A stretch of 64,000 bases of DNA from the NCBI RefSeq assembly GCF_018333235.1, contig NZ_BORP01000005.1, positions 124,001 to 188,000 of the forward strand. Reading direction: 5' to 3'. This stretch comes from Ornithinibacillus bavariensis (GTDB taxonomy: Bacteria > Bacillota > Bacilli > Bacillales > Amphibacillaceae). The translations under genes were made by a program, and so were the position numbers. Within the stretch, counting starts at the first letter, position 1; each line of letters begins with the position of its first letter. Positions 1-64,000 of the stretch are shown here, piece after piece. The notes under the pieces were generated by a model, which was not told the DNA's origin, did not search any database, and saw only the letters and a program-made list of their open reading frames with translations.

Positions 1-44
1 AACCCCTTTGAATAATCCCCCTATTTTTCCAGAGGTTAAAACAT

Positions 45-74
45 TAAAAAATCTCAAGCCTATTTGGGCATGAG
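45..74 (-). terminator. Weak intrinsic terminator
   Basis: Read on the minus strand, a short stem (CTCA-GCC arms with one A/A mismatch) is followed by a run of Ts. It lies beyond two other hairpins downstream of yxeA. Bases 1-266 hold no convincing gene, only this and the next two hairpins. Confidence 0.45.
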
Positions 75-176
75 ACAATCATACAATAAAAGTTATATAA
101 AACTAAAATATTATATTTTCTTATAAAACGAAACACTCCATCCTTTATGAAACCTATTATAAACTTCATAGAATCG

Positions 177-203
177 AAGAAACCCTAAAAATAAGGGTTT
201 CTT
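177..203. terminator. Hairpin, probable terminator
   Basis: Perfect 10-bp inverted repeat (177-186 with 194-203) with an A-rich loop and A/T-rich flanks. It would work on either strand as a back-up terminator for the leftward yxe/yxd unit. Confidence 0.5.
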
Positions 204-210
204 TATACAG

Positions 211-252
211 AAAGGCTCACTACTTCGATTACTAAGGACGAAGTAAGCCTTT
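211..252 (-). terminator. Terminator hairpin after yxeA
   Basis: Two 7-bp stem segments (211-217 with 246-252, and 221-227 with 239-245) separated by a 3-nt bulge lie 15 bp beyond the yxeA stop. The U-run is weak, so termination strength is uncertain. Confidence 0.5.
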
Positions 253-266
253 GTGACTGTATTTAC

Positions 267-596
267 TTACCATTTTGCATCAACCGGAAGATCTTCCTCA
301 TTTATAAATTCCCAGCTCTCCGTATACTTTCCTTTGGCCAGCACCTTCAAATAAATACCTTGTTCCAAATCTGTACTGGAAGTAAACATTACCTTTCTCT
401 TTTGACCATCCTCGGTATACCCTGTCAAATTGTATTTAAACCGACCGTTATCCGGTTTAGAAGGTTCATTTACTTCGACGTAAACATATTCTTTCTCATA
501 AAGAGGGTTAAAGCGATCAAGATCCTCTTTAAACACGAAATACACTCCTGTTAAAATAATGATGACTACAATAGCCCTTAATAGTACCTTTTTCAT
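267..596 (-). CDS. yxeA: YxeA family small secreted/anchored protein (DUF1093)
   Basis: A 109-residue protein with one N-terminal hydrophobic segment (about residues 5-22, starting MKKVLLRAIV) that would act as signal peptide or anchor. A compact polar domain follows. Length and layout match the YxeA/DUF1093 family, whose biochemical role is unknown. It starts 21 bp downstream of the YxdM-like permease stop, and in B. subtilis yxeA also follows yxdM, so membership of the same transcript is likely. The family is often seen next to bacitracin/cationic-peptide ABC exporters. I infer an envelope-stress role from context only. Three hairpins follow it. Confidence 0.8.
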   Translation of the reverse strand: MKKVLLRAIVVIIILTGVYFVFKEDLDRFNPLYEKEYVYVEVNEPSKPDNGRFKYNLTGYTEDGQKRKVMFTSSTDLEQGIYLKVLAKGKYTESWEFINEEDLPVDAKW

Positions 597-617
597 AAAG
601 CATCCTCTCCTTTTTGA

Positions 618-2543
618 CTATAGCATCTGGCTTTTAACTATCTTCCGGTAGTAACGAAGTGTTAATACAGCAAATATAAAATAAATCAAGGCGTACATTC
701 CCATTGCGGTTATTGTCGGTACGGTGATACTAGAAATTACTAGGATAGAAGCGGCCTTAACAGCAAACCACGAATGCAGTAATCCAATCAACAGCGGGAT
801 AAAGAAAACAAATGCTTGCTTACGAGCAATACCTTTCATAATCATGTTTACATCAAATCCGAGCTGTCGAAGAGTCTTGAAGCTTTGTTTCTCTTGCTCC
901 GCTTCTGTCATTTGCTTGAAGTATAAGATGCTGCCAGTTGCAATGAGAAAGGCAAGACCGAGAAAAGCTGATATAAAAATAAGTAGACCGAACTTTTGAA
1001 GCGAGTTTTGATATTCCGAATAAAAATCAGGCATGAAGCTGTCTTTTGGTACATACTTTTCGTAAATAGACGAAGCCTGCTCACGTTCCTGTTTATTAGG
1101 AATCAAAAAGGTGTCAAAACGGATTTCTTCAAAGTACTCTGTTTGCTCTCTAATCTCATCTATCGTAGTTTCCGAAGCCAAGAGCTGTAATCCATAAACA
1201 TTGTAATTAATAATATTTTCCAAAATCATGCTACTTATCGGGTAAATATCCGGTTTTCCCTGAAGCTCCAACCACATATCTTGATTAGAACTTTCCGTGT
1301 TCACATCCATAAAGGCTTCAATATTCGCTCTTGCATTGTAAAAGATAACTTCTCCGTTAGACGGCACTTTTAAAACTTTGCCTGTTTGAATAAGCTGCTC
1401 CGCTGGAAGCCATAACAAATCACGGGTTACCCCATCATTTTCAGTCTGAGAGCCATGTATACTGCCTTTTATTCGTAAAGCTTCCACCTGTCCATGTTGG
1501 AAATCAATTCCTTCCTGTTCGAGTTCCAATCGGAAAGCCTCCGCTTCCTGCTCCCTATTCTCAATTAAAAAATCATATGGCATTTGGAGACGTGTGTCTT
1601 GTTCCACTGTATAGTACAGTGAATAAGCAATGGAAACTAGCGTTATTGCCATTGCTGATAGCACCGTAATTAAGGTAAGTGAGCTGGCGTTTGACCGCAT
1701 ACGGTGCATTAGCGGTGCAAGCGACAGACTGTTGTACAGACCAAGCAGACCATTTTTTCGTTTACGGAACCAATAAATGCCCCAGCTAATTGTAACTCGA
1801 AAGACCAAGTAAGTACCTGCTATTGTCGTTGAAAGAACCAACAGCATATTTAAGAATAACTGGTCATTCAACATGTGCCCTGATAATTGATAGCCGAATC
1901 CAATAAGGCTTATACCAAGCAATGCCATGACAGTAGCTAAAAAAGGCCGAGGTTTATTGGGATGCTCCTGTTGCTTGTCTGCTTGAAACAAGTCAAGTAG
2001 CGTTGTTCGATAAATGGACAACAGTACTTGTATAGAAGTAAAAACAATAATAATTAGAAATACTAGCACCGTCATGAAAATGGCCTTCGCATTGATACTT
2101 ATTCCCAAGACACCCTCCAATCCAAGCAATTTCATTAAAATTAGAAGAAACAGTCTAGATAATAAAGCCCCACAAACAATTCCAATCAATAGGGCACCCA
2201 AGCCTAGCAATGTATTCTCGATAATCAGATATCGAGCAACCCAACCTTTAGAAAGACCAATAAGCTGATACAGCCCAATTTCACGGCTTCTTCGCTTCAG
2301 AAAAATACGATTAGCATAAACCGTAAAAATACTGACAATGACAATAAGCAAAATACCTGCCACTTGAAAAGCGGTGAAGAAATCCACGCTCTCACTTGCC
2401 ATTTCCTGAACTGCATGATCGTGCTGAAGTGATGAAAATATATAATACAAGCTTGTACTAAAAATGAGAGCAAAAAAATATAAGTAATAATGTTTTATAT
2501 TTTTACGCATGCTACGAAAAGCTAAATCAACGACTGTCAACAT
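618..2543 (-). CDS. yxdM: BceB/YxdM-type ABC transporter permease (FtsX family)
   Basis: Large permease of about 641 residues with ten predicted membrane segments and one long extracellular stretch (roughly residues 310-520) between two membrane blocks, the hallmark of BceB-type permeases. These proteins handle peptide antibiotics and also sense flux through their partner histidine kinase. I place the start at the ATG at 2543 ([10 protein letters not shown]), because a GGGAGGGG ribosome site lies just upstream; the frame is open nine codons further. The start overlaps the end of the ATPase gene by 17 bp, implying translational coupling. The order RR-HK-ATPase-permease-yxeA equals B. subtilis yxdJKLM-yxeA, whose signal includes the cationic peptide LL-37. 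The substrate here is not readable from sequence. Confidence 0.9.
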
Positions 2544-3315
2544 TATCCCCTCCCAATACCGCCTGCACATCTAAGATTTCCTTAAAAAAGGCATGTCTTG
2601 ACTTATCACCGCGGTAGAGTTCGGAATAAAGCCTTCCATCTTTCAAAAACACGACACGGTTACAGTAGCTGGATGCGACCGGGTCATGTGTCACCATGAT
2701 AATTGTGACATTTCGCTGTTGATTAATTTTCTCCATCGTATCCAACAACGATGAAGCCGATTTAGAATCTAGTGCTCCAGTAGGCTCATCAGCAAATACA
2801 ATGGAAGGTAAATGGATCAATGCCCTTCCTGCCGCAGTCCGCTGTTTTTGTCCCCCAGAGACTTCATGTGGATATTTATCTGCTAATTCTTTAATACCCA
2901 ATACTTCCGCAATCTCAGTAAACTCTTTTTCTGCTTGATGCTTGCTCATTTTATGAAGGGATATCGGTAAAAGAATGTTCTCCTTGATTGTCAATGTATC
3001 TAGAAGATTGTAATCCTGAAAGATAAAGCCCAAATTCTTTCTACGAAATGCAGAAAGTGCGGAATCTTTCAAAGAAGAGATGTCCACATTTTCAACTAAA
3101 ATGGCACCGTCCGTACATCGGTCGATAGTAGCCAATACATTAAGCAAAGTCGTCTTTCCCGAACCAGAAGGTCCCATAATCCCAACGAATTCTTTACGAG
3201 TTACATGCAAATCTATTCCCTTTAGCACATGTTGCGAACTGCTTCTGGAGCCATATGTTTTGTGAACATTCCGTGCAAGCAACACTGTTTCATTGACATT
3301 TAAATCGTTCATCAT
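2527..3315 (-). CDS. yxdL: BceA/YxdL-type ABC transporter ATP-binding protein
   Basis: ATPase of 262 residues with all core motifs: Walker [10 protein letters not shown] (48-56), Q-loop FQDYN (about 99-103), signature VSGGQKQR (about 152-159), Walker [10 protein letters not shown] (about 172-180) and the switch His in MVTHDP (about 210). The length and the LolD/MacB-like sequence fit the ATPase of Bce-type peptide exporters. A strong AGGAGG precedes two adjacent ATGs (3315 and 3312); the second has better spacing, but the difference is one residue. A BceR-like operator sits about 90 bp upstream, so this gene, the permease and probably yxeA should be induced by the neighbouring two-component system. 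Confidence 0.92.
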
Positions 3316-3401
3316 TAAACCTCCTTGTTCATCAATAACCCCATTTTACGCTAGTTCATACCTCTTGTCGTAAGTTTCATATGATAAAATTGCCACTTTA
3401 A

Positions 3402-3417
3402 ATGACAATTTTGTCAT
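3402..3417 (-). promoter_or_regulatory. BceR/YxdJ-like operator upstream of the exporter genes
   Basis: The site is ATGACAATTTTGTCAT, 7-bp perfect arms around 2 nt. It fits the TNACA-N4-TGTNA pattern reported for BceR-type response regulators (TGACA-N4-TGTCA here). It lies 87 bp before the ATPase start codon, with a plausible -10 (TATCAT or TCATAT, minus strand) about 16-18 nt further on. The partner response regulator is encoded at 4761-5444. The rest of the 3316-3715 gap holds only the terminator of the kinase gene. Confidence 0.65.
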
Positions 3418-3445
3418 GTTAGTCGTAATCAATAGGCAACAAAAA

Positions 3446-3470
3446 ACAGACAGGAGAAAGTCCTGACTGT
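3446..3470 (-). terminator. Terminator of the yxdJ-yxdK unit
   Basis: A 10-bp stem with one mismatch (3446-3455 with 3461-3470) is followed on the minus strand by six Ts. It lies about 245 bp beyond the kinase stop and just upstream of the exporter promoter, separating the two transcription units. Confidence 0.65.
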
Positions 3471-3715
3471 TGCATATGTTCGTTTCATTATAAATGTTGT
3501 GAGGAACTGTATCGTTTCTCACAGAGTTTTTGGAAATTACTGCTTACCTTAGAGCTTAATTTCATTTAATTACGGTCAAAAAAGTAGAGGAATCCAGGGC
3601 ATAAATCGATTAGCATGCATTAAAATTGAAAAACCGAAGTGATTTCTAGCCCTCCTTTTAGTTCTAATAAAGTATATTGTTCACTATTTGGATTTCACCA
3701 AATGCTCATGGAACA

Positions 3716-4750
3716 CTATAGGTTATTGCTTCTTCGGATGGTTTCAAATGTATTGGGGTCAGAAAAGGTTATTTGCATTACCGTTCCCCCACTTTTGCTG
3801 GATTTTGCTTTTAATGTAATTCCCAGCTTATCGGCAACCGTTTTTGCAAGATATAAGCCAAGACCAGTTGCAGCGTTTTGTATTCGACCATTTTCTCCCG
3901 TAAAGCCCTTGTCAAAAATACGGGGCAGATCATGCGGCTGTATGCCAGGTCCCTCATCCTGAAGATCCAATGTTACGTTGCCTCTTTCACTCACATTTGT
4001 CTTAATCACAATAGTCCCACCCACTGGACTATACTTAATTGCGTTAGTCAACAGTTGACGGAGGATGAAGCGGCACCATTTCACATCCGTAACAACTGTC
4101 ACATTAGTACCTTCAATGTTGACCGCAAGATTTTTCTCCAAACACCAAGAAGCCAAATCTTGCACTTCTTCTGTAGCAAGTCGTTGTAAGGAAGCTTCCT
4201 CTAGCCGATAATCTGATTCCAATGTAGGCAATCGTGTCATATACAATTGCCGGTCAAGCAATAAGTGAATTTTTAGCCATTCTACTTCAATTTGACGAAT
4301 GGCAGAGTCACTGCGGCGGGCGTCCAGGACTAGTTTCATTGCTGTGAGCGGGGTTTTTACTTCATGGATCCACGAAGCCATATAATCATCTTCAATCAGT
4401 CTTGCCTCATTAAATTTAGAAACCTGACGTTTGTATTGTAAATCCACAGCACGTAAAAATTCGTAAGTGATTTCATCCAATCTGTTCTCAGGTTCGGGCA
4501 GGTTTTCTATCCAATCTAAAGGGAGGTCTTTACTTAATAAATCAAGTGATGTGGTGAATTTCATTTCTTTCTTGTAACGCCATAAAAAAAATAAGCAAAA
4601 CGTGATTAAAAATAACGCATTTAAATATAGAATAGAACTTGCCTCCACCGTGATTCCTTTATCAAGCATAATCAATATATTGGTCACACCGAGCAAGGCT
4701 ACAAAAAGAAAAATCCAACTCTTTCTTAGTACGATGTATCGGATAAACAT
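3716..4750 (-). CDS. yxdK: Intramembrane-sensing histidine kinase (BceS/YxdK type)
   Basis: A 344-residue kinase with two closely spaced N-terminal membrane segments (about 10-29 and 38-57) and almost no extracellular sensor, typical of Bce-type kinases that receive the signal from the ABC permease. The phospho-acceptor motif is HEVKTPLTAMK with His129. The catalytic domain shows the N box LTNAIKYSP, G1 DEGPGI and G2 TGLGLYL. It starts 10 bp after the response regulator stop, so the two are co-transcribed. By family knowledge it phosphorylates the adjacent YxdJ-like regulator. Detection of cationic peptides is inferred from synteny. Confidence 0.92.
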   Translation of the reverse strand: MFIRYIVLRKSWIFLFVALLGVTNILIMLDKGITVEASSILYLNALFLITFCLFFLWRYKKEMKFTTSLDLLSKDLPLDWIENLPEPENRLDEITYEFLRAVDLQYKRQVSKFNEARLIEDDYMASWIHEVKTPLTAMKLVLDARRSDSAIRQIEVEWLKIHLLLDRQLYMTRLPTLESDYRLEEASLQRLATEEVQDLASWCLEKNLAVNIEGTNVTVVTDVKWCRFILRQLLTNAIKYSPVGGTIVIKTNVSERGNVTLDLQDEGPGIQPHDLPRIFDKGFTGENGRIQNAATGLGLYLAKTVADKLGITLKAKSSKSGGTVMQITFSDPNTFETIRRSNNL

Positions 4751-4760
4751 GGGAGTCCTC

Positions 4761-5444
4761 CTATAAAGAAATAGCCATATAACCTAATCCTTTTTTGGTA
4801 ACAATAGCCTCGGACAATCCAATTTCCTCCAGCTTTTGTCGCAATCGAGTAATGTTAGCAGTAAGTGTATTGTCATTTACGAACTGTTCATCTTCCCAAA
4901 GCTTTCGCATCAAATCATGGCGTGAAATAATTTTATTGTTAGATTCAACGAGGAGTGTCAGCATAAAAAATTCGTTCTTTGTCAGATCCACTTCTTTACC
5001 TTCCCTACGGATTACTCCTCGTTTGATATCAATCAAAGCTCCATTCCATTCAACAATATTTGGCTTGTCTTTTCCATAAGCATAAGTCCGTCGAAGAATG
5101 GCCTGAATTTTACTATAAAGAACCTCCGTATGAAACGGCTTTTGAACATAATCGTCTGCTCCCATGTTCATCGCCATCACCATATCCATTGGATGATCTC
5201 GCGATGATAAAAAGATAATTGGAACTTCAGATACAGCCCGAATCTCCCGGCACCAATAAAAACCATCATACTTAGGAAGAACCACATCCATGATTACAAG
5301 CTGGGGCTGTTGTTCTGTAAACGAGCGCATGACTTCATCAAAATTATCAGGTCTTGTAACCTTAAATGACCAGGATTCCAAACCTGTCTTCAAAGCGGCA
5401 AACAAAGCGTCGTCATCTTCAACGACAAATATATTCATCTCCAT
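4761..5444 (-). CDS. yxdJ: OmpR-family response regulator (BceR/YxdJ type)
   Basis: A 227-residue regulator with an N-terminal receiver (acidic cluster EDDD at 9-12, phospho-acceptor Asp53 in VIMDVVLPKYDG, switch Lys102 in QKPF) and a C-terminal winged-helix OmpR domain (about 130-227) ending LGYMAISL. The ATG at 5444 has AGGAGG nine bases upstream; the second ATG two codons on is less likely. It is first gene of the yxdJ-yxdK transcript. By family knowledge it binds the inverted repeat at 3402-3417 and activates the exporter. Confidence 0.93.
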   Translation of the reverse strand: MEMNIFVVEDDDALFAALKTGLESWSFKVTRPDNFDEVMRSFTEQQPQLVIMDVVLPKYDGFYWCREIRAVSEVPIIFLSSRDHPMDMVMAMNMGADDYVQKPFHTEVLYSKIQAILRRTYAYGKDKPNIVEWNGALIDIKRGVIRREGKEVDLTKNEFFMLTLLVESNNKIISRHDLMRKLWEDEQFVNDNTLTANITRLRQKLEEIGLSEAIVTKKGLGYMAISL

Positions 5445-5588
5445 TTGAGTTAACCTCCTGATAAAAATCTACAAGGTGAATTATTTCACATTATATCAAA
5501 CTATCGAATCAAATTCATATTGTCAGTAAATGGTCAAATAGAGGCATACCACTTATTAAGCACGTTTTCTTTCGAGCACCCGACAGCC

Positions 5589-5634
5589 AAAAATAATAGG
5601 ACAGAGGGGTTACTCTCCCTGTCCTATTATTTTT
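5589..5634. terminator. Strong bidirectional hairpin terminator
   Basis: Perfect 16-bp stem (5589-5604 with 5619-5634) carrying A5 at one end and T5 at the other, so it would terminate transcription from both sides. To its right no intact gene is seen before 6118. It probably served the decayed gene at 5655-5806. Confidence 0.7.
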
Positions 5635-5654
5635 GTTGATTTTCCTAGAAACGC

Positions 5655-5806
5655 TTATTTTGTGTCGTCTTTCAATGCCCCCTCACCATAAACCATGACC
5701 TCAACTATTTTTCCCGTCTTTTCATTCAGGATTTCTTGAATGTATTTTTATCCCTATCTTCTAAAATGCTTGTGAAAGTGTTATCTAATGATTTCTAAAT
5801 CGTTAC
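5655..5806 (-). pseudogene. Remnant of a small gene (unrecognised)
   Basis: On the minus strand two frames join into one protein-like stretch. One frame gives SLDNTFTSILEDRDKN and the other continues YIQEILNEKTGKIVEVMVYG through to a stop at 5655-5657. The joint is an A-run where a single base change would restore the frame. No start codon with a ribosome site is visible in frame. I do not recognise the family. A strong terminator follows at 5589-5634, as expected for the end of a former gene. The stretch 5807-6117 holds nothing else I can support. Confidence 0.35.
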
Positions 5807-6117
5807 ACGTTGTAGCAACGAATAGCACTCCAAATGGCTCGAGTGGTGAACGCAGATATAGATAAATGCAGTAGTGTTTATCTTAGTTTATTTTATAAGA
5901 TTTTTTTTACATAGACTTGTAGTAATTTTACATACCGGACCATGAGTGCATAAAAAATGTGCATCATCATTGTTCCGAAATACTTTATACAACCATGCGA
6001 CATACACCTTTATATCTTAATAACAAACCTGTTCAAGAAACCTATACATCAAAAGCACCTGTTTCGCTTAACATCATTATGTTTTTAATTCAATATTTTG
6101 TCTGACAGTTGCATCCT

Positions 6118-6492
6118 TTATAAAAAGGGATGTATCATATCGTCTGCATTGATGATGGTTAGAATAGTGATTAACGCAAGAAATACAACAGGCGTCATCG
6201 TATTGCCGATTGAATCTTTGACTCTAATATGCGCAAGGACTGCCACCAGCATCGTAATTCCGAGCCAAATACCACCCCATGCAATCACTCCTTCAATCCA
6301 ATACCCTGTAATAAGCACAGCAGCTCCAACTAACTGTACCATTCCTGTGACTACACGAAACCAGTCAGGTAGCTTTAGATTATTGAAAATGCCAACCCAG
6401 TATTTAACCCCTATTACTTTTGAAAAGCCTGAAAAAACATAGTATAACACCAGCAAACTTTGAAGAACAATTGAAAATATGATCATGTGCAA
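6118..6492 (-). CDS. DoxX family membrane protein
   Basis: A 124-residue protein with four predicted membrane helices (about 4-22, 45-66, 73-90, 97-117), matching the DoxX/DoxX-like fold in size and layout. The family is loosely linked to quinone or thiol redox chemistry and detoxification, but this member's role is unknown. The gene is divergent from a TetR regulator, with a near-perfect inverted repeat between them. Repression by that regulator is the simplest reading. The ribosome site GGGAGGAATTGCAC precedes the start. Confidence 0.8.
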   Translation of the reverse strand: MHMIIFSIVLQSLLVLYYVFSGFSKVIGVKYWVGIFNNLKLPDWFRVVTGMVQLVGAAVLITGYWIEGVIAWGGIWLGITMLVAVLAHIRVKDSIGNTMTPVVFLALITILTIINADDMIHPFL

Positions 6493-6557
6493 TTCCTCCC
6501 TTTTATTTGTATCAATATTTTATTACTGACTAAATGGTAAGTTATAATTTTACATGT

Positions 6558-6595
6558 GTCAAGTGTAATTTTACAAAAGTTAAATTATACTTGAC
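6558..6595. promoter_or_regulatory. Candidate TetR operator between divergent doxX-like and tetR genes
   Basis: Two 14-bp arms (6558-6571 and 6582-6595), GTCAAGTGTAATTT and its complement with one mismatch, are separated by 10 bp. The repeat lies midway between the divergent genes, where a TetR dimer or dimer pair would control both. Confidence 0.6.
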
Positions 6596-6651
6596 TTTTT
6601 TTCAGTAAGTGATAAGCTGGTGTTATTAGATTTTGCATGGAGGGTATCTTG

Positions 6652-7245
6652 ATGGGTAAAATACGTAATGCAGAACGGACACAAAAGAATATTCTAGAAG
6701 CTGCGAGAAATGAGTTTTTCAATAAGGGATTTAAGGGAGCACGTATCGAATCGATAGCAGAGAATGCGGGTGTGAAAAAACAGTTAATTTATCATTACTA
6801 CAAGGGTAAAAAGGAATTATATGAAGCCGTTTTGGCAAATTTGGCAACAAGTGGTCCGGAATGGGCAACCCGAGTTCCAGATAATCCGCAACATATTGCC
6901 GAGCATCGATACAATGTAAATAGTAAGGAGAGAGCGGACTTTATTAAGTTTACAGCTTGGCAGGCGCTTGAGTCACAAGCAGATCAAACTTCTTGGAATA
7001 AAAGCGGGGAACTTGCACTTCAATCCTATGTAGCGTACTGGAAAGAACAAAAGGATAAAGGAGTTTTGCCACCTGACCTCGAACCAGAACTTTTGGCACT
7101 GGCAATCACCGCTTTAACAACGTATCCCATTATCTTCAGTGATATTGCTAAGATATTTACCGGAAGCGATGAATCCGATCCTGAATTTCAAAGAAGATGG
7201 TCAGAATTTCTTACCAATCTTAGTGGACATATTATTAAAAATTAG
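6652..7245 (+). CDS. TetR/AcrR family transcriptional regulator
   Basis: About 197 residues. The N-terminal helix-turn-helix (about 8-55) includes IESIAENAGVKKQLIYHYYK, the classic TetR recognition-helix pattern ending in the Y-Y-K that leads into helix 4. The C-terminal half is a ligand-binding TetR_C domain with no recognisable ligand. I choose ATG 6652 (MGKIRNAERT) because GGAGGG lies seven bases upstream; an ATG at 6637 overlaps that ribosome site. It is divergent from the DoxX-like gene with a shared inverted repeat, so autoregulation and control of doxX are inferred. Bases 7246-7444 hold no gene. Confidence 0.9.
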   Translation: MGKIRNAERTQKNILEAARNEFFNKGFKGARIESIAENAGVKKQLIYHYYKGKKELYEAVLANLATSGPEWATRVPDNPQHIAEHRYNVNSKERADFIKFTAWQALESQADQTSWNKSGELALQSYVAYWKEQKDKGVLPPDLEPELLALAITALTTYPIIFSDIAKIFTGSDESDPEFQRRWSEFLTNLSGHIIKN

Positions 7246-7444
7246 AAAAGCTCACATTCACTCATACCTTTGCGAAAGTGTTAGTTTTTATTAAACTGAG
7301 TTCGTCAAAATATAACTACATTGAATACATTACCTCGCTATAGCTGTGTATTAATTTTTTCATAATGTAGTTCCCTTACCTCACGATTATGGAAGGCAAT
7401 ATTTATACTAACGACAATCGGTTCTGTTTAAATTTTATAATCAA

Positions 7445-7472
7445 AAAAACCTTCCATTTAAGGAAGGTTTTT
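7445..7472 (-). terminator. Terminator of the RumA-like gene
   Basis: Stem AAAACCTTCC / GGAAGGTTTT around a 5-base loop with A/T runs at both ends. It lies 16 bp past the stop of the minus-strand methyltransferase gene. Confidence 0.75.
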
Positions 7473-7487
7473 CACACTTACATCTCA

Positions 7488-8879
7488 TTAATTTTTTCTA
7501 ACTAGCAACGCAACACACTCCACATGCATCGTATGCGGAAATAAGTCCACTGGCTGAACCTCAACAAGCTCATAACCAAATGGCTCAAGCTCCTTAATAT
7601 CCACTGCAAATGTATCTGGATTACAGGATACATAAACAATACGTTCAGGCTTCGCACGCCCAATTCTTCGCATTACCTTTCCACCTGCACCAGAACGTGG
7701 CGGATCAAGAAGTAATAGCTCAGGTATTCCAAAGCTCTCTAACACTTCATCAATTCCTCGTCTTGCATCTTTTGCTAGGAAATACGTGTTATTAAGTCCA
7801 TTATCCTTGGCATTTCGTTTTGCAGATTCAATCGACGTCTCCACGATTTCAATTCCTGCTAGCTTATCTACTTGACTAGCAAAAGGAAGAGAGAAGGTAC
7901 CTACACCACAGAATAAATCAATCATTTTCTCATTTATCTTTGGCTTGCCCATTTCAAGAGCTAATTCTACTAGCTTCTGAGCTTGCGTAGGATTCGTTTG
8001 GAAGAATGTATCAAACCAAATACGATAACGGTATCCGAGCATTTCATCATAAATAAAATCACGACCTGCTAGTACATGAGTCTCCTCAGCCTGTGTACGG
8101 TCAGCCCAGTCTCTGTTCTCTAACCATAGTAAGCTTTTCACCTTAGGGAATTTCTCTGTTATCCGTGCTACCAAATCTTTTGTCGCAGTCTCTAACTCCC
8201 CATTAGGTGCTTCCGTAGCGAAAAGCCCTAGCATAATCTCTCCTGTTGCAAATGATTGGCGAACCATTAAATGACGAAGTAAGCCTTCATGATTATCCTT
8301 ATCATAGCCAGATAACTCATGGGCCTTTGCCCAATCAGCAACCTCCATCGTTCCTTCTACCATTTCTTCACCCGCTATTAAACAAGTTTCTAGGGAAATG
8401 ATTTTCCGGAAGTTTCCTAGTTCATGTAAACCAAGGGAGCCGTCCTTGGCAAAGGTAAACTCCATTTTATTTCGATAATGCCATGGGTTGTCCATTCCAA
8501 TTGTGTCATGTACTAAATTTGGATCAAATCCTTGTTCTTCTAATACCTTCTTTACATGGTCCGTCTTTTCGTTTAGTTGGCCAGTATACTTCCAGTGCTG
8601 CCATACACAACCACCACAACGGTCAAAATGTGGGCATGGTGGGTCTACTCGTTCCACATGCGCCTCTACAATTTCTTCTGGCATTACTCGGGTTCTTTTC
8701 CTTTCAGGTTGTCCAACCGTTACACGGACCTTTTCTCCAGGTAACGTTTGGGGAATGGTTAATTTCAGCTTTCTAGGATTGACCTCCCCAATATCACGCC
8801 AAACAACGGCACGTCCAGATCCTTTTTTATCTAAATCACGAATTTCTGCGATATATGTTTCACTTTGTGTTGTTGTCAA
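7488..8879 (-). CDS. Class I SAM-dependent RNA (uracil-C5) methyltransferase, RumA/TrmA family
   Basis: A 463-residue enzyme. An N-terminal TRAM domain (about 1-70) is followed by the 4Fe-4S cysteines C82, C88, C91 (CPHFDRCGGC) and C166, the SAM site DLFCGVGTFS (321-330), the DPPR motif (392-395) and the catalytic Cys419 in VSCNP. It should methylate C5 of a uridine in 23S rRNA or tRNA. A second paralogue at 36781-38166 occupies the rlmCD locus, so this copy is probably the B. subtilis YfjO counterpart, whose target is less clear. It is monocistronic with its own terminator. The gap 8880-9161 shows only a promoter-like AT stretch. Confidence 0.9.
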   Translation of the reverse strand: MTTTQSETYIAEIRDLDKKGSGRAVVWRDIGEVNPRKLKLTIPQTLPGEKVRVTVGQPERKRTRVMPEEIVEAHVERVDPPCPHFDRCGGCVWQHWKYTGQLNEKTDHVKKVLEEQGFDPNLVHDTIGMDNPWHYRNKMEFTFAKDGSLGLHELGNFRKIISLETCLIAGEEMVEGTMEVADWAKAHELSGYDKDNHEGLLRHLMVRQSFATGEIMLGLFATEAPNGELETATKDLVARITEKFPKVKSLLWLENRDWADRTQAEETHVLAGRDFIYDEMLGYRYRIWFDTFFQTNPTQAQKLVELALEMGKPKINEKMIDLFCGVGTFSLPFASQVDKLAGIEIVETSIESAKRNAKDNGLNNTYFLAKDARRGIDEVLESFGIPELLLLDPPRSGAGGKVMRRIGRAKPERIVYVSCNPDTFAVDIKELEPFGYELVEVQPVDLFPHTMHVECVALLVRKN

Positions 8880-9161
8880 GATTGATTCCTCCTCTCATAG
8901 GTTCTCTCTATATGAAGCTTATAACATACAATCTTAACATATTTGGTTCCTTGCATACTTCCTTATTATAGCGGAACATAGGATGATTGGGAACAACCTT
9001 TGTTACTTCCCTTTAAGGACTAGGTTAATATGCAGGGCTACTTTTGATAAGCAACTACTCCATCGCCACAATTAAATCGGAAAGATTATTACATTTCTAG
9101 AGTCAAAAGTGAAATAATATATTTGTAGGATACTATCGTTTTAGGAACGGAGGTATTACTT

Positions 9162-9290
9162 ATGGAAAACGAAAAAGCAGATAGATTACGTATAATGCTT
9201 CAGGAATCCTTACAACCCGTGATTGACCGTTTAGAGCGATTGGAAAAAGAAATTCATGAATTAAAGGAACAGAAAAAAAGTAATAAATAA
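9162..9290 (+). CDS. Small charged coiled-coil protein, 42 residues
   Basis: A short ORF with a strong ribosome site (GGAACGGAGG ten bases before ATG) and its own terminator six bases after the stop. The product starts MENEKADRLRIMLQESLQ and ends in a highly charged helix with a heptad pattern of Leu/Ile (RLERLEKEIHELKEQKK). It is probably a soluble amphipathic or coiled-coil helix. I do not recognise a named family. Signals at both ends and the absence of rare codons support a real gene. Confidence 0.6.
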   Translation: MENEKADRLRIMLQESLQPVIDRLERLEKEIHELKEQKKSNK

Positions 9291-9295
9291 ATGTT

Positions 9296-9328
9296 AAAAG
9301 CCGACGAATTAACGATTCATCGGCTTTT
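9296..9328. terminator. Bidirectional terminator
   Basis: AAAAGCCGA...TCGGCTTTT stem with one mismatch and a short loop, between the convergent 42-residue ORF and the DUF1648 gene. Confidence 0.75.
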
Positions 9329-9336
9329 GTTATCGG

Positions 9337-9834
9337 TTATTTAATTTTGCTTTGCCTCACTATTCCTATTACAATCGGAATTCCCGCCCCTATTATTAAT
9401 AAAGGCAGAGACCATACTCCAAAACCATTGCCCCACTCAAGTGCTATAGAAATAGATTCAAATGTAATAAAAGAAAAAACAATTAAACAGATATTCTTTA
9501 ATTGATTCATCATTTTTCGGCTATTTAAGTAGAATTGTTCCGCATTTTCCTCAGTTAATCTCTTCGGATAATTATGAATTTCAGGATATTTTTCAAGGGC
9601 CTGCATCATAATTAGTAAGAATGCCCCGATTATCGGTAGTATTAGCAATTCCAATTTAGAACCCCAACGATCCACTTCACCGAGTGCATTATAATGGGCA
9701 GGTACTTCTTGAGGAAGCTTGCTCCAAATAACAATTAATAAGATAATGGAGCCAATATAGCAAGAATAGCCTACTATATCCCAAAACCATTCGGATTTTG
9801 TTTTTGTAATTGTTAATTTTGGTCTATCTGTCAC
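9337..9834 (-). CDS. DUF1648 domain membrane protein
   Basis: A 165-residue protein with about four membrane helices (roughly 22-40, 62-78, 113-130, 140-158). Between the first two is the DUF1648 signature region (PAHYNALGEVDRWGSK, about 50-65). Members resemble the N-terminal part of SdpI-type immunity proteins, but this one is a stand-alone short form with unknown role. The start is a GTG behind GGGGAAC. It is monocistronic, convergent with the small ORF at 9162. Confidence 0.75.
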   Translation of the reverse strand: MTDRPKLTITKTKSEWFWDIVGYSCYIGSIILLIVIWSKLPQEVPAHYNALGEVDRWGSKLELLILPIIGAFLLIMMQALEKYPEIHNYPKRLTEENAEQFYLNSRKMMNQLKNICLIVFSFITFESISIALEWGNGFGVWSLPLLIIGAGIPIVIGIVRQSKIK

Positions 9835-9961
9835 TTTGCCAAGTTCCCCTTTATTATCTATACTATTTTCGTTCTATAGTTCATTAGTTTATTTACGAAA
9901 TACCCTCGTAAAAGGTTTCAGGAATAGGCTAATTTACTATGAAAAGTCGGGAATTCCTAAT

Positions 9962-10486
9962 CTATCTTGCGTTTAAAATACCGAGATATTCTTTCCATGG
10001 TCCAACATCGATTTTATATCGGGTTGCCATGACCCTTACAATCTGTGCAATATGGGTTAAATCATGAACAACCCAAGTAGAAATTAATTCTCTTACTTTA
10101 ACCTCTCCAAATGCAGGATGAAAACCTCTTAATTCAAATTGTTCTTCCTTCGTGAATAGTTCCCTAAGTTTATTGATATTTTGTTGTCTCAGATCTTGAA
10201 ACTCTAATAACTTTTCTTGAATGGACGAAGAGGTCTCGTTTAAATGTGAGAAACGATCAAAAGCGGGAAAAGGAATCTCTTTTCCTTCATGAAGAATATG
10301 TTCCAATCGCTGAATCCAGTTAGTCTTTTCAGCTTCAATTAGATGCCCTACCACTTCGTAAGCATTCCAGGTTCCGTCTCCTTCATTACAAAACAACCAG
10401 CTATCTGTCAAACCAGATAATAAATTTGCCAATGTCTGTGGTGTTCTTTCTAAAATTTCAATAGAACCATGTAAGGTGAACTCCAT
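9962..10486 (-). CDS. DinB family protein (YfiT/DfsB-like metal-dependent four-helix bundle)
   Basis: A 174-residue protein with the DinB three-histidine metal site: H48 in VVGHLIEAE, and H141 and H145 in HDLTHIAQ. Family members are four-helix bundle hydrolases or thiol transferases (bacillithiol-linked in some Bacilli), and many are stress-induced. No partner gene is adjacent. The region upstream to 10615 is non-coding, so it is probably monocistronic. Confidence 0.85.
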
Positions 10487-10615
10487 GTTATTTCCCCTTC
10501 CAAATATTTTATCTACTAATTATATGTTATTTCTCTGATAGGTAATTACTATTTCCATAATAGAGGTTTAATATATGTAAGGTGATAATGTATTGCATAT
10601 TGCAGGAATGTATTA

Positions 10616-11488
10616 CTATTCCTTATTTTTGGCTGCCATGTACTCTAAAAATGTATTTACCCTTTCCTTCTTATTTTTAGAACTAACCATATATACTTTT
10701 CTACTTGGAATATTCTCTTTAGGATTAAACTTCACCCGGGATATAAGACCATCCTTTTCATAGTCCCTAATAATACTCTCTAGCATGAATCCAATTCCTT
10801 CTCCATTTAGTATTAATCTTAATGCAATACCAGCATGATCAACCCTATAACGCATTGTTTCATGTTTTCCAACTTCTTCCTCAAACCACTCGGAGAAATC
10901 TGTACCCCAGTTATAATGGATGAACGGAATATCCTTTAAATCTTTAGATTCCAGTAGCCCTAAACTTCCTACAAAATGTGTTTCCCCAACTAAACATATA
11001 GATTCCTCTCTTATCATCTCCACATTAAATATAGGAGGATGAAGTGGATTATATACAAATCCCACATCAATTAACCCATATCTAATTTTTTCGATTATAT
11101 CTTCCGAATGGCCTGTAATAAGACGTAATGAAGTATGCGGATTACTAGCTTGATATTGGTTTATTTGTTCAAAAATTGATGTTTCCCAAAGCGAGTTCAT
11201 CCCACCTATTACCAAACTATGCGTAAATTTCGATTGAATTCGAGTAGTCTTAACACCCTCATTCATAATTTCTAATGTTTTTATTACATAAGTTAAGAAA
11301 TTTTTCCCTGCGTCTGTTATTTCAACATTTCTAGTCTTTCGTAAAAAAAGTGTCTCACCAATTTCCTCCTCCAACGATTTAATTCTTGTCGTAACAGTAG
11401 ATTGAACAACATTCATCTCTTCTGCTGTCCGTGTGAAATTTTTACTATTAGCAAGCGAAACAAATGTCTTCAACTGTTCAAAATCCAT
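10616..11488 (-). CDS. LysR family transcriptional regulator
   Basis: A 290-residue protein starting MDFEQLKTFVSLANSKNFTR. The winged helix-turn-helix (about 1-60) contains AEEMNVVQSTVTTRIKSLEE, followed by the linker helix and a periplasmic-binding-like effector domain (about 90-290). It is divergent from an MFS exporter gene with a 100-bp gap containing AT-rich T-N11-A type repeats, the usual LysR arrangement. It therefore probably activates that transporter. The ligand is unknown. Confidence 0.9.
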   Translation of the reverse strand: MDFEQLKTFVSLANSKNFTRTAEEMNVVQSTVTTRIKSLEEEIGETLFLRKTRNVEITDAGKNFLTYVIKTLEIMNEGVKTTRIQSKFTHSLVIGGMNSLWETSIFEQINQYQASNPHTSLRLITGHSEDIIEKIRYGLIDVGFVYNPLHPPIFNVEMIREESICLVGETHFVGSLGLLESKDLKDIPFIHYNWGTDFSEWFEEEVGKHETMRYRVDHAGIALRLILNGEGIGFMLESIIRDYEKDGLISRVKFNPKENIPSRKVYMVSSKNKKERVNTFLEYMAAKNKE

Positions 11489-11588
11489 TTAACCACCTCA
11501 TTAATTCAATTAATAAATTAAAGTAATGTAAATAATTCATTTTTAAAATTAGTTTCTCTTCATTACTATGAATTATAGGAGGGATTGG

Positions 11589-12731
11589 ATGACCAAGCAA
11601 ACTTATATTCTCGCTTTCTTAATATTTATTTTATCAACAGGTGGTTTCACTGCAATGCCTTTGTTCCCCTTACTAACAGATGTTCATAATATTTCACTAA
11701 CACAGGCAAGTGGAATAACAGCTACCTATATATTGATGCAAAAAGTAACACCTATAGTTTTAGGTCCTATTGGTGATTATTTTGGTTATAAACGGATGTC
11801 CGTGTCAGGAGAATGGATAAGAGGAATTGGTTTTATTGGAGTAGGTTGTGTTTCCAACTATTATTTGCTATTGCTTTTCGCTTTATTGGCCGGATTAGGA
11901 GGTGGGTTTGCAAGTCCCTCCCTACAATCTCTAATCATGAAAAGTTCAACATACAATGCTAGGGCAAAAGTATCTTCGTTAAGGGCTACTGCCACAAGCG
12001 CTGGATTACTATTGGGTCCCATTATTGCGGGAATAGTTATTTGGACAGGAAACTTTCAATTTATTTTTGTTTTCGCTGGAAGTCTTTATTTAGTTGGAGC
12101 ATTTTTATTAATTGTATTTGTTACATCTACGGAGCGGGATTTTCCAAAGAAAAAAATGTCTATTCAATCTATATTAGAAGCATTACGTAATAAAGGCTAT
12201 ATAAAATTAATAATTCTTATGCTTATGTTTTACATTTTAGTTGCACAGTTATTTGTCACACTACCGGAATATGCCAAACAGTTTACTGAACACATTCAGG
12301 CACTTTTTCTTATCAATGGAACAACCGGACTATTATTACAATATCCTGTAGGCGTTTTAATTAGTAAATATAACAAATCAAAGGTATTTATGTTTTTCGG
12401 TATAACATCTATTTTTTTATCCTTCGTAACTTTAGCTCTTTGGAATAACTTTTTAATGTTATTCGTTGCTGTATTCCTTTTTACAGTTGGTGAGATTCTT
12501 ATATTACCTATAGTCGAAACGTCAATTGCAAACTTTTCAGATAGGTCAAGAAACATGGGGCTTTACTTCGGTATGAGTAATCTATCAGACGGAATCGGAA
12601 GACCATTTGGTAGTTTATTAGGAGGATGGCTAGTATTCAACTTACATTTTACGACAGTCTGGGTAGTTTTTTCAGGATTAACATTCCTGATGCTTTTGTT
12701 TTATATTTTATTTTTTAGAAGGTTTCTATAA
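11589..12731 (+). CDS. MFS transporter (multidrug/sugar efflux type)
   Basis: About 380 residues with 12 predicted membrane helices and the MFS motif A region GPIGDYFGYKR between helices 2 and 3. The start is the ATG at 11589 (MTKQTYILAF), because AGGAGGGA lies four bases before it; an earlier in-frame ATG at 11568 lies upstream of that site. It is divergent from the LysR gene, which probably controls it. The substrate is not predictable; DHA1-like drug efflux is the likeliest class. Confidence 0.88.
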   Translation: MTKQTYILAFLIFILSTGGFTAMPLFPLLTDVHNISLTQASGITATYILMQKVTPIVLGPIGDYFGYKRMSVSGEWIRGIGFIGVGCVSNYYLLLLFALLAGLGGGFASPSLQSLIMKSSTYNARAKVSSLRATATSAGLLLGPIIAGIVIWTGNFQFIFVFAGSLYLVGAFLLIVFVTSTERDFPKKKMSIQSILEALRNKGYIKLIILMLMFYILVAQLFVTLPEYAKQFTEHIQALFLINGTTGLLLQYPVGVLISKYNKSKVFMFFGITSIFLSFVTLALWNNFLMLFVAVFLFTVGEILILPIVETSIANFSDRSRNMGLYFGMSNLSDGIGRPFGSLLGGWLVFNLHFTTVWVVFSGLTFLMLLFYILFFRRFL

Positions 12732-12821
12732 GATACATGATCTAGACTCTTTCTGCTTTTTTCTTATAACATTTCTGAATCTATCCATAAACCCATATTA
12801 AGTAAATTGACCAAACTAAAA

Positions 12822-12861
12822 AACTGCACCAAAAATTTATTACTAACATTTTGGTGCAGTT
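12822..12861. terminator. Bidirectional terminator
   Basis: Perfect 13-bp stem AACTGCACCAAAA / TTTTGGTGCAGTT with a 14-nt loop between the convergent MFS and ECF sigma genes. A-rich on the left and T/A-rich on the right. Confidence 0.7.
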
Positions 12862-12973
12862 AAAGACTTTGTTGTCGATTATTAAAAACGATATCAATTT
12901 AACAATATTTGAAACAATTAACTACAGCCTTATATAAGCAAGATGCTTCAGGGATTGAAATACCCCAAATCCT

Positions 12974-13915
12974 TTAAAAATCCTCTACCGGTTCTAAAGG
13001 CAGCCCTAGTTCTTTCGCCACATATTGCATAAACTCCCTACAGAAATAATAGCAATTCCATCTTGCAATTTTGTTCAATTCCCATTCCATTGTATTAACA
13101 TCATACAGTATAGGACCTTGCTCTGTTTGCCTAATAAAAATAATGGCATGTTTACCAAATAGATTACAAGATTTCGCGTAAATATCATGTGATTTTGATA
13201 CGTTGTTAGGATTAAGTGAGTATTTTATAATCGTCTCTTTTCCATACTCTTTACTGTTCATCTCAACAAAGCTAAATGTCGCTTGATCCAGTAACATATT
13301 AACAAGCCCAATATAATCCTTACGATTATAAGCATCTATAAATGCCTGAACAGATTCTGCATGAACATTAATAACATGTTCTTTCTTAAGCTCTGTGCCA
13401 CTCTCTCTTGCCTCGTAAAGTCCCTTTCTAGCACGGTTTAGCAACCCATTTACAGCTCCTTCCGTACTTGCCAATAATTCTGCAACCTCTTTGGCTGTGA
13501 AGCGAAATGATTCCATAAGGATAAAGACAACTGCTTGTCGTGGGGTTAGATGATTTAATAAGGAATAAATTGCTTCATTTATTTCCAATGGATCTGCATA
13601 TTCCTCACTCCATATTTCATCATTTAATTCCTCGTGCTTAAAACGCCCAGTTCTCCTACATTGATCCAGCCAATGGTTAGTAGCTACTCGAAATAGATAT
13701 GCTTTTGTATTTAATTGTTGCTGGCGGTGAGATAGTGCTGATAGGGATGCAAATGCTTTTAATACCGTATCCTGAAGCAAATCCTCTGCATCCCATGGTG
13801 ATCCAGTTAGCCGTAAACAATAGTTCCACAACTGTTTTCTATATGGCTGAACCAACTTCCAATACTTTCCCCATACATCAAGTGACTCTTCCCCAATTAC
13901 TTGTAAATCCGTCAT
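12974..13915 (-). CDS. ECF-type RNA polymerase sigma factor with C-terminal NTF2-like domain
   Basis: About 313 residues. Sigma region 2 includes WDAEDLLQDTVLKAF and the TKAYLFRVATNHWLDQCRR stretch. Region 4 carries the helix-turn-helix FTAKEVAELLASTEGAVN. The last 130 residues form a SnoaL/NTF2-like extension, so no separate anti-sigma gene is expected; in related ECF groups such tails control activity. I choose ATG 13915 because AGGAGG lies eight bases upstream; the frame also has a GTG at 13924 that overlaps the ribosome site. A second sigma factor of the same architecture lies at 28155-29183. A 17-bp element upstream (13929-13945) recurs before the VOC gene. Confidence 0.85.
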   Translation of the reverse strand: MTDLQVIGEESLDVWGKYWKLVQPYRKQLWNYCLRLTGSPWDAEDLLQDTVLKAFASLSALSHRQQQLNTKAYLFRVATNHWLDQCRRTGRFKHEELNDEIWSEEYADPLEINEAIYSLLNHLTPRQAVVFILMESFRFTAKEVAELLASTEGAVNGLLNRARKGLYEARESGTELKKEHVINVHAESVQAFIDAYNRKDYIGLVNMLLDQATFSFVEMNSKEYGKETIIKYSLNPNNVSKSHDIYAKSCNLFGKHAIIFIRQTEQGPILYDVNTMEWELNKIARWNCYYFCREFMQYVAKELGLPLEPVEDF

Positions 13916-13928
13916 TACATCCACCTCC

Positions 13929-13945
13929 TACTTATATAACGAATG
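13929..13945 (-). promoter_or_regulatory. Shared element upstream of the ECF sigma gene
   Basis: On the minus strand this reads CATTCGTTATATAAGTA. The same element with one change (CATTCGTTGTATAAGTA) occurs at 28112-28128 before the VOC gene. It lies at the expected place for a -10 region, so it may be a promoter used by one of the two ECF factors, or simply a sigma-A -10 (TATAAG). Confidence 0.4.
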
Positions 13946-14161
13946 ATAATGGCAAAATCATACGCAATCTGTACTTTTTTTAAAACACTCTATATCTTGC
14001 ATTTTCCCAATTACAGTATTTATAAGTCAATAGAATGTCCTCTTTTCGTTTAAATAACACTAATTGAAACCTTTTCAATGCCTAAACGTATCTATTTATA
14101 GTACTAAATTGAACGATATAACAATCTACTAAAACATGAAAGAATAGAAGGTGTAAGTACA

Positions 14162-15427
14162 TTGCAAGTAAATAATGCTAATAAAATTTCGCATCAACAA
14201 GATTTACAGAACAAACATTTATCTCCTATTGGATTAGGAAGCAGACTCAACCATATTGATAGTTTAAGAGGCTTTGCACTGCTAGGTATCCTGCTAGTTA
14301 ATATGATTGCATTTCAATATGGCGTGGCTGGAATAGAAACAATCAAGACTGAATTATCGTCATTTGAAAGAGTGATTTATGACATTATCGAATGGTTATT
14401 CCAAGGTAGTTTTTATCCGGTCTTTTCCATTCTATTTGGGTTTGGTGCAGTTATCATGTGGGAAAGGGCCGAGGCGACTGGGCGCCCATTTAAACGAATC
14501 TTTTTCAGGAGAACCCTAATATTACTAGCAATTGGATATATACATTTACACTTTATCTGGGATGGAGATATTCTACTAACCTATGCGATAGCTGGTTTAG
14601 TTTTCACATTCTTCATTAAGAGACAGGCAATAACTGTTTTAATCTGGGCACTAGTCCTAGCATTTCTTATTAATGCACCTGGGCTAATACCAGCTGGAGA
14701 TGAAGGAAACGAAATTAATCTATCATTATATAGTGAGTATGAGAAAGCTGTCTTAAGCGACGGATCCTATGCAGAAATCACAGCACATCGTTTTACGTCT
14801 AATCCATACGAAAAGGTTGATCTAGGATTTGAAATGGGATCACTTGAGCATCAGTTTTTTGCTAGCTTTCTTTCCATCCTTGATACGATCATGGTAACAA
14901 CACAAGCCTTTATGTTGTTCCTCATAGGTGCTTTTATTGCCAAGAAAAAATGGCTGCACCATCTCACGGAAAACCGTCAGCTACTAAAACGTATCACGCT
15001 TATTTTCGTATTAGTTGGTTTAACGTTAAAGGGTAGCATGATTGTGACAGATAACTTAATGTTGGATTATTTCGGATATCTCCTTGGTGGGCCACTTGCA
15101 GCGATTGGGTATATCACGGGGTTCTCGTTACTATTTGCTAAGTATAAATCTAGCACCTTCATTCAAGGCTTCAATTCCATTGGAAGAATGGCATTAACCA
15201 ACTATTTAACACATTCAATCGTGATGACAACGATCTTTTATGGATATGGTCTTGGCTTATTTGGGAAGCTTGGCATTTTAGTTGGAACATTAATGGCAAT
15301 TGCTCTTATTGTAATTCAAATGTTCTTCAGTAGATGGTGGCTTTCACGTTTCCGTTTTGGTCCAATGGAATGGCTATGGCGTTCAGGAACGTATTTGAAG
15401 TTTCAGCCGATGAGGAAGAAAGCCTAA
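14162..15427 (+). CDS. DUF418 domain membrane protein (YeiB-like)
   Basis: A 421-residue integral membrane protein with about nine to ten helices. The N-terminal motif LNHIDSLRGFALLGILLVNM and the C-terminal DUF418 block with FNSIGRMALTNYLTHS, followed by FGPMEWLWRSGTY near the end, are characteristic of the DUF418 family. Members are related to acyltransferase-3-like proteins, but the function is unproven. The start is a TTG with AGAAGGTG eight bases upstream. It is transcribed away from the ECF sigma gene, across a 246-bp gap with no other gene. Confidence 0.87.
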   Translation: MQVNNANKISHQQDLQNKHLSPIGLGSRLNHIDSLRGFALLGILLVNMIAFQYGVAGIETIKTELSSFERVIYDIIEWLFQGSFYPVFSILFGFGAVIMWERAEATGRPFKRIFFRRTLILLAIGYIHLHFIWDGDILLTYAIAGLVFTFFIKRQAITVLIWALVLAFLINAPGLIPAGDEGNEINLSLYSEYEKAVLSDGSYAEITAHRFTSNPYEKVDLGFEMGSLEHQFFASFLSILDTIMVTTQAFMLFLIGAFIAKKKWLHHLTENRQLLKRITLIFVLVGLTLKGSMIVTDNLMLDYFGYLLGGPLAAIGYITGFSLLFAKYKSSTFIQGFNSIGRMALTNYLTHSIVMTTIFYGYGLGLFGKLGILVGTLMAIALIVIQMFFSRWWLSRFRFGPMEWLWRSGTYLKFQPMRKKA

Positions 15428-15493
15428 TAGAAAAGAATTAAAGGTGGGTGCTAAGGAACAATTTCTTCAGTACAAAATAATAATCATTAATTT

Positions 15494-15537
15494 TAAGTCT
15501 ACCGATATAAGGTATATGCTTCATATCGGTAGACTTA
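15494..15537. terminator. Perfect hairpin between convergent genes
   Basis: 15-bp perfect stem TAAGTCTACCGATAT and its complement with a 14-nt loop. It sits between the convergent DUF418 and M20 genes, as a shared terminator would, but the U-runs are poor on both strands. Confidence 0.5.
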
Positions 15538-15560
15538 ACCGTTTCTTGACCAATAATTAC

Positions 15561-16760
15561 TTAGCTTTTCTCAGACAAGGATTTTTCGTATTCCTTTCTC
15601 ACTCTGTGTAAGAGTTCGGCGTCTTTTAAGAGACGATAACCGGTTGATGCGAGAGCCTTTGCTCCCTTAATTAAAGCCTCGTCTCCAAGTGGTGACTTCG
15701 CCGCTTCTCTGAATTCGTTCGTATGTGCAATAAGATCATCTGGTCCAATTTTAATATGTGGGTGAGCAGTAGGAACCTCATAGCTTATATTCCCTGCATC
15801 GGTAGAACCTTTGCCACTTCGTTTTTCCGTATGAACAATTTCTCCAACCGCTTCTAATTCTTCTTTTATTACTGCATCTAATACGGAATTTAGGACGAAA
15901 TCCTTCACCTCGTTTTGGAATCGCTCAATTTCTACTCTAGCTCCAGTTGCAAGTGCAGCCCCCTCTGCAATTGAGCGCACCTTTTCAGCTACTTCCTCTG
16001 TTTTACTCCAAGATTCAGCTCTTATGTAAAATCGAGCAGATGCATAGTCAGGAATGATGTTTGGAGCATCTCCACCATTGGTAATTATTCCATGGATACG
16101 TACATCTGTTGGAAGCTGCTGACGAAGTGCATTTATTCCATTAAACAATAGAATTACTGCGTCTAGTGCATTAATTCCTTGTTCCGGTGAACCTGAGGCA
16201 TGTGCAGCTCTTCCAAAGAAATGAAAATCTAGTGGATCGACTGCTAGTGATTCAGTTGTTAAGGCTGTTTTTCCAGACGGGTGTATCATAAGCGCCACAT
16301 CGATATCCTTTAAGTAGCCATGTTTAACAAAGCTTCCCTTAGCACTTCCATTCGGTCCTCCTTCTTCAGCTGGTGTTCCTAAGACAACGACACGTCCGCC
16401 TACTTCAGGAAGTGCTTTAGAAAGTGCAATTCCAGCAGCAACACTAGTTGTTCCAATAATGTTATGACCACATGCATGACCTAGACCTGGGAGTGCATCG
16501 TACTCAGCGAGGTATGCGACGGATGGACCAGGGATGCCACTATCCTTTACCGCATAAAAGGATGTCTCATGCCCTGCAACTGCCGTTTCAACCACAAAGC
16601 CTTCACTTTCTAAAAGTGCTACATGCTGTTCACAGGCAAAAAACTCTTGATTCCCTATTTCAGGTCTAGCGTGTATCGCCTGGCTAGTTTCAATATACTT
16701 CTGTCTGTTCGAATCAATCGATTCAACGATTAAATTAACACTACTTACACGTTTGCTCAT
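15561..16760 (-). CDS. M20 family amidohydrolase (N-acyl amino acid / aminoacylase type)
   Basis: A 399-residue metallohydrolase. Metal ligands are visible in GHACGHNIIG (about 101-110), the catalytic Glu pair in EEGGPNG (about 136-142) and the dimerisation domain around residues 180-290 (FFGRAAHASGSPEQGINALD). It belongs to the AbgB/HipO-like branch that cleaves N-acyl amino acids. It is last gene of metN-metP-metQ-M20, 15 bp after metQ, downstream of a SAM-I riboswitch. I therefore infer that it frees methionine or cysteine from an N-acylated or conjugated form brought in by the MetNPQ transporter. The exact substrate is unknown. Confidence 0.88.
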   Translation of the reverse strand: MSKRVSSVNLIVESIDSNRQKYIETSQAIHARPEIGNQEFFACEQHVALLESEGFVVETAVAGHETSFYAVKDSGIPGPSVAYLAEYDALPGLGHACGHNIIGTTSVAAGIALSKALPEVGGRVVVLGTPAEEGGPNGSAKGSFVKHGYLKDIDVALMIHPSGKTALTTESLAVDPLDFHFFGRAAHASGSPEQGINALDAVILLFNGINALRQQLPTDVRIHGIITNGGDAPNIIPDYASARFYIRAESWSKTEEVAEKVRSIAEGAALATGARVEIERFQNEVKDFVLNSVLDAVIKEELEAVGEIVHTEKRSGKGSTDAGNISYEVPTAHPHIKIGPDDLIAHTNEFREAAKSPLGDEALIKGAKALASTGYRLLKDAELLHRVRKEYEKSLSEKS

Positions 16761-16775
16761 CTTAACTACTCCTCC

Positions 16776-17633
16776 TTATAACCCTTCAAAAATTTTTAAT
16801 AATTCTTCCTTGGTAATATCAATAACAATTGAGCCACCATTTGTGTCTATTTCTACGGCCTTTTCCACATCTTCCTCATGATATAATTCAACAATGCGCT
16901 GGAAAGTCTCATTGTCTTTATCCTCAGCTCGAGCAGCAAAAATGTTTACATATGGTATTGCATTTTCAGATGTACCATCTTCTAGAAAAATTGGATCTTT
17001 TACCGGATCAAAACCAGCTTGACCCGCTACCCCATTATTAATTACAGAAGCTGTAACATCAGGAAGAACCCTTGGTGTTTGTTGGGCTACGATTGGAAAA
17101 ATATCTAAGTTCTTAGGATTCTCCACAATTTTTGATGGATCTCCAAACAGTCCAAAGTCAGCTGATAATTTAATTAATCCTGCAGATTCAAGTAGCTTCA
17201 ATGCCCGTGCTTGGTTGGATGGGTCATCTGGAATTGCTATGCGTGCACCTTCTTCAATTTCGTTAATATCTTTAATTTTCTCTGAATAAATTCCCATTGG
17301 TGCAATAATAGTTGGACCAATCGGTAATAAGTCTACATTGTTTTCTTTATTAAATTGACTTAAGAATGCAATATGCTGGAAGGAATTAATATCAATATCT
17401 CCATCCGCCAATGCTTGGTTTGGAAGTGTGTAATCTGAGAACTCCACAAGCTCAATCTCAATCCCTTCTGCCTTTGCCTTCTTCTGAATCAGTGGCCATA
17501 CTTCCCCATCTGTTCCTGTAACACCAATCTTAACAACTTTTGTTTTCTCGCCTTTTCCAGATGTATCACTACTACAAGCAGCTAGTGATACTACTGTGAT
17601 AATCGCTAGTAAAAAAATGATTAATTTTTTCAT
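16776..17633 (-). CDS. metQ: MetQ/NlpA family methionine-binding lipoprotein
   Basis: A 285-residue lipoprotein with lipobox LAAC (Cys at about residue 20, MKKLIIFLLAIITVVSLAAC) and the NlpA/MetQ fold: VVKIGVTGTDGEVWPLIQKK at the N-terminus, FQHIAFLSQFNKE and the conserved VNIFAARAED near the C-terminus. It is the substrate-binding subunit of a D/L-methionine ABC importer. It is encoded 30 bp after the permease and before the M20 hydrolase, in the S-box-controlled operon. Binding of a methionine derivative rather than free methionine is possible. Confidence 0.93.
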   Translation of the reverse strand: MKKLIIFLLAIITVVSLAACSSDTSGKGEKTKVVKIGVTGTDGEVWPLIQKKAKAEGIEIELVEFSDYTLPNQALADGDIDINSFQHIAFLSQFNKENNVDLLPIGPTIIAPMGIYSEKIKDINEIEEGARIAIPDDPSNQARALKLLESAGLIKLSADFGLFGDPSKIVENPKNLDIFPIVAQQTPRVLPDVTASVINNGVAGQAGFDPVKDPIFLEDGTSENAIPYVNIFAARAEDKDNETFQRIVELYHEEDVEKAVEIDTNGGSIVIDITKEELLKIFEGL

Positions 17634-17663
17634 CTTTTGTTCTCCTCGCTTTCTACCTGTTCC

Positions 17664-18326
17664 CTAACGTCTCATAATCTTTCTAGAAATAGTGTTACCA
17701 AGCCATTGTGCCAGCTGTACCAGTATGATTAGGATAATAACCGTAACAAGCATGACACTTCCATCAAAGCGCTGATAGCCATAGGTCATTGCAACATGGC
17801 CAAGACCTCCACCGCCAACTGTTCCCGCCATAGCTGAGAAGTCTATTAAACTAACTGTCACAAATGTTAAACCTAGAATTAGTGGGCCAAGTGCCTCTGG
17901 TATCAACACGGTATAAATAATTTGGAATGGACTTGCTCCCATCGCTTTGGCGGCTTCCACAACACCAGGGTCAATACTTACCAAGTTATTCTCTACAATC
18001 CGAGCAATCCCAAAAGAGGCGGCTATTGTCATCGGGAAAATCGCAGCCCAGGTTCCAATTGTTGTACCTACTACCAATCTAGTTAATGGGCTAATCGCGA
18101 CTAAAAATATAATGAATGGAATTGGTCGAATGATATTTATGAAAATGTTCATGATTTGAAATACAAGCTGATTTTCTAAAATGTTCCCTTTTCGTGTTAC
18201 GTATAGTAATAATCCAAAACCTATTCCTAGAATGGAGCCAAAGATTAGTGTCAAGATAACCATAAAGATTGTTTCACCTGTTGATTCCAAAATCCTTGGC
18301 CAAAATGTTGTCCAATCAACCCGCAT
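17664..18326 (-). CDS. metP: Methionine ABC transporter permease MetP/MetI
   Basis: A 220-residue permease with five predicted membrane helices and the EAA-type cytoplasmic loop VEAAKAMGASPFQIIYTVLIPEA (about 125-147; quoted in part) that docks the ATPase. Start ATG 18326 (MRVDWTTFWP) has GGAGG nine bases upstream and overlaps the end of metN by 11 bp, indicating coupling. A TTG just before is a weaker candidate. Confidence 0.93.
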   Translation of the reverse strand: MRVDWTTFWPRILESTGETIFMVILTLIFGSILGIGFGLLLYVTRKGNILENQLVFQIMNIFINIIRPIPFIIFLVAISPLTRLVVGTTIGTWAAIFPMTIAASFGIARIVENNLVSIDPGVVEAAKAMGASPFQIIYTVLIPEALGPLILGLTFVTVSLIDFSAMAGTVGGGGLGHVAMTYGYQRFDGSVMLVTVIILIILVQLAQWLGNTISRKIMRR

Positions 18327-19341
18327 CAAGTTCTACCTCCTCTACATCTACGATAGATTGCAGTTCTATCATTGCTGATTCAATCGCATCCGCATTGCCT
18401 TCAAAAGAAATTAGCAAATTACCAAATAACCTTTCCTGTAATTCACGTATGTAGCCATGTACAATATTGAAGTCGACACTGTATTTTTGCGTTATTTGTG
18501 AAAGGACGGGGGCATTTGTAATCTCTCCCTTGAAAGTGACACGATAAAGCCTCTTGCCACCCTTTTCCCTCCATTCCCTTAGTAATTTAGCAGAAGGTAA
18601 ATCATTCTCTACGGATTTGATGAACCGCTTCGTTGTTGGGTGTTTGGGATTTGTAAATGTATCAAAGACAGAACCGACTTCAATGACTTCCCCTTCTTCC
18701 ATGACGGCGACCCGGTCACAAATAGATTGAATAACATGCATTTCATGTGTAATTAATAAAACCGTTATTCCAAGTTCATGATTTACCTTTTTTAAAAGAC
18801 GAAGAATATCACTTGTTGTATCCGGATCCAGTGCTGATGTTGCTTCATCACATATTAATATATCTGGTGACGTAGCAAGTGCCCGAGCAATCCCCACACG
18901 TTGCTTTTGACCACCAGAGAGCTGCTCTGGATAATCATTTGCTTTATCGGTAAGCCCAACAAAACTCAGTAGCTCCGAAACTCGCTCATTTATTTCTTTT
19001 TTAGGGATTCCGGCTAGCTTCAACGGATAAGCCACATTTCCCGCTACAGTACGTGAGGAAAACAAATTGAAGTTCTGAAAGATCATTCCTATTTTTCGCC
19101 GTAGCTTTCGTAGTTCTTTCTTAGGTAGTGTAGCAAGATCTACACCTTGGATCTGAATAGCCCCAGATGTTGGTTGCTCAAGCAGATTGACTAGCCGAAG
19201 TAATGTACTCTTTCCGGCACCACTAAAGCCAATAATGCCAAATATTTCTCCCTGCTCAATTGCAAGCGACACTCCTTTTACCGCATTCACCTCCCGCTTT
19301 CCGAGCCGGAATGTCTTAGAAGCGTTTTTAAATTCGATCAT
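18316..19341 (-). CDS. metN: Methionine ABC transporter ATP-binding protein MetN
   Basis: A 341-residue ATPase with Walker A GFSGAGKST, signature LSGGQKQRVGIARAL, Walker B ILICDEATSALDP and the H-loop THEMH. The C-terminal NIL regulatory domain (about 260-341, ending VDVEEVELDAG) binds methionine and causes transinhibition in characterised homologues. The start is ATG 19341 (MIEFKNASKTF), directly after GAGGAGGAGCAGACT; the frame is open 18 codons upstream but lacks a ribosome site there. It is first gene of the S-box operon. Confidence 0.94.
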   Translation of the reverse strand: MIEFKNASKTFRLGKREVNAVKGVSLAIEQGEIFGIIGFSGAGKSTLLRLVNLLEQPTSGAIQIQGVDLATLPKKELRKLRRKIGMIFQNFNLFSSRTVAGNVAYPLKLAGIPKKEINERVSELLSFVGLTDKANDYPEQLSGGQKQRVGIARALATSPDILICDEATSALDPDTTSDILRLLKKVNHELGITVLLITHEMHVIQSICDRVAVMEEGEVIEVGSVFDTFTNPKHPTTKRFIKSVENDLPSAKLLREWREKGGKRLYRVTFKGEITNAPVLSQITQKYSVDFNIVHGYIRELQERLFGNLLISFEGNADAIESAMIELQSIVDVEEVELDAG

Positions 19342-19420
19342 AGTCTGCTCCTCCTCGCAAATAGTTAATTCTCTGCAGCCAATAGTCGCAACCATCTAAC
19401 TTCCCAGTATTCGAACGAAA

Positions 19421-19606
19421 AAAGCCTTCTAATTTCTCATCAAAAATAGAGAAATTAGAAGGCTTTATAAATTAAAACCATCTCCGTTCTCATCTTTCAA
19501 ATGCAATATGGGTTGCATTTGTAGGATTTGGCACAGTGTTCATTTTCATGAATCTGTTGCCGAGACTTCATTGGGCCTATTCCCTCAATCTCTCTTGATA
19601 AGAAGT
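19421..19606 (-). ncRNA. SAM-I (S-box) riboswitch with transcription terminator
   Basis: The minus-strand leader of metN carries the S-box core. CTTATCAAGAGAGATTGAGG starts P1/P2, then GGCCCAATGAAGTCTCGGCAA (quoted in two parts: GGCCCAATGAAG, CTCGGCAAC), TGTGCCAAATCCT and GATGAGAACGGAG follow. An 18-bp terminator stem (19421-19438 with 19449-19466) and a T-run end the leader about 80 nt before metN. By the known mechanism, bound SAM favours the terminator and shuts off metNPQ and the M20 gene. Confidence 0.95.
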
Positions 19607-19770
19607 GATGTTACTATTTAATTGTTTGCAAGAATTATATATCACTATATTCCCAATTTGAAATACTGTCAATACCTTTTATTATTTTCTATACAATTAA
19701 TTTTATTTTCATGATTATGACAGATTGAATTAATGTTATTCGAGCTTTATGTTAAAATTAATAAATAAAC

Positions 19771-19806
19771 CCTACCAACCTTCCACTATAGTAGAAGGTT
19801 GGTAGG
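19771..19806. repeat. Perfect 13-bp inverted repeat upstream of the lipoprotein gene
   Basis: CCTACCAACCTTC and its complement with a 10-nt loop, 64 bp before the 19870 start. No U-run follows on the plus strand, so it may be an operator or a 5'-leader hairpin rather than a terminator. The rest of the 19607-19869 gap is AT-rich promoter DNA. Confidence 0.5.
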
Positions 19807-19869
19807 TAAATTTAAGATAAACAACTAGACCTTAAAAGGTTTAAACATCATGGAGGAATGATTTAACAA

Positions 19870-20487
19870 ATGAAAAAACGAACTAAAATTCTATTATTCA
19901 ACGCCACTTTCATTATTCTAGTAGGATGTGCAAATAATCCAACTAAAAACGAAACCGTTCATACAGAGGAAAGTATTCCATCAAGTACGGTAGGGGAAGC
20001 ATACGGTAATGATTCTTCTGACACCTCCAATGTAGCGTCGATTGGTACAGATAGCAATACTTCTGAAAATGGGGACGTAAGTGGAGGTCATACGGAAGAA
20101 AACAACCCACTATCCGAATACTCTAATGAACAAATCGAATATGCAAGAGTTTGGTTACAGCTTGGTCCAAATCAAGAAATAGACAATTTATATGTCCAAC
20201 ATATACCAGCTGGAACACCTCTCAATCCTGATGATGAGACTAGTGCTAATTATCCTGTGGATGTTATTCAGTTGGCTGGTTCTCGATTAGTCGATGGTTC
20301 TGTAACGTATAGTGGGAATGGCGATGGAACGATCAATATTTACAATGTACCAATTCGCTGGGATGGCCAATATCCTGCTGGTGAAGACTTCTACACAGAT
20401 ATTATTAACAATACAAAGCTTGTTTATATTGATCCAGCTGAAGATGATAACATCGTTGAGCTAATAAGAAAGCAAATTATTAATTAA
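19870..20487 (+). CDS. Putative lipoprotein with Ser/Thr-rich linker
   Basis: A 205-residue protein with a lipoprotein signal (ILVGC, Cys about residue 20), a low-complexity Ser/Thr/Asn/Gly-rich linker (about 25-85) and a C-terminal folded domain (about 90-205) starting SNEQIEYARVWLQLG. The layout is that of a surface-anchored lipoprotein. I recognise no named family or enzyme motif. The start has GGAGG eleven bases before the ATG. It is 50 bp before the DUF4256 gene and probably co-transcribed. Confidence 0.75.
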   Translation: MKKRTKILLFNATFIILVGCANNPTKNETVHTEESIPSSTVGEAYGNDSSDTSNVASIGTDSNTSENGDVSGGHTEENNPLSEYSNEQIEYARVWLQLGPNQEIDNLYVQHIPAGTPLNPDDETSANYPVDVIQLAGSRLVDGSVTYSGNGDGTINIYNVPIRWDGQYPAGEDFYTDIINNTKLVYIDPAEDDNIVELIRKQIIN

Positions 20488-20537
20488 ACCAAATATAAGC
20501 ATACATAGATCAAATAGGTGATAAGGAGGAAGCGAAT

Positions 20538-21101
20538 ATGAGTAATAAAAAGATGTTGTCACTAGAACAGCAGGAAGGATTATTTAGAGTATTGAATGCT
20601 CGTTTTGAGAAACATAGGAATCGCCATGAAGATATAGAGTGGGAAAAAGTCCAAGCAAAGCTAGAAGCGAATCCTAGTAAAATGTGGTCCCTATTTGAAA
20701 TGGAAAGAACTGGCGGTGAACCTGATGTTGTTGGTTATGATCAGGATAAGGACGAATACATTTTTTATGATTGTTCTGCTGAAAGTCCTAAAGGTCGCAG
20801 AAGTATTTGCTACGACAGAGAAGCACTGGAGGCTAGAAAAAAACATAAACCGGAAAACAGCGCTATGGACATGGCAACAGAAATGGGAATTGAACTCTTA
20901 ACGGAAGACCAATATAGAAAGCTACAGAAACTTGGAAACTTCGATATGAAAACATCTAGCTGGATAAAAACACCTGCTGAAATTAGAAAGCTTGGCGGCG
21001 CACTTTTTTGTGATTATCGCTATGAACATGTCTTTGTCTATCACAATGGTGCGGATTCATACTATGGTGCTAGAGGGTTCCGTGGTTCATTAACCGTATA
21101 A
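20538..21101 (+). CDS. DUF4256 domain protein
   Basis: A 187-residue soluble protein matching the DUF4256 family in length and in characteristic stretches: MWSLFEMERTGGEPDVVGYD, YDCSAESPKGRRSICYDR, and the C-terminal VFVYHNGADSYYGARGFRG. The function is unknown. It has a strong ribosome site (AAGGAGG) and is followed by a shared terminator. It is probably an operon with the preceding lipoprotein. Confidence 0.85.
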   Translation: MSNKKMLSLEQQEGLFRVLNARFEKHRNRHEDIEWEKVQAKLEANPSKMWSLFEMERTGGEPDVVGYDQDKDEYIFYDCSAESPKGRRSICYDREALEARKKHKPENSAMDMATEMGIELLTEDQYRKLQKLGNFDMKTSSWIKTPAEIRKLGGALFCDYRYEHVFVYHNGADSYYGARGFRGSLTV

Positions 21102-21202
21102 TTTAATAGATAGTCATATAAAGAAGAAACACTACAGGTGAGCTTAATTTCATTGTTTAGCTATCAAAGTTTTAGAGAAAGAATGAAATTCACAGTTGTA
21201 TA

Positions 21203-21250
21203 AAGGGGGATGATTTAAGTTTAGCAATAGCTAAATAAATCATCCCCCTT
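21203..21250. terminator. Bidirectional terminator
   Basis: Perfect 15-bp stem (21203-21217 with 21236-21250), AAGGGGGATGATTTA type, between the convergent DUF4256 gene and the membrane-protein gene. Confidence 0.75.
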
Positions 21251-21254
21251 GTAC

Positions 21255-22115
21255 TTAATTGGAGTCAATATAATTAAGAATTATCGGCTGATTCTCCTCC
21301 ATTGTCGCTTTGTATAAACTAATATTTCCAACAGTAGGTTTTGAAGCATCAGAGTGAACCTCAAAGTTTTCTTTTAATGCGATTGTCCATACTGCTTCAT
21401 TATCTTTCTTTAGAACGATTGCTAGTGTACCAAATTGCTCCAAATTCTCCCATGAGAACAATTCAGATTCATTACCTACCGTAACATTTATTCCATCTGG
21501 ACCACTTGTCACTGTGACATTATCTCCTTGCCAAACACCGTGTATCTCTGCTCCTACGTAATAATAGGATAATCCGCCCTTACGATCGCCATACGTCCCT
21601 ACAAATTGTTGAATGTCACCATTTTTATCCTTATAGGTTAGAACTGCTATATCCTTAGCCAGCCACTTTACTTTATTGTTTCCATTTATCTTATTTTCCA
21701 AGACTTCTTTAGGACGAGCGAGAATACCATAATACGGGCGATAATAGATTGCTTCCCCACTTTGGACATTTTCCTTTACCGAGAATATTTTACTCAAGCT
21801 TGGTGATATGCTTGTTATATTTCTAATTTGTTGATTGCTATTTTCAAGTAGGACAATATTCGTAAGAAAGAAGATAACTCCAATACTAGCAATAATAACT
21901 TGATGGCTATTTTTCAGTTTAAGTAAAACTAGCAGCGCTACCGCTAAAAAAACGACAAATAAAAGATTAATCATATAAAATATACGGTTATCAATATACT
22001 CCACTTGATAGCGCACATGTAAAAAGAGGAATCCCATTTGTAAGCAAAAAAATCCGATTGCAATTAGAAAAAGCGTCCAGCCGACTATTTTTTTCCATTT
22101 TGCCCTATCCTTCAT
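21255..22115 (-). CDS. Membrane-anchored hypothetical protein
   Basis: A 286-residue protein with three N-terminal membrane helices (about 10-30, 42-62, 72-90), then a roughly 190-residue extracytoplasmic domain with repeated short beta-type strands (YYYVGAEIHGVW, GPDGINVTVGNESE). No known motif is recognised. Its start overlaps the end of the BNR-repeat protein gene by 11 bp, so the two are translationally coupled and may act together at the outer face of the membrane. Confidence 0.75.
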   Translation of the reverse strand: MKDRAKWKKIVGWTLFLIAIGFFCLQMGFLFLHVRYQVEYIDNRIFYMINLLFVVFLAVALLVLLKLKNSHQVIIASIGVIFFLTNIVLLENSNQQIRNITSISPSLSKIFSVKENVQSGEAIYYRPYYGILARPKEVLENKINGNNKVKWLAKDIAVLTYKDKNGDIQQFVGTYGDRKGGLSYYYVGAEIHGVWQGDNVTVTSGPDGINVTVGNESELFSWENLEQFGTLAIVLKKDNEAVWTIALKENFEVHSDASKPTVGNISLYKATMEENQPIILNYIDSN

Positions 22116-23019
22116 CCGGTTCTACCTCCTGCAAAAACTCCCATGTTAGACCATTATCCTTTGAAATAAATTTTCCTTTTACTAATCCACCTTCATAATC
22201 ACCATTTGGCCCTTGATTTACTAGAACAGCCAGGTGGTCTTCCTCAATAAATGGAGCTTCCGCTTGAACAAACACTTTTCCGTACGGAGCGGGAATACTT
22301 AAACGAGCATGCCTCCAAACCTTTCCTCCATCCTGTGTCACATAGACATCTGGTGCTTCTGGATTAATGGTTCCATAGGATAGAAACCCTGTCTTCTCAT
22401 CCACAAAGCTACCGAATGCAATCATCCTAGTAGTTGGAGGATCTTCAGTTTTCGTCCAGGTTTTACCACTATCGAAGGTTAGGAATACTGTTGAATACTC
22501 TTGAGACATTGTACGATCACCTGATACGATTACATATCCAAAGCTATCATTTAGAAACGCAATCTTTCGAAAACGAAGCTCTGGAAATTCCTCAGCTATT
22601 ACACTATCTTGCCATGTATTCCCCTGATCAGTAGTATATTTCATGTTTAGCCCAACTTGCTTATATAGAAATGCTAAACGCTCTTCCGATAAAACATAGC
22701 TACCTTCAATCAATTCCTGTTTGTTCCCTTGATACTCTCCATTGAACAATAAATTTTTATCCACTGGGACTTTTATCCAATCCTTCCCCTTATTGTATGT
22801 AATAGTTAGTTCATCATTTTGTAAACTATAACTAATTGGGTCATCATTAACAGGTTGTAATGGCGTATTTTCTATCTCATTAGGTGTCTCTTCTTGGAGG
22901 TTATTTCGTAGATTTAGTTGTGGAAGCGTGTAGTTGTGTTCTAGATTCTGATAATAATATGTTCCTACGATGATTGCAGTTACCATAAGAACTGATAGTA
23001 TTAAAAGGTAATTTCTCAT
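22105..23019 (-). CDS. Membrane-anchored BNR/sialidase-repeat (beta-propeller-like) protein
   Basis: A 304-residue protein with an N-terminal signal-anchor (about 4-22) and at least four copies of the BNR motif S/T-x-D-x-G-x-T/V-W: TTDQGNTW, TFDSGKTW, TQDGGKVW and SKDNGLTW, with a weaker TYNKGKDW first. These repeats mark beta-propeller folds (YCF48/VPS10/sialidase-like). No sialidase catalytic residues (Arg triad, FRIP) are visible, so a binding or assembly role is likelier than glycosidase. It is first gene of a two-gene unit with 21255-22115. Confidence 0.8.
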   Translation of the reverse strand: MRNYLLILSVLMVTAIIVGTYYYQNLEHNYTLPQLNLRNNLQEETPNEIENTPLQPVNDDPISYSLQNDELTITYNKGKDWIKVPVDKNLLFNGEYQGNKQELIEGSYVLSEERLAFLYKQVGLNMKYTTDQGNTWQDSVIAEEFPELRFRKIAFLNDSFGYVIVSGDRTMSQEYSTVFLTFDSGKTWTKTEDPPTTRMIAFGSFVDEKTGFLSYGTINPEAPDVYVTQDGGKVWRHARLSIPAPYGKVFVQAEAPFIEEDHLAVLVNQGPNGDYEGGLVKGKFISKDNGLTWEFLQEVEPDEG

Positions 23020-23244
23020 GAATGGAACTCCTTTTTATTTCTATTTTCCTATATTTTGCTGGCTCTCTACAAATCTATAAAGTAACCATACTGGATTTAT
23101 CTATCGATGATCCTAAGTGTCTTGCTCCCATCCATGTCAGATAACTATAGGATACTTTTTATTAACATTAATGTTATCACAAGCAGAAATAAGTTTACAC
23201 ACTTAATAAGAGAAATTCACAATGCTACAGCCCTTCAAAACAAA

Positions 23245-23278
23245 TAGAAAAAGGGATTCAATTGAATCCCTTTTTCTA
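23245..23278 (-). terminator. Terminator of the Dus gene
   Basis: A 34-bp perfect palindrome (TAGAAAAAGGGATTCAA and its complement) with A-rich and T-rich ends, 32 bp past the stop of the dihydrouridine synthase gene. Confidence 0.8.
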
Positions 23279-23309
23279 ATACCTTTTTCAATTTTATACT
23301 AGCATTGAA

Positions 23310-24299
23310 TTAAGAAATTTCCCCTGTTTCATGATTATTTTTAATCATAAAATTAGTAAGCATCTCACGAACTTCATCCGTTGACTCTGTCGCCATTAAA
23401 TCATTTCGTAATTCACTTGCCCCTCTAAATCCCCGGACATATATCTTAAAGAAGCGACGTAGAGGTCTAAATGGACGTGGTTCATATTCTTTGGAATATT
23501 TATCATGTAAATCAAGCTGCAATCTTAAGAGATCTAGTAATTCCTCACTACTATGTTCTTTCTTCTCTTTTTCAAAGGCAAACGGATTTTTAAATACACC
23601 ACGCCCAATCATAACACCATCTACACCATATTGATCAACAAGTTTTAGGCCAGTTTGACGGTCAGGAATATCGCCATTGATTGTCAAAAGTGTATCAGGT
23701 GCCACCTCATCCCGAAGCTTCTTAATCTCTGGAATGAGCTCCCAATGAGCATCAACATTACTCATTTCCTTTTTTGTACGCAAATGTATGGAAAGATTTA
23801 CGATGTCTTGCTTCAATACATGTGTTAACCAGTCACGCCATTCGTCTACTTCCGTATAACCAAGTCTTGTCTTAACACTAACAGGCAATCCTCCCGCTTT
23901 TGCTGCTTGGATTAATTCTGCGGCAACCTCTGGACGCCGTATAAGACCACATCCCTTTCCTTTTGGTGCCACGTTTGGTGCAGGGCAGCCCATATTGATA
24001 TCCAAACCCTTAAACCCTAATTCTGCCATCCCAATACTCATTTGGCGAAAATATTCGGGCTTGTCTCCCCAAATATGGGCAACAATCGGTTGTTCATCCT
24101 CTGTAAATGTTAAGCGCCCACGTACACTTTGCTGGCCATCTGGGTGACAATAGCTCTCCGTGTTTGTAAACTCTGTAAAAAACACATCTGGTCTCGCTGC
24201 TTCGCTAATTACATGACGAAAAACAACATCCGTCACATCTTCCATTGGTGCAAGTATAAAAAACGGTCGTGGTAAATCACGCCAAAAATTATCTGTCAT
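23310..24299 (-). CDS. tRNA-dihydrouridine synthase (YfjN/DusC-like)
   Basis: A 329-residue FMN enzyme that reduces uridine to dihydrouridine in tRNA. It shows the N-terminal FMN loop LAPMEDVTD, the catalytic Cys105 in [11 protein letters not shown], conserved VKTRLGY, HLRTKKE and GVMIGRGVF (phosphate-binding), and the C-terminal helical tRNA-binding domain (about 245-329) with [17 protein letters not shown]. Its closest layout is the Firmicute YfjN group. It is a monocistronic unit with a terminator. Confidence 0.92.
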
Positions 24300-24407
24300 A
24301 ATTAAATTCCAATCCTCTCATTATGGGAATTATTACTTTTCCCAAAAATAAAAAAGCAAAGATATCTCTGCCTCTTACACTTATACCATGCTTAAGCACT
24401 TTTTATC

Positions 24408-24478
24408 AACTATCGTAAATTTGGAACATTTTACTTTTTAATAGAAAGAATGAAATGTTCCAAAGAAAATTGATAGTT
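24408..24478. repeat. Interrupted long inverted repeat in the Dus upstream gap
   Basis: Arms AACTATC + 5 nt + TTTGGAACATTT and, opposite, AAATGTTCCAAA + 7 nt + GATAGTT around a 21-nt centre. It lies in the gene-free stretch 24300-24869, of which the remainder (24479-24797) shows nothing I can support. Confidence 0.45.
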
Positions 24479-24797
24479 AATGAAGGTAGATTGGAAAGAA
24501 AGGTTATATGGAAATGGTGATTATCTTAAATCTTGTCTCGCCTATTTCGTTACGATAATTAAGTCCATCTCATGCTATGGCTTATAGCTTTGGTTTTCCA
24601 TACGTTGTTTTATGAAATATTTAAGGAGAGTATTCAGAATTTATAGTGGATAAACAAATATAAGAACTGATATTAATTACAAATGGAGAAGAACATTGTT
24701 AAACTATTGGCGCGATTGTGGAGTAAACGTAAATAACTATATTAAACAAATACTATCGCTATGCCTTCATGATTTGAAAGCAAAGAACTTTTTGAAT

Positions 24798-24829
24798 AAG
24801 CCGCATTTCTCTACGGAAGAATGCGGCTT
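24798..24829 (-). terminator. Hairpin after the second GyrI-like gene
   Basis: Stem AAGCCGCATT / AATGCGGCTT with a 12-nt loop, 41 bp after the stop of the minus-strand gene at 24870. The following U-run is modest (ATTCAAAAAG). Confidence 0.55.
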
Positions 24830-24869
24830 CGTGGCATCAATAATTAACATTTTTTTTACTCAGTACCGA

Positions 24870-25349
24870 TTAGTAAATAGAATCACATAATTCCACTTGA
24901 ACATCTTCAGGTGCATTTTCTAATCGATGATAAAATTCTAAACTCCAATTTTCACGTGCACGCTGTAAACCTTTGTCAGCTATCCATTGATGTAACTTCT
25001 CATAACTATTCATGATTGAGTAAATTGGTCCATTGTGCATGGTAGTAGCGTATCTTTGTGGTGGAACAGTAAGGGTAACCATATCATTAGGGATATCGCT
25101 ATATTCAGATACTTGTACACAAACCCAGTAGCCATCTTGATCATCAGTTGATGCATCAACTACAAAAGCACCTACTTGCCTACCTGAATGTAATACGTTT
25201 TTAATTTCCGTAGTTCTTTCCTTAAGTAAAGCTGCTGCTTTTGAGATTTCTTCTTGATATTTATTTCCTTCACAAACGACACGAAATCCTACTAATCGGA
25301 TTTCTCCTAATTCCTTAATTGCCTTTTCGTCAATACTATTCTTTGACAT
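24870..25349 (-). CDS. GyrI-like small-molecule-binding protein (copy 2)
   Basis: A 159-residue stand-alone GyrI/effector-binding (SOUL-BRE1/GyrI-like) domain protein. Its sequence runs parallel to the upstream neighbour: LGEIRLVGFRVVCEGNKYQE, RTTEIKNVLHSGRQVGAFVV, DGYWVCVQVSEY, VTLTVPPQRYA, and a C-terminus ending DSIY. Such domains bind hydrophobic cations or, in Sbmc/GyrI, protect gyrase. Here the AraC regulator upstream carries two domains of the same fold. The three genes look like an operon made by domain duplication. The function is unknown; ligand buffering or sensing is an inference. Confidence 0.82.
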   Translation of the reverse strand: MSKNSIDEKAIKELGEIRLVGFRVVCEGNKYQEEISKAAALLKERTTEIKNVLHSGRQVGAFVVDASTDDQDGYWVCVQVSEYSDIPNDMVTLTVPPQRYATTMHNGPIYSIMNSYEKLHQWIADKGLQRARENWSLEFYHRLENAPEDVQVELCDSIY

Positions 25350-25410
25350 ATAATAGACATCCCTTCTTCTTAATTTCTGTTATTTTTACTATTAAGCATA
25401 CGTGCAACAG

Positions 25411-25995
25411 TTAATAAATCGAATTGTACAATACTACTTCAAGATCATCAGGGACGTTTTCATTGATTTCGAATTGTTGATAGAATTCAAGATTCCAACA
25501 ATCATTGGCACTTTTTATTCTTTTACGAATCAACCATTCCTGCAACCTTTCGTGACTTTTCCTTATTAAGTGTTTATGTCCTTGGTGTAATGTAATTGCG
25601 TATTTTTGTGGAGGTACTGTTAATGAGACCATATCTTTAGGAATATCTTCGTATTTAGATACTTGAACACTAACCCAATAACCGTCTTTTTCCGATGGAA
25701 ACTCCTCTACTATAAAAGCACCTATTTGCTTTCCAGAATTCAATACATGCTTAATCTCATCAGTTCTTCTATGTAGCAAATTGGCTGCTTTCGGTATTTC
25801 TTCTTGATATTTATCTCCTTCACATAAAACACGAAAACCTACTAATCGTATTTCTTCTAAATCCTTAATAAAATAGTTATGTTCGGTTTTCCTGTTTTCG
25901 CTTTTACCTAATAGAACCTTTAATGAACGTGGTTTTGGTTGGGGTTTAAAATCTTCAATAGGTAAGAGATTTTCAAGAGGTATCGCTTCACTCAT
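25411..25995 (-). CDS. GyrI-like small-molecule-binding protein (copy 1)
   Basis: A 194-residue protein. A 45-residue polar N-terminal extension (MSEAIPLENLLPIEDFKPQ) precedes a GyrI-like domain nearly colinear with copy 2 (LEEIRLVGFRVLCEGDKYQE, DGYWVSVQVSKYEDIPKD, VSLTVPPQKYAITLHQGHKH, ending YNSIY). Its start overlaps the AraC stop by 8 bp, so it is translated with the regulator. Tandem duplication explains the similarity to the next gene. Confidence 0.82.
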   Translation of the reverse strand: MSEAIPLENLLPIEDFKPQPKPRSLKVLLGKSENRKTEHNYFIKDLEEIRLVGFRVLCEGDKYQEEIPKAANLLHRRTDEIKHVLNSGKQIGAFIVEEFPSEKDGYWVSVQVSKYEDIPKDMVSLTVPPQKYAITLHQGHKHLIRKSHERLQEWLIRKRIKSANDCWNLEFYQQFEINENVPDDLEVVLYNSIY

Positions 25996-27343
25996 ACCAT
26001 TTGCTCCTTTCTATTATAGGTATATAGCAACGAACTGTAATCTCTTTGTTTATGGAAGTGTGATATAGTGCAAACCACTGTCTTGAATCATCAATGATAT
26101 ATTTTTCTTCTGATACAATCCAACGATGGATGATTTCCAAAACTCCCATTAATGATCCGTAGGACTTCGTTTCAATTGTAGCGAATAATCCACCGCCCAA
26201 CATCTTTTTATCAATAGTAGAATCGCTAATGCTATCAAGCCTTGACAAGGTGGTTATACCATATTCACACCAGTTTTCACGATCGTTTTCGTTTCCATAA
26301 TTGTAGGATAAATATAACTGACAATTAGCAAAGTCAATTGGTAAATCTGTTTCTAACCATTTTGATAGAGTATTATCAGCATCCGCTTGGGCACTTTCCC
26401 CATAACTTTTACTATAAGCAACCCAAAATGGCTCTACCTCTTCTACTTTAGCCATCTCTGGTTTCAGCTGACGTTCTATTGGCAGATATAATTTCATACG
26501 TACAAGCTTTTTGTTAAAAGTAATGTACTCTTCTAGATAGGTGTGCGCCCCTTCTGTAAACTGACTTTTCGGTAGCCATTCAGAATACAGTCGATTCCAT
26601 AATGAAATTATATTTTGTTCACATTCTGCTGATATTGATCCAACCGCATACAGCCCACCTTGAATATTTTTTATTTCCATTCCTTCTATTGAATCATAAA
26701 TAGATTCTTCCACAGGAACCAGCATTTCATAGGCGAAAACCTCGGTGGAATATTCTGAATTCCCATGGTACTCCGAGTCTATATTCCGTCCAAAATATCT
26801 AATTTTCTTATTGTTCATATGCGATTTTTGTATTAAACTTTGAACAATATTAAATGCATCCTTTTCAATTCCTTCGATACAATTGGCTTTATGTTTATAG
26901 CTGAATACAGTCATATCCTTTAGACGGAGTACCTTGACATCCGGATATCTATCAAACAAATCGCGCCCCTCGAGGTAATTTACCTTTTCGAATAGATTAA
27001 TATATTCAAAGCAATAATATATATCCGATTCTTTATATACCTTTGGCGTAACACCTACTATTTTTTTGAATGACTTCGAAAAAGATGCTTGTGATTCAAA
27101 ACCACATGCCAAAGCAATATCTAGGACTGTATTGTTTGAGTTTTTCAGATGTTCTGAAGCAATGCTAATTATTCTTTTACGCATGTAGTCTTTGACTGGA
27201 TGTCCAGTAAGAGAATAAAACATCCGATATAAATGTGGAAGTGACATTGAGGCTACCTTTGCTACTTCTTCTAATTCCACTTTGTCCTCCATATGTTCTT
27301 CTATAAAATCAATTGCTGCCTGAACACTTTCTATGTAATTCAT
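25988..27343 (-). CDS. AraC family regulator with two GyrI-like effector domains
   Basis: A 451-residue regulator. The N-terminal AraC/XylS double helix-turn-helix (about 1-105) shows VELEEVAKVASMSLPHLYRM, VLDIALACGFESQASFSKSF and the VGVTPKVYKES ending. Two consecutive GyrI-like effector domains follow (about 130-290 and 300-450). The Rob/BmrR type has one such domain; two in one chain, plus two free copies in the next two genes, is unusual. It heads a three-gene operon with an 8-bp overlap. The likely role is drug or hydrophobic-ligand sensing. No efflux gene is adjacent, so its targets are unknown. Confidence 0.87.
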   Translation of the reverse strand: MNYIESVQAAIDFIEEHMEDKVELEEVAKVASMSLPHLYRMFYSLTGHPVKDYMRKRIISIASEHLKNSNNTVLDIALACGFESQASFSKSFKKIVGVTPKVYKESDIYYCFEYINLFEKVNYLEGRDLFDRYPDVKVLRLKDMTVFSYKHKANCIEGIEKDAFNIVQSLIQKSHMNNKKIRYFGRNIDSEYHGNSEYSTEVFAYEMLVPVEESIYDSIEGMEIKNIQGGLYAVGSISAECEQNIISLWNRLYSEWLPKSQFTEGAHTYLEEYITFNKKLVRMKLYLPIERQLKPEMAKVEEVEPFWVAYSKSYGESAQADADNTLSKWLETDLPIDFANCQLYLSYNYGNENDRENWCEYGITTLSRLDSISDSTIDKKMLGGGLFATIETKSYGSLMGVLEIIHRWIVSEEKYIIDDSRQWFALYHTSINKEITVRCYIPIIERSKWYE

Positions 27344-27595
27344 TATTCACCACCTTTCTAGAAAAAACATACGTTGGATAGATGATTAAGGAATTATTTC
27401 CTTACTGTTACTATAACAAACAATTAAATTATACTTTTGTCCATTTTTATCAAATTATAGTACACTCGTTCACGAATTTTAACAAAGATATCTAAATATT
27501 ATTTTCCTCAGAGATTAACTCAGAAGAATTGTAAAATAATAAATCACAGTAAAGTAACCACCTTAAAAATATCCTCTGTTCCGATCATCGAACAA

Positions 27596-27630
27596 AGAAG
27601 GTACTCTCCTTAGTAAGAAAAGTACCTTCT
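27596..27630 (-). terminator. Terminator of the VOC gene
   Basis: Stem AGAAGGTACT / AGTACCTTCT with a 15-nt loop, then TTTG on the minus strand, about 60 bp after the VOC stop. The stretch 27344-27595, upstream of the AraC gene, has no gene. Confidence 0.6.
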
Positions 27631-27689
27631 AGTTAAAGAGATAATAGATAATGCCTTATTTTAAAATATCCACCTTTTCCATAAAGTAA

Positions 27690-28064
27690 CTAACCATTAC
27701 AAATCATTACAACATTTTTATCAGGATCACTAATATTAAAGAAAGCAAAATCATCAAATTCAATAATATCGGATTCTATTTGATAGCCTAACCCTATTAT
27801 ATATTCAAAGGACTTTTGAATGTCATCCGTATAAAAGTTAAACAGTGGATGTGGTGACGGACTTATTTTTTTAGTTGCGTCTAAAGGACCTGCATCCAAA
27901 GTAAGTCCAGTGTATTGATTCATTTGTAAATTATGAACTGGTCTTGAAACTTTTGTTAAGTCTATCTCTTGATTGAGCAATCGACTGTACCATTTGACAG
28001 ACCTTTCTAAATCACTTACATGGACAAAAACTGTGTTCATCTTATTTCTAATTGGGCTATTCAT
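27690..28064 (-). CDS. VOC (glyoxalase/dioxygenase fold) family protein
   Basis: A 124-residue single-module VOC protein with the typical opening TVFVHVSDLERSVKWYSRLL and C-terminal FFNISDPDKNVVMIC. One metal-ligand-like His (HVSD) and the C-terminal Asp/Asn region are seen, but not the full glyoxalase I set, so the activity is open. A 17-bp element shared with the ECF sigma gene lies 48-64 bp upstream (28112-28128), and an ECF sigma gene ends just beyond. Control by one of the ECF factors is a reasonable guess. Confidence 0.83.
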   Translation of the reverse strand: MNSPIRNKMNTVFVHVSDLERSVKWYSRLLNQEIDLTKVSRPVHNLQMNQYTGLTLDAGPLDATKKISPSPHPLFNFYTDDIQKSFEYIIGLGYQIESDIIEFDDFAFFNISDPDKNVVMICNG

Positions 28065-28111
28065 CTTTTATCTCTCCTTGTATAGTTTATTAATCCCTTT
28101 TACGGAATCTA

Positions 28112-28128
28112 TACTTATACAACGAATG
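28112..28128 (-). promoter_or_regulatory. Element shared with the ECF sigma gene promoter region
   Basis: Minus strand CATTCGTTGTATAAGTA, 16 of 17 bases identical to 13929-13945. It is positioned as a promoter for the VOC gene, 48 bp upstream of its start codon. The shared motif could be an ECF -10 region or a common sigma-A promoter. Confidence 0.4.
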
Positions 28129-28154
28129 AATTAATGAAAACCTTACATATGTTA

Positions 28155-29183
28155 TTAAAAAATATGATAAAAATATTCTGCATTTAAATTTACCTTTAAC
28201 TCTTTAGCAACCAATCTCATAATATCCCAAGAAAAACAGTAAAATTTCCAATATGTTATTTTATCATCTGCTGTCTCTATGTAATGAACGTTATTCAAGT
28301 AAAGCTGATTATCGTGTTTCATTTCTAATTCAATAACTACTGGGCGACCCCATAGCATTTTGTATTCAGATACAATAATATGTTGATTTTTTACAATCTC
28401 GTGCCAATCCTTTAGAGAGTTTTTCTTCGTTTCATCAGATCCCAATTCAATGCCAGAGTGAGTAATGTCAGTAACTATATTTTCATCTAATATAGATGAA
28501 ATTAATTTTGGATCTTTTCTTCTAAACCCTTCCAGTAAAATTTCTATTGCTTTATTAAACGCAATATCCTTTGTGTTCGTTTTAACCTTTTGTGTTTCAT
28601 TTTTCTCTCCTTTCCGCAGTTTTTCTCTTGCTCTACTTAAATTTGTGTGTATTGCTCCTTCAGTCGTTCCAATAATCTCTGCAACTTCTTTTCCTTTATA
28701 TTTAAAAGCATCTGATAATATCAGTACAACATACTGCATAGGAGTAAGATTTGACACCAAGAAATCAATGTTTTCGAACAGTTGGAACTCACCTTCATAA
28801 GGCACATTCTTTAAAGATTCTTCATTACCTGAGAAACTTATGATTCTTTCTCTTCTTCTTTGATCTATATATAGGTTTGTTGCAATTTTAAATAAATATG
28901 ATTTCGTTTTTACTGGCTGATATAATTTTGCTATTACTGAAAAGGACTTCAACAATGTATCTTGAACTAAATCTTCTGCATCCCAAGGATTACGCGTTAA
29001 ACTATAACAATATCTCCACAAATCTGACCGATATGGTTCAATTTTTTCTTTAAAGTCCTTTTCTAAATTTCTTAAATTATCACTTAGATTATTTAGGTTA
29101 TCGATTCTCAAATTTCTCACCTGCTTAGATATTAATTTTGTATCTCCATCTTTGAAAAAACTGCCCTGTTCGATTACGTACAT
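28155..29183 (-). CDS. ECF-type sigma factor with C-terminal NTF2-like domain (second copy)
   Basis: Up to 342 residues. Region 2 has WDAEDLVQDTLLKSF and SYLFKIATNLYIDQRRRER. Region 4 has KGKEVAEIIGTTEGAIHTNL. A long SnoaL/NTF2-like tail ends MRLVAKELKVNLNAEYFYHIF, which parallels the tail end of the first copy (FMQYVAKELGLPLEP). The ATG at 29183 has only a weak ribosome site. A later in-frame start before EKDFKEKIEPYRSDLW would give a family-like N-terminus, so the first 40 residues are uncertain. The two copies are paralogues, not recent duplicates. Confidence 0.8.
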   Translation of the reverse strand: MYVIEQGSFFKDGDTKLISKQVRNLRIDNLNNLSDNLRNLEKDFKEKIEPYRSDLWRYCYSLTRNPWDAEDLVQDTLLKSFSVIAKLYQPVKTKSYLFKIATNLYIDQRRRERIISFSGNEESLKNVPYEGEFQLFENIDFLVSNLTPMQYVVLILSDAFKYKGKEVAEIIGTTEGAIHTNLSRAREKLRKGEKNETQKVKTNTKDIAFNKAIEILLEGFRRKDPKLISSILDENIVTDITHSGIELGSDETKKNSLKDWHEIVKNQHIIVSEYKMLWGRPVVIELEMKHDNQLYLNNVHYIETADDKITYWKFYCFSWDIMRLVAKELKVNLNAEYFYHIF

Positions 29184-29331
29184 GGTTTCACAACTCTTTT
29201 ATATTAACATAAGAGTCTAAGTAAACTGATACTGATATAAAATCCAACCCGAATAGCTTACTATCAAAGATAAATACTTACTTTCAGATAATACTACTTA
29301 TAGTTCCTTTCAAAAAAAATTGATAAGAAAA

Positions 29332-29372
29332 AAGAACCGAGGAAGCATACCTGTGATACGTCCACGGTTCTT
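29332..29372 (-). terminator. Terminator of the small membrane-protein gene
   Basis: Stem AAGAACCG / CGGTTCTT with a 25-nt loop, followed on the minus strand by TTTTTTC. It lies 155 bp past the stop at 29527. The intervening bases show no gene. Confidence 0.6.
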
Positions 29373-29526
29373 GATTGATTTCAGTAATGAAACAACTATT
29401 GAAAAGATATTGATTTATATTGTTAAAGCATAATTGAAAGAAAAACGATAAAGGTTACACTGTATCGGACTATTAATTAAGGTCATATTAAAACTAACAA
29501 TAGATTTACAAAGGATTCTCTTTCGC

Positions 29527-29709
29527 TTATCTGTCCTTGTTCTTTGTTGATAGGACAAAAGCTATCAATGCAAAGCCACTAAAAATCGATGTTGGGATTC
29601 CATATCCTAATAGATATTCAGAGGTATAACCAGAGGTTAAAACAAAAATAAACATGCCCAAACTAATAAGTAATATTATTAAAACAAACATAGAGATTCT
29701 ATTAAGCAT
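29527..29709 (-). CDS. Small two-helix membrane protein
   Basis: A 60-residue protein starting MLNRISMFVLIILLISLGMF with two predicted membrane helices (about 5-25 and 35-53) and a charged C-terminus STKNKDR. The start at 29709 is chosen for GGAGG six bases upstream; the frame runs 11 codons further without a ribosome site. No family is recognised. It lies in an AT-rich accessory stretch. Confidence 0.55.
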   Translation of the reverse strand: MLNRISMFVLIILLISLGMFIFVLTSGYTSEYLLGYGIPTSIFSGFALIAFVLSTKNKDR

Positions 29710-29841
29710 ACTATTCCTCCATATCTTCTTATTTAGTAACACTGAATCATGATTAATTAATTAAAGTTTGGTTGACAAATAGAACACTTATTAGGAGTAA
29801 AATAATCATGTTTTAGAGTTGTTCTAAATAGTTTAAAAAAG

Positions 29842-30237
29842 CTATTCATTCGTTATCTCAAAAAACTCCCCATTAATTGTTAGATAAGCATCTTCATTTT
29901 CCGTTAAATCCACTGCAGAATCCTTAGATATAAATACAACCGTTACTGACTTATCTTCATTTATTTCAACCGGAAAACTTAACCTCTTGCTCGTCTCCCA
30001 ACCTTCTGGGGCTTGTATCGTAGTATATTCCATCACTTCCACTTCAACATCTTGATAGACTGGCAATTCAACTAATTCAAGTGTCATAGAATCTTTTGGA
30101 TGGATATTTAACACGAAATAGGATGTATCTCCTTCTTTATAAGTACCTGTTGAATACGAAAGTTGATCGAAGTCGATGTTATTGTTGCATCCTGCCAACA
30201 TAGTTAACAACAAAACGAGAAAAATACTTTTACTCAT
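29842..30237 (-). CDS. Small lipoprotein, unrecognised
   Basis: About 131 residues with a lipoprotein signal MSKSIFLVLLLTMLAGCNNN (Cys17) and a small, acidic beta-rich domain ending NGEFFEITNE. The start is ATG 30237 with GGGAAAGG upstream; GTG codons just before overlap that site. No named family is recognised. It sits next to decayed genes and is itself intact. Confidence 0.65.
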   Translation of the reverse strand: MSKSIFLVLLLTMLAGCNNNIDFDQLSYSTGTYKEGDTSYFVLNIHPKDSMTLELVELPVYQDVEVEVMEYTTIQAPEGWETSKRLSFPVEINEDKSVTVVFISKDSAVDLTENEDAYLTINGEFFEITNE

Positions 30238-30356
30238 TACCTTTCCCACCACGTCTTCACAACCTTTAATTTCTTACCTTTTTTGGCTAACAGAATATTT
30301 CGATTTATCTTCATAAGTAACTGTTACTTTACGTATAAATTCACATTCTATTTCTA

Positions 30357-30863
30357 TTAATAGTTAGCTGCTTCTAATCGTTGTTTAATCTTTTCCGATA
30401 TTTCAGGGTTATCTTTACCATGAAACGTATCATATAAGTCACGCATTGAACCCCTAAAGTGCTCAAGATCCTCATAATATAACTAATTTTGTTTAGCCGA
30501 TTCTTGTAGATTTCTACATCCTCATCGGAAACTTTCTCCTCTTGTAATGCCTTATCAATAGACCTCGAAATACATTTCTCCCACTTCTGAAATAGGAAGC
30601 CTAAAATGGTCAAATTGACTTTGCTTATTAATTGTTTCAATTCTAAAGGATCCTATTAAATCCAAGCCATGCTCTGTTTGAAGCGCCTCCTGCATAATCG
30701 AAAGCATATCTCTAACCGAATAACGTGTATCCTGAATTAACAGTAAATAATCATAACCCACCTCAACCTTCATTCTCTTCGCTTCTTTATAAAAATGGGA
30801 ACTAGTAAAAACCAACACAATCACTAACACACTTAACAACTTAATTATTATGTTTTTTTTCAC
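30357..30863 (-). pseudogene. Frameshifted gene for an N-terminally anchored protein
   Basis: One protein can be followed through three frames on the minus strand. It begins at GTG 30863 (GGGGGA ribosome site) with KKNIIIKLLSVLVIVLVFTS, an export or anchor segment, and runs to EMYFEVY. It then shifts to SIDKALQEEKVSDEDVEIYK and RLNKIS. It shifts again to YYEDLEHFRGSMRDLYDTFH and ends EKIKQRLEAANY at 30357-30359. Two single-base events disrupt it, near 30565 and near 30482. The family is not recognised. Unless these are assembly errors, the gene is dead. Confidence 0.65.
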
Positions 30864-31058
30864 ATTATTATCCCCCACTCTATATAAAAAAATATTTCTT
30901 TGAAATTTTCTTGTTCTTTGTCCTAACTCCCCCGTTAACACAACATCTTAATAATTAAATATTAACATAATATTCAAAACAAACATAAAAATAAAGACCA
31001 TCACACTTGATGATCCTTTATTTCACTATCACACCTGATAGCTTAATAGTAACAGTAA

Positions 31059-31157
31059 TTAATCAGCATTAATAGAATGTTTCCCGTTTTTCTTATACCA
31101 GTTCAACGCTTTTACTTCTATTTCTCTAACAAGATGTTCCTTAGTTGCTTCCTAAAA
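31059..31157 (-). pseudogene. Gene tail remnant
   Basis: A short protein-like minus-strand stretch (ATKEHLVREIEVKALNWYKK, then NGKHSINAD and a stop at 31059) is preceded in frame by a stop with no start signal. It looks like the C-terminus of a lost gene. The family is not recognised. Confidence 0.4.
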
Positions 31158-31204
31158 TAGCATGTATAATTTAGTTATGTTAGTTTTGAAATTAGGAGGG
31201 ATTA

Positions 31205-31429
31205 ATGATGATTCAAAGCTCTATAGATAATAAAATCACTGACAAAAATAAACTTAAGATTTTGACATGGAATATTAGACATGGAGGAACAAAGTATACA
31301 CTAGACAAAATTATTCAATCACTTATCTTTCACAATGCAGATGTAGTAGTATTAACAGAATTTAGAAATAACGATAATGACTTTAATATTGTATGGAGAA
31401 AGTACAAAATTATAAAAAGCGTTATCTAA
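31205..31429 (+). pseudogene. Truncated endonuclease/exonuclease/phosphatase family gene
   Basis: 74 codons with a good ribosome site (TTAGGAGGGATTAATG). The product carries the first two EEP-superfamily motifs: LKILTWNIRHGG (metal-binding Asn of WN) and NADVVVLTEFRNN (catalytic Glu). EEP proteins need about 220-280 residues, including the DxN and SDH motifs, which are absent here. The frame stops at 31429. No continuation is visible in the 128 bp before the next gene, so this is a 3'-truncated remnant. Confidence 0.7.
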
Positions 31430-31557
31430 CTAGGAATCGGTAAGAACTTCAACAATCTTTCTAGCGTAATGTTACAAAATTTAATAAATTTGTTAGAAAA
31501 AATAATATATTTGTTATAATATGAATAGTCAGGAAATATTAGAGAGCGAGGGATAGT

Positions 31558-32859
31558 GTGTCTGGAATAGGTGTTCTATTAAAATACTATCGGACTCAAA
31601 AGAAAAAGACACAAACTGACTTATGTATGGGAATATGTACGCCTTCTTATTTAAGCAGGATAGAGAATAACCTAATTGAAGCTGATGATGAAATTTATAG
31701 TCTATTGTTTGAAAGGCTAGACTTATCATATGAAAAAATAATACAGGATAATTGTAATTTGGATCAACGATTAGAAGAATGGTATAAAGACATGTTCTTC
31801 CAAAAAGAGTCCAAGGAAAATATTGAGGAACTTAAAGGATTATGTATGATTTCTAGTCCGGATATTCTTATTAAATTCGAAATTACTTATTGTAGATATC
31901 TAATATTGACTCAGGATATTGAATTATCACTTAATAAGATTAATAGTCTTAGAAAGTTAAGCATACCCGCAGAAAACAACAGAAATTACTTCTTATATGT
32001 TAATGTGCTTTTATTATACCACTTTAGAGTAAAAGAGTATTCAGAAGCGTTGAGAATTGGAATAAAAGCTTCCAACACAGATGGTTTTGAATCTTTAGGA
32101 AAAGACTATGAGGTAGGTGCTTTTTATTATAATTTAGCTCTTAATTATAAAAATCTATACATATACGATAAAAGTAGATATTACGCAGAAAAAGCTTTAA
32201 GGCTGTTCCTTGATAACTATTATCTAGAATTAGCGATTGATTGTCAAATTCTATTGGGAATTAGTTTTAATAATACTGGGAATTGGAGCGATTCCTTGCG
32301 TTCCTATTTAAAAGCAAAACGGTTACTAAACTATTTACCCGAAAAATATCATGACACTTATCTTGGAATGATAGAAAACAATATTGGTTATTGCTATCAA
32401 AGAATCGGTGAATACGAAAAGGCAATAAATTATTATTCGAAAAGCTTAATATATAAAAAGGATAATGAACAACTACTTACATTGATTAATTTAGTACATT
32501 GTCATCATCTTTTAGGGAATTCTAGTAAATCTAAAAAATTATTGATAAAGTCATTAGGTTTAAGAACTGCTAGTAGACCTGTTAATCTCTCATTACAATT
32601 AGATTTTATGAGTTTGATTATACTAGAAGATATTCTTTCTCTAGAAGAAATAATAGAATTGGAACAAATATTTGAAGAGTTAGTTAAAAGAAATTTCCAA
32701 GATGCTATTATTCATTACGGTGAGACGTTAGCTAAATTGTTTGAAAAATATCACCACTATAAAAAAGCTGCTAAGGTTTATAAATCCATATTATATACTA
32801 ATAAGGGGAACTTATCTGGTAACAATCCACGTATTCAGAGAAAAACCAAATATTTCTAA
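31558..32859 (+). CDS. NprR/RNPP-like peptide-responsive regulator (XRE HTH + TPR), cassette 1
   Basis: A 433-residue protein. The N-terminal XRE-type helix-turn-helix (about 1-60) includes TQTDLCMGICTPSYLSRIEN. The rest is helical with tetratricopeptide-like repeats, clearest at ENNIGYCYQRIGEYEKAINY. Length and plan match NprR-type members of the RNPP family (Rap/NprR/PlcR/PrgX), which bind imported signal peptides with their TPR groove. The start is a GTG behind GCGAGGG. A 44-residue exported peptide gene follows 36 bp downstream. A paralogue with the same plan is at 47092-48357. Peptide control is inferred from architecture and context, not shown. Confidence 0.82.
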   Translation: MSGIGVLLKYYRTQKKKTQTDLCMGICTPSYLSRIENNLIEADDEIYSLLFERLDLSYEKIIQDNCNLDQRLEEWYKDMFFQKESKENIEELKGLCMISSPDILIKFEITYCRYLILTQDIELSLNKINSLRKLSIPAENNRNYFLYVNVLLLYHFRVKEYSEALRIGIKASNTDGFESLGKDYEVGAFYYNLALNYKNLYIYDKSRYYAEKALRLFLDNYYLELAIDCQILLGISFNNTGNWSDSLRSYLKAKRLLNYLPEKYHDTYLGMIENNIGYCYQRIGEYEKAINYYSKSLIYKKDNEQLLTLINLVHCHHLLGNSSKSKKLLIKSLGLRTASRPVNLSLQLDFMSLIILEDILSLEEIIELEQIFEELVKRNFQDAIIHYGETLAKLFEKYHHYKKAAKVYKSILYTNKGNLSGNNPRIQRKTKYF

Positions 32860-32895
32860 ATATATGGTTGAATAATATAGAGGGGAGGGACATTA

Positions 32896-33030
32896 ATGAA
32901 AAAAATATTATTAACGTTAGCATTGATGTTAGGGATATACTTTCTTCTGAGTCCGAATCCTTATATAGAAGCATCCATCTTTGAAGAAGATCCAGGTCCA
33001 ATGGATATTGACTATGATAAAGGAGAATAA
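32896..33030 (+). CDS. Exported pro-peptide, candidate Phr/NprX-like signal, cassette 1
   Basis: A 44-residue ORF with a strong ribosome site (GGGGAGGGACATTA before ATG) and its own terminator directly after the stop. The product starts MKKILLTLALMLGIYFLL, a Sec signal, and continues SPNPYIEAS. It ends with a short acidic tail IFEEDPGPMDIDYDKGE that would be released outside. Size, signal peptide and position directly after an RNPP-type regulator match the pro-peptides NprX, PapR and Phr. Which residues form the mature signal is unknown; the C-terminal tail is the likeliest source. Confidence 0.72.
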   Translation: MKKILLTLALMLGIYFLLSPNPYIEASIFEEDPGPMDIDYDKGE

Positions 33031-33085
33031 CTAATAAAACCCTTAAGTCTATTAGATTATTTAATAGCCTCAGGGGTTTTATTAG
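33031..33085. terminator. Bidirectional terminator after cassette 1
   Basis: 12-bp perfect outer stem CTAATAAAACCC / GGGTTTTATTAG, with further pairing inside (TCTATTAG region), located between the pro-peptide stop and the convergent secreted-protein gene. Confidence 0.75.
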
Positions 33086-33086
33086 T

Positions 33087-34181
33087 TTAGTAACCTAAAA
33101 CAGAGGTGACTTTTACGTTGTTCAGATCGAAATGTTTACCAGTCCAAACCAACATTTCTGTAGCATTATCTAGGTACTGTGCTGCCGTTCTACTATAACT
33201 TAGTCTTGCTTGTGTTGCATAAGAGAAAGATGTCATATTTCGGAATATATCAAAAGCAGCTACACTTTGAGATACAAACATTACCCATCCCGGAGGTCCA
33301 GAAAATCCTGCAGCAAACGTTATCATTAAAGTTAATAGTTGCCACCAAGAACCTACCTCAGCATAAGTTTCCGCCATCATATGTCGGATAATATATTCTT
33401 TATAGTTATCAATATTTCGTTGGAATTGTGTGAGGCCATCTGCGTTTTTTCGGTTACCAATAGAATTTCCGGTAACCTGTAGGTATCTCTGAGGAGCATA
33501 ACTTAAAGCCTGAACGGTAAAATTACCATTAAAATTATTCGTATTATAATAATTATCGTATGCACCGTTAGCAGCAGTCAAATGGTTGTCTTCTTCAAGT
33601 TGCGCCATTACTTCCTTTGCCATCTTAACTAAATTATCTAGATGTTCTTGGGTGTAACCTTCAGTTTCTTTATAATCTACTTCTTGTAATTGACTTACTT
33701 GTTGGCTCAGGTACTTCGATAACGAATCTTCCTGATTCGCGCTTAATGTAATAATGGGTTGGTCCATGCTTAAATTCTCTATTAATTGTGTTGATGGTTT
33801 ATCCAGTTCGATTTTATTCTTCTTTTCCAGTGCTTTTCCAGTCGATAAATCGTTAATAAATTCTTCGTGCTTGATGGTACTCTTTAAGAAATTCCCATCT
33901 AAATCATAGTGGTCTTCGATCATATAAAGTATAGTTTGAACTTGATTACCATTACGAATCGTTTCGGTAGTTGAGTTTACTTTATTATACCCAACTTTTT
34001 CCCATAAGCCTTCTTTATTTTTTTCAAGAGTTTCCGTTACGAATGCTTCTGTAATTTTATATTCTTTTAATTCGTCTTTTACAGATGTGGAATCTGCTAA
34101 ACTGACAGCGGGTCCAATCATAGTGACTAATAGCGTTAATATGACACTTAACTGTAAAGTTTTACTTAGTATTTTCTTCAT
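33087..34181 (-). CDS. Secreted protein of unknown function, candidate effector or bacteriocin
   Basis: About 364 residues. A Sec signal peptide (MKKILSKTLQLSVILTLLVT, cleavage likely after SLA, residue 29) precedes a long charged region (30-210). The C-terminal part contains one strongly hydrophobic block (WWQLLTLMITFAAGFSGPPG and following, about 275-310) that could insert in membranes. The start is ATG 34181 with AAGGAG nine bases upstream. I recognise no enzyme motif. It is convergent with, and shares a terminator with, the peptide-signalling cassette. A quorum-regulated large bacteriocin (geobacillin 26-like in general plan) is one hypothesis; I cannot confirm family membership by eye. 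Confidence 0.65.
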   Translation of the reverse strand: MKKILSKTLQLSVILTLLVTMIGPAVSLADSTSVKDELKEYKITEAFVTETLEKNKEGLWEKVGYNKVNSTTETIRNGNQVQTILYMIEDHYDLDGNFLKSTIKHEEFINDLSTGKALEKKNKIELDKPSTQLIENLSMDQPIITLSANQEDSLSKYLSQQVSQLQEVDYKETEGYTQEHLDNLVKMAKEVMAQLEEDNHLTAANGAYDNYYNTNNFNGNFTVQALSYAPQRYLQVTGNSIGNRKNADGLTQFQRNIDNYKEYIIRHMMAETYAEVGSWWQLLTLMITFAAGFSGPPGWVMFVSQSVAAFDIFRNMTSFSYATQARLSYSRTAAQYLDNATEMLVWTGKHFDLNNVKVTSVLGY

Positions 34182-34455
34182 CCTTTGCAACTCCTTTTTA
34201 AATTATAGAAACAGTAAATTTCCGTTATGAAATTCTTTACTCACCCCTTTCCTGAAGTTTTGAAATTTCCTGTCCCTAATTTTATTATACATATTTTTCG
34301 CAATGTTCAGATTTAACAAATCGGTACAATTTGACTAGATAATAACGCGACTTTAGGTCAATTTGCGCAACTTTTAAAATGATTAGATATGTTATACTAG
34401 ATTCCTAGTTTATATTAAAATGATTAGTAATAAAGAGGAGGTAGGGAAGTGATTT

Positions 34456-34974
34456 ATGAAAACAAAATCATTTAAGTATAGGAGTTTGATTTATATTTTA
34501 GCTTCTATCACTTTATTTCTCTTGATTCTTTGTCTTGTAGCATATGGGAAGTATACTGATAAAAAAGAAGAATTTGATAAAGTAAGTTTATATTTATATG
34601 AATTAGAAGTTGAAACCCCTTTGGAAGCTATTCTAAATTACATTGGAACAGGACCAATCGAACTAGTTGATTGGGATAAACAGGGATTACATGAAGAACT
34701 CACTTTTCTTTTTAACAATCTTGATAAAGGGTTATTTAATGTCGATTATCTTGGAACAGAAGTAATTCCTGAAGAAACACTTACACAACTTTGGAACTTA
34801 CAAAAAATAATACAGATCATCGTTAACGATACTTCAGAAGATAGTATAAACAATGAAACGAAAGAGAGGATTATAAAACTCACCAATGCTATTAATTCCT
34901 GTGAAATGATAGGGATTAACAGGAGTTGGAATCAAGTACATTCAGAGTTAGAATGTTTATTGAACAATTATTAA
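34456..34974 (+). CDS. Membrane-anchored protein of unknown function
   Basis: A 172-residue protein with one N-terminal membrane helix (about 10-29, LIYILASITLFLLILCLVAY) and a helical acidic domain outside (about 35-172) containing ETPLEAILNYIGTG and WNQVHSELECLLNNY. No family is recognised. It is divergent from the secreted protein gene across 270 bp of AT-rich DNA with promoter-like sites. It could be an immunity or accessory protein for that secreted product, which is only a context inference. It has its own terminator. Confidence 0.6.
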   Translation: MKTKSFKYRSLIYILASITLFLLILCLVAYGKYTDKKEEFDKVSLYLYELEVETPLEAILNYIGTGPIELVDWDKQGLHEELTFLFNNLDKGLFNVDYLGTEVIPEETLTQLWNLQKIIQIIVNDTSEDSINNETKERIIKLTNAINSCEMIGINRSWNQVHSELECLLNNY

Positions 34975-34979
34975 AAAGC

Positions 34980-35013
34980 AAAGATACCTTGCGAATCGAC
35001 GCAGGGTATCTTT
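34980..35013 (+). terminator. Terminator of the 172-residue protein gene
   Basis: AAAGATACC / GGTATCTTT stem with an inner TTGCG/CGCA pairing, six bases after the stop, followed by TTTAATATAA. Confidence 0.65.
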
Positions 35014-35149
35014 AATATAAAAGAAAGATAACTTTATAAAATTCATACAGTATTCGGCCTATAGATATGAGGGCTGCCCCTTCCTTCATTATAGAGAAGA
35101 ATTCATACACTACATACCTTTTCATCCTTGACTAAAAATATAGCCCCTA

Positions 35150-35196
35150 CTTTTGCCTAACTGTAGCAACAATTCTATGCTACAGTTAGGCAAAAG
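35150..35196. repeat. Perfect 19-bp inverted repeat, intergenic
   Basis: CTTTTGCCTAACTGTAGCA and its exact complement flank a 9-nt loop. Neither strand has a good U-run after the stem. It lies in a 301-bp gap between the 34456 gene and the MazG-like remnant; nothing else is seen in that gap. It may be a terminator relic or a small mobile palindrome. Confidence 0.55.
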
Positions 35197-35275
35197 ATGA
35201 TAGGACTTTTTATATTTCAATGTGCGACAATGCATATTAAAACAAGGAATGATCTTCTATTTTTATTAGCACTTT

Positions 35276-35637
35276 TTATATATGATTTTCATGGTCTTTA
35301 GATTCATCTAAAAACTCTTCTAAATTTGGAGATTGATTATATTTAATTGCAGCTTGCTTATCTTTTTTAATAATGGACGTTGTTAGATCAATATGATTTA
35401 TGCTTGCAATGGCCACAGCGTAATGGATAACATCAACTAGCTCATTTTCTAAAGAAGTATTTCCTGTATTTTCCTTTCGCCCTTCTAACTGGTTTAGTAC
35501 CTCTGCTACCTCACCAATCTCTTCTACTAATTTCATAAACAAAGCAGACGAAGTGCGTCCATTTTGTATTTTAGAGCTAGGTAGCTCTGTAACTCATATA
35601 ATGTTAATTGCTTCGTATTTTCTTTGTATTTTCCCAT
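35276..35637 (-). pseudogene. Frameshifted MazG-like nucleotide pyrophosphohydrolase gene
   Basis: From ATG 35637 (GGGGGAG ribosome site) the frame reads MGKYKENTKQLTLYELQSYL and ALKYKMDALR, then runs into a stop. One base off, the frame continues SALFMKLVEEIGEVAEVLNQ and down to 35276. That second part has the MazG hallmark EEIGE...ELVDVIHY metal-binding pattern (E-E-x-x-E with E-x-x-D). The intact product would be about 120 residues, normal for small MazG-like pyrophosphohydrolases. A single indel near 35550 breaks it. Re-initiation at the TTG at 35542 would give only a fragment. Confidence 0.7.
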
Positions 35638-35727
35638 TTTAATACTCCCCCTACAAAATTAAGCATCATCCCTAATGAAGCTGATATTATTTAAACGCTT
35701 CTGCCTATCAATCGAATAAATTGTACA

Positions 35728-35757
35728 AAAAAGGCGGTTAATCCTTCTTGGATTAAC
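35728..35757 (-). terminator. Terminator of the methyltransferase gene
   Basis: Minus strand GTTAATCC-AAGAA-GGATTAAC, then CGCCTTTTTTG, about 60 bp after the stop at 35819. Confidence 0.75.
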
Positions 35758-35818
35758 ACTCCTGATAGTTTAAGTGAGAGTAATCACAAATTTATTATTT
35801 AAAAGCCACAGCTTTAAT

Positions 35819-36481
35819 TTATTTTATCCAGACAACTCCCATTGCCCAACCCATATTATAGAATTGGCATCCGGGCAACAACTTTCCATATAAATCGTAA
35901 TAATCTTGTTCAGATAGATACTTATCTGAGGCTAAATGCTCAAGCCATGATTTAGAAGTGTTGTGTTTAAAAACTCTAATCGCATTTTTCATTCCAAATT
36001 TCAAACAATGGGGTAAAAAATCTTGGATTGCTCCTAATACATAAACATAGGTAGGCGGAGTCTCGACCTCAGATACATTATCAAGAATAACTATTCTTCC
36101 TTCCTCATTCAACAGTTCCTTCATTTGCTGTATCACGCTGGGTATATCATTCAAATGATGAAATGTTGTTCGACTTACAATAAAATCAAACTTCTCATTA
36201 AAATTAAGTTGTTCTGCATTCATATTTAAATAAACCGTATTTGTTAGTTGACGCTTCGATTTGGCAAGATTAAGCATCTCATTAGAAATATCAATCCCTA
36301 TAACTTCATCATAATAACTTGCTAACTTCTCCACTAACAAACCCGAACCACAACCGATATCTAATGCCCTGCCTTTCTCTGGAAACATATTAGACAAAGA
36401 GAATGAATAATCATTTAAAAGAGCGTTCACGAAGTCGTATTCTTCTGCAACTTTATCAAACTGTGATTCTGCTGTATTCAA
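35819..36481 (-). CDS. Class I SAM-dependent methyltransferase
   Basis: About 220 residues with motif I ALDIGCGSGLLVEKL (about 38-52), motif II acidic end in VIGIDISNEML, and post-motif FDFIVSRTTFHHLNDIPSVI, the UbiE/BioC-type class I methyltransferase pattern. The substrate is unknown. A TTG start at 36481 (MNTAESQFDKVAEEY) fits the GTGGGG ribosome site; a GTG at 36493 gives four more residues and is the alternative. It is monocistronic with a clear terminator. Confidence 0.82.
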   Translation of the reverse strand: MNTAESQFDKVAEEYDFVNALLNDYSFSLSNMFPEKGRALDIGCGSGLLVEKLASYYDEVIGIDISNEMLNLAKSKRQLTNTVYLNMNAEQLNFNEKFDFIVSRTTFHHLNDIPSVIQQMKELLNEEGRIVILDNVSEVETPPTYVYVLGAIQDFLPHCLKFGMKNAIRVFKHNTSKSWLEHLASDKYLSEQDYYDLYGKLLPGCQFYNMGWAMGVVWIK

Positions 36482-36707
36482 AAAAATCCCCACTTCCTAA
36501 TTTCCTTATATATTAAATATATACTAAGAGTTCACTCTATAACTAATTGAAATAACTTACTTATTCCTTTCCCACTTTTCCGGCTCTAAAATGCACGTTT
36601 TCCCCCCCTCTTTTTCCAACTGTTTTTTCACCTTTTTTCTATGTTGCGTAATGGAAAGAAGAAAAAACCGAGTAAAGACAAGGGATGAACATAAAAAAGA
36701 CCCGGAA

Positions 36708-36762
36708 ATCGGAAATGTTTATTTTCACGAAAACCGGATCTGAATCGGAAAATGTTTATTTT
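36708..36762. repeat. Short direct repeats downstream of rlmCD
   Basis: ATCGGAAATGTTTATTTT (36708-36725) recurs as ATCGGAAAATGTTTATTTT (36744-36762), and a third partial copy ATTGTTTATTTT reaches the rlmCD stop. The 36494-36780 gap holds no gene. Confidence 0.45.
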
Positions 36763-36780
36763 AATAAGGGATTGTTTATT

Positions 36781-38166
36781 TTAAATAGACAACCTTCTCT
36801 CCAACCAAACCACACTCTCAATATGCATGCTCTGTGGGAACATATCTACTGGCTGGACTTCTTTTGTTTCATATCCACCGTCTTCTAAAATACGTAAGTC
36901 ACGTGCTAATGTTGATGGATTACAAGATACATACACAATCCGCTTCGGACCCATTTCAATCATGGCATTAAGCAATCCTTCATCACAGCCCCTGCGTGGA
37001 GGATCTACTACAATGACGTCCGGCCTTAATCCCTCTTCCTTCCATCTTGGCATAACTTCTTCAGCAGTTCCTACTGCAAATTCGACATTAGTCATTCCAT
37101 TTAGCTTCGCATTCACCTTTGCATCCGCAATCGCCTCCGGAACAACCTCGACACCATAAACCTTTTTAGCTTTCTGTGCTAAGAAAAGAGATATCGTTCC
37201 AATTCCACAATATGCATCAATGACCGTATCTTCCTCATTAATTGCAGCATATTCCAATGCTTTCTCATAAAGTCGTTTCGTTTGTGTCGGATTCACCTGG
37301 TAGAAGGATTTAGCCGAGATAGCAAAGCGAACCTGCCCAATTGAATCATAAATATATTCTTGTCCCCAAAGCACCTTTGTCTGATCCCCTAATATCACGT
37401 TGGTACGTGCAGGATTAATATTATGGATGATGGACTTTACGTTCGGATATGTCTCGGTCAACTCACGAATAAACTCATCTACATGAGGTAAGTTCTTAGT
37501 ACGCGTAATTAATACAATCATCGTTTCCTTTGTTTCTTGACCAGTTCGGACCATAATATGACGCAAGACGCCAGTATGACTTTTCTCGTCATAGGCTTCA
37601 ATCCCTACCCGATTGGCAATTCGTCTTACAGCTTCTACCATCCGATCATTCAAGTCCTCCTGAACGACACATGTGTCCATATCATCAATGATTTGATGGC
37701 TTCGCATTTGATAGAATCCCGTAATCAGCTCTCCATCCTTCTCTCCAACTGGAATGGAAACCTTATTTCGGTATCGCCACGGATCCTCCATCCCAATCGT
37801 TGGGTGTACCGGAACATGGTCCAAATGTGCAATTTTATGCATCACATTTTTAACCTGTTGCTGTTTCATCGCTAGCTGGAGATTGTAGCTCATATGCTGA
37901 ATTTGGCAGCCTCCACATTTGTAGAAGACATCACAAGGAGGCTCGACCCTCTCTGGACTCGGATTTTTCACCTCAAGAAGCTTCCCAAAGCCGAAGTTTT
38001 TATTTACTTTTACTACCTTAACGGTTGCTTCCTCACCAGGAAGTCCATACGGTACAAATAATGGATAGCCATCTATTTTTCCAACGCCGTTCCCTTCATG
38101 GGTTAGATCCTCGAAACGAAGGGTGATGGTATCATTCTTTTTCACTGGTATAGCTTGTTTTGCCAT
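36781..38166 (-). CDS. rlmCD: 23S rRNA (uracil-C5)-methyltransferase RlmCD
   Basis: A 461-residue enzyme. TRAM domain (about 1-68), 4Fe-4S cysteines C78, C84, C87 (CDVFYKCGGC) and C166, SAM motif DAYCGIGTISLFLA, DPPRRGC and catalytic Cys in VSCNPSTLARDL. The locus next to dgkB and gatCAB equals that of B. subtilis yefA, shown to modify U747 and U1939 of 23S rRNA. The window's other RumA homologue (7488-8879) is therefore the extra copy. It starts 88 bp after the dgkB stop. Confidence 0.93.
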   Translation of the reverse strand: MAKQAIPVKKNDTITLRFEDLTHEGNGVGKIDGYPLFVPYGLPGEEATVKVVKVNKNFGFGKLLEVKNPSPERVEPPCDVFYKCGGCQIQHMSYNLQLAMKQQQVKNVMHKIAHLDHVPVHPTIGMEDPWRYRNKVSIPVGEKDGELITGFYQMRSHQIIDDMDTCVVQEDLNDRMVEAVRRIANRVGIEAYDEKSHTGVLRHIMVRTGQETKETMIVLITRTKNLPHVDEFIRELTETYPNVKSIIHNINPARTNVILGDQTKVLWGQEYIYDSIGQVRFAISAKSFYQVNPTQTKRLYEKALEYAAINEEDTVIDAYCGIGTISLFLAQKAKKVYGVEVVPEAIADAKVNAKLNGMTNVEFAVGTAEEVMPRWKEEGLRPDVIVVDPPRRGCDEGLLNAMIEMGPKRIVYVSCNPSTLARDLRILEDGGYETKEVQPVDMFPQSMHIESVVWLERRLSI

Positions 38167-38244
38167 TTATGTATCTTCCTTCACGATCTTATTTACTGCT
38201 CTTTATCTTATCATACCTTTTGGAAAAAATTATATGATATGAAA

Positions 38245-38272
38245 GGAGACTACCGATTAATTAGTAGTCTCC
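38245..38272 (-). terminator. Terminator overlapping the dgkB stop codon
   Basis: Stem GGAGACTAC / GTAGTCTCC with a 10-nt loop spans the dgkB stop, followed by CCTTTCAT on the minus strand. The weak U-run suggests partial read-through into rlmCD. Confidence 0.55.
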
Positions 38273-39168
38273 CTATTCAAATAGGACTCGGGCACAAAAA
38301 ACTCAATATGCTGCTGTAAATTGCGAAATTCTCCTGGTAAAAGTCCACCATATTCTCCGTCTATATTAAGCTGCATCTTGTCCTCTGGGGTTACGATAAT
38401 ATGCTTTGCTTTCGTATAGATAACATGCTTATCGTCTAAATGAGCTCCTCTTAAGGCTAAGGTGACGATACGAATAAACTCTGCTAGATTCGTTTTCCGT
38501 AATATTAACAAATCAAAATACCCATCATCCAAACAAGCATCCGGAGCTAATTTCTCGAATCCACCAACAGAATTTGTATTGGATATTAAAAATAACATAA
38601 TATCTTCTTCTAGAACGGTTCCATCATACTCTATTTTGACATGAGCTGGCTTTAATGATGGTAGCATTTCAATTCCTTTTACATAATAGGCAAGCTGACC
38701 AAGCATCGTTTTTAGCTTACTTGGAACATCATAGGTTAGTTCCGTAAGCTTCCCACCGCCAGCAATATTAATAAAATAATGTTCATTTACTTTCCCTATA
38801 TCTAGAAGCATCGAATGATCTTCTAAAATAACATCTACTGCCTTCTGAATATCCCGAGGAATCGTTAATGCCCTAGCAAAGTCATTCGTAGTTCCTACTG
38901 GAATGACTCCTAGTCTTGGCCGATAATCCTGCTCAGCTATGCCGTTTATTACCTCATTGATTGTTCCATCTCCACCAGCAGCGATAACAACATCATATCT
39001 CCGCTCTACTGCTATTCGTGCAGCCTCGGTTGCATCGCCTTCACCAGTAGTAGCATGTGCCGATGTTTCATATCCAGCTTTTTCCAATTTTTCAAGTACT
39101 GCTGGTAATTCCTTTTTAAATGCCTCTCGGCCAGAAGTAGGATTATAAATTATACGGGCCCTTTTCAT
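38257..39168 (-). CDS. dgkB: Diacylglycerol kinase (DagK/DgkB family)
   Basis: A 303-residue lipid kinase with the N-terminal IYNPTSGRE, nucleotide-binding VIAAGGDGTINEVINGI (GGDGT at about 64-68), VGTTNDFARAL, and the C-terminal beta-rich domain with NSVGGFEKLAPDACLDDGYF. It phosphorylates diacylglycerol released by lipoteichoic acid synthesis, returning it to phosphatidic acid. It lies in the usual gatCAB-dgkB-rlmCD neighbourhood. Confidence 0.93.
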   Translation of the reverse strand: MKRARIIYNPTSGREAFKKELPAVLEKLEKAGYETSAHATTGEGDATEAARIAVERRYDVVIAAGGDGTINEVINGIAEQDYRPRLGVIPVGTTNDFARALTIPRDIQKAVDVILEDHSMLLDIGKVNEHYFINIAGGGKLTELTYDVPSKLKTMLGQLAYYVKGIEMLPSLKPAHVKIEYDGTVLEEDIMLFLISNTNSVGGFEKLAPDACLDDGYFDLLILRKTNLAEFIRIVTLALRGAHLDDKHVIYTKAKHIIVTPEDKMQLNIDGEYGGLLPGEFRNLQQHIEFFVPESYLNRETTN

Positions 39169-39418
39169 CTTACTTGTCCCCTCTCCAATGCTACATTATG
39201 CTAGAAACATATATAATAGTCTTTCTTTTAAATAAGTAGATAATTTTTCATGCATTATTATCATAGCCATATTTTTGGGTTTTGAAAAGCATTACGAAAA
39301 AAATTAACTTTAATTGCTTTTACTATCACTTTTTCTAGTATTTCTTAGAAAAGGTCTGTAAATTTATCCCCAGTATCCTTTTACCAGCTTTCTGAAAAAC
39401 TATGAAAATAGAAAAAAA

Positions 39419-39448
39419 ACAGGCTGTCGAGATTAATCGACAGCCTGT
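39419..39448 (-). terminator. Strong terminator of the chemoreceptor gene
   Basis: 12-bp perfect stem ACAGGCTGTCGA / TCGACAGCCTGT with a 6-nt loop, then eight Ts on the minus strand. The 39169-39410 gap holds only promoter DNA for dgkB and no gene. Confidence 0.85.
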
Positions 39449-39482
39449 AGTGACGGTACACTACTTTTCAGTGTGCTTAATT

Positions 39483-41495
39483 TTATTTGTTTGTAAGCTT
39501 AAAGTTCTCAACTAATTGGTGCAGTTCTTCTGCAACCGTAGTTAATGAAGCAGCAGAACCTGCAATTTCTTCCATCGATGCAAGCTGTTGTTGTGTAGAC
39601 GCTGAAACATTTTGTGTTTCGTCTGAAATTGTGTTCCCTATTAACGCTACCTCTTGGAATGTATTGTTAAATTGCTCTGTAGCCGAGGAAATTTCTTTTA
39701 TTTCCGTAGTAATGCGCATAATCTGATTACTAATAGTGTCTACATAACCAGTTATATTTTTAAACGACAGACCGGCATTATTGGCAATATCTATTCCTTT
39801 TTCTACTTCTGCAGTTGCTGTTTCCATTGATTTAACTGTATTGATTGTTTCTGTTTGGATTGTTCCTATTACATCTTTTATTTGTTCAGCCGAGTGTGAA
39901 GATTGTTCAGCGAGCTTACGAACCTCATCTGCTACGACAGCAAAGCCTTTGCCGTGTTCTCCAGCTCTTGCTGCTTCTATCGCTGCATTTAATGCTAGTA
40001 AATTCGTTTGTTCAGAGATATCGGTAATAACATCAACAATATTACTAATTTGTTCAGATAGCTTACCGAGCCCTTCAATATTACTAGAAAGCTCATGAGT
40101 ATTTTGCTTAATATATTCCATCTGCGTAATTGTTGTACCCAGAGCGTTGTTTCCTTCAGTTACTGCTGACTTTGCATTCGTAGCTGTACTAGAAACTTCA
40201 TCAGAGCTTAATGCAATTTGATTTATCGACTCTGCCATTTCTTGTGCTAATTTAGAGCTTTGTGAAATACTACTATTTTGATTATCCATGCTCATTGCAA
40301 CTTCTTGAACCGATGTAGAGATTTGTTCGGTTGCTGAAGTATTTTGATCTGTACTTGCATTTAATTCTTCCGCAGCTCCCGCTAGGCTTATCGATTTATC
40401 TCGAACCTGAAGAATAACTTGATTTAGGTTTTCACGCATCGTATTAAATGCCTGAGCCAATGTTCCTAATTCATCATTTCGTTTTAAGTCGATAGCAACA
40501 CTTAGATCACCTTGACTCATCGTATTACTTGCATCCATCAATTCCTTGATTGGCTTTGAAATAGAACGAGTAATGAACACGATTAATATCCCACCAAGTA
40601 ATAAAGATGCCACAATGACAATTAAAGTAGTATTCAGTATCGGTCTTACTCCTTGTTTGATTTCATCATCATACATCGTACCAACAATTTTCCAACCAGT
40701 TAATTCACTTGTATCAAATGCTGATTGCATTTGTTCGCCTTCTATTTGATAGCTGAGTTCCCCTTCGGTTGTCTTATATAGTTCTTCTAAAAATGATTCT
40801 GTTGCTTCTGTTCCTGCTTCATTAGTAGGATGGCTAATATATTTCTTTGTTCCGTCTAATAAGAACATATATCCCCCCTCACCAATAGTTACAGAGTTAA
40901 TAATTTCAGTTAGGTTTCCTAATTCTAAATTCACCCCAACTACACCCTTATTATCTGCAGTCACCTTAGCAATTGTAACAACAATCTCACCAGAGGATGA
41001 CGAAACATATGGATCCGTTACTACCACATTTCCTCTATCGGCAATTGCCTGCTCGTACCACGGGCGTTTTCTTGGATCATAATCTGGTGGATTCACAAAA
41101 GATGAAGGAGCATTCATAAATTCCCCTGTTTCTGTACCAACATAAATTTGTTCGTATACAGCATCTTTGGACTTCTGTATTTCGTCTAATATGTCCCTTG
41201 TTCTATCATCATGATCATCTTTTATATCGGTAGTATTAATTGTGTTAGCTAAATAATTAACAATATCCATCTGATTTAGAACAAATTGATCTACCGTTTG
41301 TCTCATGATACTGACATTCTTTTGTGCAGAATCTATCATACTTTTTTCCATATTTGAACTGGAGCTCTGATAAGAAATCGCTCCAATTGCGATAGTTGGA
41401 ATTAATAAGACGATCAAGAAAGAAACGACAAGCCTATTTCTTAAACTTATTGATTTAGTCCTTTTTTTCTCTTTGTTTGTTTTACCCTTCAACAC
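39483..41495 (-). CDS. Methyl-accepting chemotaxis protein with dCache sensor
   Basis: About 670 residues: membrane helix 1 (about 20-40), extracellular double-Cache domain (about 45-290, with [14 protein letters not shown] typical of dCache_1), helix 2 (about 293-315), HAMP (about 316-370), and the cytoplasmic signalling domain whose hairpin tip reads [20 protein letters not shown]. Start GTG 41495 is chosen because AGGAGG lies seven bases upstream; the in-frame ATG at 41513 is before that site. dCache receptors usually bind amino acids or small carboxylates. It is inserted between gatB and dgkB, relative to the B. subtilis order (yerO/yerP there). Confidence 0.93.
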
Positions 41496-41645
41496 AACAT
41501 TTCCTCCTAACATTATGTAAATATTTTCACAAAGTCTATATCGGACTAAACTCCTAATTTGTTTATCTTTTTTAAGATAATAAAACTACTATGAAAAATT
41601 CGATAATTACATCAACTTTTTATAAAAGAGAAGTTGTATAATAAA

Positions 41646-41677
41646 AAAGCCTGCAGAATGTGTATTCTGCAGGCTTT
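41646..41677 (-). terminator. Terminator of the gatCAB operon
   Basis: AAAGCCTGCAGAAT / ATTCTGCAGGCTTT perfect stem with a 4-nt loop and A/T runs at both ends, 13 bp after the gatB stop. Confidence 0.88.
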
Positions 41678-41689
41678 GATTTTTAATGG

Positions 41690-43120
41690 CTATCGTTTAT
41701 CCATTTCCTCTATCAAAATCTTGTTAACCATTGGTGGGTTAGCTTGTCCTTTGGTTGCTTTCATTACTTGTCCTACAAGGAAACCAAGTGCACGGTCTTT
41801 ACCATTTTTATAATCAATAATAGATTGTTCATTTTCATTTAAAATTCCTGTAATCACTTCACGTAATTGACCTTCATCTGAAATCTGAACTAGACCTTTT
41901 GCTTTAACGATTTCTTCTGGATCGCCACCCTTTTCAACTAATTCAGCAAAGACTTTCTTCGCTATCTTAGATGAAATAGTACCTTCCTCAATAAGTTTAA
42001 TCATTTTTCCTAAACCTTCTGGAGTTAATGCAAGGTCATGAAGTTCTTTTAAATGCTTGTTCATGTATCCAGATACTTCACCCATTAACCAGTTAGATGC
42101 AAGCTTAATGTCAGCACCATTTTTGACGGTTTCTTCAAAGAAATCAGCCATTTCCTTTGAGCTTGTTAGGTTTGTTGCATCATACTCCGATAATCCCAAT
42201 TCCTCGATATAGCGCTGTTTACGGGCATCCGGTAGTTCTGGAATTTCCTTACGAATTCTTTCCTTCCAGGCATCATCGATATAAAGCGGAACTAAGTCTG
42301 GTTCTGGGAAGTAACGGTAATCATCTGATCCTTCTTTAACACGCATCAGAATTGTTTCTTTTGTTTTCTCATCAAAACGACGTGTTTCCTGTAGGATTTC
42401 ACCACCAGATAATAAAACTTTCTCTTGACGTTTTTCTTCAAACTCAAGACCCTTTTGAACAAAAGCAAAGGAGTTTAAGTTCTTTAATTCTGTTTTCGTT
42501 CCAAATTCCTTTTGTCCATATGGACGAAGAGAAATGTTCGCATCACAGCGAAGTGACCCTTCCTGCATTTTCACATCGGAAACACCAGTGTATTGAATAA
42601 TTGTTTTTAACTTCTCTAAATAAGCATATGCCTCTTCAGGTGTACGCATATCTGGTTCAGATACGATTTCAATTAACGGTGTTCCTTGACGGTTAAAATC
42701 AACATAAGAATATCCATCTTCACCATGTGTTAATTTACCTGCATCCTCTTCTAGGTGAACTCTAGTAATACCGATTTTTTTCTTTTTACCGCCTACTTCA
42801 ATTTCAATCCAGCCATGTTCGCCAATTGGTTGATCAAATTGTGAGATTTGATATGCCTTTGGATTGTCTGGGTAGAAGTAGTTTTTTCGGTCAAATTTCG
42901 TATCTGTTGCGATTTCGCAATTTAATGCCATAGCCGCCTTCATTGCAAAGTTTACAGCTTCTTCGTTTAGAACTGGTAGTACACCTGGATATCCTAAGTC
43001 AATTGGGTTCACGTTTGTATTTGGTTCAGCACCAAAGGCATTTGGGCTTGGACTGAATATTTTTGACTTCGTTTTTAATTCCACGTGCACTTCAAGACCA
43101 ATAATCGTTTCAAAATTCAT
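41690..43120 (-). CDS. gatB: Aspartyl/glutamyl-tRNA amidotransferase subunit B
   Basis: A 476-residue subunit with the GatB signature [18 protein letters not shown] at the N-terminus, LPVLNEEAV, the [20 protein letters not shown] block (about 148-167) and the C-terminal YqeY-like tail that grips tRNA. It activates Glu on misacylated Glu-tRNA(Gln) (or Asp-tRNA(Asn)) for amidation with ammonia from GatA. Its start codon overlaps the gatA stop by one base (TAATG), showing coupling. Confidence 0.97.
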
Positions 43121-44586
43121 TAGTTTGCACCTCCGATTTGAGGTCGTTTTGTATGATGATCAGTTGCCTGCTCAAATGCATGTGCTGCACGGTATACCGT
43201 AGCTTCATCAAAATGCTTTCCAATAATCTGTAATCCAATTGGTAGGCCATCTGGTGAGAAGCCACATGGAATGGAAATACCTGGAACTCCAGCAAGGTTA
43301 ACTGGAATCGTTAAAATATCATTTGCATACATGGTTAATGGATCATCGATTTTTTCTCCTACCTTAAAAGCAGGAGTTGGTGTAGTTGGCCCAATTACCA
43401 CATCATATGTTTCAAAAATTTTATCGAAATCATTTTTGATTAAGGTACGAACCTTCTGCGCTTTCTTATAGTAAGCATCATAATAACCTGAGCTTAATGC
43501 AAAGGTACCTAGCATAATACGACGCTTAACCTCTTCACCAAAGCCTTCACTACGAGACTTTTTAAACATATCAATCATATTCTCTGCTTTTTCTGAGCGA
43601 ACTCCATACCGAACACCATCAAATCGTGCAAGATTTGCAGAAGCCTCAGATGAAGAAATTAAATAATATGCTGCCACAGCATATTTAGAATGAGGTAGAG
43701 AGACCTCTTCCCATGTTGCACCAAGTGATTCATAAACCCTTAGCGCCTCTAATACTGCCTCTTTCACCTCAGGATTTACACCCTCTGCCAAATATTCTTT
43801 CGGTACAGCAATCTTCAATCCTTTTACATCACCAGTTAAAGACTCAGTATACGTAGGAATATCAATATTAGCACTTGTGGCATCCATCTTGTCATGACCA
43901 GCAATAACTTCTAATACTCTTGCATTATCTTCTACTGTACGGGTTAACGGACCAATTTGATCAAGTGATGATGCAAATGCAACTAATCCAAAACGAGATA
44001 CAAGACCATATGTAGGCTTTAATCCAACCACTCCACAAAATGCAGCTGGTTGACGAATAGAACCACCTGTATCAGAGCCAAGAGAAAATAACACTTCCCC
44101 TGCAGCTACTGCTGCTGCTGAGCCACCACTAGATCCTCCTGGAACATAATCCGTATTCCAAGGGTTACGTGTTGGTGTGAAGCTTGAGTTTTCATTAGAA
44201 GAACCCATCGCAAACTCATCCATATTTAATTTTCCAATGGTTATCGATTTCTCAGCATTCAATTTTTCAACAACAGTTGCATCATAAAGGGGATCATTAA
44301 AGTTTCGTAAGAACTGACTGGCACATGTTGTACGTAATCCCTTCGTTACGATATTATCTTTAATTCCAGCAGGGATACCGAATAATTTTGCTATAGTATC
44401 CTCAAGTGAATCCAATTCCTTCGCTTTCGAACGAGCATTTTCTTCATCTAATGTTAAGAATGCATGCACCTTATCGTCTACTTCTTTGATTCGTTTATAA
44501 GAAGTGTCCACAAGATCACTAACGGTAATCTCTTTATTATGTAATTTCGCTTCTAATTCTTTTATACTATGATCAAACAATGACAT
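43120..44586 (-). CDS. gatA: Aspartyl/glutamyl-tRNA amidotransferase subunit A
   Basis: A 488-residue amidase with the Ser-cisSer-Lys triad visible: Lys in GIKDNI (about 79), [13 protein letters not shown] (about 152-164) and Ser in [15 protein letters not shown] (about 174-188). It releases ammonia from glutamine for GatB. Second gene of gatC-gatA-gatB, 12 bp after gatC. Confidence 0.97.
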
Positions 44587-44598
44587 TGTGTTCCCTCC

Positions 44599-44889
44599 TT
44601 ATTCCAGAATTGATGGTACTCGGAATTGTCCATCCTTGTGATCAGGAGCATTTTTTAATGCCTCTTCTCGTGTAATCCAATGTCTAGGCTCGTCCTTACG
44701 CATCACATTTTTAAGGTCTAATACGTGAGTTGTAGGCTCAATCCCATCTGTATCGATTTCGTTTAATTGCTCTGCAAACGAAATAATCGCACTTAGATGG
44801 TCTGTAAACATTTCAGCTTCTTCTTCTGTTATTTCAAGGCGAGCAAGATTCGCAACATGCTTCACTTGTTCCTTTGTAATACTAGCCAT
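44599..44889 (-). CDS. gatC: Aspartyl/glutamyl-tRNA amidotransferase subunit C
   Basis: A 96-residue subunit with the typical [20 protein letters not shown] start and [19 protein letters not shown] toward the C-terminus. It stabilises the GatA/GatB interface. First gene of the operon, with a strong ribosome site (GGTGGAGG). Confidence 0.96.
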
Positions 44890-45018
44890 TTTTTTGCACC
44901 TCCACCAATATATTGTATACTATCCAATTGATATAAAAAATCATCTACAATACTATTGATAATAGCAGAATTCCCTAGGCTTAGGCAAATTTTAGGGGAA
45001 TACGTACATACGAAAAGA

Positions 45019-45043
45019 GGACACTTCTAGTACCGAAGTGTCC
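45019..45043 (-). terminator. Terminator of the symporter gene
   Basis: GGACACTTC / GAAGTGTCC stem with a 7-nt loop, then TCTTTTC on the minus strand, 20 bp past the putP stop. Confidence 0.75.
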
Positions 45044-45062
45044 AGCCTGTTTGTAACTCATT

Positions 45063-46601
45063 TCATTTTGATTGTGCTCTTGCCTGATCAAATTCTGTCT
45101 TCATTTCAATTGTTGGTCTACCTAGTAAACTGACGAATACCGTAAATAATAGGTTTAGGATAAAGCCTGGGACAATTTCATATAAATCAAATATTCCACC
45201 CTTTAAGAAACCTCCCCATATTACTACGGTTAACGCACCTGCAATGATACCTGCTAATGCACCATTTCTTGTGATGCCTTTCCAAAACAATGACAACAAA
45301 ATAGTCGGCCCAAATGCTGCACCAAAGCCAGCCCACGCATAGCCAACAAGTTCGAGAACAGAGCTTTCTGGATTCAATGCTATGATAGTCGCTATTAGTG
45401 CGATAACTACGGTTGCTATTCTACCTACCCAAACTAGTTCTTTATCAGATGCCTTTCTTCTAAAGATAGCTTTATAAAAATCCTCTGCAACAGCTGATGA
45501 AGATACTAGTAATTGAGAATCAATGGTGCTCATAATAGCAGACAAAATAGCTGCAAGTAGGATTCCTGCTATAACTGGGTGGAATAAAATTTGCGAGAAG
45601 GCGATAAAGATTGTTTCTTCATTATCCAATACTTGAATACCACCTTGTTCGATAACCTTAATACCGATATCACTTAATACACCTACATCCTGTGTACTGA
45701 TAAATGCAATCCCTGCAAACCCAGTAAAAATTGCACCATATAGTCCTAGAATCATCCACGTTGTACCAATAACTTTTGCTTTTGGTACATCTTTATGGGA
45801 CCGTAATGCCATAAAACGCACTAAAATATGTGGCTGGCCGAAATACCCAAGCCCCCAAGCTGCACCAGAAATGATAGCTATCCCACCAGCAAATGTGCCA
45901 AATCCTGCCATAATATCTAAAGCTGACGGATTTAACTTTCCTACCGCTTGAATAGTCGCATCCCAGCTACCGACATGGTTAATTGCCACAATTGGGACAA
46001 CAATTAATGCAAACAGCATTAACAGCCCCTGGAAGAAGTCCGTCCAAACAACAGCCAAAAAGCCCCCTAAGAAAGTATATGAGACCACAACAAGTGCACC
46101 AATCCATAGTGCCAAATGATAGGGTAATCCAAAAGATGCCTCGAACAATGTTGCTCCAGCAACCATGCCAGAGGATGTGTAAAAGGTAAAAAACAAAAGG
46201 ATGACTAGTGCAGAGCTAACACGAAGAATATGTGTATTATCTTTAAAACGATTTTCCAAAAAGTCCGGAATTGTAATCGAATTATTGGAAACCTCTGTAT
46301 ATACTCGAAGTCTTTTCGCGACAAATTGCCAGTTTAAATAAGCACCAACAGCAAGACCAATGGCCATCCACCCACCATAGGCACCACCAAAGCCAGAAAC
46401 ATAAATAGCTCCCGGCAGACCTAAAAGCAGCCAGCCACTCATATCTGAGGCCCCTGCACTAAGCGCCGCTAGGCTTGGACTTAAGGAGCGCCCACCTAAT
46501 ACATAGTCTGATAGATTATTGGTTCGATAATACATGATAATACCAATAATCAGCATTCCAATTAAATATACAATAAAGGTTATTAAAATCGTGATATCCA
46601 C
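45063..46601 (-). CDS. putP: Sodium/proline symporter (PutP/OpuE, SSS family)
   Basis: A 512-residue SSS-family transporter with about 13 helices. Signatures are GRSLSPSLAALSAGASDMSG (about 37-56, Na+ site region), SGFGGAYGGWMAIGLAVGAY, and AILSAIMSTIDSQLLVSSSA (about 353-372). The GTG start at 46601 directly abuts the stop of a 37-residue membrane protein gene, with GGAGG inside that gene's end, so the two are coupled. The position next to gatC is that of B. subtilis opuE (osmoprotective proline uptake), while the P5C dehydrogenase gene nearby points to proline use as a nutrient. Both roles are possible. Confidence 0.93.
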   Translation of the reverse strand: MDITILITFIVYLIGMLIIGIIMYYRTNNLSDYVLGGRSLSPSLAALSAGASDMSGWLLLGLPGAIYVSGFGGAYGGWMAIGLAVGAYLNWQFVAKRLRVYTEVSNNSITIPDFLENRFKDNTHILRVSSALVILLFFTFYTSSGMVAGATLFEASFGLPYHLALWIGALVVVSYTFLGGFLAVVWTDFFQGLLMLFALIVVPIVAINHVGSWDATIQAVGKLNPSALDIMAGFGTFAGGIAIISGAAWGLGYFGQPHILVRFMALRSHKDVPKAKVIGTTWMILGLYGAIFTGFAGIAFISTQDVGVLSDIGIKVIEQGGIQVLDNEETIFIAFSQILFHPVIAGILLAAILSAIMSTIDSQLLVSSSAVAEDFYKAIFRRKASDKELVWVGRIATVVIALIATIIALNPESSVLELVGYAWAGFGAAFGPTILLSLFWKGITRNGALAGIIAGALTVVIWGGFLKGGIFDLYEIVPGFILNLLFTVFVSLLGRPTIEMKTEFDQARAQSK

Positions 46602-46715
46602 TTATTTCCTCCCCCTATTAGCTGTTATTAACGAATAGATAGATAAAATAATCAACAGTGGCATAGGGACAAACATCCAAAACCATGTTGCACCTGTTAA
46701 TGCATACTCCTCCAA
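46602..46715 (-). CDS. Small membrane protein coupled to the proline symporter
   Basis: A 37-residue ORF with a TTG start seven bases after GAGGAGGG. The product MEEYALTGATWFWMFVPMPL continues with one long hydrophobic helix (about 10-31) and ends TANRGRK. Its stop TAA is immediately followed by the GTG start of the symporter, so translation is tightly coupled. Position, size and single helix resemble the small accessory subunits annotated beside SSS and NSS transporters. Whether it is a subunit or just a coupling leader peptide is open. Confidence 0.65.
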   Translation of the reverse strand: MEEYALTGATWFWMFVPMPLLIILSIYSLITANRGRK

Positions 46716-46823
46716 TGCAATACCCTCCTCATTTTGTTTTTTCCTTCCTTATGAAAAGTGTATGCGAGTGGTCTTTTGCTTTACTACTATTTTTAGTGCA
46801 AAACCTCTTTTAAATAAAAAAAG

Positions 46824-46853
46824 ACCTGAAATAGCTTCTAGACTACTTCAGGT
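46824..46853 (-). terminator. Terminator of signalling cassette 2
   Basis: ACCTGAA / TTCAGGT with inner TAG/CTA pairing and, on the minus strand, TCTTTTTTTATTT after the stem. It lies about 73 bp past the pro-peptide stop and upstream of the symporter unit, separating the two. Confidence 0.75.
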
Positions 46854-46925
46854 AAAAATCTATCATATAGTAATAGGGTAAAAACAAAGATTACTGACAA
46901 GCTTAAAAAATTGATTGCTTAGAAA

Positions 46926-47078
46926 TTAAAGGTTAACGCTAAAAGATGTTGCCTTTTGGAAAATAGGTGGATGTGCTTCGCCACCATGAACTAAATCGCT
47001 TTGCTGATTCTCTTGTAAGAACAAGAATCCTCCCATTAAAATCACTCCTAATGCTACTGATGCAATCATTTTTTTCAT
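46926..47078 (-). CDS. Exported pro-peptide, candidate Phr/NprX-like signal, cassette 2
   Basis: A 50-residue ORF with AGGAGG six to seven bases before the ATG, starting only 13 bp after the regulator stop. The product is MKKMIASVALGVILMGGFLF followed by LQENQQSDLVHGG and the tail EAHPPIFQKATSFSVNL. The first 22 residues form a Sec-type signal, and the rest would be exported and trimmed. It has the same plan as the 44-residue peptide of cassette 1, with an unrelated tail sequence, as expected if each peptide is specific for its own receptor. Confidence 0.72.
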   Translation of the reverse strand: MKKMIASVALGVILMGGFLFLQENQQSDLVHGGEAHPPIFQKATSFSVNL

Positions 47079-47091
47079 GAACTATCCTCCT

Positions 47092-48357
47092 TTACAAATT
47101 AACTACTTCCTCAAATGTGAGGTTAGCTAGTTTATAGTATTTTACAGAGTCCTTATACCTTCCAACATCTTCAAAATGCTTTGCTAACATTTTTGAAAAT
47201 AGAATTAAATTAGCATGGTCCTTATGTTTTTTGAGATAAGGGATAAGATCCTCTGTTACTAACGTTGTAAATTTCTCATAGTCACCATTTATTGCATGAA
47301 TATAAGAGTGAATAATATAGTAATATAAATCGTAGAACACACTATTTCTAGCCTGACTTAGGATGACTTTTGCTTGTTCAATTATCTCTAATGCTTTATC
47401 AAAGTTTTGTAGCTTATAATATTCCTTAATAAGGTTTGTAATTGCTATTAATCTTTCATTTATGCCGACTGAATCATCGTCTATTGCTTGAAGATAGTAT
47501 TTAATTGCTTGCTTTGATTCACCCATAACAGCATATAAATAACCTAAGTTTTGATTTGTTAGCTGAATTACATTATTATTCTTGTTCAATTCACCTAAAT
47601 GTCTTGCAAGATTATAATGTTTAATTGCTTTTTGATACATTTTAATTCTCCGATAAGAAATACCTAAAATAATATGGCATTGTGCACAGCGGAGAAAATT
47701 ATATTCTTTTTGAAATATCTCAATCGCTTTATCCGCATATTCGATGGCTTCTAATGTATGTAATAACGTACTGTGTGTGACAGAGATTACATAATATAAA
47801 TCAGCAATTTCACTGTCTGGTAAATTTAAATAGCTTATCTTTCCCTCTGCTAAATTATACATTCTCAATGATTGATTGTACTCATTGCTAGTGGTAGCAT
47901 AATTCCCTTTAAATTTGTACCAGTAGTACATTTGTAAGTTATCAAAGTTACCAGAAAGTTCATTTAGGCTGTTAATCTGTTCTAATGCATTATCAAATTC
48001 TCCTAAGATTAAAAAATACCGAATCTTATGAATTTCAAATAACATAAGACTATCAGATCGAACAACAGCAAGTAACTCATTTAATTCATTATACTTATCA
48101 ATCATTTCATTTTTATCACTAGCATCGAAAAGCATATTAAACCACTCTTCACATTTCTCTTTAATGGTTATCGTTTGATCTCCATCAAGATCAATGCCAA
48201 GGCGTGTACAAAGCATACTAACGACTTCTGGGCTTGCCTCTGCTCGGAGGTTTTCTATCTTTGACAAATAGGACATAGAAACAATTCCTTCTGCTAGTTC
48301 TTCCTGTGTCATACCTTTTTTGACACGTTGCAATTTGATAAAGGAGCCTATTTCCAT
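47092..48357 (-). CDS. NprR/RNPP-like peptide-responsive regulator (XRE HTH + TPR), cassette 2
   Basis: A 421-residue protein with an N-terminal XRE helix-turn-helix (about 1-62, MTQEELAEGIVSMSYLSKIE) and a TPR-type helical array (QCHIILGISYRRIKMYQKAI, LGYLYAVMGESKQAIKYYLQ, YYKLQNFDKALEIIEQAKVI). It is paralogous to 31558-32859: both share SYLS-K/R-IEN in the HTH, CQ/CH-ILLGIS in the TPR region and the same length. A pro-peptide gene follows at once. The cassette sits between pruA and the putP unit, so proline genes are candidate targets, though this is only positional. Confidence 0.83.
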   Translation of the reverse strand: MEIGSFIKLQRVKKGMTQEELAEGIVSMSYLSKIENLRAEASPEVVSMLCTRLGIDLDGDQTITIKEKCEEWFNMLFDASDKNEMIDKYNELNELLAVVRSDSLMLFEIHKIRYFLILGEFDNALEQINSLNELSGNFDNLQMYYWYKFKGNYATTSNEYNQSLRMYNLAEGKISYLNLPDSEIADLYYVISVTHSTLLHTLEAIEYADKAIEIFQKEYNFLRCAQCHIILGISYRRIKMYQKAIKHYNLARHLGELNKNNNVIQLTNQNLGYLYAVMGESKQAIKYYLQAIDDDSVGINERLIAITNLIKEYYKLQNFDKALEIIEQAKVILSQARNSVFYDLYYYIIHSYIHAINGDYEKFTTLVTEDLIPYLKKHKDHANLILFSKMLAKHFEDVGRYKDSVKYYKLANLTFEEVVNL

Positions 48358-48469
48358 GTTACTTTCCTCCTAATTTTTGTCTCTATTTCTATTTGTTATC
48401 TATATAATAACATAATTCAAACTAATTGATATTGGGAAAGTTGGGGGTAAAAAGTACTAATAAAGCCCA

Positions 48470-48515
48470 AAAAACTTTCCTACTTTCCTAAAATGAGGAA
48501 AGTAGGAAAGTTTTT
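48470..48515. repeat. Perfect 20-bp inverted repeat upstream of the cassette 2 regulator
   Basis: AAAAACTTTCCTACTTTCCT and its exact complement with a 6-nt loop. It lies 113 bp upstream of the regulator start and 122 bp past the pruA terminator. Each arm holds two CTTTCC repeats. It could be a second terminator (A5/T5 at the ends) or a regulator operator. The 48358-48609 gap holds no gene. Confidence 0.6.
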
Positions 48516-48609
48516 AGACAAAAAGATAAAAATTCATGTCGAAAAGTGTAAAAAATAGTCGAAAATCTAAATCATTTTACTTTTTATTTCCTAACTTTCT
48601 TGAAGGCGT

Positions 48610-48649
48610 AAAAAGACCTCTTTCGATTAAAATTGAAAGAGGTCTTTTT
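48610..48649 (-). terminator. Terminator of pruA
   Basis: AAAAAGACCTCTTTC / GAAAGAGGTCTTTTT perfect 15-bp stem with a 10-nt loop, three bases past the pruA stop. Confidence 0.88.
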
Positions 48650-48651
48650 GA

Positions 48652-50199
48652 TTATAGCATTTCGGAAGTTGTTTTACCTTGCATATGCTGAATCAAATAG
48701 TCAGGTCCTCCAGCTTTTGAATCTGTTCCTGACATATTGAAGCCACCAAATGGTTGGTAACCAACAATAGCAGCGGTACATCCACGGTTGAAGTACAGAT
48801 TACCAACATGGAAGTCTCTACGTGCTTGTTCTAAGTGCTCACGATTATTCGTAATAACGGCACCAGTTAATCCATATTCTGTATTATTAGCAATTTCAAT
48901 TGCTTCATCAAAATCTTTTGCCTTTGCTAATGCAACAACAGGACCGAAGATTTCTTCTTGCATTATACGTGCATTCGGATCTAGGTCAGCAAATACAGTT
49001 GGATTTACAAACCATCCTTTTGAGTCATCACCTGTGCCACCAACTAGTAACTGACCTTCTTCTTTTCCGATCTCGATATATTCCATAATTTTATCATACG
49101 ATGCTTGGTCAATAACTGGACCCATATAATAATTTTCTGTAGGGTTTCCAACCATTAGCTCTTTTGTTAACTCAACAATACGTTCCTTTACCTGATCATA
49201 AACCTCTTCATGAATAACGGCACGTGAACAAGCAGAACATTTTTGTCCAGAAAAACCAAATGCAGATTGTACAATAGATTGAGCTGCCAATTCTAAATCT
49301 GCTTGATTATCTACCACAATAGTATCTTTTCCGCCCATTTCAAGGATAGTACGTTTTAACCACTTTTGACCTGGATGAACTTTAGCTGCACGTTCAAAAA
49401 TTCGTAATCCTACCTCACGAGATCCAGTGAAGCTTATGAAACGAGTGCGTGGATGATCAACTAAGAAGTCACCAACTTCACCACCAGGACCAGGAATATA
49501 GTTAATCACTCCAGCAGGTAGACCAGCTTCCTCTAGAACCTCCATGAACTTATAAGCGATAACAGGTGTTACACTTGCAGGCTTCAATAATACGGTATTA
49601 CCAGTCACCATAGCTGCAACTGCTGTTCCTGCCATAATTGCAAATGAAAAATTCCAAGGGGAAATAACTAGTCCTACTCCTAATGGAATATAATCAAAGC
49701 GGTTAATTTCAATCGGACGACTATTTACTGGTATACCATCTTTAAGTTGAAGCATTTGTCGTCCATAAAATTCCATGAAGTCAATTGCTTCTGCAGTTTC
49801 TCCGTCTGCTTCCTTCCAAGGCTTACCTGCTTCTTTTACAAGCAGTGCAGAGAATTCATGCTTACGACGGCGAACAATAGCAGCGGCACGGAACAAAATA
49901 TCTGCGCGAAACTTTGGATCAGACGTTCTCCAGTAAGACTTAAATGTTTCATCTGCTACTTTCATTGCTTTTTCAGCAAGTTCTTTATTAGATTTTGATA
50001 CATAACCGATAACTTCCTCTTTGTTACTAGGATTAACGGAAGTAATTTTATCCTCAGTGGTAATTCTTTCACCACCTATAATAAGTGGGTATTCTTTACC
50101 AAGGTCTGCTTCAACCTTTTTGATAGCATCTAGCATTAATAGTTTATTTTCTTCCACTGTATAATCAGTAAAAGGTTCATGCTTGTAAGGTATTACCAT
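48652..50199 (-). CDS. pruA: L-glutamate gamma-semialdehyde (P5C) dehydrogenase
   Basis: A 515-residue aldehyde dehydrogenase of the Firmicute RocA/PruA group. It has cofactor-binding [22 protein letters not shown], the general-base Glu in LEMGGKD, the catalytic Cys in [11 protein letters not shown] and EEIFGPVVA. It oxidises glutamate semialdehyde to glutamate, the last step of proline and arginine catabolism, in the cytosol. No proline dehydrogenase gene is nearby. Together with the proline symporter it suggests proline use, with a signalling cassette lodged between the two. Confidence 0.95.
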
Positions 50200-50374
50200 G
50201 TTTAAAACCTCCCAATAATAGAATCCGATTTTTCCAATGCTCGCTCCGTTCTCGAATATAAAATAAAACTACCATTCATTGATTCATGTTATGAATCTAC
50301 ATGTCTGCTTACACTTGAATCAAAAGCCTTCATTGTGCTTATGTCCATACATGTATTGTGAATGTCAAAAAAAC

Positions 50375-50396
50375 GGAGTGGAAAAATATCCACTCC
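50375..50396 (-). terminator. Terminator of the pcrB-pcrA-ligA-camS unit
   Basis: GGAGTGG / CCACTCC with an 8-nt loop, followed on the minus strand by GTTTTTTTG. It lies 44 bp past the camS stop. Confidence 0.8.
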
Positions 50397-50439
50397 TATT
50401 CTAACGCAAACTCTACTACTCTTCAAACAATCTATACAT

Positions 50440-51558
50440 CTAATGGAATATATGGACAGTAGGATCTTCCTTTCCAGCCTCCCGATAAATATATCCTTCC
50501 AGCCTTTGACTAGAGCTAATTTTAATTTCTATATCATATTTATTAGGAAATTTATCCTTTACTAATCCATACGTGTACTGTGCAAAGCCAATTATCTCTG
50601 CCTTTCCATTAAACTCAATAGGAACCTCTATTTCTAGCTTTTGCAGCTCATCATTGACATAAAAGCCCTTTCCAATGTATCCCACATAATTAGGGAAAAA
50701 ATCTGAGATTTCAACACCAAATGTATTTACGATTTGTGCATCATCAAAGTGTTTATCTTCTGCTTCATTTGATGGAAATAGAATATAATCTTCCTTTATT
50801 GCATCCCATCCGTCTATACTCATATCATTTTCTTCCACATAAGTTTTTGCCACAAAGTTACCAGGAACAGCAGATCCACTTTTTTCTTCTCTGTATAGAG
50901 CAATCATGATAGGAACCTTTTCTAAACCTTCAACCTTTCGCAAACGCTCCAATACAGCCTGTGCTATTTCTTCACCCTTCGCAAGCATCTTTTTTTCTGA
51001 GATATCCTCATAATAATATGGGCCACCAACCTCTGTTTGAAAACGATATTGTGATTTTAGAGCAATTCCTATGGAAGCACCAACAAGCTCTACCGTATTA
51101 TTTTCCGTTCTTCTTAGATAATTCTGCTCCAAAATATGGGATAAATAACGAGGGTTTTTTCGATAGGTCTCCTCACTCGAACCTTTTTCAACAATGGGAT
51201 TGAGGTCATCAATCCAGCTAAATACTGTATCTGAATCCAAATATTGGCCCTCTTCAAAGTAATATTTGTTAGGATCAAAATATTCCTTTGAATGTCTCAT
51301 CAAGCCCTCTTCTAGCTCATCAATATCTAATCGGTTACCCGCCATTTGATTTGTAATAACCCCTCTTGCTCCACTTGTACGATATGGCAAGATAACACGA
51401 TAATCCTCATCAGACAATTTATAGGTTGGAACAATCGATGTCTGACCAGTCTTTTCTTCTTCCTTTTGAACGACATCGTCCTTTTTATCATTTATCTTAG
51501 GTCCACAGCTCGCTAAAAAGAGAAGCAAACTTAGAAGTATAATAGTTAGTTTTTTCAC
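50440..51558 (-). CDS. camS: CamS family lipoprotein (YerH-like)
   Basis: A 372-residue lipoprotein. The signal peptide MKKLTIILLSLLLFLAS ends at Cys18. The mature part matches the CamS sex-pheromone-precursor family (RVILPYRTSGARGVITNQMA; NRLDIDELEEGLMRHSKEYF). In Staphylococcus and Enterococcus homologues the residues just before the Cys are released as the cAM373 pheromone AIFILAS; here the equivalent heptapeptide is LLLFLAS (residues 11-17). Last gene of the pcrB-pcrA-ligA-camS unit, 11 bp after ligA. The function of the lipoprotein itself is unknown. Confidence 0.92.
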   Translation of the reverse strand: MKKLTIILLSLLLFLASCGPKINDKKDDVVQKEEEKTGQTSIVPTYKLSDEDYRVILPYRTSGARGVITNQMAGNRLDIDELEEGLMRHSKEYFDPNKYYFEEGQYLDSDTVFSWIDDLNPIVEKGSSEETYRKNPRYLSHILEQNYLRRTENNTVELVGASIGIALKSQYRFQTEVGGPYYYEDISEKKMLAKGEEIAQAVLERLRKVEGLEKVPIMIALYREEKSGSAVPGNFVAKTYVEENDMSIDGWDAIKEDYILFPSNEAEDKHFDDAQIVNTFGVEISDFFPNYVGYIGKGFYVNDELQKLEIEVPIEFNGKAEIIGFAQYTYGLVKDKFPNKYDIEIKISSSQRLEGYIYREAGKEDPTVHIFH

Positions 51559-51569
51559 GCTACCCCTCC

Positions 51570-55866
<4,297 letters not shown>

Positions 55867-55887
55867 GTCAAAACACCTTCCTAAACA

Positions 55888-56577
55888 TCAATTATCTTTT
55901 ACTGCTTGTACGGTCTTCAATGCTTCTTTTATATTTGTGTAAATACAATTGCCAACAACAATGACATCTGCATATTCTTTCATTTCTTTTGCCTGTATAG
56001 CAGTCTCAATACCACCACCATAAAACAGCTGTGTGTTCTTAAGTTCAGACTTAACCTTCCTTACTAACTCAGGATTACCATATTTCCCGCTATACTCCAT
56101 ATAAAAAATTGGTAGATGAAAAATATTCTCCACCATGTAAGCATACGCTACAATATCTTCTTCACTAGGAAGCTTGCAATTAGTCTGTTGGAATGCCTTT
56201 GCTTCTTCATTCAAGATACAGTAACCCTCTACATATATTTCATCCCAGTTCATAATATCCTTATATTCCTTTATTGCTTCATGCTGTATGTCCATCATCC
56301 ATTTTTTTTCATGACTATTTAGCACCATCGGAATATAGTAATAGTCAAATCCTGGAGTGATGGCCTCCATAGATGATATTTCTAATACTACAGGCACTGT
56401 ATAACGACGAATACTGGAAAGTAAATCCAAGACACCATCAAGTGTTACATTATCTGTACCACCAACAATAATGGCATCCGTTCCAGATTCACATACTAAT
56501 TCTAAATCTTCATCCGAAATTTCCTTAGCCGGATCTAGCTTAAAAACATGCTTCCATTCTTTCATATTCGTATACAA
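55888..56577 (-). CDS. pcrB: Heptaprenylglyceryl phosphate synthase PcrB
   Basis: A 229-residue TIM-barrel prenyltransferase (MKEWKHVFKLDPAKEISDED; VCESGTDAIIVGGTDNVTLD; MEYSGKYGNPELV; FYGGGIETAIQAKEMKEYAD). It transfers a heptaprenyl group to sn-glycerol-1-phosphate, giving an archaeal-type ether lipid precursor in Bacillaceae. It heads the pcrB-pcrA-ligA-camS unit. Confidence 0.95.
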   Translation of the reverse strand: MYTNMKEWKHVFKLDPAKEISDEDLELVCESGTDAIIVGGTDNVTLDGVLDLLSSIRRYTVPVVLEISSMEAITPGFDYYYIPMVLNSHEKKWMMDIQHEAIKEYKDIMNWDEIYVEGYCILNEEAKAFQQTNCKLPSEEDIVAYAYMVENIFHLPIFYMEYSGKYGNPELVRKVKSELKNTQLFYGGGIETAIQAKEMKEYADVIVVGNCIYTNIKEALKTVQAVKDN

Positions 56578-56696
56578 AGATTTAATCCCCCATCATTCAT
56601 ATTCCATTAATTCATTATAGCAAAAATAACGGGAACGATTTAGTAATTTGGAGGTAAATTTCATGAACTGGAGTAATGAAAAAGTAGTATACCGTA

Positions 56697-56722
56697 TAAA
56701 TTCGATAAAATAATCGAATTTA
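56697..56722. repeat. Perfect 10-bp inverted repeat between pcrB and satD
   Basis: TAAATTCGAT-AAAATA-ATCGAATTTA. It is in the divergent promoter region of pcrB and satD and could be a regulator site for either gene. Confidence 0.45.
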
Positions 56723-56816
56723 TTACACATTCTATTATATAATCAAATTTATCTATAGTATTACAGTATAGTTGAACCTTTAGTAATTACTATACTTTCA
56801 TCAAATATACTTGTGA

Positions 56817-56990
56817 TATAATAAAAGTAAAATTTATGATAAATGACACACCTTACTTGTATCATTTACCGATTATATTACGTATAGACTCATTATATAT
56901 TCGACTTTTAAGATTTCACTTAGTAATTAGTTACTTTAACCGATAGAATGTTTATATTCTCCTGTCGGCGAGAAAAGGAGGAGAAGCATA
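56817..56990 (+). promoter_or_regulatory. Putative promoter and structured leader of satD
   Basis: A TATAAT at 56817-56822 is a plausible -10. The roughly 165-nt leader that follows can fold into at least three hairpins: TAAATGA/TCATTTA (56840-56846 with 56862-56868), AGTAA-TTAG-TTACT (near 56922), and CCGATAG/CTGTCGG (56940-56946 with 56962-56968) just before the AAAGGAGGAG ribosome site. Such a leader suggests post-transcriptional control. No known riboswitch class is recognised. Confidence 0.4.
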
Positions 56991-57863
56991 GTGAATAAAC
57001 AAATTTCTATTTTTATAATGGATGTAAGTGGTAGCTCAAATGATCCCAAATTTGGAGAAGAACTAGAAACATATTTACAAGATCTTACTAGTTGGGTCCA
57101 AAGTTGGTCAAAGAATATTTTGAACCTGAAGATTACAACACGCATGGGGGATGAAGTCATGCTTATGAGCGAAAACTATGCTGCTGCTTATATGATTGCC
57201 TCCTACATCAGTCGTATATGGAAGTTCAAGAATCACAAACCATACTTCGGTTTAAGCTTCGGAAATATTAACAAAGACATAGAGGATATCAATTTAGATA
57301 CTTGGATTCACCCTCTCGTGAAACAAGCTAGAATTGCTAATAATGAAATAAAAAAAATAAAGGATAATCGACCTTTATTCCGATTTAAATTAGACAATAA
57401 CGTTAGTAATACTACGTTAATGAACTTACTGAAAACAGAGCCTAGCGGTAATTTATTTTCTGTGTTCGAAACATTAATTAATACCCTAATTGAAACACAA
57501 AACCTGTACTTTATTAGGCAAACAAAATTACAGGAATTGATTACGACCCTCCAATTAATTTTAGAGAAGCAGAGAGATATTGCCAGACTATTGAAAAAGT
57601 CCCCTTCAACCATTTCAAGCCATTTAAACAAAGCGGATGGATTTGAAGTAATCAAGTCATTCCAAAGAACAATTGAAGCACTTACATCTTTTCAAGTAAC
57701 TACATTACGATTAGAGAGTATTACTTCTAGTCAGGCGGATTCAGAGATTGAATACGTATTAAAGCAACACAATCCTTACAAGACTATAGAGCAGCTAGAT
57801 AAACAAATAAAAGCGCATATTAAAAAAAATATCCATAACTTCTTTGACCTGACAATTAGTTGA
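56991..57863 (+). CDS. SatD family protein with cyclase-like motifs and HTH
   Basis: A 290-residue protein, GTG start behind AAAGGAGGAG. The N-terminal 170 residues resemble a nucleotidyl-cyclase palm fold: IFIMDVSGSS carries Asp11 in the place of the first metal-binding Asp of class III cyclases, and RMGDEVMLMSENYAAAYMIA carries Asp54 in the second metal site position. A helix-turn-helix follows (about 190-215, RDIARLLKKSPSTISSHLNK). The SatD family name comes from Streptococcus secretion/acid tolerance work; its biochemistry is unknown. It is directly followed by a DUF3307 membrane protein, its usual partner in Firmicutes. Cyclase activity is speculation. Confidence 0.75.
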   Translation: MNKQISIFIMDVSGSSNDPKFGEELETYLQDLTSWVQSWSKNILNLKITTRMGDEVMLMSENYAAAYMIASYISRIWKFKNHKPYFGLSFGNINKDIEDINLDTWIHPLVKQARIANNEIKKIKDNRPLFRFKLDNNVSNTTLMNLLKTEPSGNLFSVFETLINTLIETQNLYFIRQTKLQELITTLQLILEKQRDIARLLKKSPSTISSHLNKADGFEVIKSFQRTIEALTSFQVTTLRLESITSSQADSEIEYVLKQHNPYKTIEQLDKQIKAHIKKNIHNFFDLTIS

Positions 57864-57888
57864 ATGGGAAAAGAAATGGGGAAATTCT

Positions 57889-58755
57889 ATGATACTCCTT
57901 AGCCTTATATTGGCACACTTAGTGGGTGACTTCTATTTACAGACAGATGAAATGGCAAAGACCAAGGAAAAATCTTTAAGGAAACATATCTTTCATCATT
58001 TTATTTGTCTCCTCTTCGTCACCATGGCGTACTGGTTTTCACAATCCGAAACGAAGGACTTCTTTCATCACGTCTGTTTTCCACTTTTATTTATTTTATT
58101 TTTTCATTACCTCATAGACTGCTTAAAGATTATCTCTTCTAAAGCGAATAACATCAGAAAAATGATAGGGGAGTATGTTGAAGCAAAATTGTTACTACTA
58201 GACCAAGCATTGCATGTGGTAGTAATCATTATTGCCTGTTCCTTTTTTTATAACATTCCAATCGATGTTCTTTTAAAGAAATTAAACATGTTGATTCGAA
58301 CGGACACCACTTTAGGTACCCTCAATATTCTATTATTCTTAATGATCATTTTAATCCTAGCAACAACCTTTAGTGGACTTGTCATTAAAAAGGTAGTCGG
58401 TAATCTCCCAAACCATATTTCAACCTTTGAAGGAAAGCTTTCCTTTAAAATGGCTGAAAACAATAAGGAGACATCAAGAAAACCAAAAATGACAGAGGAG
58501 TATCATTATACTCTATATAATATTAATAGTTATAATCGCGGGGAGATAATTGGATATATTGAAAGGATTATCGTTATCATATTAACCTATTATTCTGCTT
58601 ATCCAGCTATTGGTTTTATTATAGCAGCAAAGTCGATAGCAAGATTTAAGTTAATGGAGGAAAGAGCTTGGGCAGAATATTTCTTATTAGGCACCTTATT
58701 ATCCATGTTGATAGGAATTTCCTTAGGAGTTATTACAAGAATAGTTTTAACATAG
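57889..58755 (+). CDS. DUF3307 domain membrane protein
   Basis: A 288-residue membrane protein with six to seven helices. The N-terminus LILAHLVGDFYLQTDEMAKT (about 6-25) and the HHFICLLFV and HYLIDCLKI stretches with conserved His/Asp are the DUF3307 signature. The function is unknown. The gene begins 25 bp after satD and shares its terminator. A sensor/regulator plus membrane partner pair is the natural reading. Confidence 0.85.
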   Translation: MILLSLILAHLVGDFYLQTDEMAKTKEKSLRKHIFHHFICLLFVTMAYWFSQSETKDFFHHVCFPLLFILFFHYLIDCLKIISSKANNIRKMIGEYVEAKLLLLDQALHVVVIIIACSFFYNIPIDVLLKKLNMLIRTDTTLGTLNILLFLMIILILATTFSGLVIKKVVGNLPNHISTFEGKLSFKMAENNKETSRKPKMTEEYHYTLYNINSYNRGEIIGYIERIIVIILTYYSAYPAIGFIIAAKSIARFKLMEERAWAEYFLLGTLLSMLIGISLGVITRIVLT

Positions 58756-58768
58756 ATGACAACATAAA

Positions 58769-58797
58769 AAGGAGAAGACCTGTTTCGGTCTCTCCTT
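58769..58797. terminator. Bidirectional terminator
   Basis: AAGGAGA(A)GACC / GGTCTCTCCTT with a one-base bulge, between the convergent DUF3307 and yerC genes. Confidence 0.7.
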
Positions 58798-58817
58798 ATT
58801 TAATACACAGTTACCAT

Positions 58818-59120
58818 CTAATCGGCATCCTGTTCCAAGATCCGCCCTAAAACTATTTTATAGCCATCACTTCCGTAATCGATACAACGTCTCACCCTGG
58901 AGATGGTTGCAGTGGATGCTTTTGTTTCCTGCTCAATTACTTTGTAGGTAAAACCTTCTGTAAGCATTTTAGCTACTTGAAGACGTTGGGCAAGGGACTG
59001 GATTTCTCCCATAGTTGCTATATCATCGAAAAATCGATAGCACTCTTCGCGATCTTTTAATGATAAAATAGCGTCAAATAGTCGATCAAGTTCTTCCCCA
59101 CGTAATTTATCAATTTGCAT
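58818..59120 (-). CDS. yerC: YerC/YecD family TrpR-related protein
   Basis: A 100-residue all-helical protein of the TrpR-like YerC/YecD family: LFDAILSLKDREECYRFFDD, MGEIQSLAQRLQVAKML and the helix-turn-helix YKVIEQETKASTATISRVRR. It is DNA-binding by fold, with target unknown. It follows yerB by 18 bp, as in B. subtilis. Confidence 0.93.
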   Translation of the reverse strand: MQIDKLRGEELDRLFDAILSLKDREECYRFFDDIATMGEIQSLAQRLQVAKMLTEGFTYKVIEQETKASTATISRVRRCIDYGSDGYKIVLGRILEQDAD

Positions 59121-59138
59121 GTCGATTCCCCCTACTCC

Positions 59139-60179
59139 CTATTCACCAGTAATTGTAACAGACTTTTCTATTCCCGGTGTCGTCGGAACAACATTAATCC
59201 AAGTCTTACCTGGAACAAAGCCAATGACCTTCCCGTCTTTAACAGGAATAATTCTTCCTCCCTGATTCTCCCACTGTACTTTATTAACTTTTCCGTTTTG
59301 AATCAAGTAAGCATTTCCGCCAGCATAGAAATCAATCTCACGACGTCCTGCATTATCGACTACCTCATGATGTGTCTCAACGATAAAAATATTATCAACC
59401 TGTAGTGGTTCACCTGAATCTACAGTCATTTCTCTATCATTGTATCTCGTATATTTTCCAGTGGTCTCATCATAAGCAAATTCAACAATTTCCATAGGGT
59501 TTTCCGAATAAACAATCTCAACGTGTTTGGCAACATCTCCAGTTAACGTCTTTACCTCATCTTCGTTTAAGAAGGGCAATGATTCTATACTTGCTGTAAC
59601 TTCATATCCAAGACTCTCTGCGAAATCATTTACATGATTGAGTAAGAAATAGGAATTATGTGGTGCTTTTCGACTGGAATCTCGTTTGAATATTATTCCG
59701 TCATTATCATAATCCATTCCATCAATATGGTCTATCCCTCCACTTGACAACATTTCATAGACTTTCGGTGATCCACCGTGGAAGACAAACATTGCTCCAT
59801 ACCGATTTGCCAGATCATAATAGTACTCACGTGCACTACGAACTGGACCAACTACTTCCGGTAGTTCACTCTGGTATAACGCAAGAAAACGAGTAATCAT
59901 ACCCTCTGCTAAGATTTCAAATACAACATCTGCTTTAGAAAGTCCTGTTTGTGGTCTTGCGTTACTATGATTGTTTATCATGACGCCAATAATACGCTGA
60001 TCAACGGATTCATTTGTTCCTAAGCCAGTTAGTGGATAGAATTTTTCAAAAACAGCTTCTGGCTGTTCTGCTTGATTTTTTTCAGTTTCTGACCCTTTTT
60101 CACTATTGGTAAGGTCAGAATCCTTTGAGCATGCAACTAATAGAATGGGTAATAGTAGAAATACCATAATTCTTCTCAT
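59139..60179 (-). CDS. yerB: YerB family lipoprotein (DUF3048)
   Basis: A 346-residue lipoprotein: signal MRRIMVFLLLPILLVACSKD with Cys17, then a charged linker and the DUF3048 domain (YPLTGLGTNESVDQRIIGVM; SNARPQTGLSKADVVFEILA; GPVRSAREYYYDLANRYGAM). It sits on the outer membrane face; the function is unproven. It forms a unit with yerC. Confidence 0.93.
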   Translation of the reverse strand: MRRIMVFLLLPILLVACSKDSDLTNSEKGSETEKNQAEQPEAVFEKFYPLTGLGTNESVDQRIIGVMINNHSNARPQTGLSKADVVFEILAEGMITRFLALYQSELPEVVGPVRSAREYYYDLANRYGAMFVFHGGSPKVYEMLSSGGIDHIDGMDYDNDGIIFKRDSSRKAPHNSYFLLNHVNDFAESLGYEVTASIESLPFLNEDEVKTLTGDVAKHVEIVYSENPMEIVEFAYDETTGKYTRYNDREMTVDSGEPLQVDNIFIVETHHEVVDNAGRREIDFYAGGNAYLIQNGKVNKVQWENQGGRIIPVKDGKVIGFVPGKTWINVVPTTPGIEKSVTITGE

Positions 60180-60219
60180 GTTCCCAACACCTTTATTTTT
60201 ATTTCTCTATTATTTTATA

Positions 60220-61959
60220 CTAACGCATCGTTGCTGGGAAGATTACTTCTCGTTTTTTAATATCAATAACCCCTTCTTGCGTTATGCGTATATAAGGTAA
60301 ATGTGTAGATGATAAGAAAAGGATGCTGTAAATTGGATCATTAAATTTATAGCCATATTCCAACAGCTTTTCCTTGAGTAGCTTCTCCTTCGCTATCAGT
60401 TCCTCCATGTGACCAGCAAATAGCTTTCCTCCTAATACTAAAGGGAGCTCTACGACAATCTCACCATTTTGTACAACAACAATTCCTCCACCTAATTCTT
60501 TCAGTCGTTTCCACGCAAGCAGCATATCTTGTTTATTTTTACCAATAAAAATTAAATCTCCAGTTTGAGAAAATGAACTAACAAGTCCTCCTAGGCTTGT
60601 GGTAAAGCCACGGATAGTCGTATTAACACGCCATTTCCCATTTTTATCAATTAATAAAAGAAAGGCATCATCGCGTTTTTCTGGAAGCTTCTCGACTGTG
60701 ATATCCGTTTGTATTGGGTAAGGCTTTATAATGACATCGTTTACCATGTCTAGGCCAATAGGAATGGAGAACTGTAAATCCTTTATACTCATATCCCATT
60801 CAAACGCAATCGGTTTAATATGGTACTTTTCCCAATTTATTAAAGATGGTTGTTCTAGCACTTCACCATCCTTTACCAGCCACTTTCCTTTGGCTATGAC
60901 ACTAAGTGGATGCGGATTATCTTTTGCTTGCAAGATATTAATATTAGCTATCCGACCAGGGGCAATACATCCTAGTTGTTCCTCTAAATGGAAGTGCTTT
61001 GCTACGTTAAAAGTTGCCATTCGATAAGCTTCTTCAATAGGGACACCTTTTTGTATCGCAATATCAATACAGACATTCATTACTCCATTTTCATAAAAAC
61101 CAGGTGTTGCTCCATCCGTTGTCATTGTTATTTGATCAAAATTAGTTATTCCCGCTGCTAAAATCTCTTCTAAAAGTTGTGGTAAATCTGGACGGATGGA
61201 AGAGTATCGTAGCCCTACTTGGTAGCCTAGCTTTAATCGATTAATAACATCTTCACCACTGATTGATTCATGGTCTGATGTAACACCAAGAAGCTTTAGC
61301 TTTGTAAGTGTGTTCTCCGATGCACCAGGAAGATGTCCCTCGACAGGCTTTCCCTTCCGTCTAGTCTCTTGAATCCAATATAATAAACGATCATCACCTA
61401 ATAGTAAGCTCGGCCATCCCGTTAACTCCCCTCCTTGAATAACAGATGGGTGGGATAACCAATCCATGAGGTCTTCCGTGTTAAATAACTCCTCTTCATT
61501 CAATAGCGCAGTCTGCGGATCATATCGGCACCACCAGTACATAGAAACTGGTAATTTATTAAACTCCGCCAATATAGAAAACGCTTTCTTTTTGTCAGAT
61601 AAAAAAAGCCATGACAAATTATCATTGATTAATGTAGTTGTACCAAACTTTGCCGCATGGTTTGCTAAAGTCTCCGGATTGTACAGTTGAAATGGGTGGG
61701 CATGAGGCTCCATATAACCAGGAACAACAAAGAACCCCTTAAAATCTACCACTTCTGTTCCATTCATTAAATTAGGTAGCTTTTCTCCAACATATACAAT
61801 TCTATCCTTATAGATCCAAATATTAGCAGTTAACCATTTTTTTAAATACATATTTAAATAGGTTGCATTTTTCAGCACAAGTGTAGGGGCAATTTCCCCC
61901 TCTATTACCTTTACATGTTTACGTAGCTCAAAATTTCTCCAAAAGCCGTTCTCAAGCAT
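60220..61959 (-). CDS. yerA: Adenine deaminase-like amidohydrolase (YerA)
   Basis: About 579 residues, adenine-deaminase family of the amidohydrolase superfamily. The HxH metal motif is in PGYMEPHAHPFQLYNPE. EGHLPGASENTLTKL, TSDHESISGEDVINRL and TMTTDGATPGFYENG carry other metal and active-site residues, and GGIVVVQNGEIVVELPLVLGG belongs to the C-terminal AdeC domain. Start ATG 61959 (MLENGFWRNF) follows GGAGAG by six bases. It should deaminate adenine to hypoxanthine or a related purine, which fits the neighbouring purD, but YerA-type members are not well characterised. Confidence 0.88.
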   Translation of the reverse strand: MLENGFWRNFELRKHVKVIEGEIAPTLVLKNATYLNMYLKKWLTANIWIYKDRIVYVGEKLPNLMNGTEVVDFKGFFVVPGYMEPHAHPFQLYNPETLANHAAKFGTTTLINDNLSWLFLSDKKKAFSILAEFNKLPVSMYWWCRYDPQTALLNEEELFNTEDLMDWLSHPSVIQGGELTGWPSLLLGDDRLLYWIQETRRKGKPVEGHLPGASENTLTKLKLLGVTSDHESISGEDVINRLKLGYQVGLRYSSIRPDLPQLLEEILAAGITNFDQITMTTDGATPGFYENGVMNVCIDIAIQKGVPIEEAYRMATFNVAKHFHLEEQLGCIAPGRIANINILQAKDNPHPLSVIAKGKWLVKDGEVLEQPSLINWEKYHIKPIAFEWDMSIKDLQFSIPIGLDMVNDVIIKPYPIQTDITVEKLPEKRDDAFLLLIDKNGKWRVNTTIRGFTTSLGGLVSSFSQTGDLIFIGKNKQDMLLAWKRLKELGGGIVVVQNGEIVVELPLVLGGKLFAGHMEELIAKEKLLKEKLLEYGYKFNDPIYSILFLSSTHLPYIRITQEGVIDIKKREVIFPATMR

Positions 61960-62236
61960 CTTCAACTCTCCAAAATTTTCATTTTTTTAATTGTACCATA
62001 ATTCATGCTTTATTACTGTAAAGTTTTTGTGAAGTGGAGTGAACTTTTTGTGACAGGATTGGATTTGAATGGATGATTTGTAGAGAAGCTTGTAATTAGG
62101 GTTTCTCTACCATATCAGGAATTAAGCATGTGGTATTCAGAATATTTGTGTTAAGATTATGACGTAGATCGCGAGGGAATTATTATTTATACGTTGAAAA
62201 AGTTTATATTTGCTTAAGTAAAATGGGGGTTAAACG

Positions 62237-62701
62237 ATGGAAAGTCAACGCGTTGATATATTGGTAGAAAAGCTAAAAGAATTAAGAAATAAAATTGATA
62301 ATGAGGTTGCAATTAGACTTCAACTGGATAAGTACCAGAAAGTAATTCAAAAGTTAGGCTCCTTTGCATCTAAATGCGAAAGATGCTATCAATACTTTAT
62401 TGATTTGGAAAACTATATACAACAACTAATAGATAGCTTAGATCACATAGAAGAATATGACTTTAGACATCACAAGCAAAAATTGAATCACATTAGTACA
62501 CATTTATTAAAACAACACAAATTAGTATCAAGCGGATTTTATCTGAGTATATTTATGTCCATAGGAACCAGTTTAGGTGTGGTATACGGACTGCTTATAG
62601 TTGATAATATCGCTCTAGGGATACCACTTGGTGCTGGAATTGGCGTAGCAATTGGTGTAGCTTTAGATGCAGATGCTAAGAAAAAAGGTAAGACCTTATA
62701 A
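62237..62701 (+). CDS. Coiled-coil protein with C-terminal glycine-zipper membrane hairpin
   Basis: A 154-residue protein. The N-terminal 100 residues are charged and helical (VDILVEKLKELRNKIDNEVA), compatible with a coiled coil. Then come two glycine-rich hydrophobic segments (about 98-118 and 124-143, IPLGAGIGVAIGVALDADAK), a glycine-zipper-type membrane hairpin. No named family is recognised. It is monocistronic, divergent from yerA, with a terminator about 80 bp downstream. Confidence 0.65.
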   Translation: MESQRVDILVEKLKELRNKIDNEVAIRLQLDKYQKVIQKLGSFASKCERCYQYFIDLENYIQQLIDSLDHIEEYDFRHHKQKLNHISTHLLKQHKLVSSGFYLSIFMSIGTSLGVVYGLLIVDNIALGIPLGAGIGVAIGVALDADAKKKGKTL

Positions 62702-62779
62702 TAGAACAGAAATAAATTAGCCATTATTAAGATTTACGCTGAAATTCTTTTCTAATCGAATACTTTTTATCGGAATCAA

Positions 62780-62805
62780 AAAGCACTGCGTTTTCACAGT
62801 GCTTT
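62780..62805 (+). terminator. Terminator
   Basis: AAAGCACTG / CAGTGCTTT stem with an 8-nt loop followed by CTCTGCTT; A-rich on the left. It ends the 62237-62701 gene. Confidence 0.65.
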
Positions 62806-62949
62806 CTCTGCTTATAAATAGATTTAGATTGTCAACTACTTCAAAAATACTTATTGATTTTATCGCCATAATTTCCAGCGTTATTGAAATCATTTTCGTG
62901 ATAATGCATCATTGCATAGTAATTAATAATCCTAAAGGAGGTTGGAAAT

Positions 62950-63003
62950 ATGTCCGTGTTCAACCTACAGAAAATTAAATCAAATACATCAGAGAGAACG
63001 TGA
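62950..63003 (+). CDS. Tiny peptide ORF with strong ribosome site
   Basis: 17 codons, MSVFNLQKIKSNTSERT, behind a near-consensus AAAGGAGGTTGGAAAT. After the TGA the same frame stays open for 18 further codons and contains two Cys (ALCVMYNACNKETVLLKH) before TAA. The N-terminus resembles the FNL-type leader of some ribosomally made peptides, so a leader plus core interrupted by a stop is conceivable. No modification enzyme gene is nearby. It is in the gene-poor gap 62806-63141. Confidence 0.3.
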   Translation: MSVFNLQKIKSNTSERT

Positions 63004-63141
63004 GCTTTATGTGTTATGTATAATGCTTGTAATAAAGAAACTGTGCTCCTTAAACATTAAAATGTTAAAATGATATCACAAAGAATCTGATAATGGTTTT
63101 ATATTTTTTGTGGATTCGGGACTATAGCTCTTTTATACAGT

Positions 63142-64000
63142 TTATCTTACACTTCCTATCTTACCTATATCAGTCCTGTAGAATAATCCTTCCAGCCTAT
63201 GGTTATGAGGTAAAATGCTATATACATATCGCCCTGCTTCAGCAAGAGAAGTCCCTTTCGCTCCGACTAATAAAACTCTCCCTCCATTGGAAACAAACCC
63301 GGCATCCGTTTTTTCAATACCAGCATAAGCAATAAAAGTCTCACTGCTTTTTTTAAAGCTTGGTATTTTAGTGCCTTTAATATAATTTGAAGGATACCCT
63401 TCTGAAGCAAGCACCACACCCAAACAGGTCTTCTTTTCCCATACCAAATTAGGATTTTTTCCATCTAATACATCTAGCACGACTTGTAACAAATCATTCT
63501 TCAGCAGTGGTAGTACAACTTGTGTTTCCGGATCACCAAATCTAGCATTAAACTCAATCACTTTCGGTCCCTGATCAGTCAACATTAGCCCTGCATAAAG
63601 AATTCCAGTAAAAGAGCGTCCTTCCTTTACAAGGGCAGTTGCTGTCTTTTCTAGGATTTCTCGAGTTGAAATGGTAATTATTTCCTTGGGAATTTCAAAT
63701 ACTGGTGCATAGGCTCCCATTCCACCTGTATTTGGTCCCAGATCATCGTCATATACTCGTTTATGGTCTTTGGCAGGAATGAGCGGAAAAACATTCTCAC
63801 CATTCACAAATGCCATTAATGAGAATTCACTCCCTTCAAGGAATTCCTCAATTACAATTTGCGCCCCTGCCTCTCTAAATGAATTGGAAACTAGCATATC
63901 ATCAATTACTTGGAAAGCCACGTCTATTGTTTCTGCTATTACTACCCCTTTTCCTGCAGCTAATCCATCTGCTTTTATTACGATAGGGACTCCTTTTGCT
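63142..64000 (-). CDS. purD: Phosphoribosylamine-glycine ligase PurD (partial, 5' end outside window)
   Basis: The C-terminal about 286 residues of an ATP-grasp enzyme. The frame is open to the window edge and reads KGVPIVIKADGLAAGKGVVI there, the conserved ATP-binding start of PurD's grasp domain. Further motifs are GGMGAYAP, LYAGLMLTDQGPKVIEFNAR (metal-binding Glu/Asn) and FGDPETQVVLPLL. It makes glycinamide ribonucleotide in purine synthesis and is normally the last gene of the pur operon, here running leftward from beyond 64000. No clear terminator is visible within 130 bp of the stop. Confidence 0.96.
   Translation of the reverse strand, partial: AKGVPIVIKADGLAAGKGVVIAETIDVAFQVIDDMLVSNSFREAGAQIVIEEFLEGSEFSLMAFVNGENVFPLIPAKDHKRVYDDDLGPNTGGMGAYAPVFEIPKEIITISTREILEKTATALVKEGRSFTGILYAGLMLTDQGPKVIEFNARFGDPETQVVLPLLKNDLLQVVLDVLDGKNPNLVWEKKTCLGVVLASEGYPSNYIKGTKIPSFKKSSETFIAYAGIEKTDAGFVSNGGRVLLVGAKGTSLAEAGRYVYSILPHNHRLEGLFYRTDIGKIGSVR

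Follow-up and report, generated by a model that had tools for sequence, protein, structure and literature searches.

The locus considered here raises the question of whether a regulator gene and the small open reading frame (ORF) behind it form a peptide-based quorum-sensing system, and if so, which peptide serves as the signal. The two genes lie on the same strand, 36 bp apart, and are followed by a hairpin (Table 1). They are located in the window, by which we mean the whole stretch of 64,000 nucleotides that was analyzed, in a host genome of 3.47 Mb. We put at roughly 90% the probability that they encode an RRNPP quorum-sensing pair, in which a secreted peptide would act as the signal and the regulator, probably acting on transcription only, would sense it. 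This reading draws directly on the gene order, the predicted fold of the receptor, the conservation of the pair, and apparent selection on the peptide stretch FEEDPGPM. The pair is a new one within a large, already recognized class, and its candidate signal is unusually well defined.

Table 1. Coordinates and basis of the features of the cassette in the window.
Feature	Position	Strand	Basis
Putative extended -10 promoter TTTGTTATAAT of receptor gene	31510..31520	+	Upstream in 4 of 8 lineage receptors
Receptor, 433-aa HTH-TPR RRNPP-type regulator, GTG start	31558..32859	+	Pfam, PDB, AlphaFold, fold match
HTH domain, residues 8-59, holding GIC[T/S]PSYLSRIEN	31579..31734	+	Pfam, alignment
Ribosome-binding site GAGGGGAGGG of propeptide gene	32880..32889	+	Sequence
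Propeptide gene, ATG start, 44 aa, MKK signal-like start, acidic tail	32896..33030	+	Homologous plasmid ORF
Predicted pheromone FEEDPGPM	32980..33003	+	Same peptide in Virgibacillus plasmid pair
Alternative predicted pheromone EEDPGPM	32983-33003	+	EEDTGPM in Paucisalibacillus globulus
Terminator-like hairpin at cassette end, also facing convergent gene 33087-34190	33029..33087	+	RNA fold

A receptor of NprR-like build

The original prediction had described the larger gene product as an NprR-like regulator combining an HTH domain with a TPR array, and its domains and predicted fold agree with this. HTH_3 (residues 8-59) and TPR_12 (residues 271-336) both score above their Pfam cut-offs, and the HTH motif listed in Table 1 is common to all eight aligned rows of the receptor's lineage. 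With the single sequence as query, the best PDB match was NprR of Bacillus thuringiensis (4gpk, E 2.9e-13); in the profile search that had been proposed, run here with an eight-row profile, NprR was matched at E 2.6e-26, and only engineered consensus TPR chains ranked higher. An AlphaFold model built from 44 rows was all-helical (pLDDT 91.4, pTM 0.85). The fold searches used a fused receptor-propeptide model, the receptor part of which is of equal confidence, and the top Foldseek matches were RapI, NprR, and RapH.

Structural alignment with VIA-align gave Z-scores of 29.4 for RapJ with CSF, 27.1 for apo NprR, and 26.6 for NprR-NprX, with Rap of phi3T and RapJ-CSF spanning 28.4-29.4 and the RapF and RapH chains 23-24. 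AimR reached 18-20.5 and unrelated TPR proteins such as LGN up to 22.8, so that, as modeled, the best Rap and NprR chains score above other TPR proteins and AimR does not. The alignment to NprR (5dbk) covered model residues 63-416 (Z 27.1, rmsd 3.5, 345 aligned), and the Rap-like fold begins at residue 63. The model thus predicts the TPR superhelix that characterizes RRNPP receptors, together with the N-terminal HTH that they usually carry, and it has the NprR-type build of HTH, three-helix bundle, and TPR superhelix, the fold having been matched as a whole and not per TPR unit.

Among the known systems, Rap-Phr pairs thus have the top structural scores, but Rap is described as being without an HTH DNA-binding domain (excerpt of PMC9765709), whereas the window protein has one. 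The AimR-AimP arbitrium system also comprises an HTH-TPR receptor and a downstream propeptide (excerpt of PMC9765709), but AimR matches the model no better than LGN does. A phage origin was also considered. The receptor had no tblastn relative among 50,697 phage records, and no relative was found among 29 pattern matches in viral contigs; a phage family of unassigned function, phrog_5208, does match the TPR part (residues 70-416, E 1e-12).

The closest likeness is to NprR-NprX of B. thuringiensis, which shares an HTH plus Rap-like TPR receptor, the best natural PDB match, and a propeptide gene directly downstream (excerpt of PMC9765709). The window receptor is, however, only 18-22% identical to NprR in structural alignments. 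In B. thuringiensis NprR, residues D107, Y118, E188, and Y223 contact Spo0F, and mutating each of the four abolished sporulation inhibition (excerpt of PMC4970707). In our alignment, on which these assignments depend, the equivalents in the window receptor are S, Y, V, and Y, and the E188 equivalent is V, I, or L in all eight lineage rows tested. As two of the four contact residues are replaced, a role as Spo0F phosphatase, as in NprR or Rap, appears unlikely, and the receptor is probably a transcription regulator only. Most residues that contact NprX or lock the groove are changed as well (R126 to Q, W167 to Y, H201 to N, Y165 to K, R343 to P; likewise alignment-dependent), and the peptide would therefore be held differently than in NprR. 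The equivalents of W79, Y118, Y223, and the dimer residue Y410 are retained, and N407 aligns with A.

We further placed the receptor in a tree of 47 rows, rooted at the midpoint, from which the copies of genome G254 and Virgibacillus were absent and in which one row (L049c) was partial. The eight lineage rows formed one clade with moderate support (91/96), and a branch with 100/99 support parted them from the common NprR-like receptors of these genomes and from B. thuringiensis NprR, itself flagged as a long branch. These results bear on whether the receptor could be bifunctional like NprR, binding and dephosphorylating Spo0F without peptide and switching to DNA binding with it. That NprR is the nearest solved relative, that the Rap-like fold is present, and that four of the key residues are retained would fit such a protein, but the replacement of D107 and E188, the latter throughout the lineage, the loss of function upon mutating any contact in NprR itself (excerpt of PMC4970707), and the separation in the tree, with its long-branch caveat, make it unlikely. 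We therefore class the receptor as an RRNPP protein of NprR-like build and not as an NprR: the likeness originally proposed holds for build and fold and does not extend to identity with NprR.

The propeptide gene and its candidate signal

The small ORF behind the receptor has the ribosome-binding site and the Sec-type signal that had been proposed for it, the latter assessed solely from charge and hydrophobicity (an MKK start and a hydrophobic core with a best 11-residue mean of 2.8). A terminator-like structure also follows, as proposed: the RNA of positions 33022-33090 folds into one long hairpin of -26.4 kcal/mol (shuffle mean -10.6, z -5.6), which none of 200 shuffles equaled. This hairpin was absent from the output of a simple terminator scan, probably because its long arm includes the T run.

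In line with the expectation that the small ORF would be kept in relatives, a small secreted ORF lies behind or overlaps the receptor 3' end in nine of ten lineage copies, the window included, each with an MKK or MRK start, a hydrophobic core, and a ribosome site; no propeptide was found behind the receptor in the remaining copy (L004, Ornithinibacillus halotolerans). In two loci, the propeptide gene starts 59 (L051, 7271-7329) and 80 bases (L052, 7274-7353) before the receptor end in another frame, so that receptor tail and signal sequence overlap in the DNA. As a control, every non-overlapping ORF of 120 aa or more in the window and loci L046-L052 (124 in total) was checked for an accompanying small ORF that is on the same strand, is 30-60 aa long, starts at most 100 bp from the stop, and has a ribosome site, a basic N-terminus, and a hydrophobic segment. 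Such an ORF followed 10 of the 11 RRNPP-type receptors and none of the 113 other ORFs. The eleventh receptor (L049, 5971-7272) had no qualifying small ORF; one of the ten others, L049 1654-2586, lacks its N-terminal part in the ORF call, but its whole frame matches in the homology search. In wider, overlapping sets of NprR-like receptors, a plausible small ORF lay close behind 29 of 34 (a candidate at 291 bases in L033 excluded) and 26 of 45 (a candidate at 152 bases in L061 excluded, and L052, at -80 bases, outside the scan).

Alternatively, the receptor may be genuine while the secreted product of the small ORF serves a different function, such as that of a small antimicrobial or membrane peptide. 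A weak NCBIfam match to a RiPP precursor points this way (limited to residues 1-14 and, at 17.5 bits, below the cut-off of 34), as does the model in which receptor and propeptide were folded as one chain, with Gly in place of the stop codons that separate the two in-frame ORFs: the pLDDT was 28-40 over residues 421-490, giving the tail no confident position. The pairing in nine of ten lineage copies, its recurrence in the wider sets, and a short conserved core within a variable tail, as in pheromones, make this explanation very improbable. We thus retain the reading of a receptor with its own propeptide, which domains, fold, gene order, and pairing all support as originally proposed.

The mature signal is usually the part of an RRNPP system that is hard to predict from sequence. 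Here, a diverged relative with an exactly matching peptide narrows the signal to seven or eight residues, which can be synthesized and tested. This nearest relative is a pair on a 313-kb plasmid of Virgibacillus halodenitrificans Bac324 (NZ_CP033050.1; WP_121616695.1 and WP_276208389.1, both annotated as hypothetical), with a receptor that is 57% identical, a 44-aa propeptide that contains exactly FEEDPGPM (tblastn E 1.4e-7), and a hairpin dyad after it. It differs in its plasmid location, its flanking genes, and a perfect 9-bp dyad upstream that is absent in the window. The FEEDPGPM codons of the two pairs are identical at 23 of 24 bases, the single change being silent, whereas the remainder of the ORF is identical at 57 of 108 bases. 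Across the first 411 codons of the receptor, no codon-phase window out of 403 reached 23 of 24. At the protein level, 14 of the 403 receptor windows of eight residues were also identical, so that the core is not unique in this respect. The two propeptides have 17 of 44 residues in common, eight of them in one run, as was reached in 808 of 200,000 permutations. Taken together, these comparisons indicate that selection acts on the FEEDPGPM stretch. Because it is identical in the diverged plasmid pair and the DNA is best conserved there, the mature signal is most likely FEEDPGPM or EEDPGPM.

The remaining tails of the lineage vary around this core: NEEDTGPM in P. globulus, DLDIGPM in Caldibacillus, DVDVGPM in G254, DLEPKPM in Compostibacillus, EDYPGPL in Terrihalobacillus, EDHPEPF in O. 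halophilus, and YEVGPDPF in O. halotolerans. In all nine tails, P is followed by M, L, or F, with at least two acidic residues among the preceding five, compared with an average of 0.70 of nine for shuffled tails; this count is descriptive, as the motif was chosen after viewing the tails. A degenerate pattern coding for EEDPGPM occurred in one of 397 genomes of the order, at the window's own locus. Two matches to this pattern in viral contigs were rejected, as their frames had no resemblance to a propeptide.

The tail had been thought to be unlike any known signal peptide, a view that did not hold. The core P-x-[P/I/V]-hydrophobic is also found in the NprR-type tails EPSIL, EPSVF, and EPDPF, with HPDPQ and others fitting in part, and NprX (SSKPDIVG), likewise located within its tail, has a P-x-[I/P]-hydrophobic core (excerpt of PMC4970707). 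NprX has a lysine where the window peptide (F)EEDPGPM is acidic.

The mechanism that we infer, from joint transcription of the genes through maturation, re-import, and binding of the peptide to the sense of regulation, is as follows. Receptor and propeptide would share a transcript that starts at a promoter 5' of the receptor gene; a gapped-word search of the 300 bases upstream of eight lineage receptors, with the Virgibacillus and G254 copies outside the set, returned an AT-rich word pair and the word TTTGTTATAAT, the latter in the window, L047, L051, and L052. The genes phr and nprX have their own sigma-H promoter. A sigma-H promoter for the propeptide gene was considered and rejected, since in nine of nine regions the best site was equaled by at least 95 of 300 shuffles. 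The propeptide would be exported by Sec, cut by signal peptidase near A26, and trimmed to (F)EEDPGPM, which would build up outside the cell, re-enter via an oligopeptide permease, and bind the TPR groove, altering HTH DNA binding at target promoters. The host genome encodes eight proteins of the SBP_bac_5 oligopeptide-binding type, which are candidates for the import step.

Distribution of the lineage and the Virgibacillus plasmid pair

NprR-like receptors in the broad sense are common, with a match at E <=1e-3 in 45 of 61 relatives and four in the host genome, whereas the window's own lineage is patchy. Within the genus, 4 of 11 genomes have a match at E <=1e-40; within the family, 6 of 159 have one; and of 397 genomes sampled from the order, 4 have one at 1e-45. 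These sets overlap, and each includes the host genome. The lineage comprises ten copies, of which the other nine are 35-57% identical to the window protein and are hosted by Caldibacillus thermoamylovorans, Compostibacillus humi, P. globulus, O. halotolerans (two copies), O. halophilus, Terrihalobacillus insolitus, genome G254, and the V. halodenitrificans plasmid. Seven receptors of 413-425 aa (L055, L056, L058, L061, L068, L082, L085) had no plausible propeptide; the four placed in the tree (L055, L056, L061, L082) are sister to the lineage. By eye, the ORF starting just behind these receptors is presumably an MFS transporter gene.

NprR has been described in 21 genera, and Virgibacillus is among the hosts of both NprR and AimR (excerpt of PMC9765709). 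Complete genomes have yielded 21 novel RRNPP subfamilies (excerpt of PMC10075063), and the Virgibacillus plasmid pair may already stand in the RRNPP_detector data files of that study. EEDPGP did not occur in the literature searched, Ornithinibacillus was not mentioned among the listed matches on quorum sensing or NprR, and, judged by title and start of abstract, none of the literature combining V. halodenitrificans, quorum sensing, and plasmid was on this pair.

A bolder reading is that the lineage constitutes an RRNPP subfamily of its own, which uses acidic pheromones and has no role involving Spo0F, and that its FEEDPGPM dialect spans a chromosomal island of Ornithinibacillus-type bacteria and a large Virgibacillus plasmid, permitting hearing across genera or between a plasmid and its neighbors. 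We regard this as a tentative possibility. A response of the other genus's plasmid copy to the same peptide would provide a clear-cut example of signaling between genera or between plasmid and host; if there is no cross-response, this would be one more pair in a large known class.

Genomic setting and further receptor-peptide pairs

To place the cassette, whose host genome belongs to the genus-level group of O. halotolerans, O. halophilus, and P. globulus, five congener loci of 19.5 kb each were compared, anchored on gene 36781-38166, which we take by eye to be of the RNA methyltransferase type; genes that had relocated would be missed. Gene 23310-24299, by eye presumably of the dihydrouridine-synthase type, was present in three of the five loci. 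From 24870 to 34974, all ten ORFs that are 90 aa or longer lacked a tblastn match at 1e-8 in the five loci, and ORF 35819-36493 had only a 29% match. GC content per kb was 28-36% at 24-36 kb and 33-43% in the flanks (20-24 and 37-42 kb), a modest difference, and no tRNA gene was found in the window. Because of the ORFs without congener counterparts and the GC shift, the cassette sits in a variable segment that was probably acquired, which accords with its nearest relative being plasmid-borne. Just 5' of the receptor, at 31205-31429 (+), lies a 74-codon Exo_endo_phos remnant that scores under the Pfam cut-off. That the pair itself is an orphan decaying in a genomic island, its function lost, is hardly credible: the truncated remnant beside it and the lack of congener counterparts would suit such a fate, but neither frame is broken, the propeptide ribosome site and the hairpin are likewise undamaged, and window and plasmid copy have the core peptide in common.

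Neither a shared operator nor a convincing conserved target gene was found in the window and the receptor loci. Upstream of the Virgibacillus receptor (L097, 7916-7936), the perfect 9-bp dyad CGACATAAT-ACA-ATTATGTCG is a candidate autoregulatory operator; allowing up to three mismatches, the window contained no match, and 2 of 200 locus shuffles did. Dyads above 95% of shuffles were absent from 8 of 12 regions. The four that were present, located upstream of the Virgibacillus receptor, in L047, in L052, and in the hairpin that follows the Virgibacillus propeptide, had no common sequence by eye. Besides receptors, the cross-matches among the window and seven loci were a small lipoprotein (29842-30252 in the window and 5459-5905 in L049, 35%), a sigma-factor gene (28155-29183 in the window and 7728-8297 in L049, 24%), AraC-like regulators (window, L046, L047), and ABC ATPases (L048, L052), the last two being common families. 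Sigma-70-family genes lie near three lineage receptors: divergent and adjacent in Virgibacillus (L097 7274-7801, -), next downstream in O. halotolerans (L049 7728-8297, +), and 2.4 kb upstream in the window (28155-29183, -). Such genes are common, and their nearness could be chance.

The convergent gene 33087-34190 (-) encodes a rare, secreted-looking protein of 367 aa, with relatives in 3 of 159 family genomes including its own. The other two relatives are not beside a lineage receptor, one being on another contig (G007) and one in a genome without a receptor match (G015). The protein had no plasmid relatives, no Pfam or NCBIfam match at 0.1, and only weak PHROG matches, two in number, at 0.04-0.05. 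A possible likeness to geobacillin 26 found no support among the matches listed.

The window contains a second RRNPP-type pair, in which an NprR-like receptor (47092-48357, -) is followed 13 bp on by a 50-aa propeptide (46926-47078, -) with the tail GEAHPPIFQK; its congener relatives (L006, L007, L011, L012, L014, L021, L025) end in EPSIL, EPSVF, or EPSVL cores. In another genome of the order (G039; L017, 2774 onward), HESHPDP occurs six times in a 118-aa propeptide behind an NprR-like receptor, and four of these copies lie within exact HESHPDPQSVIEVA repeats; NprR propeptides with repeats have been described before (excerpt of PMC9765709). A receptor-propeptide pair like those of Sporosarcina was seen on a contig labeled Arthrobacter beigongshangensis (L078), perhaps a mislabeled or contaminated assembly. 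Finally, O. halotolerans carries three RRNPP-type receptor genes within 6 kb (L049, about 1375-7272), two with propeptides (tails ETEPGPYPE and ELPDPIHR) and a third without, a possible listener that has no signal of its own.
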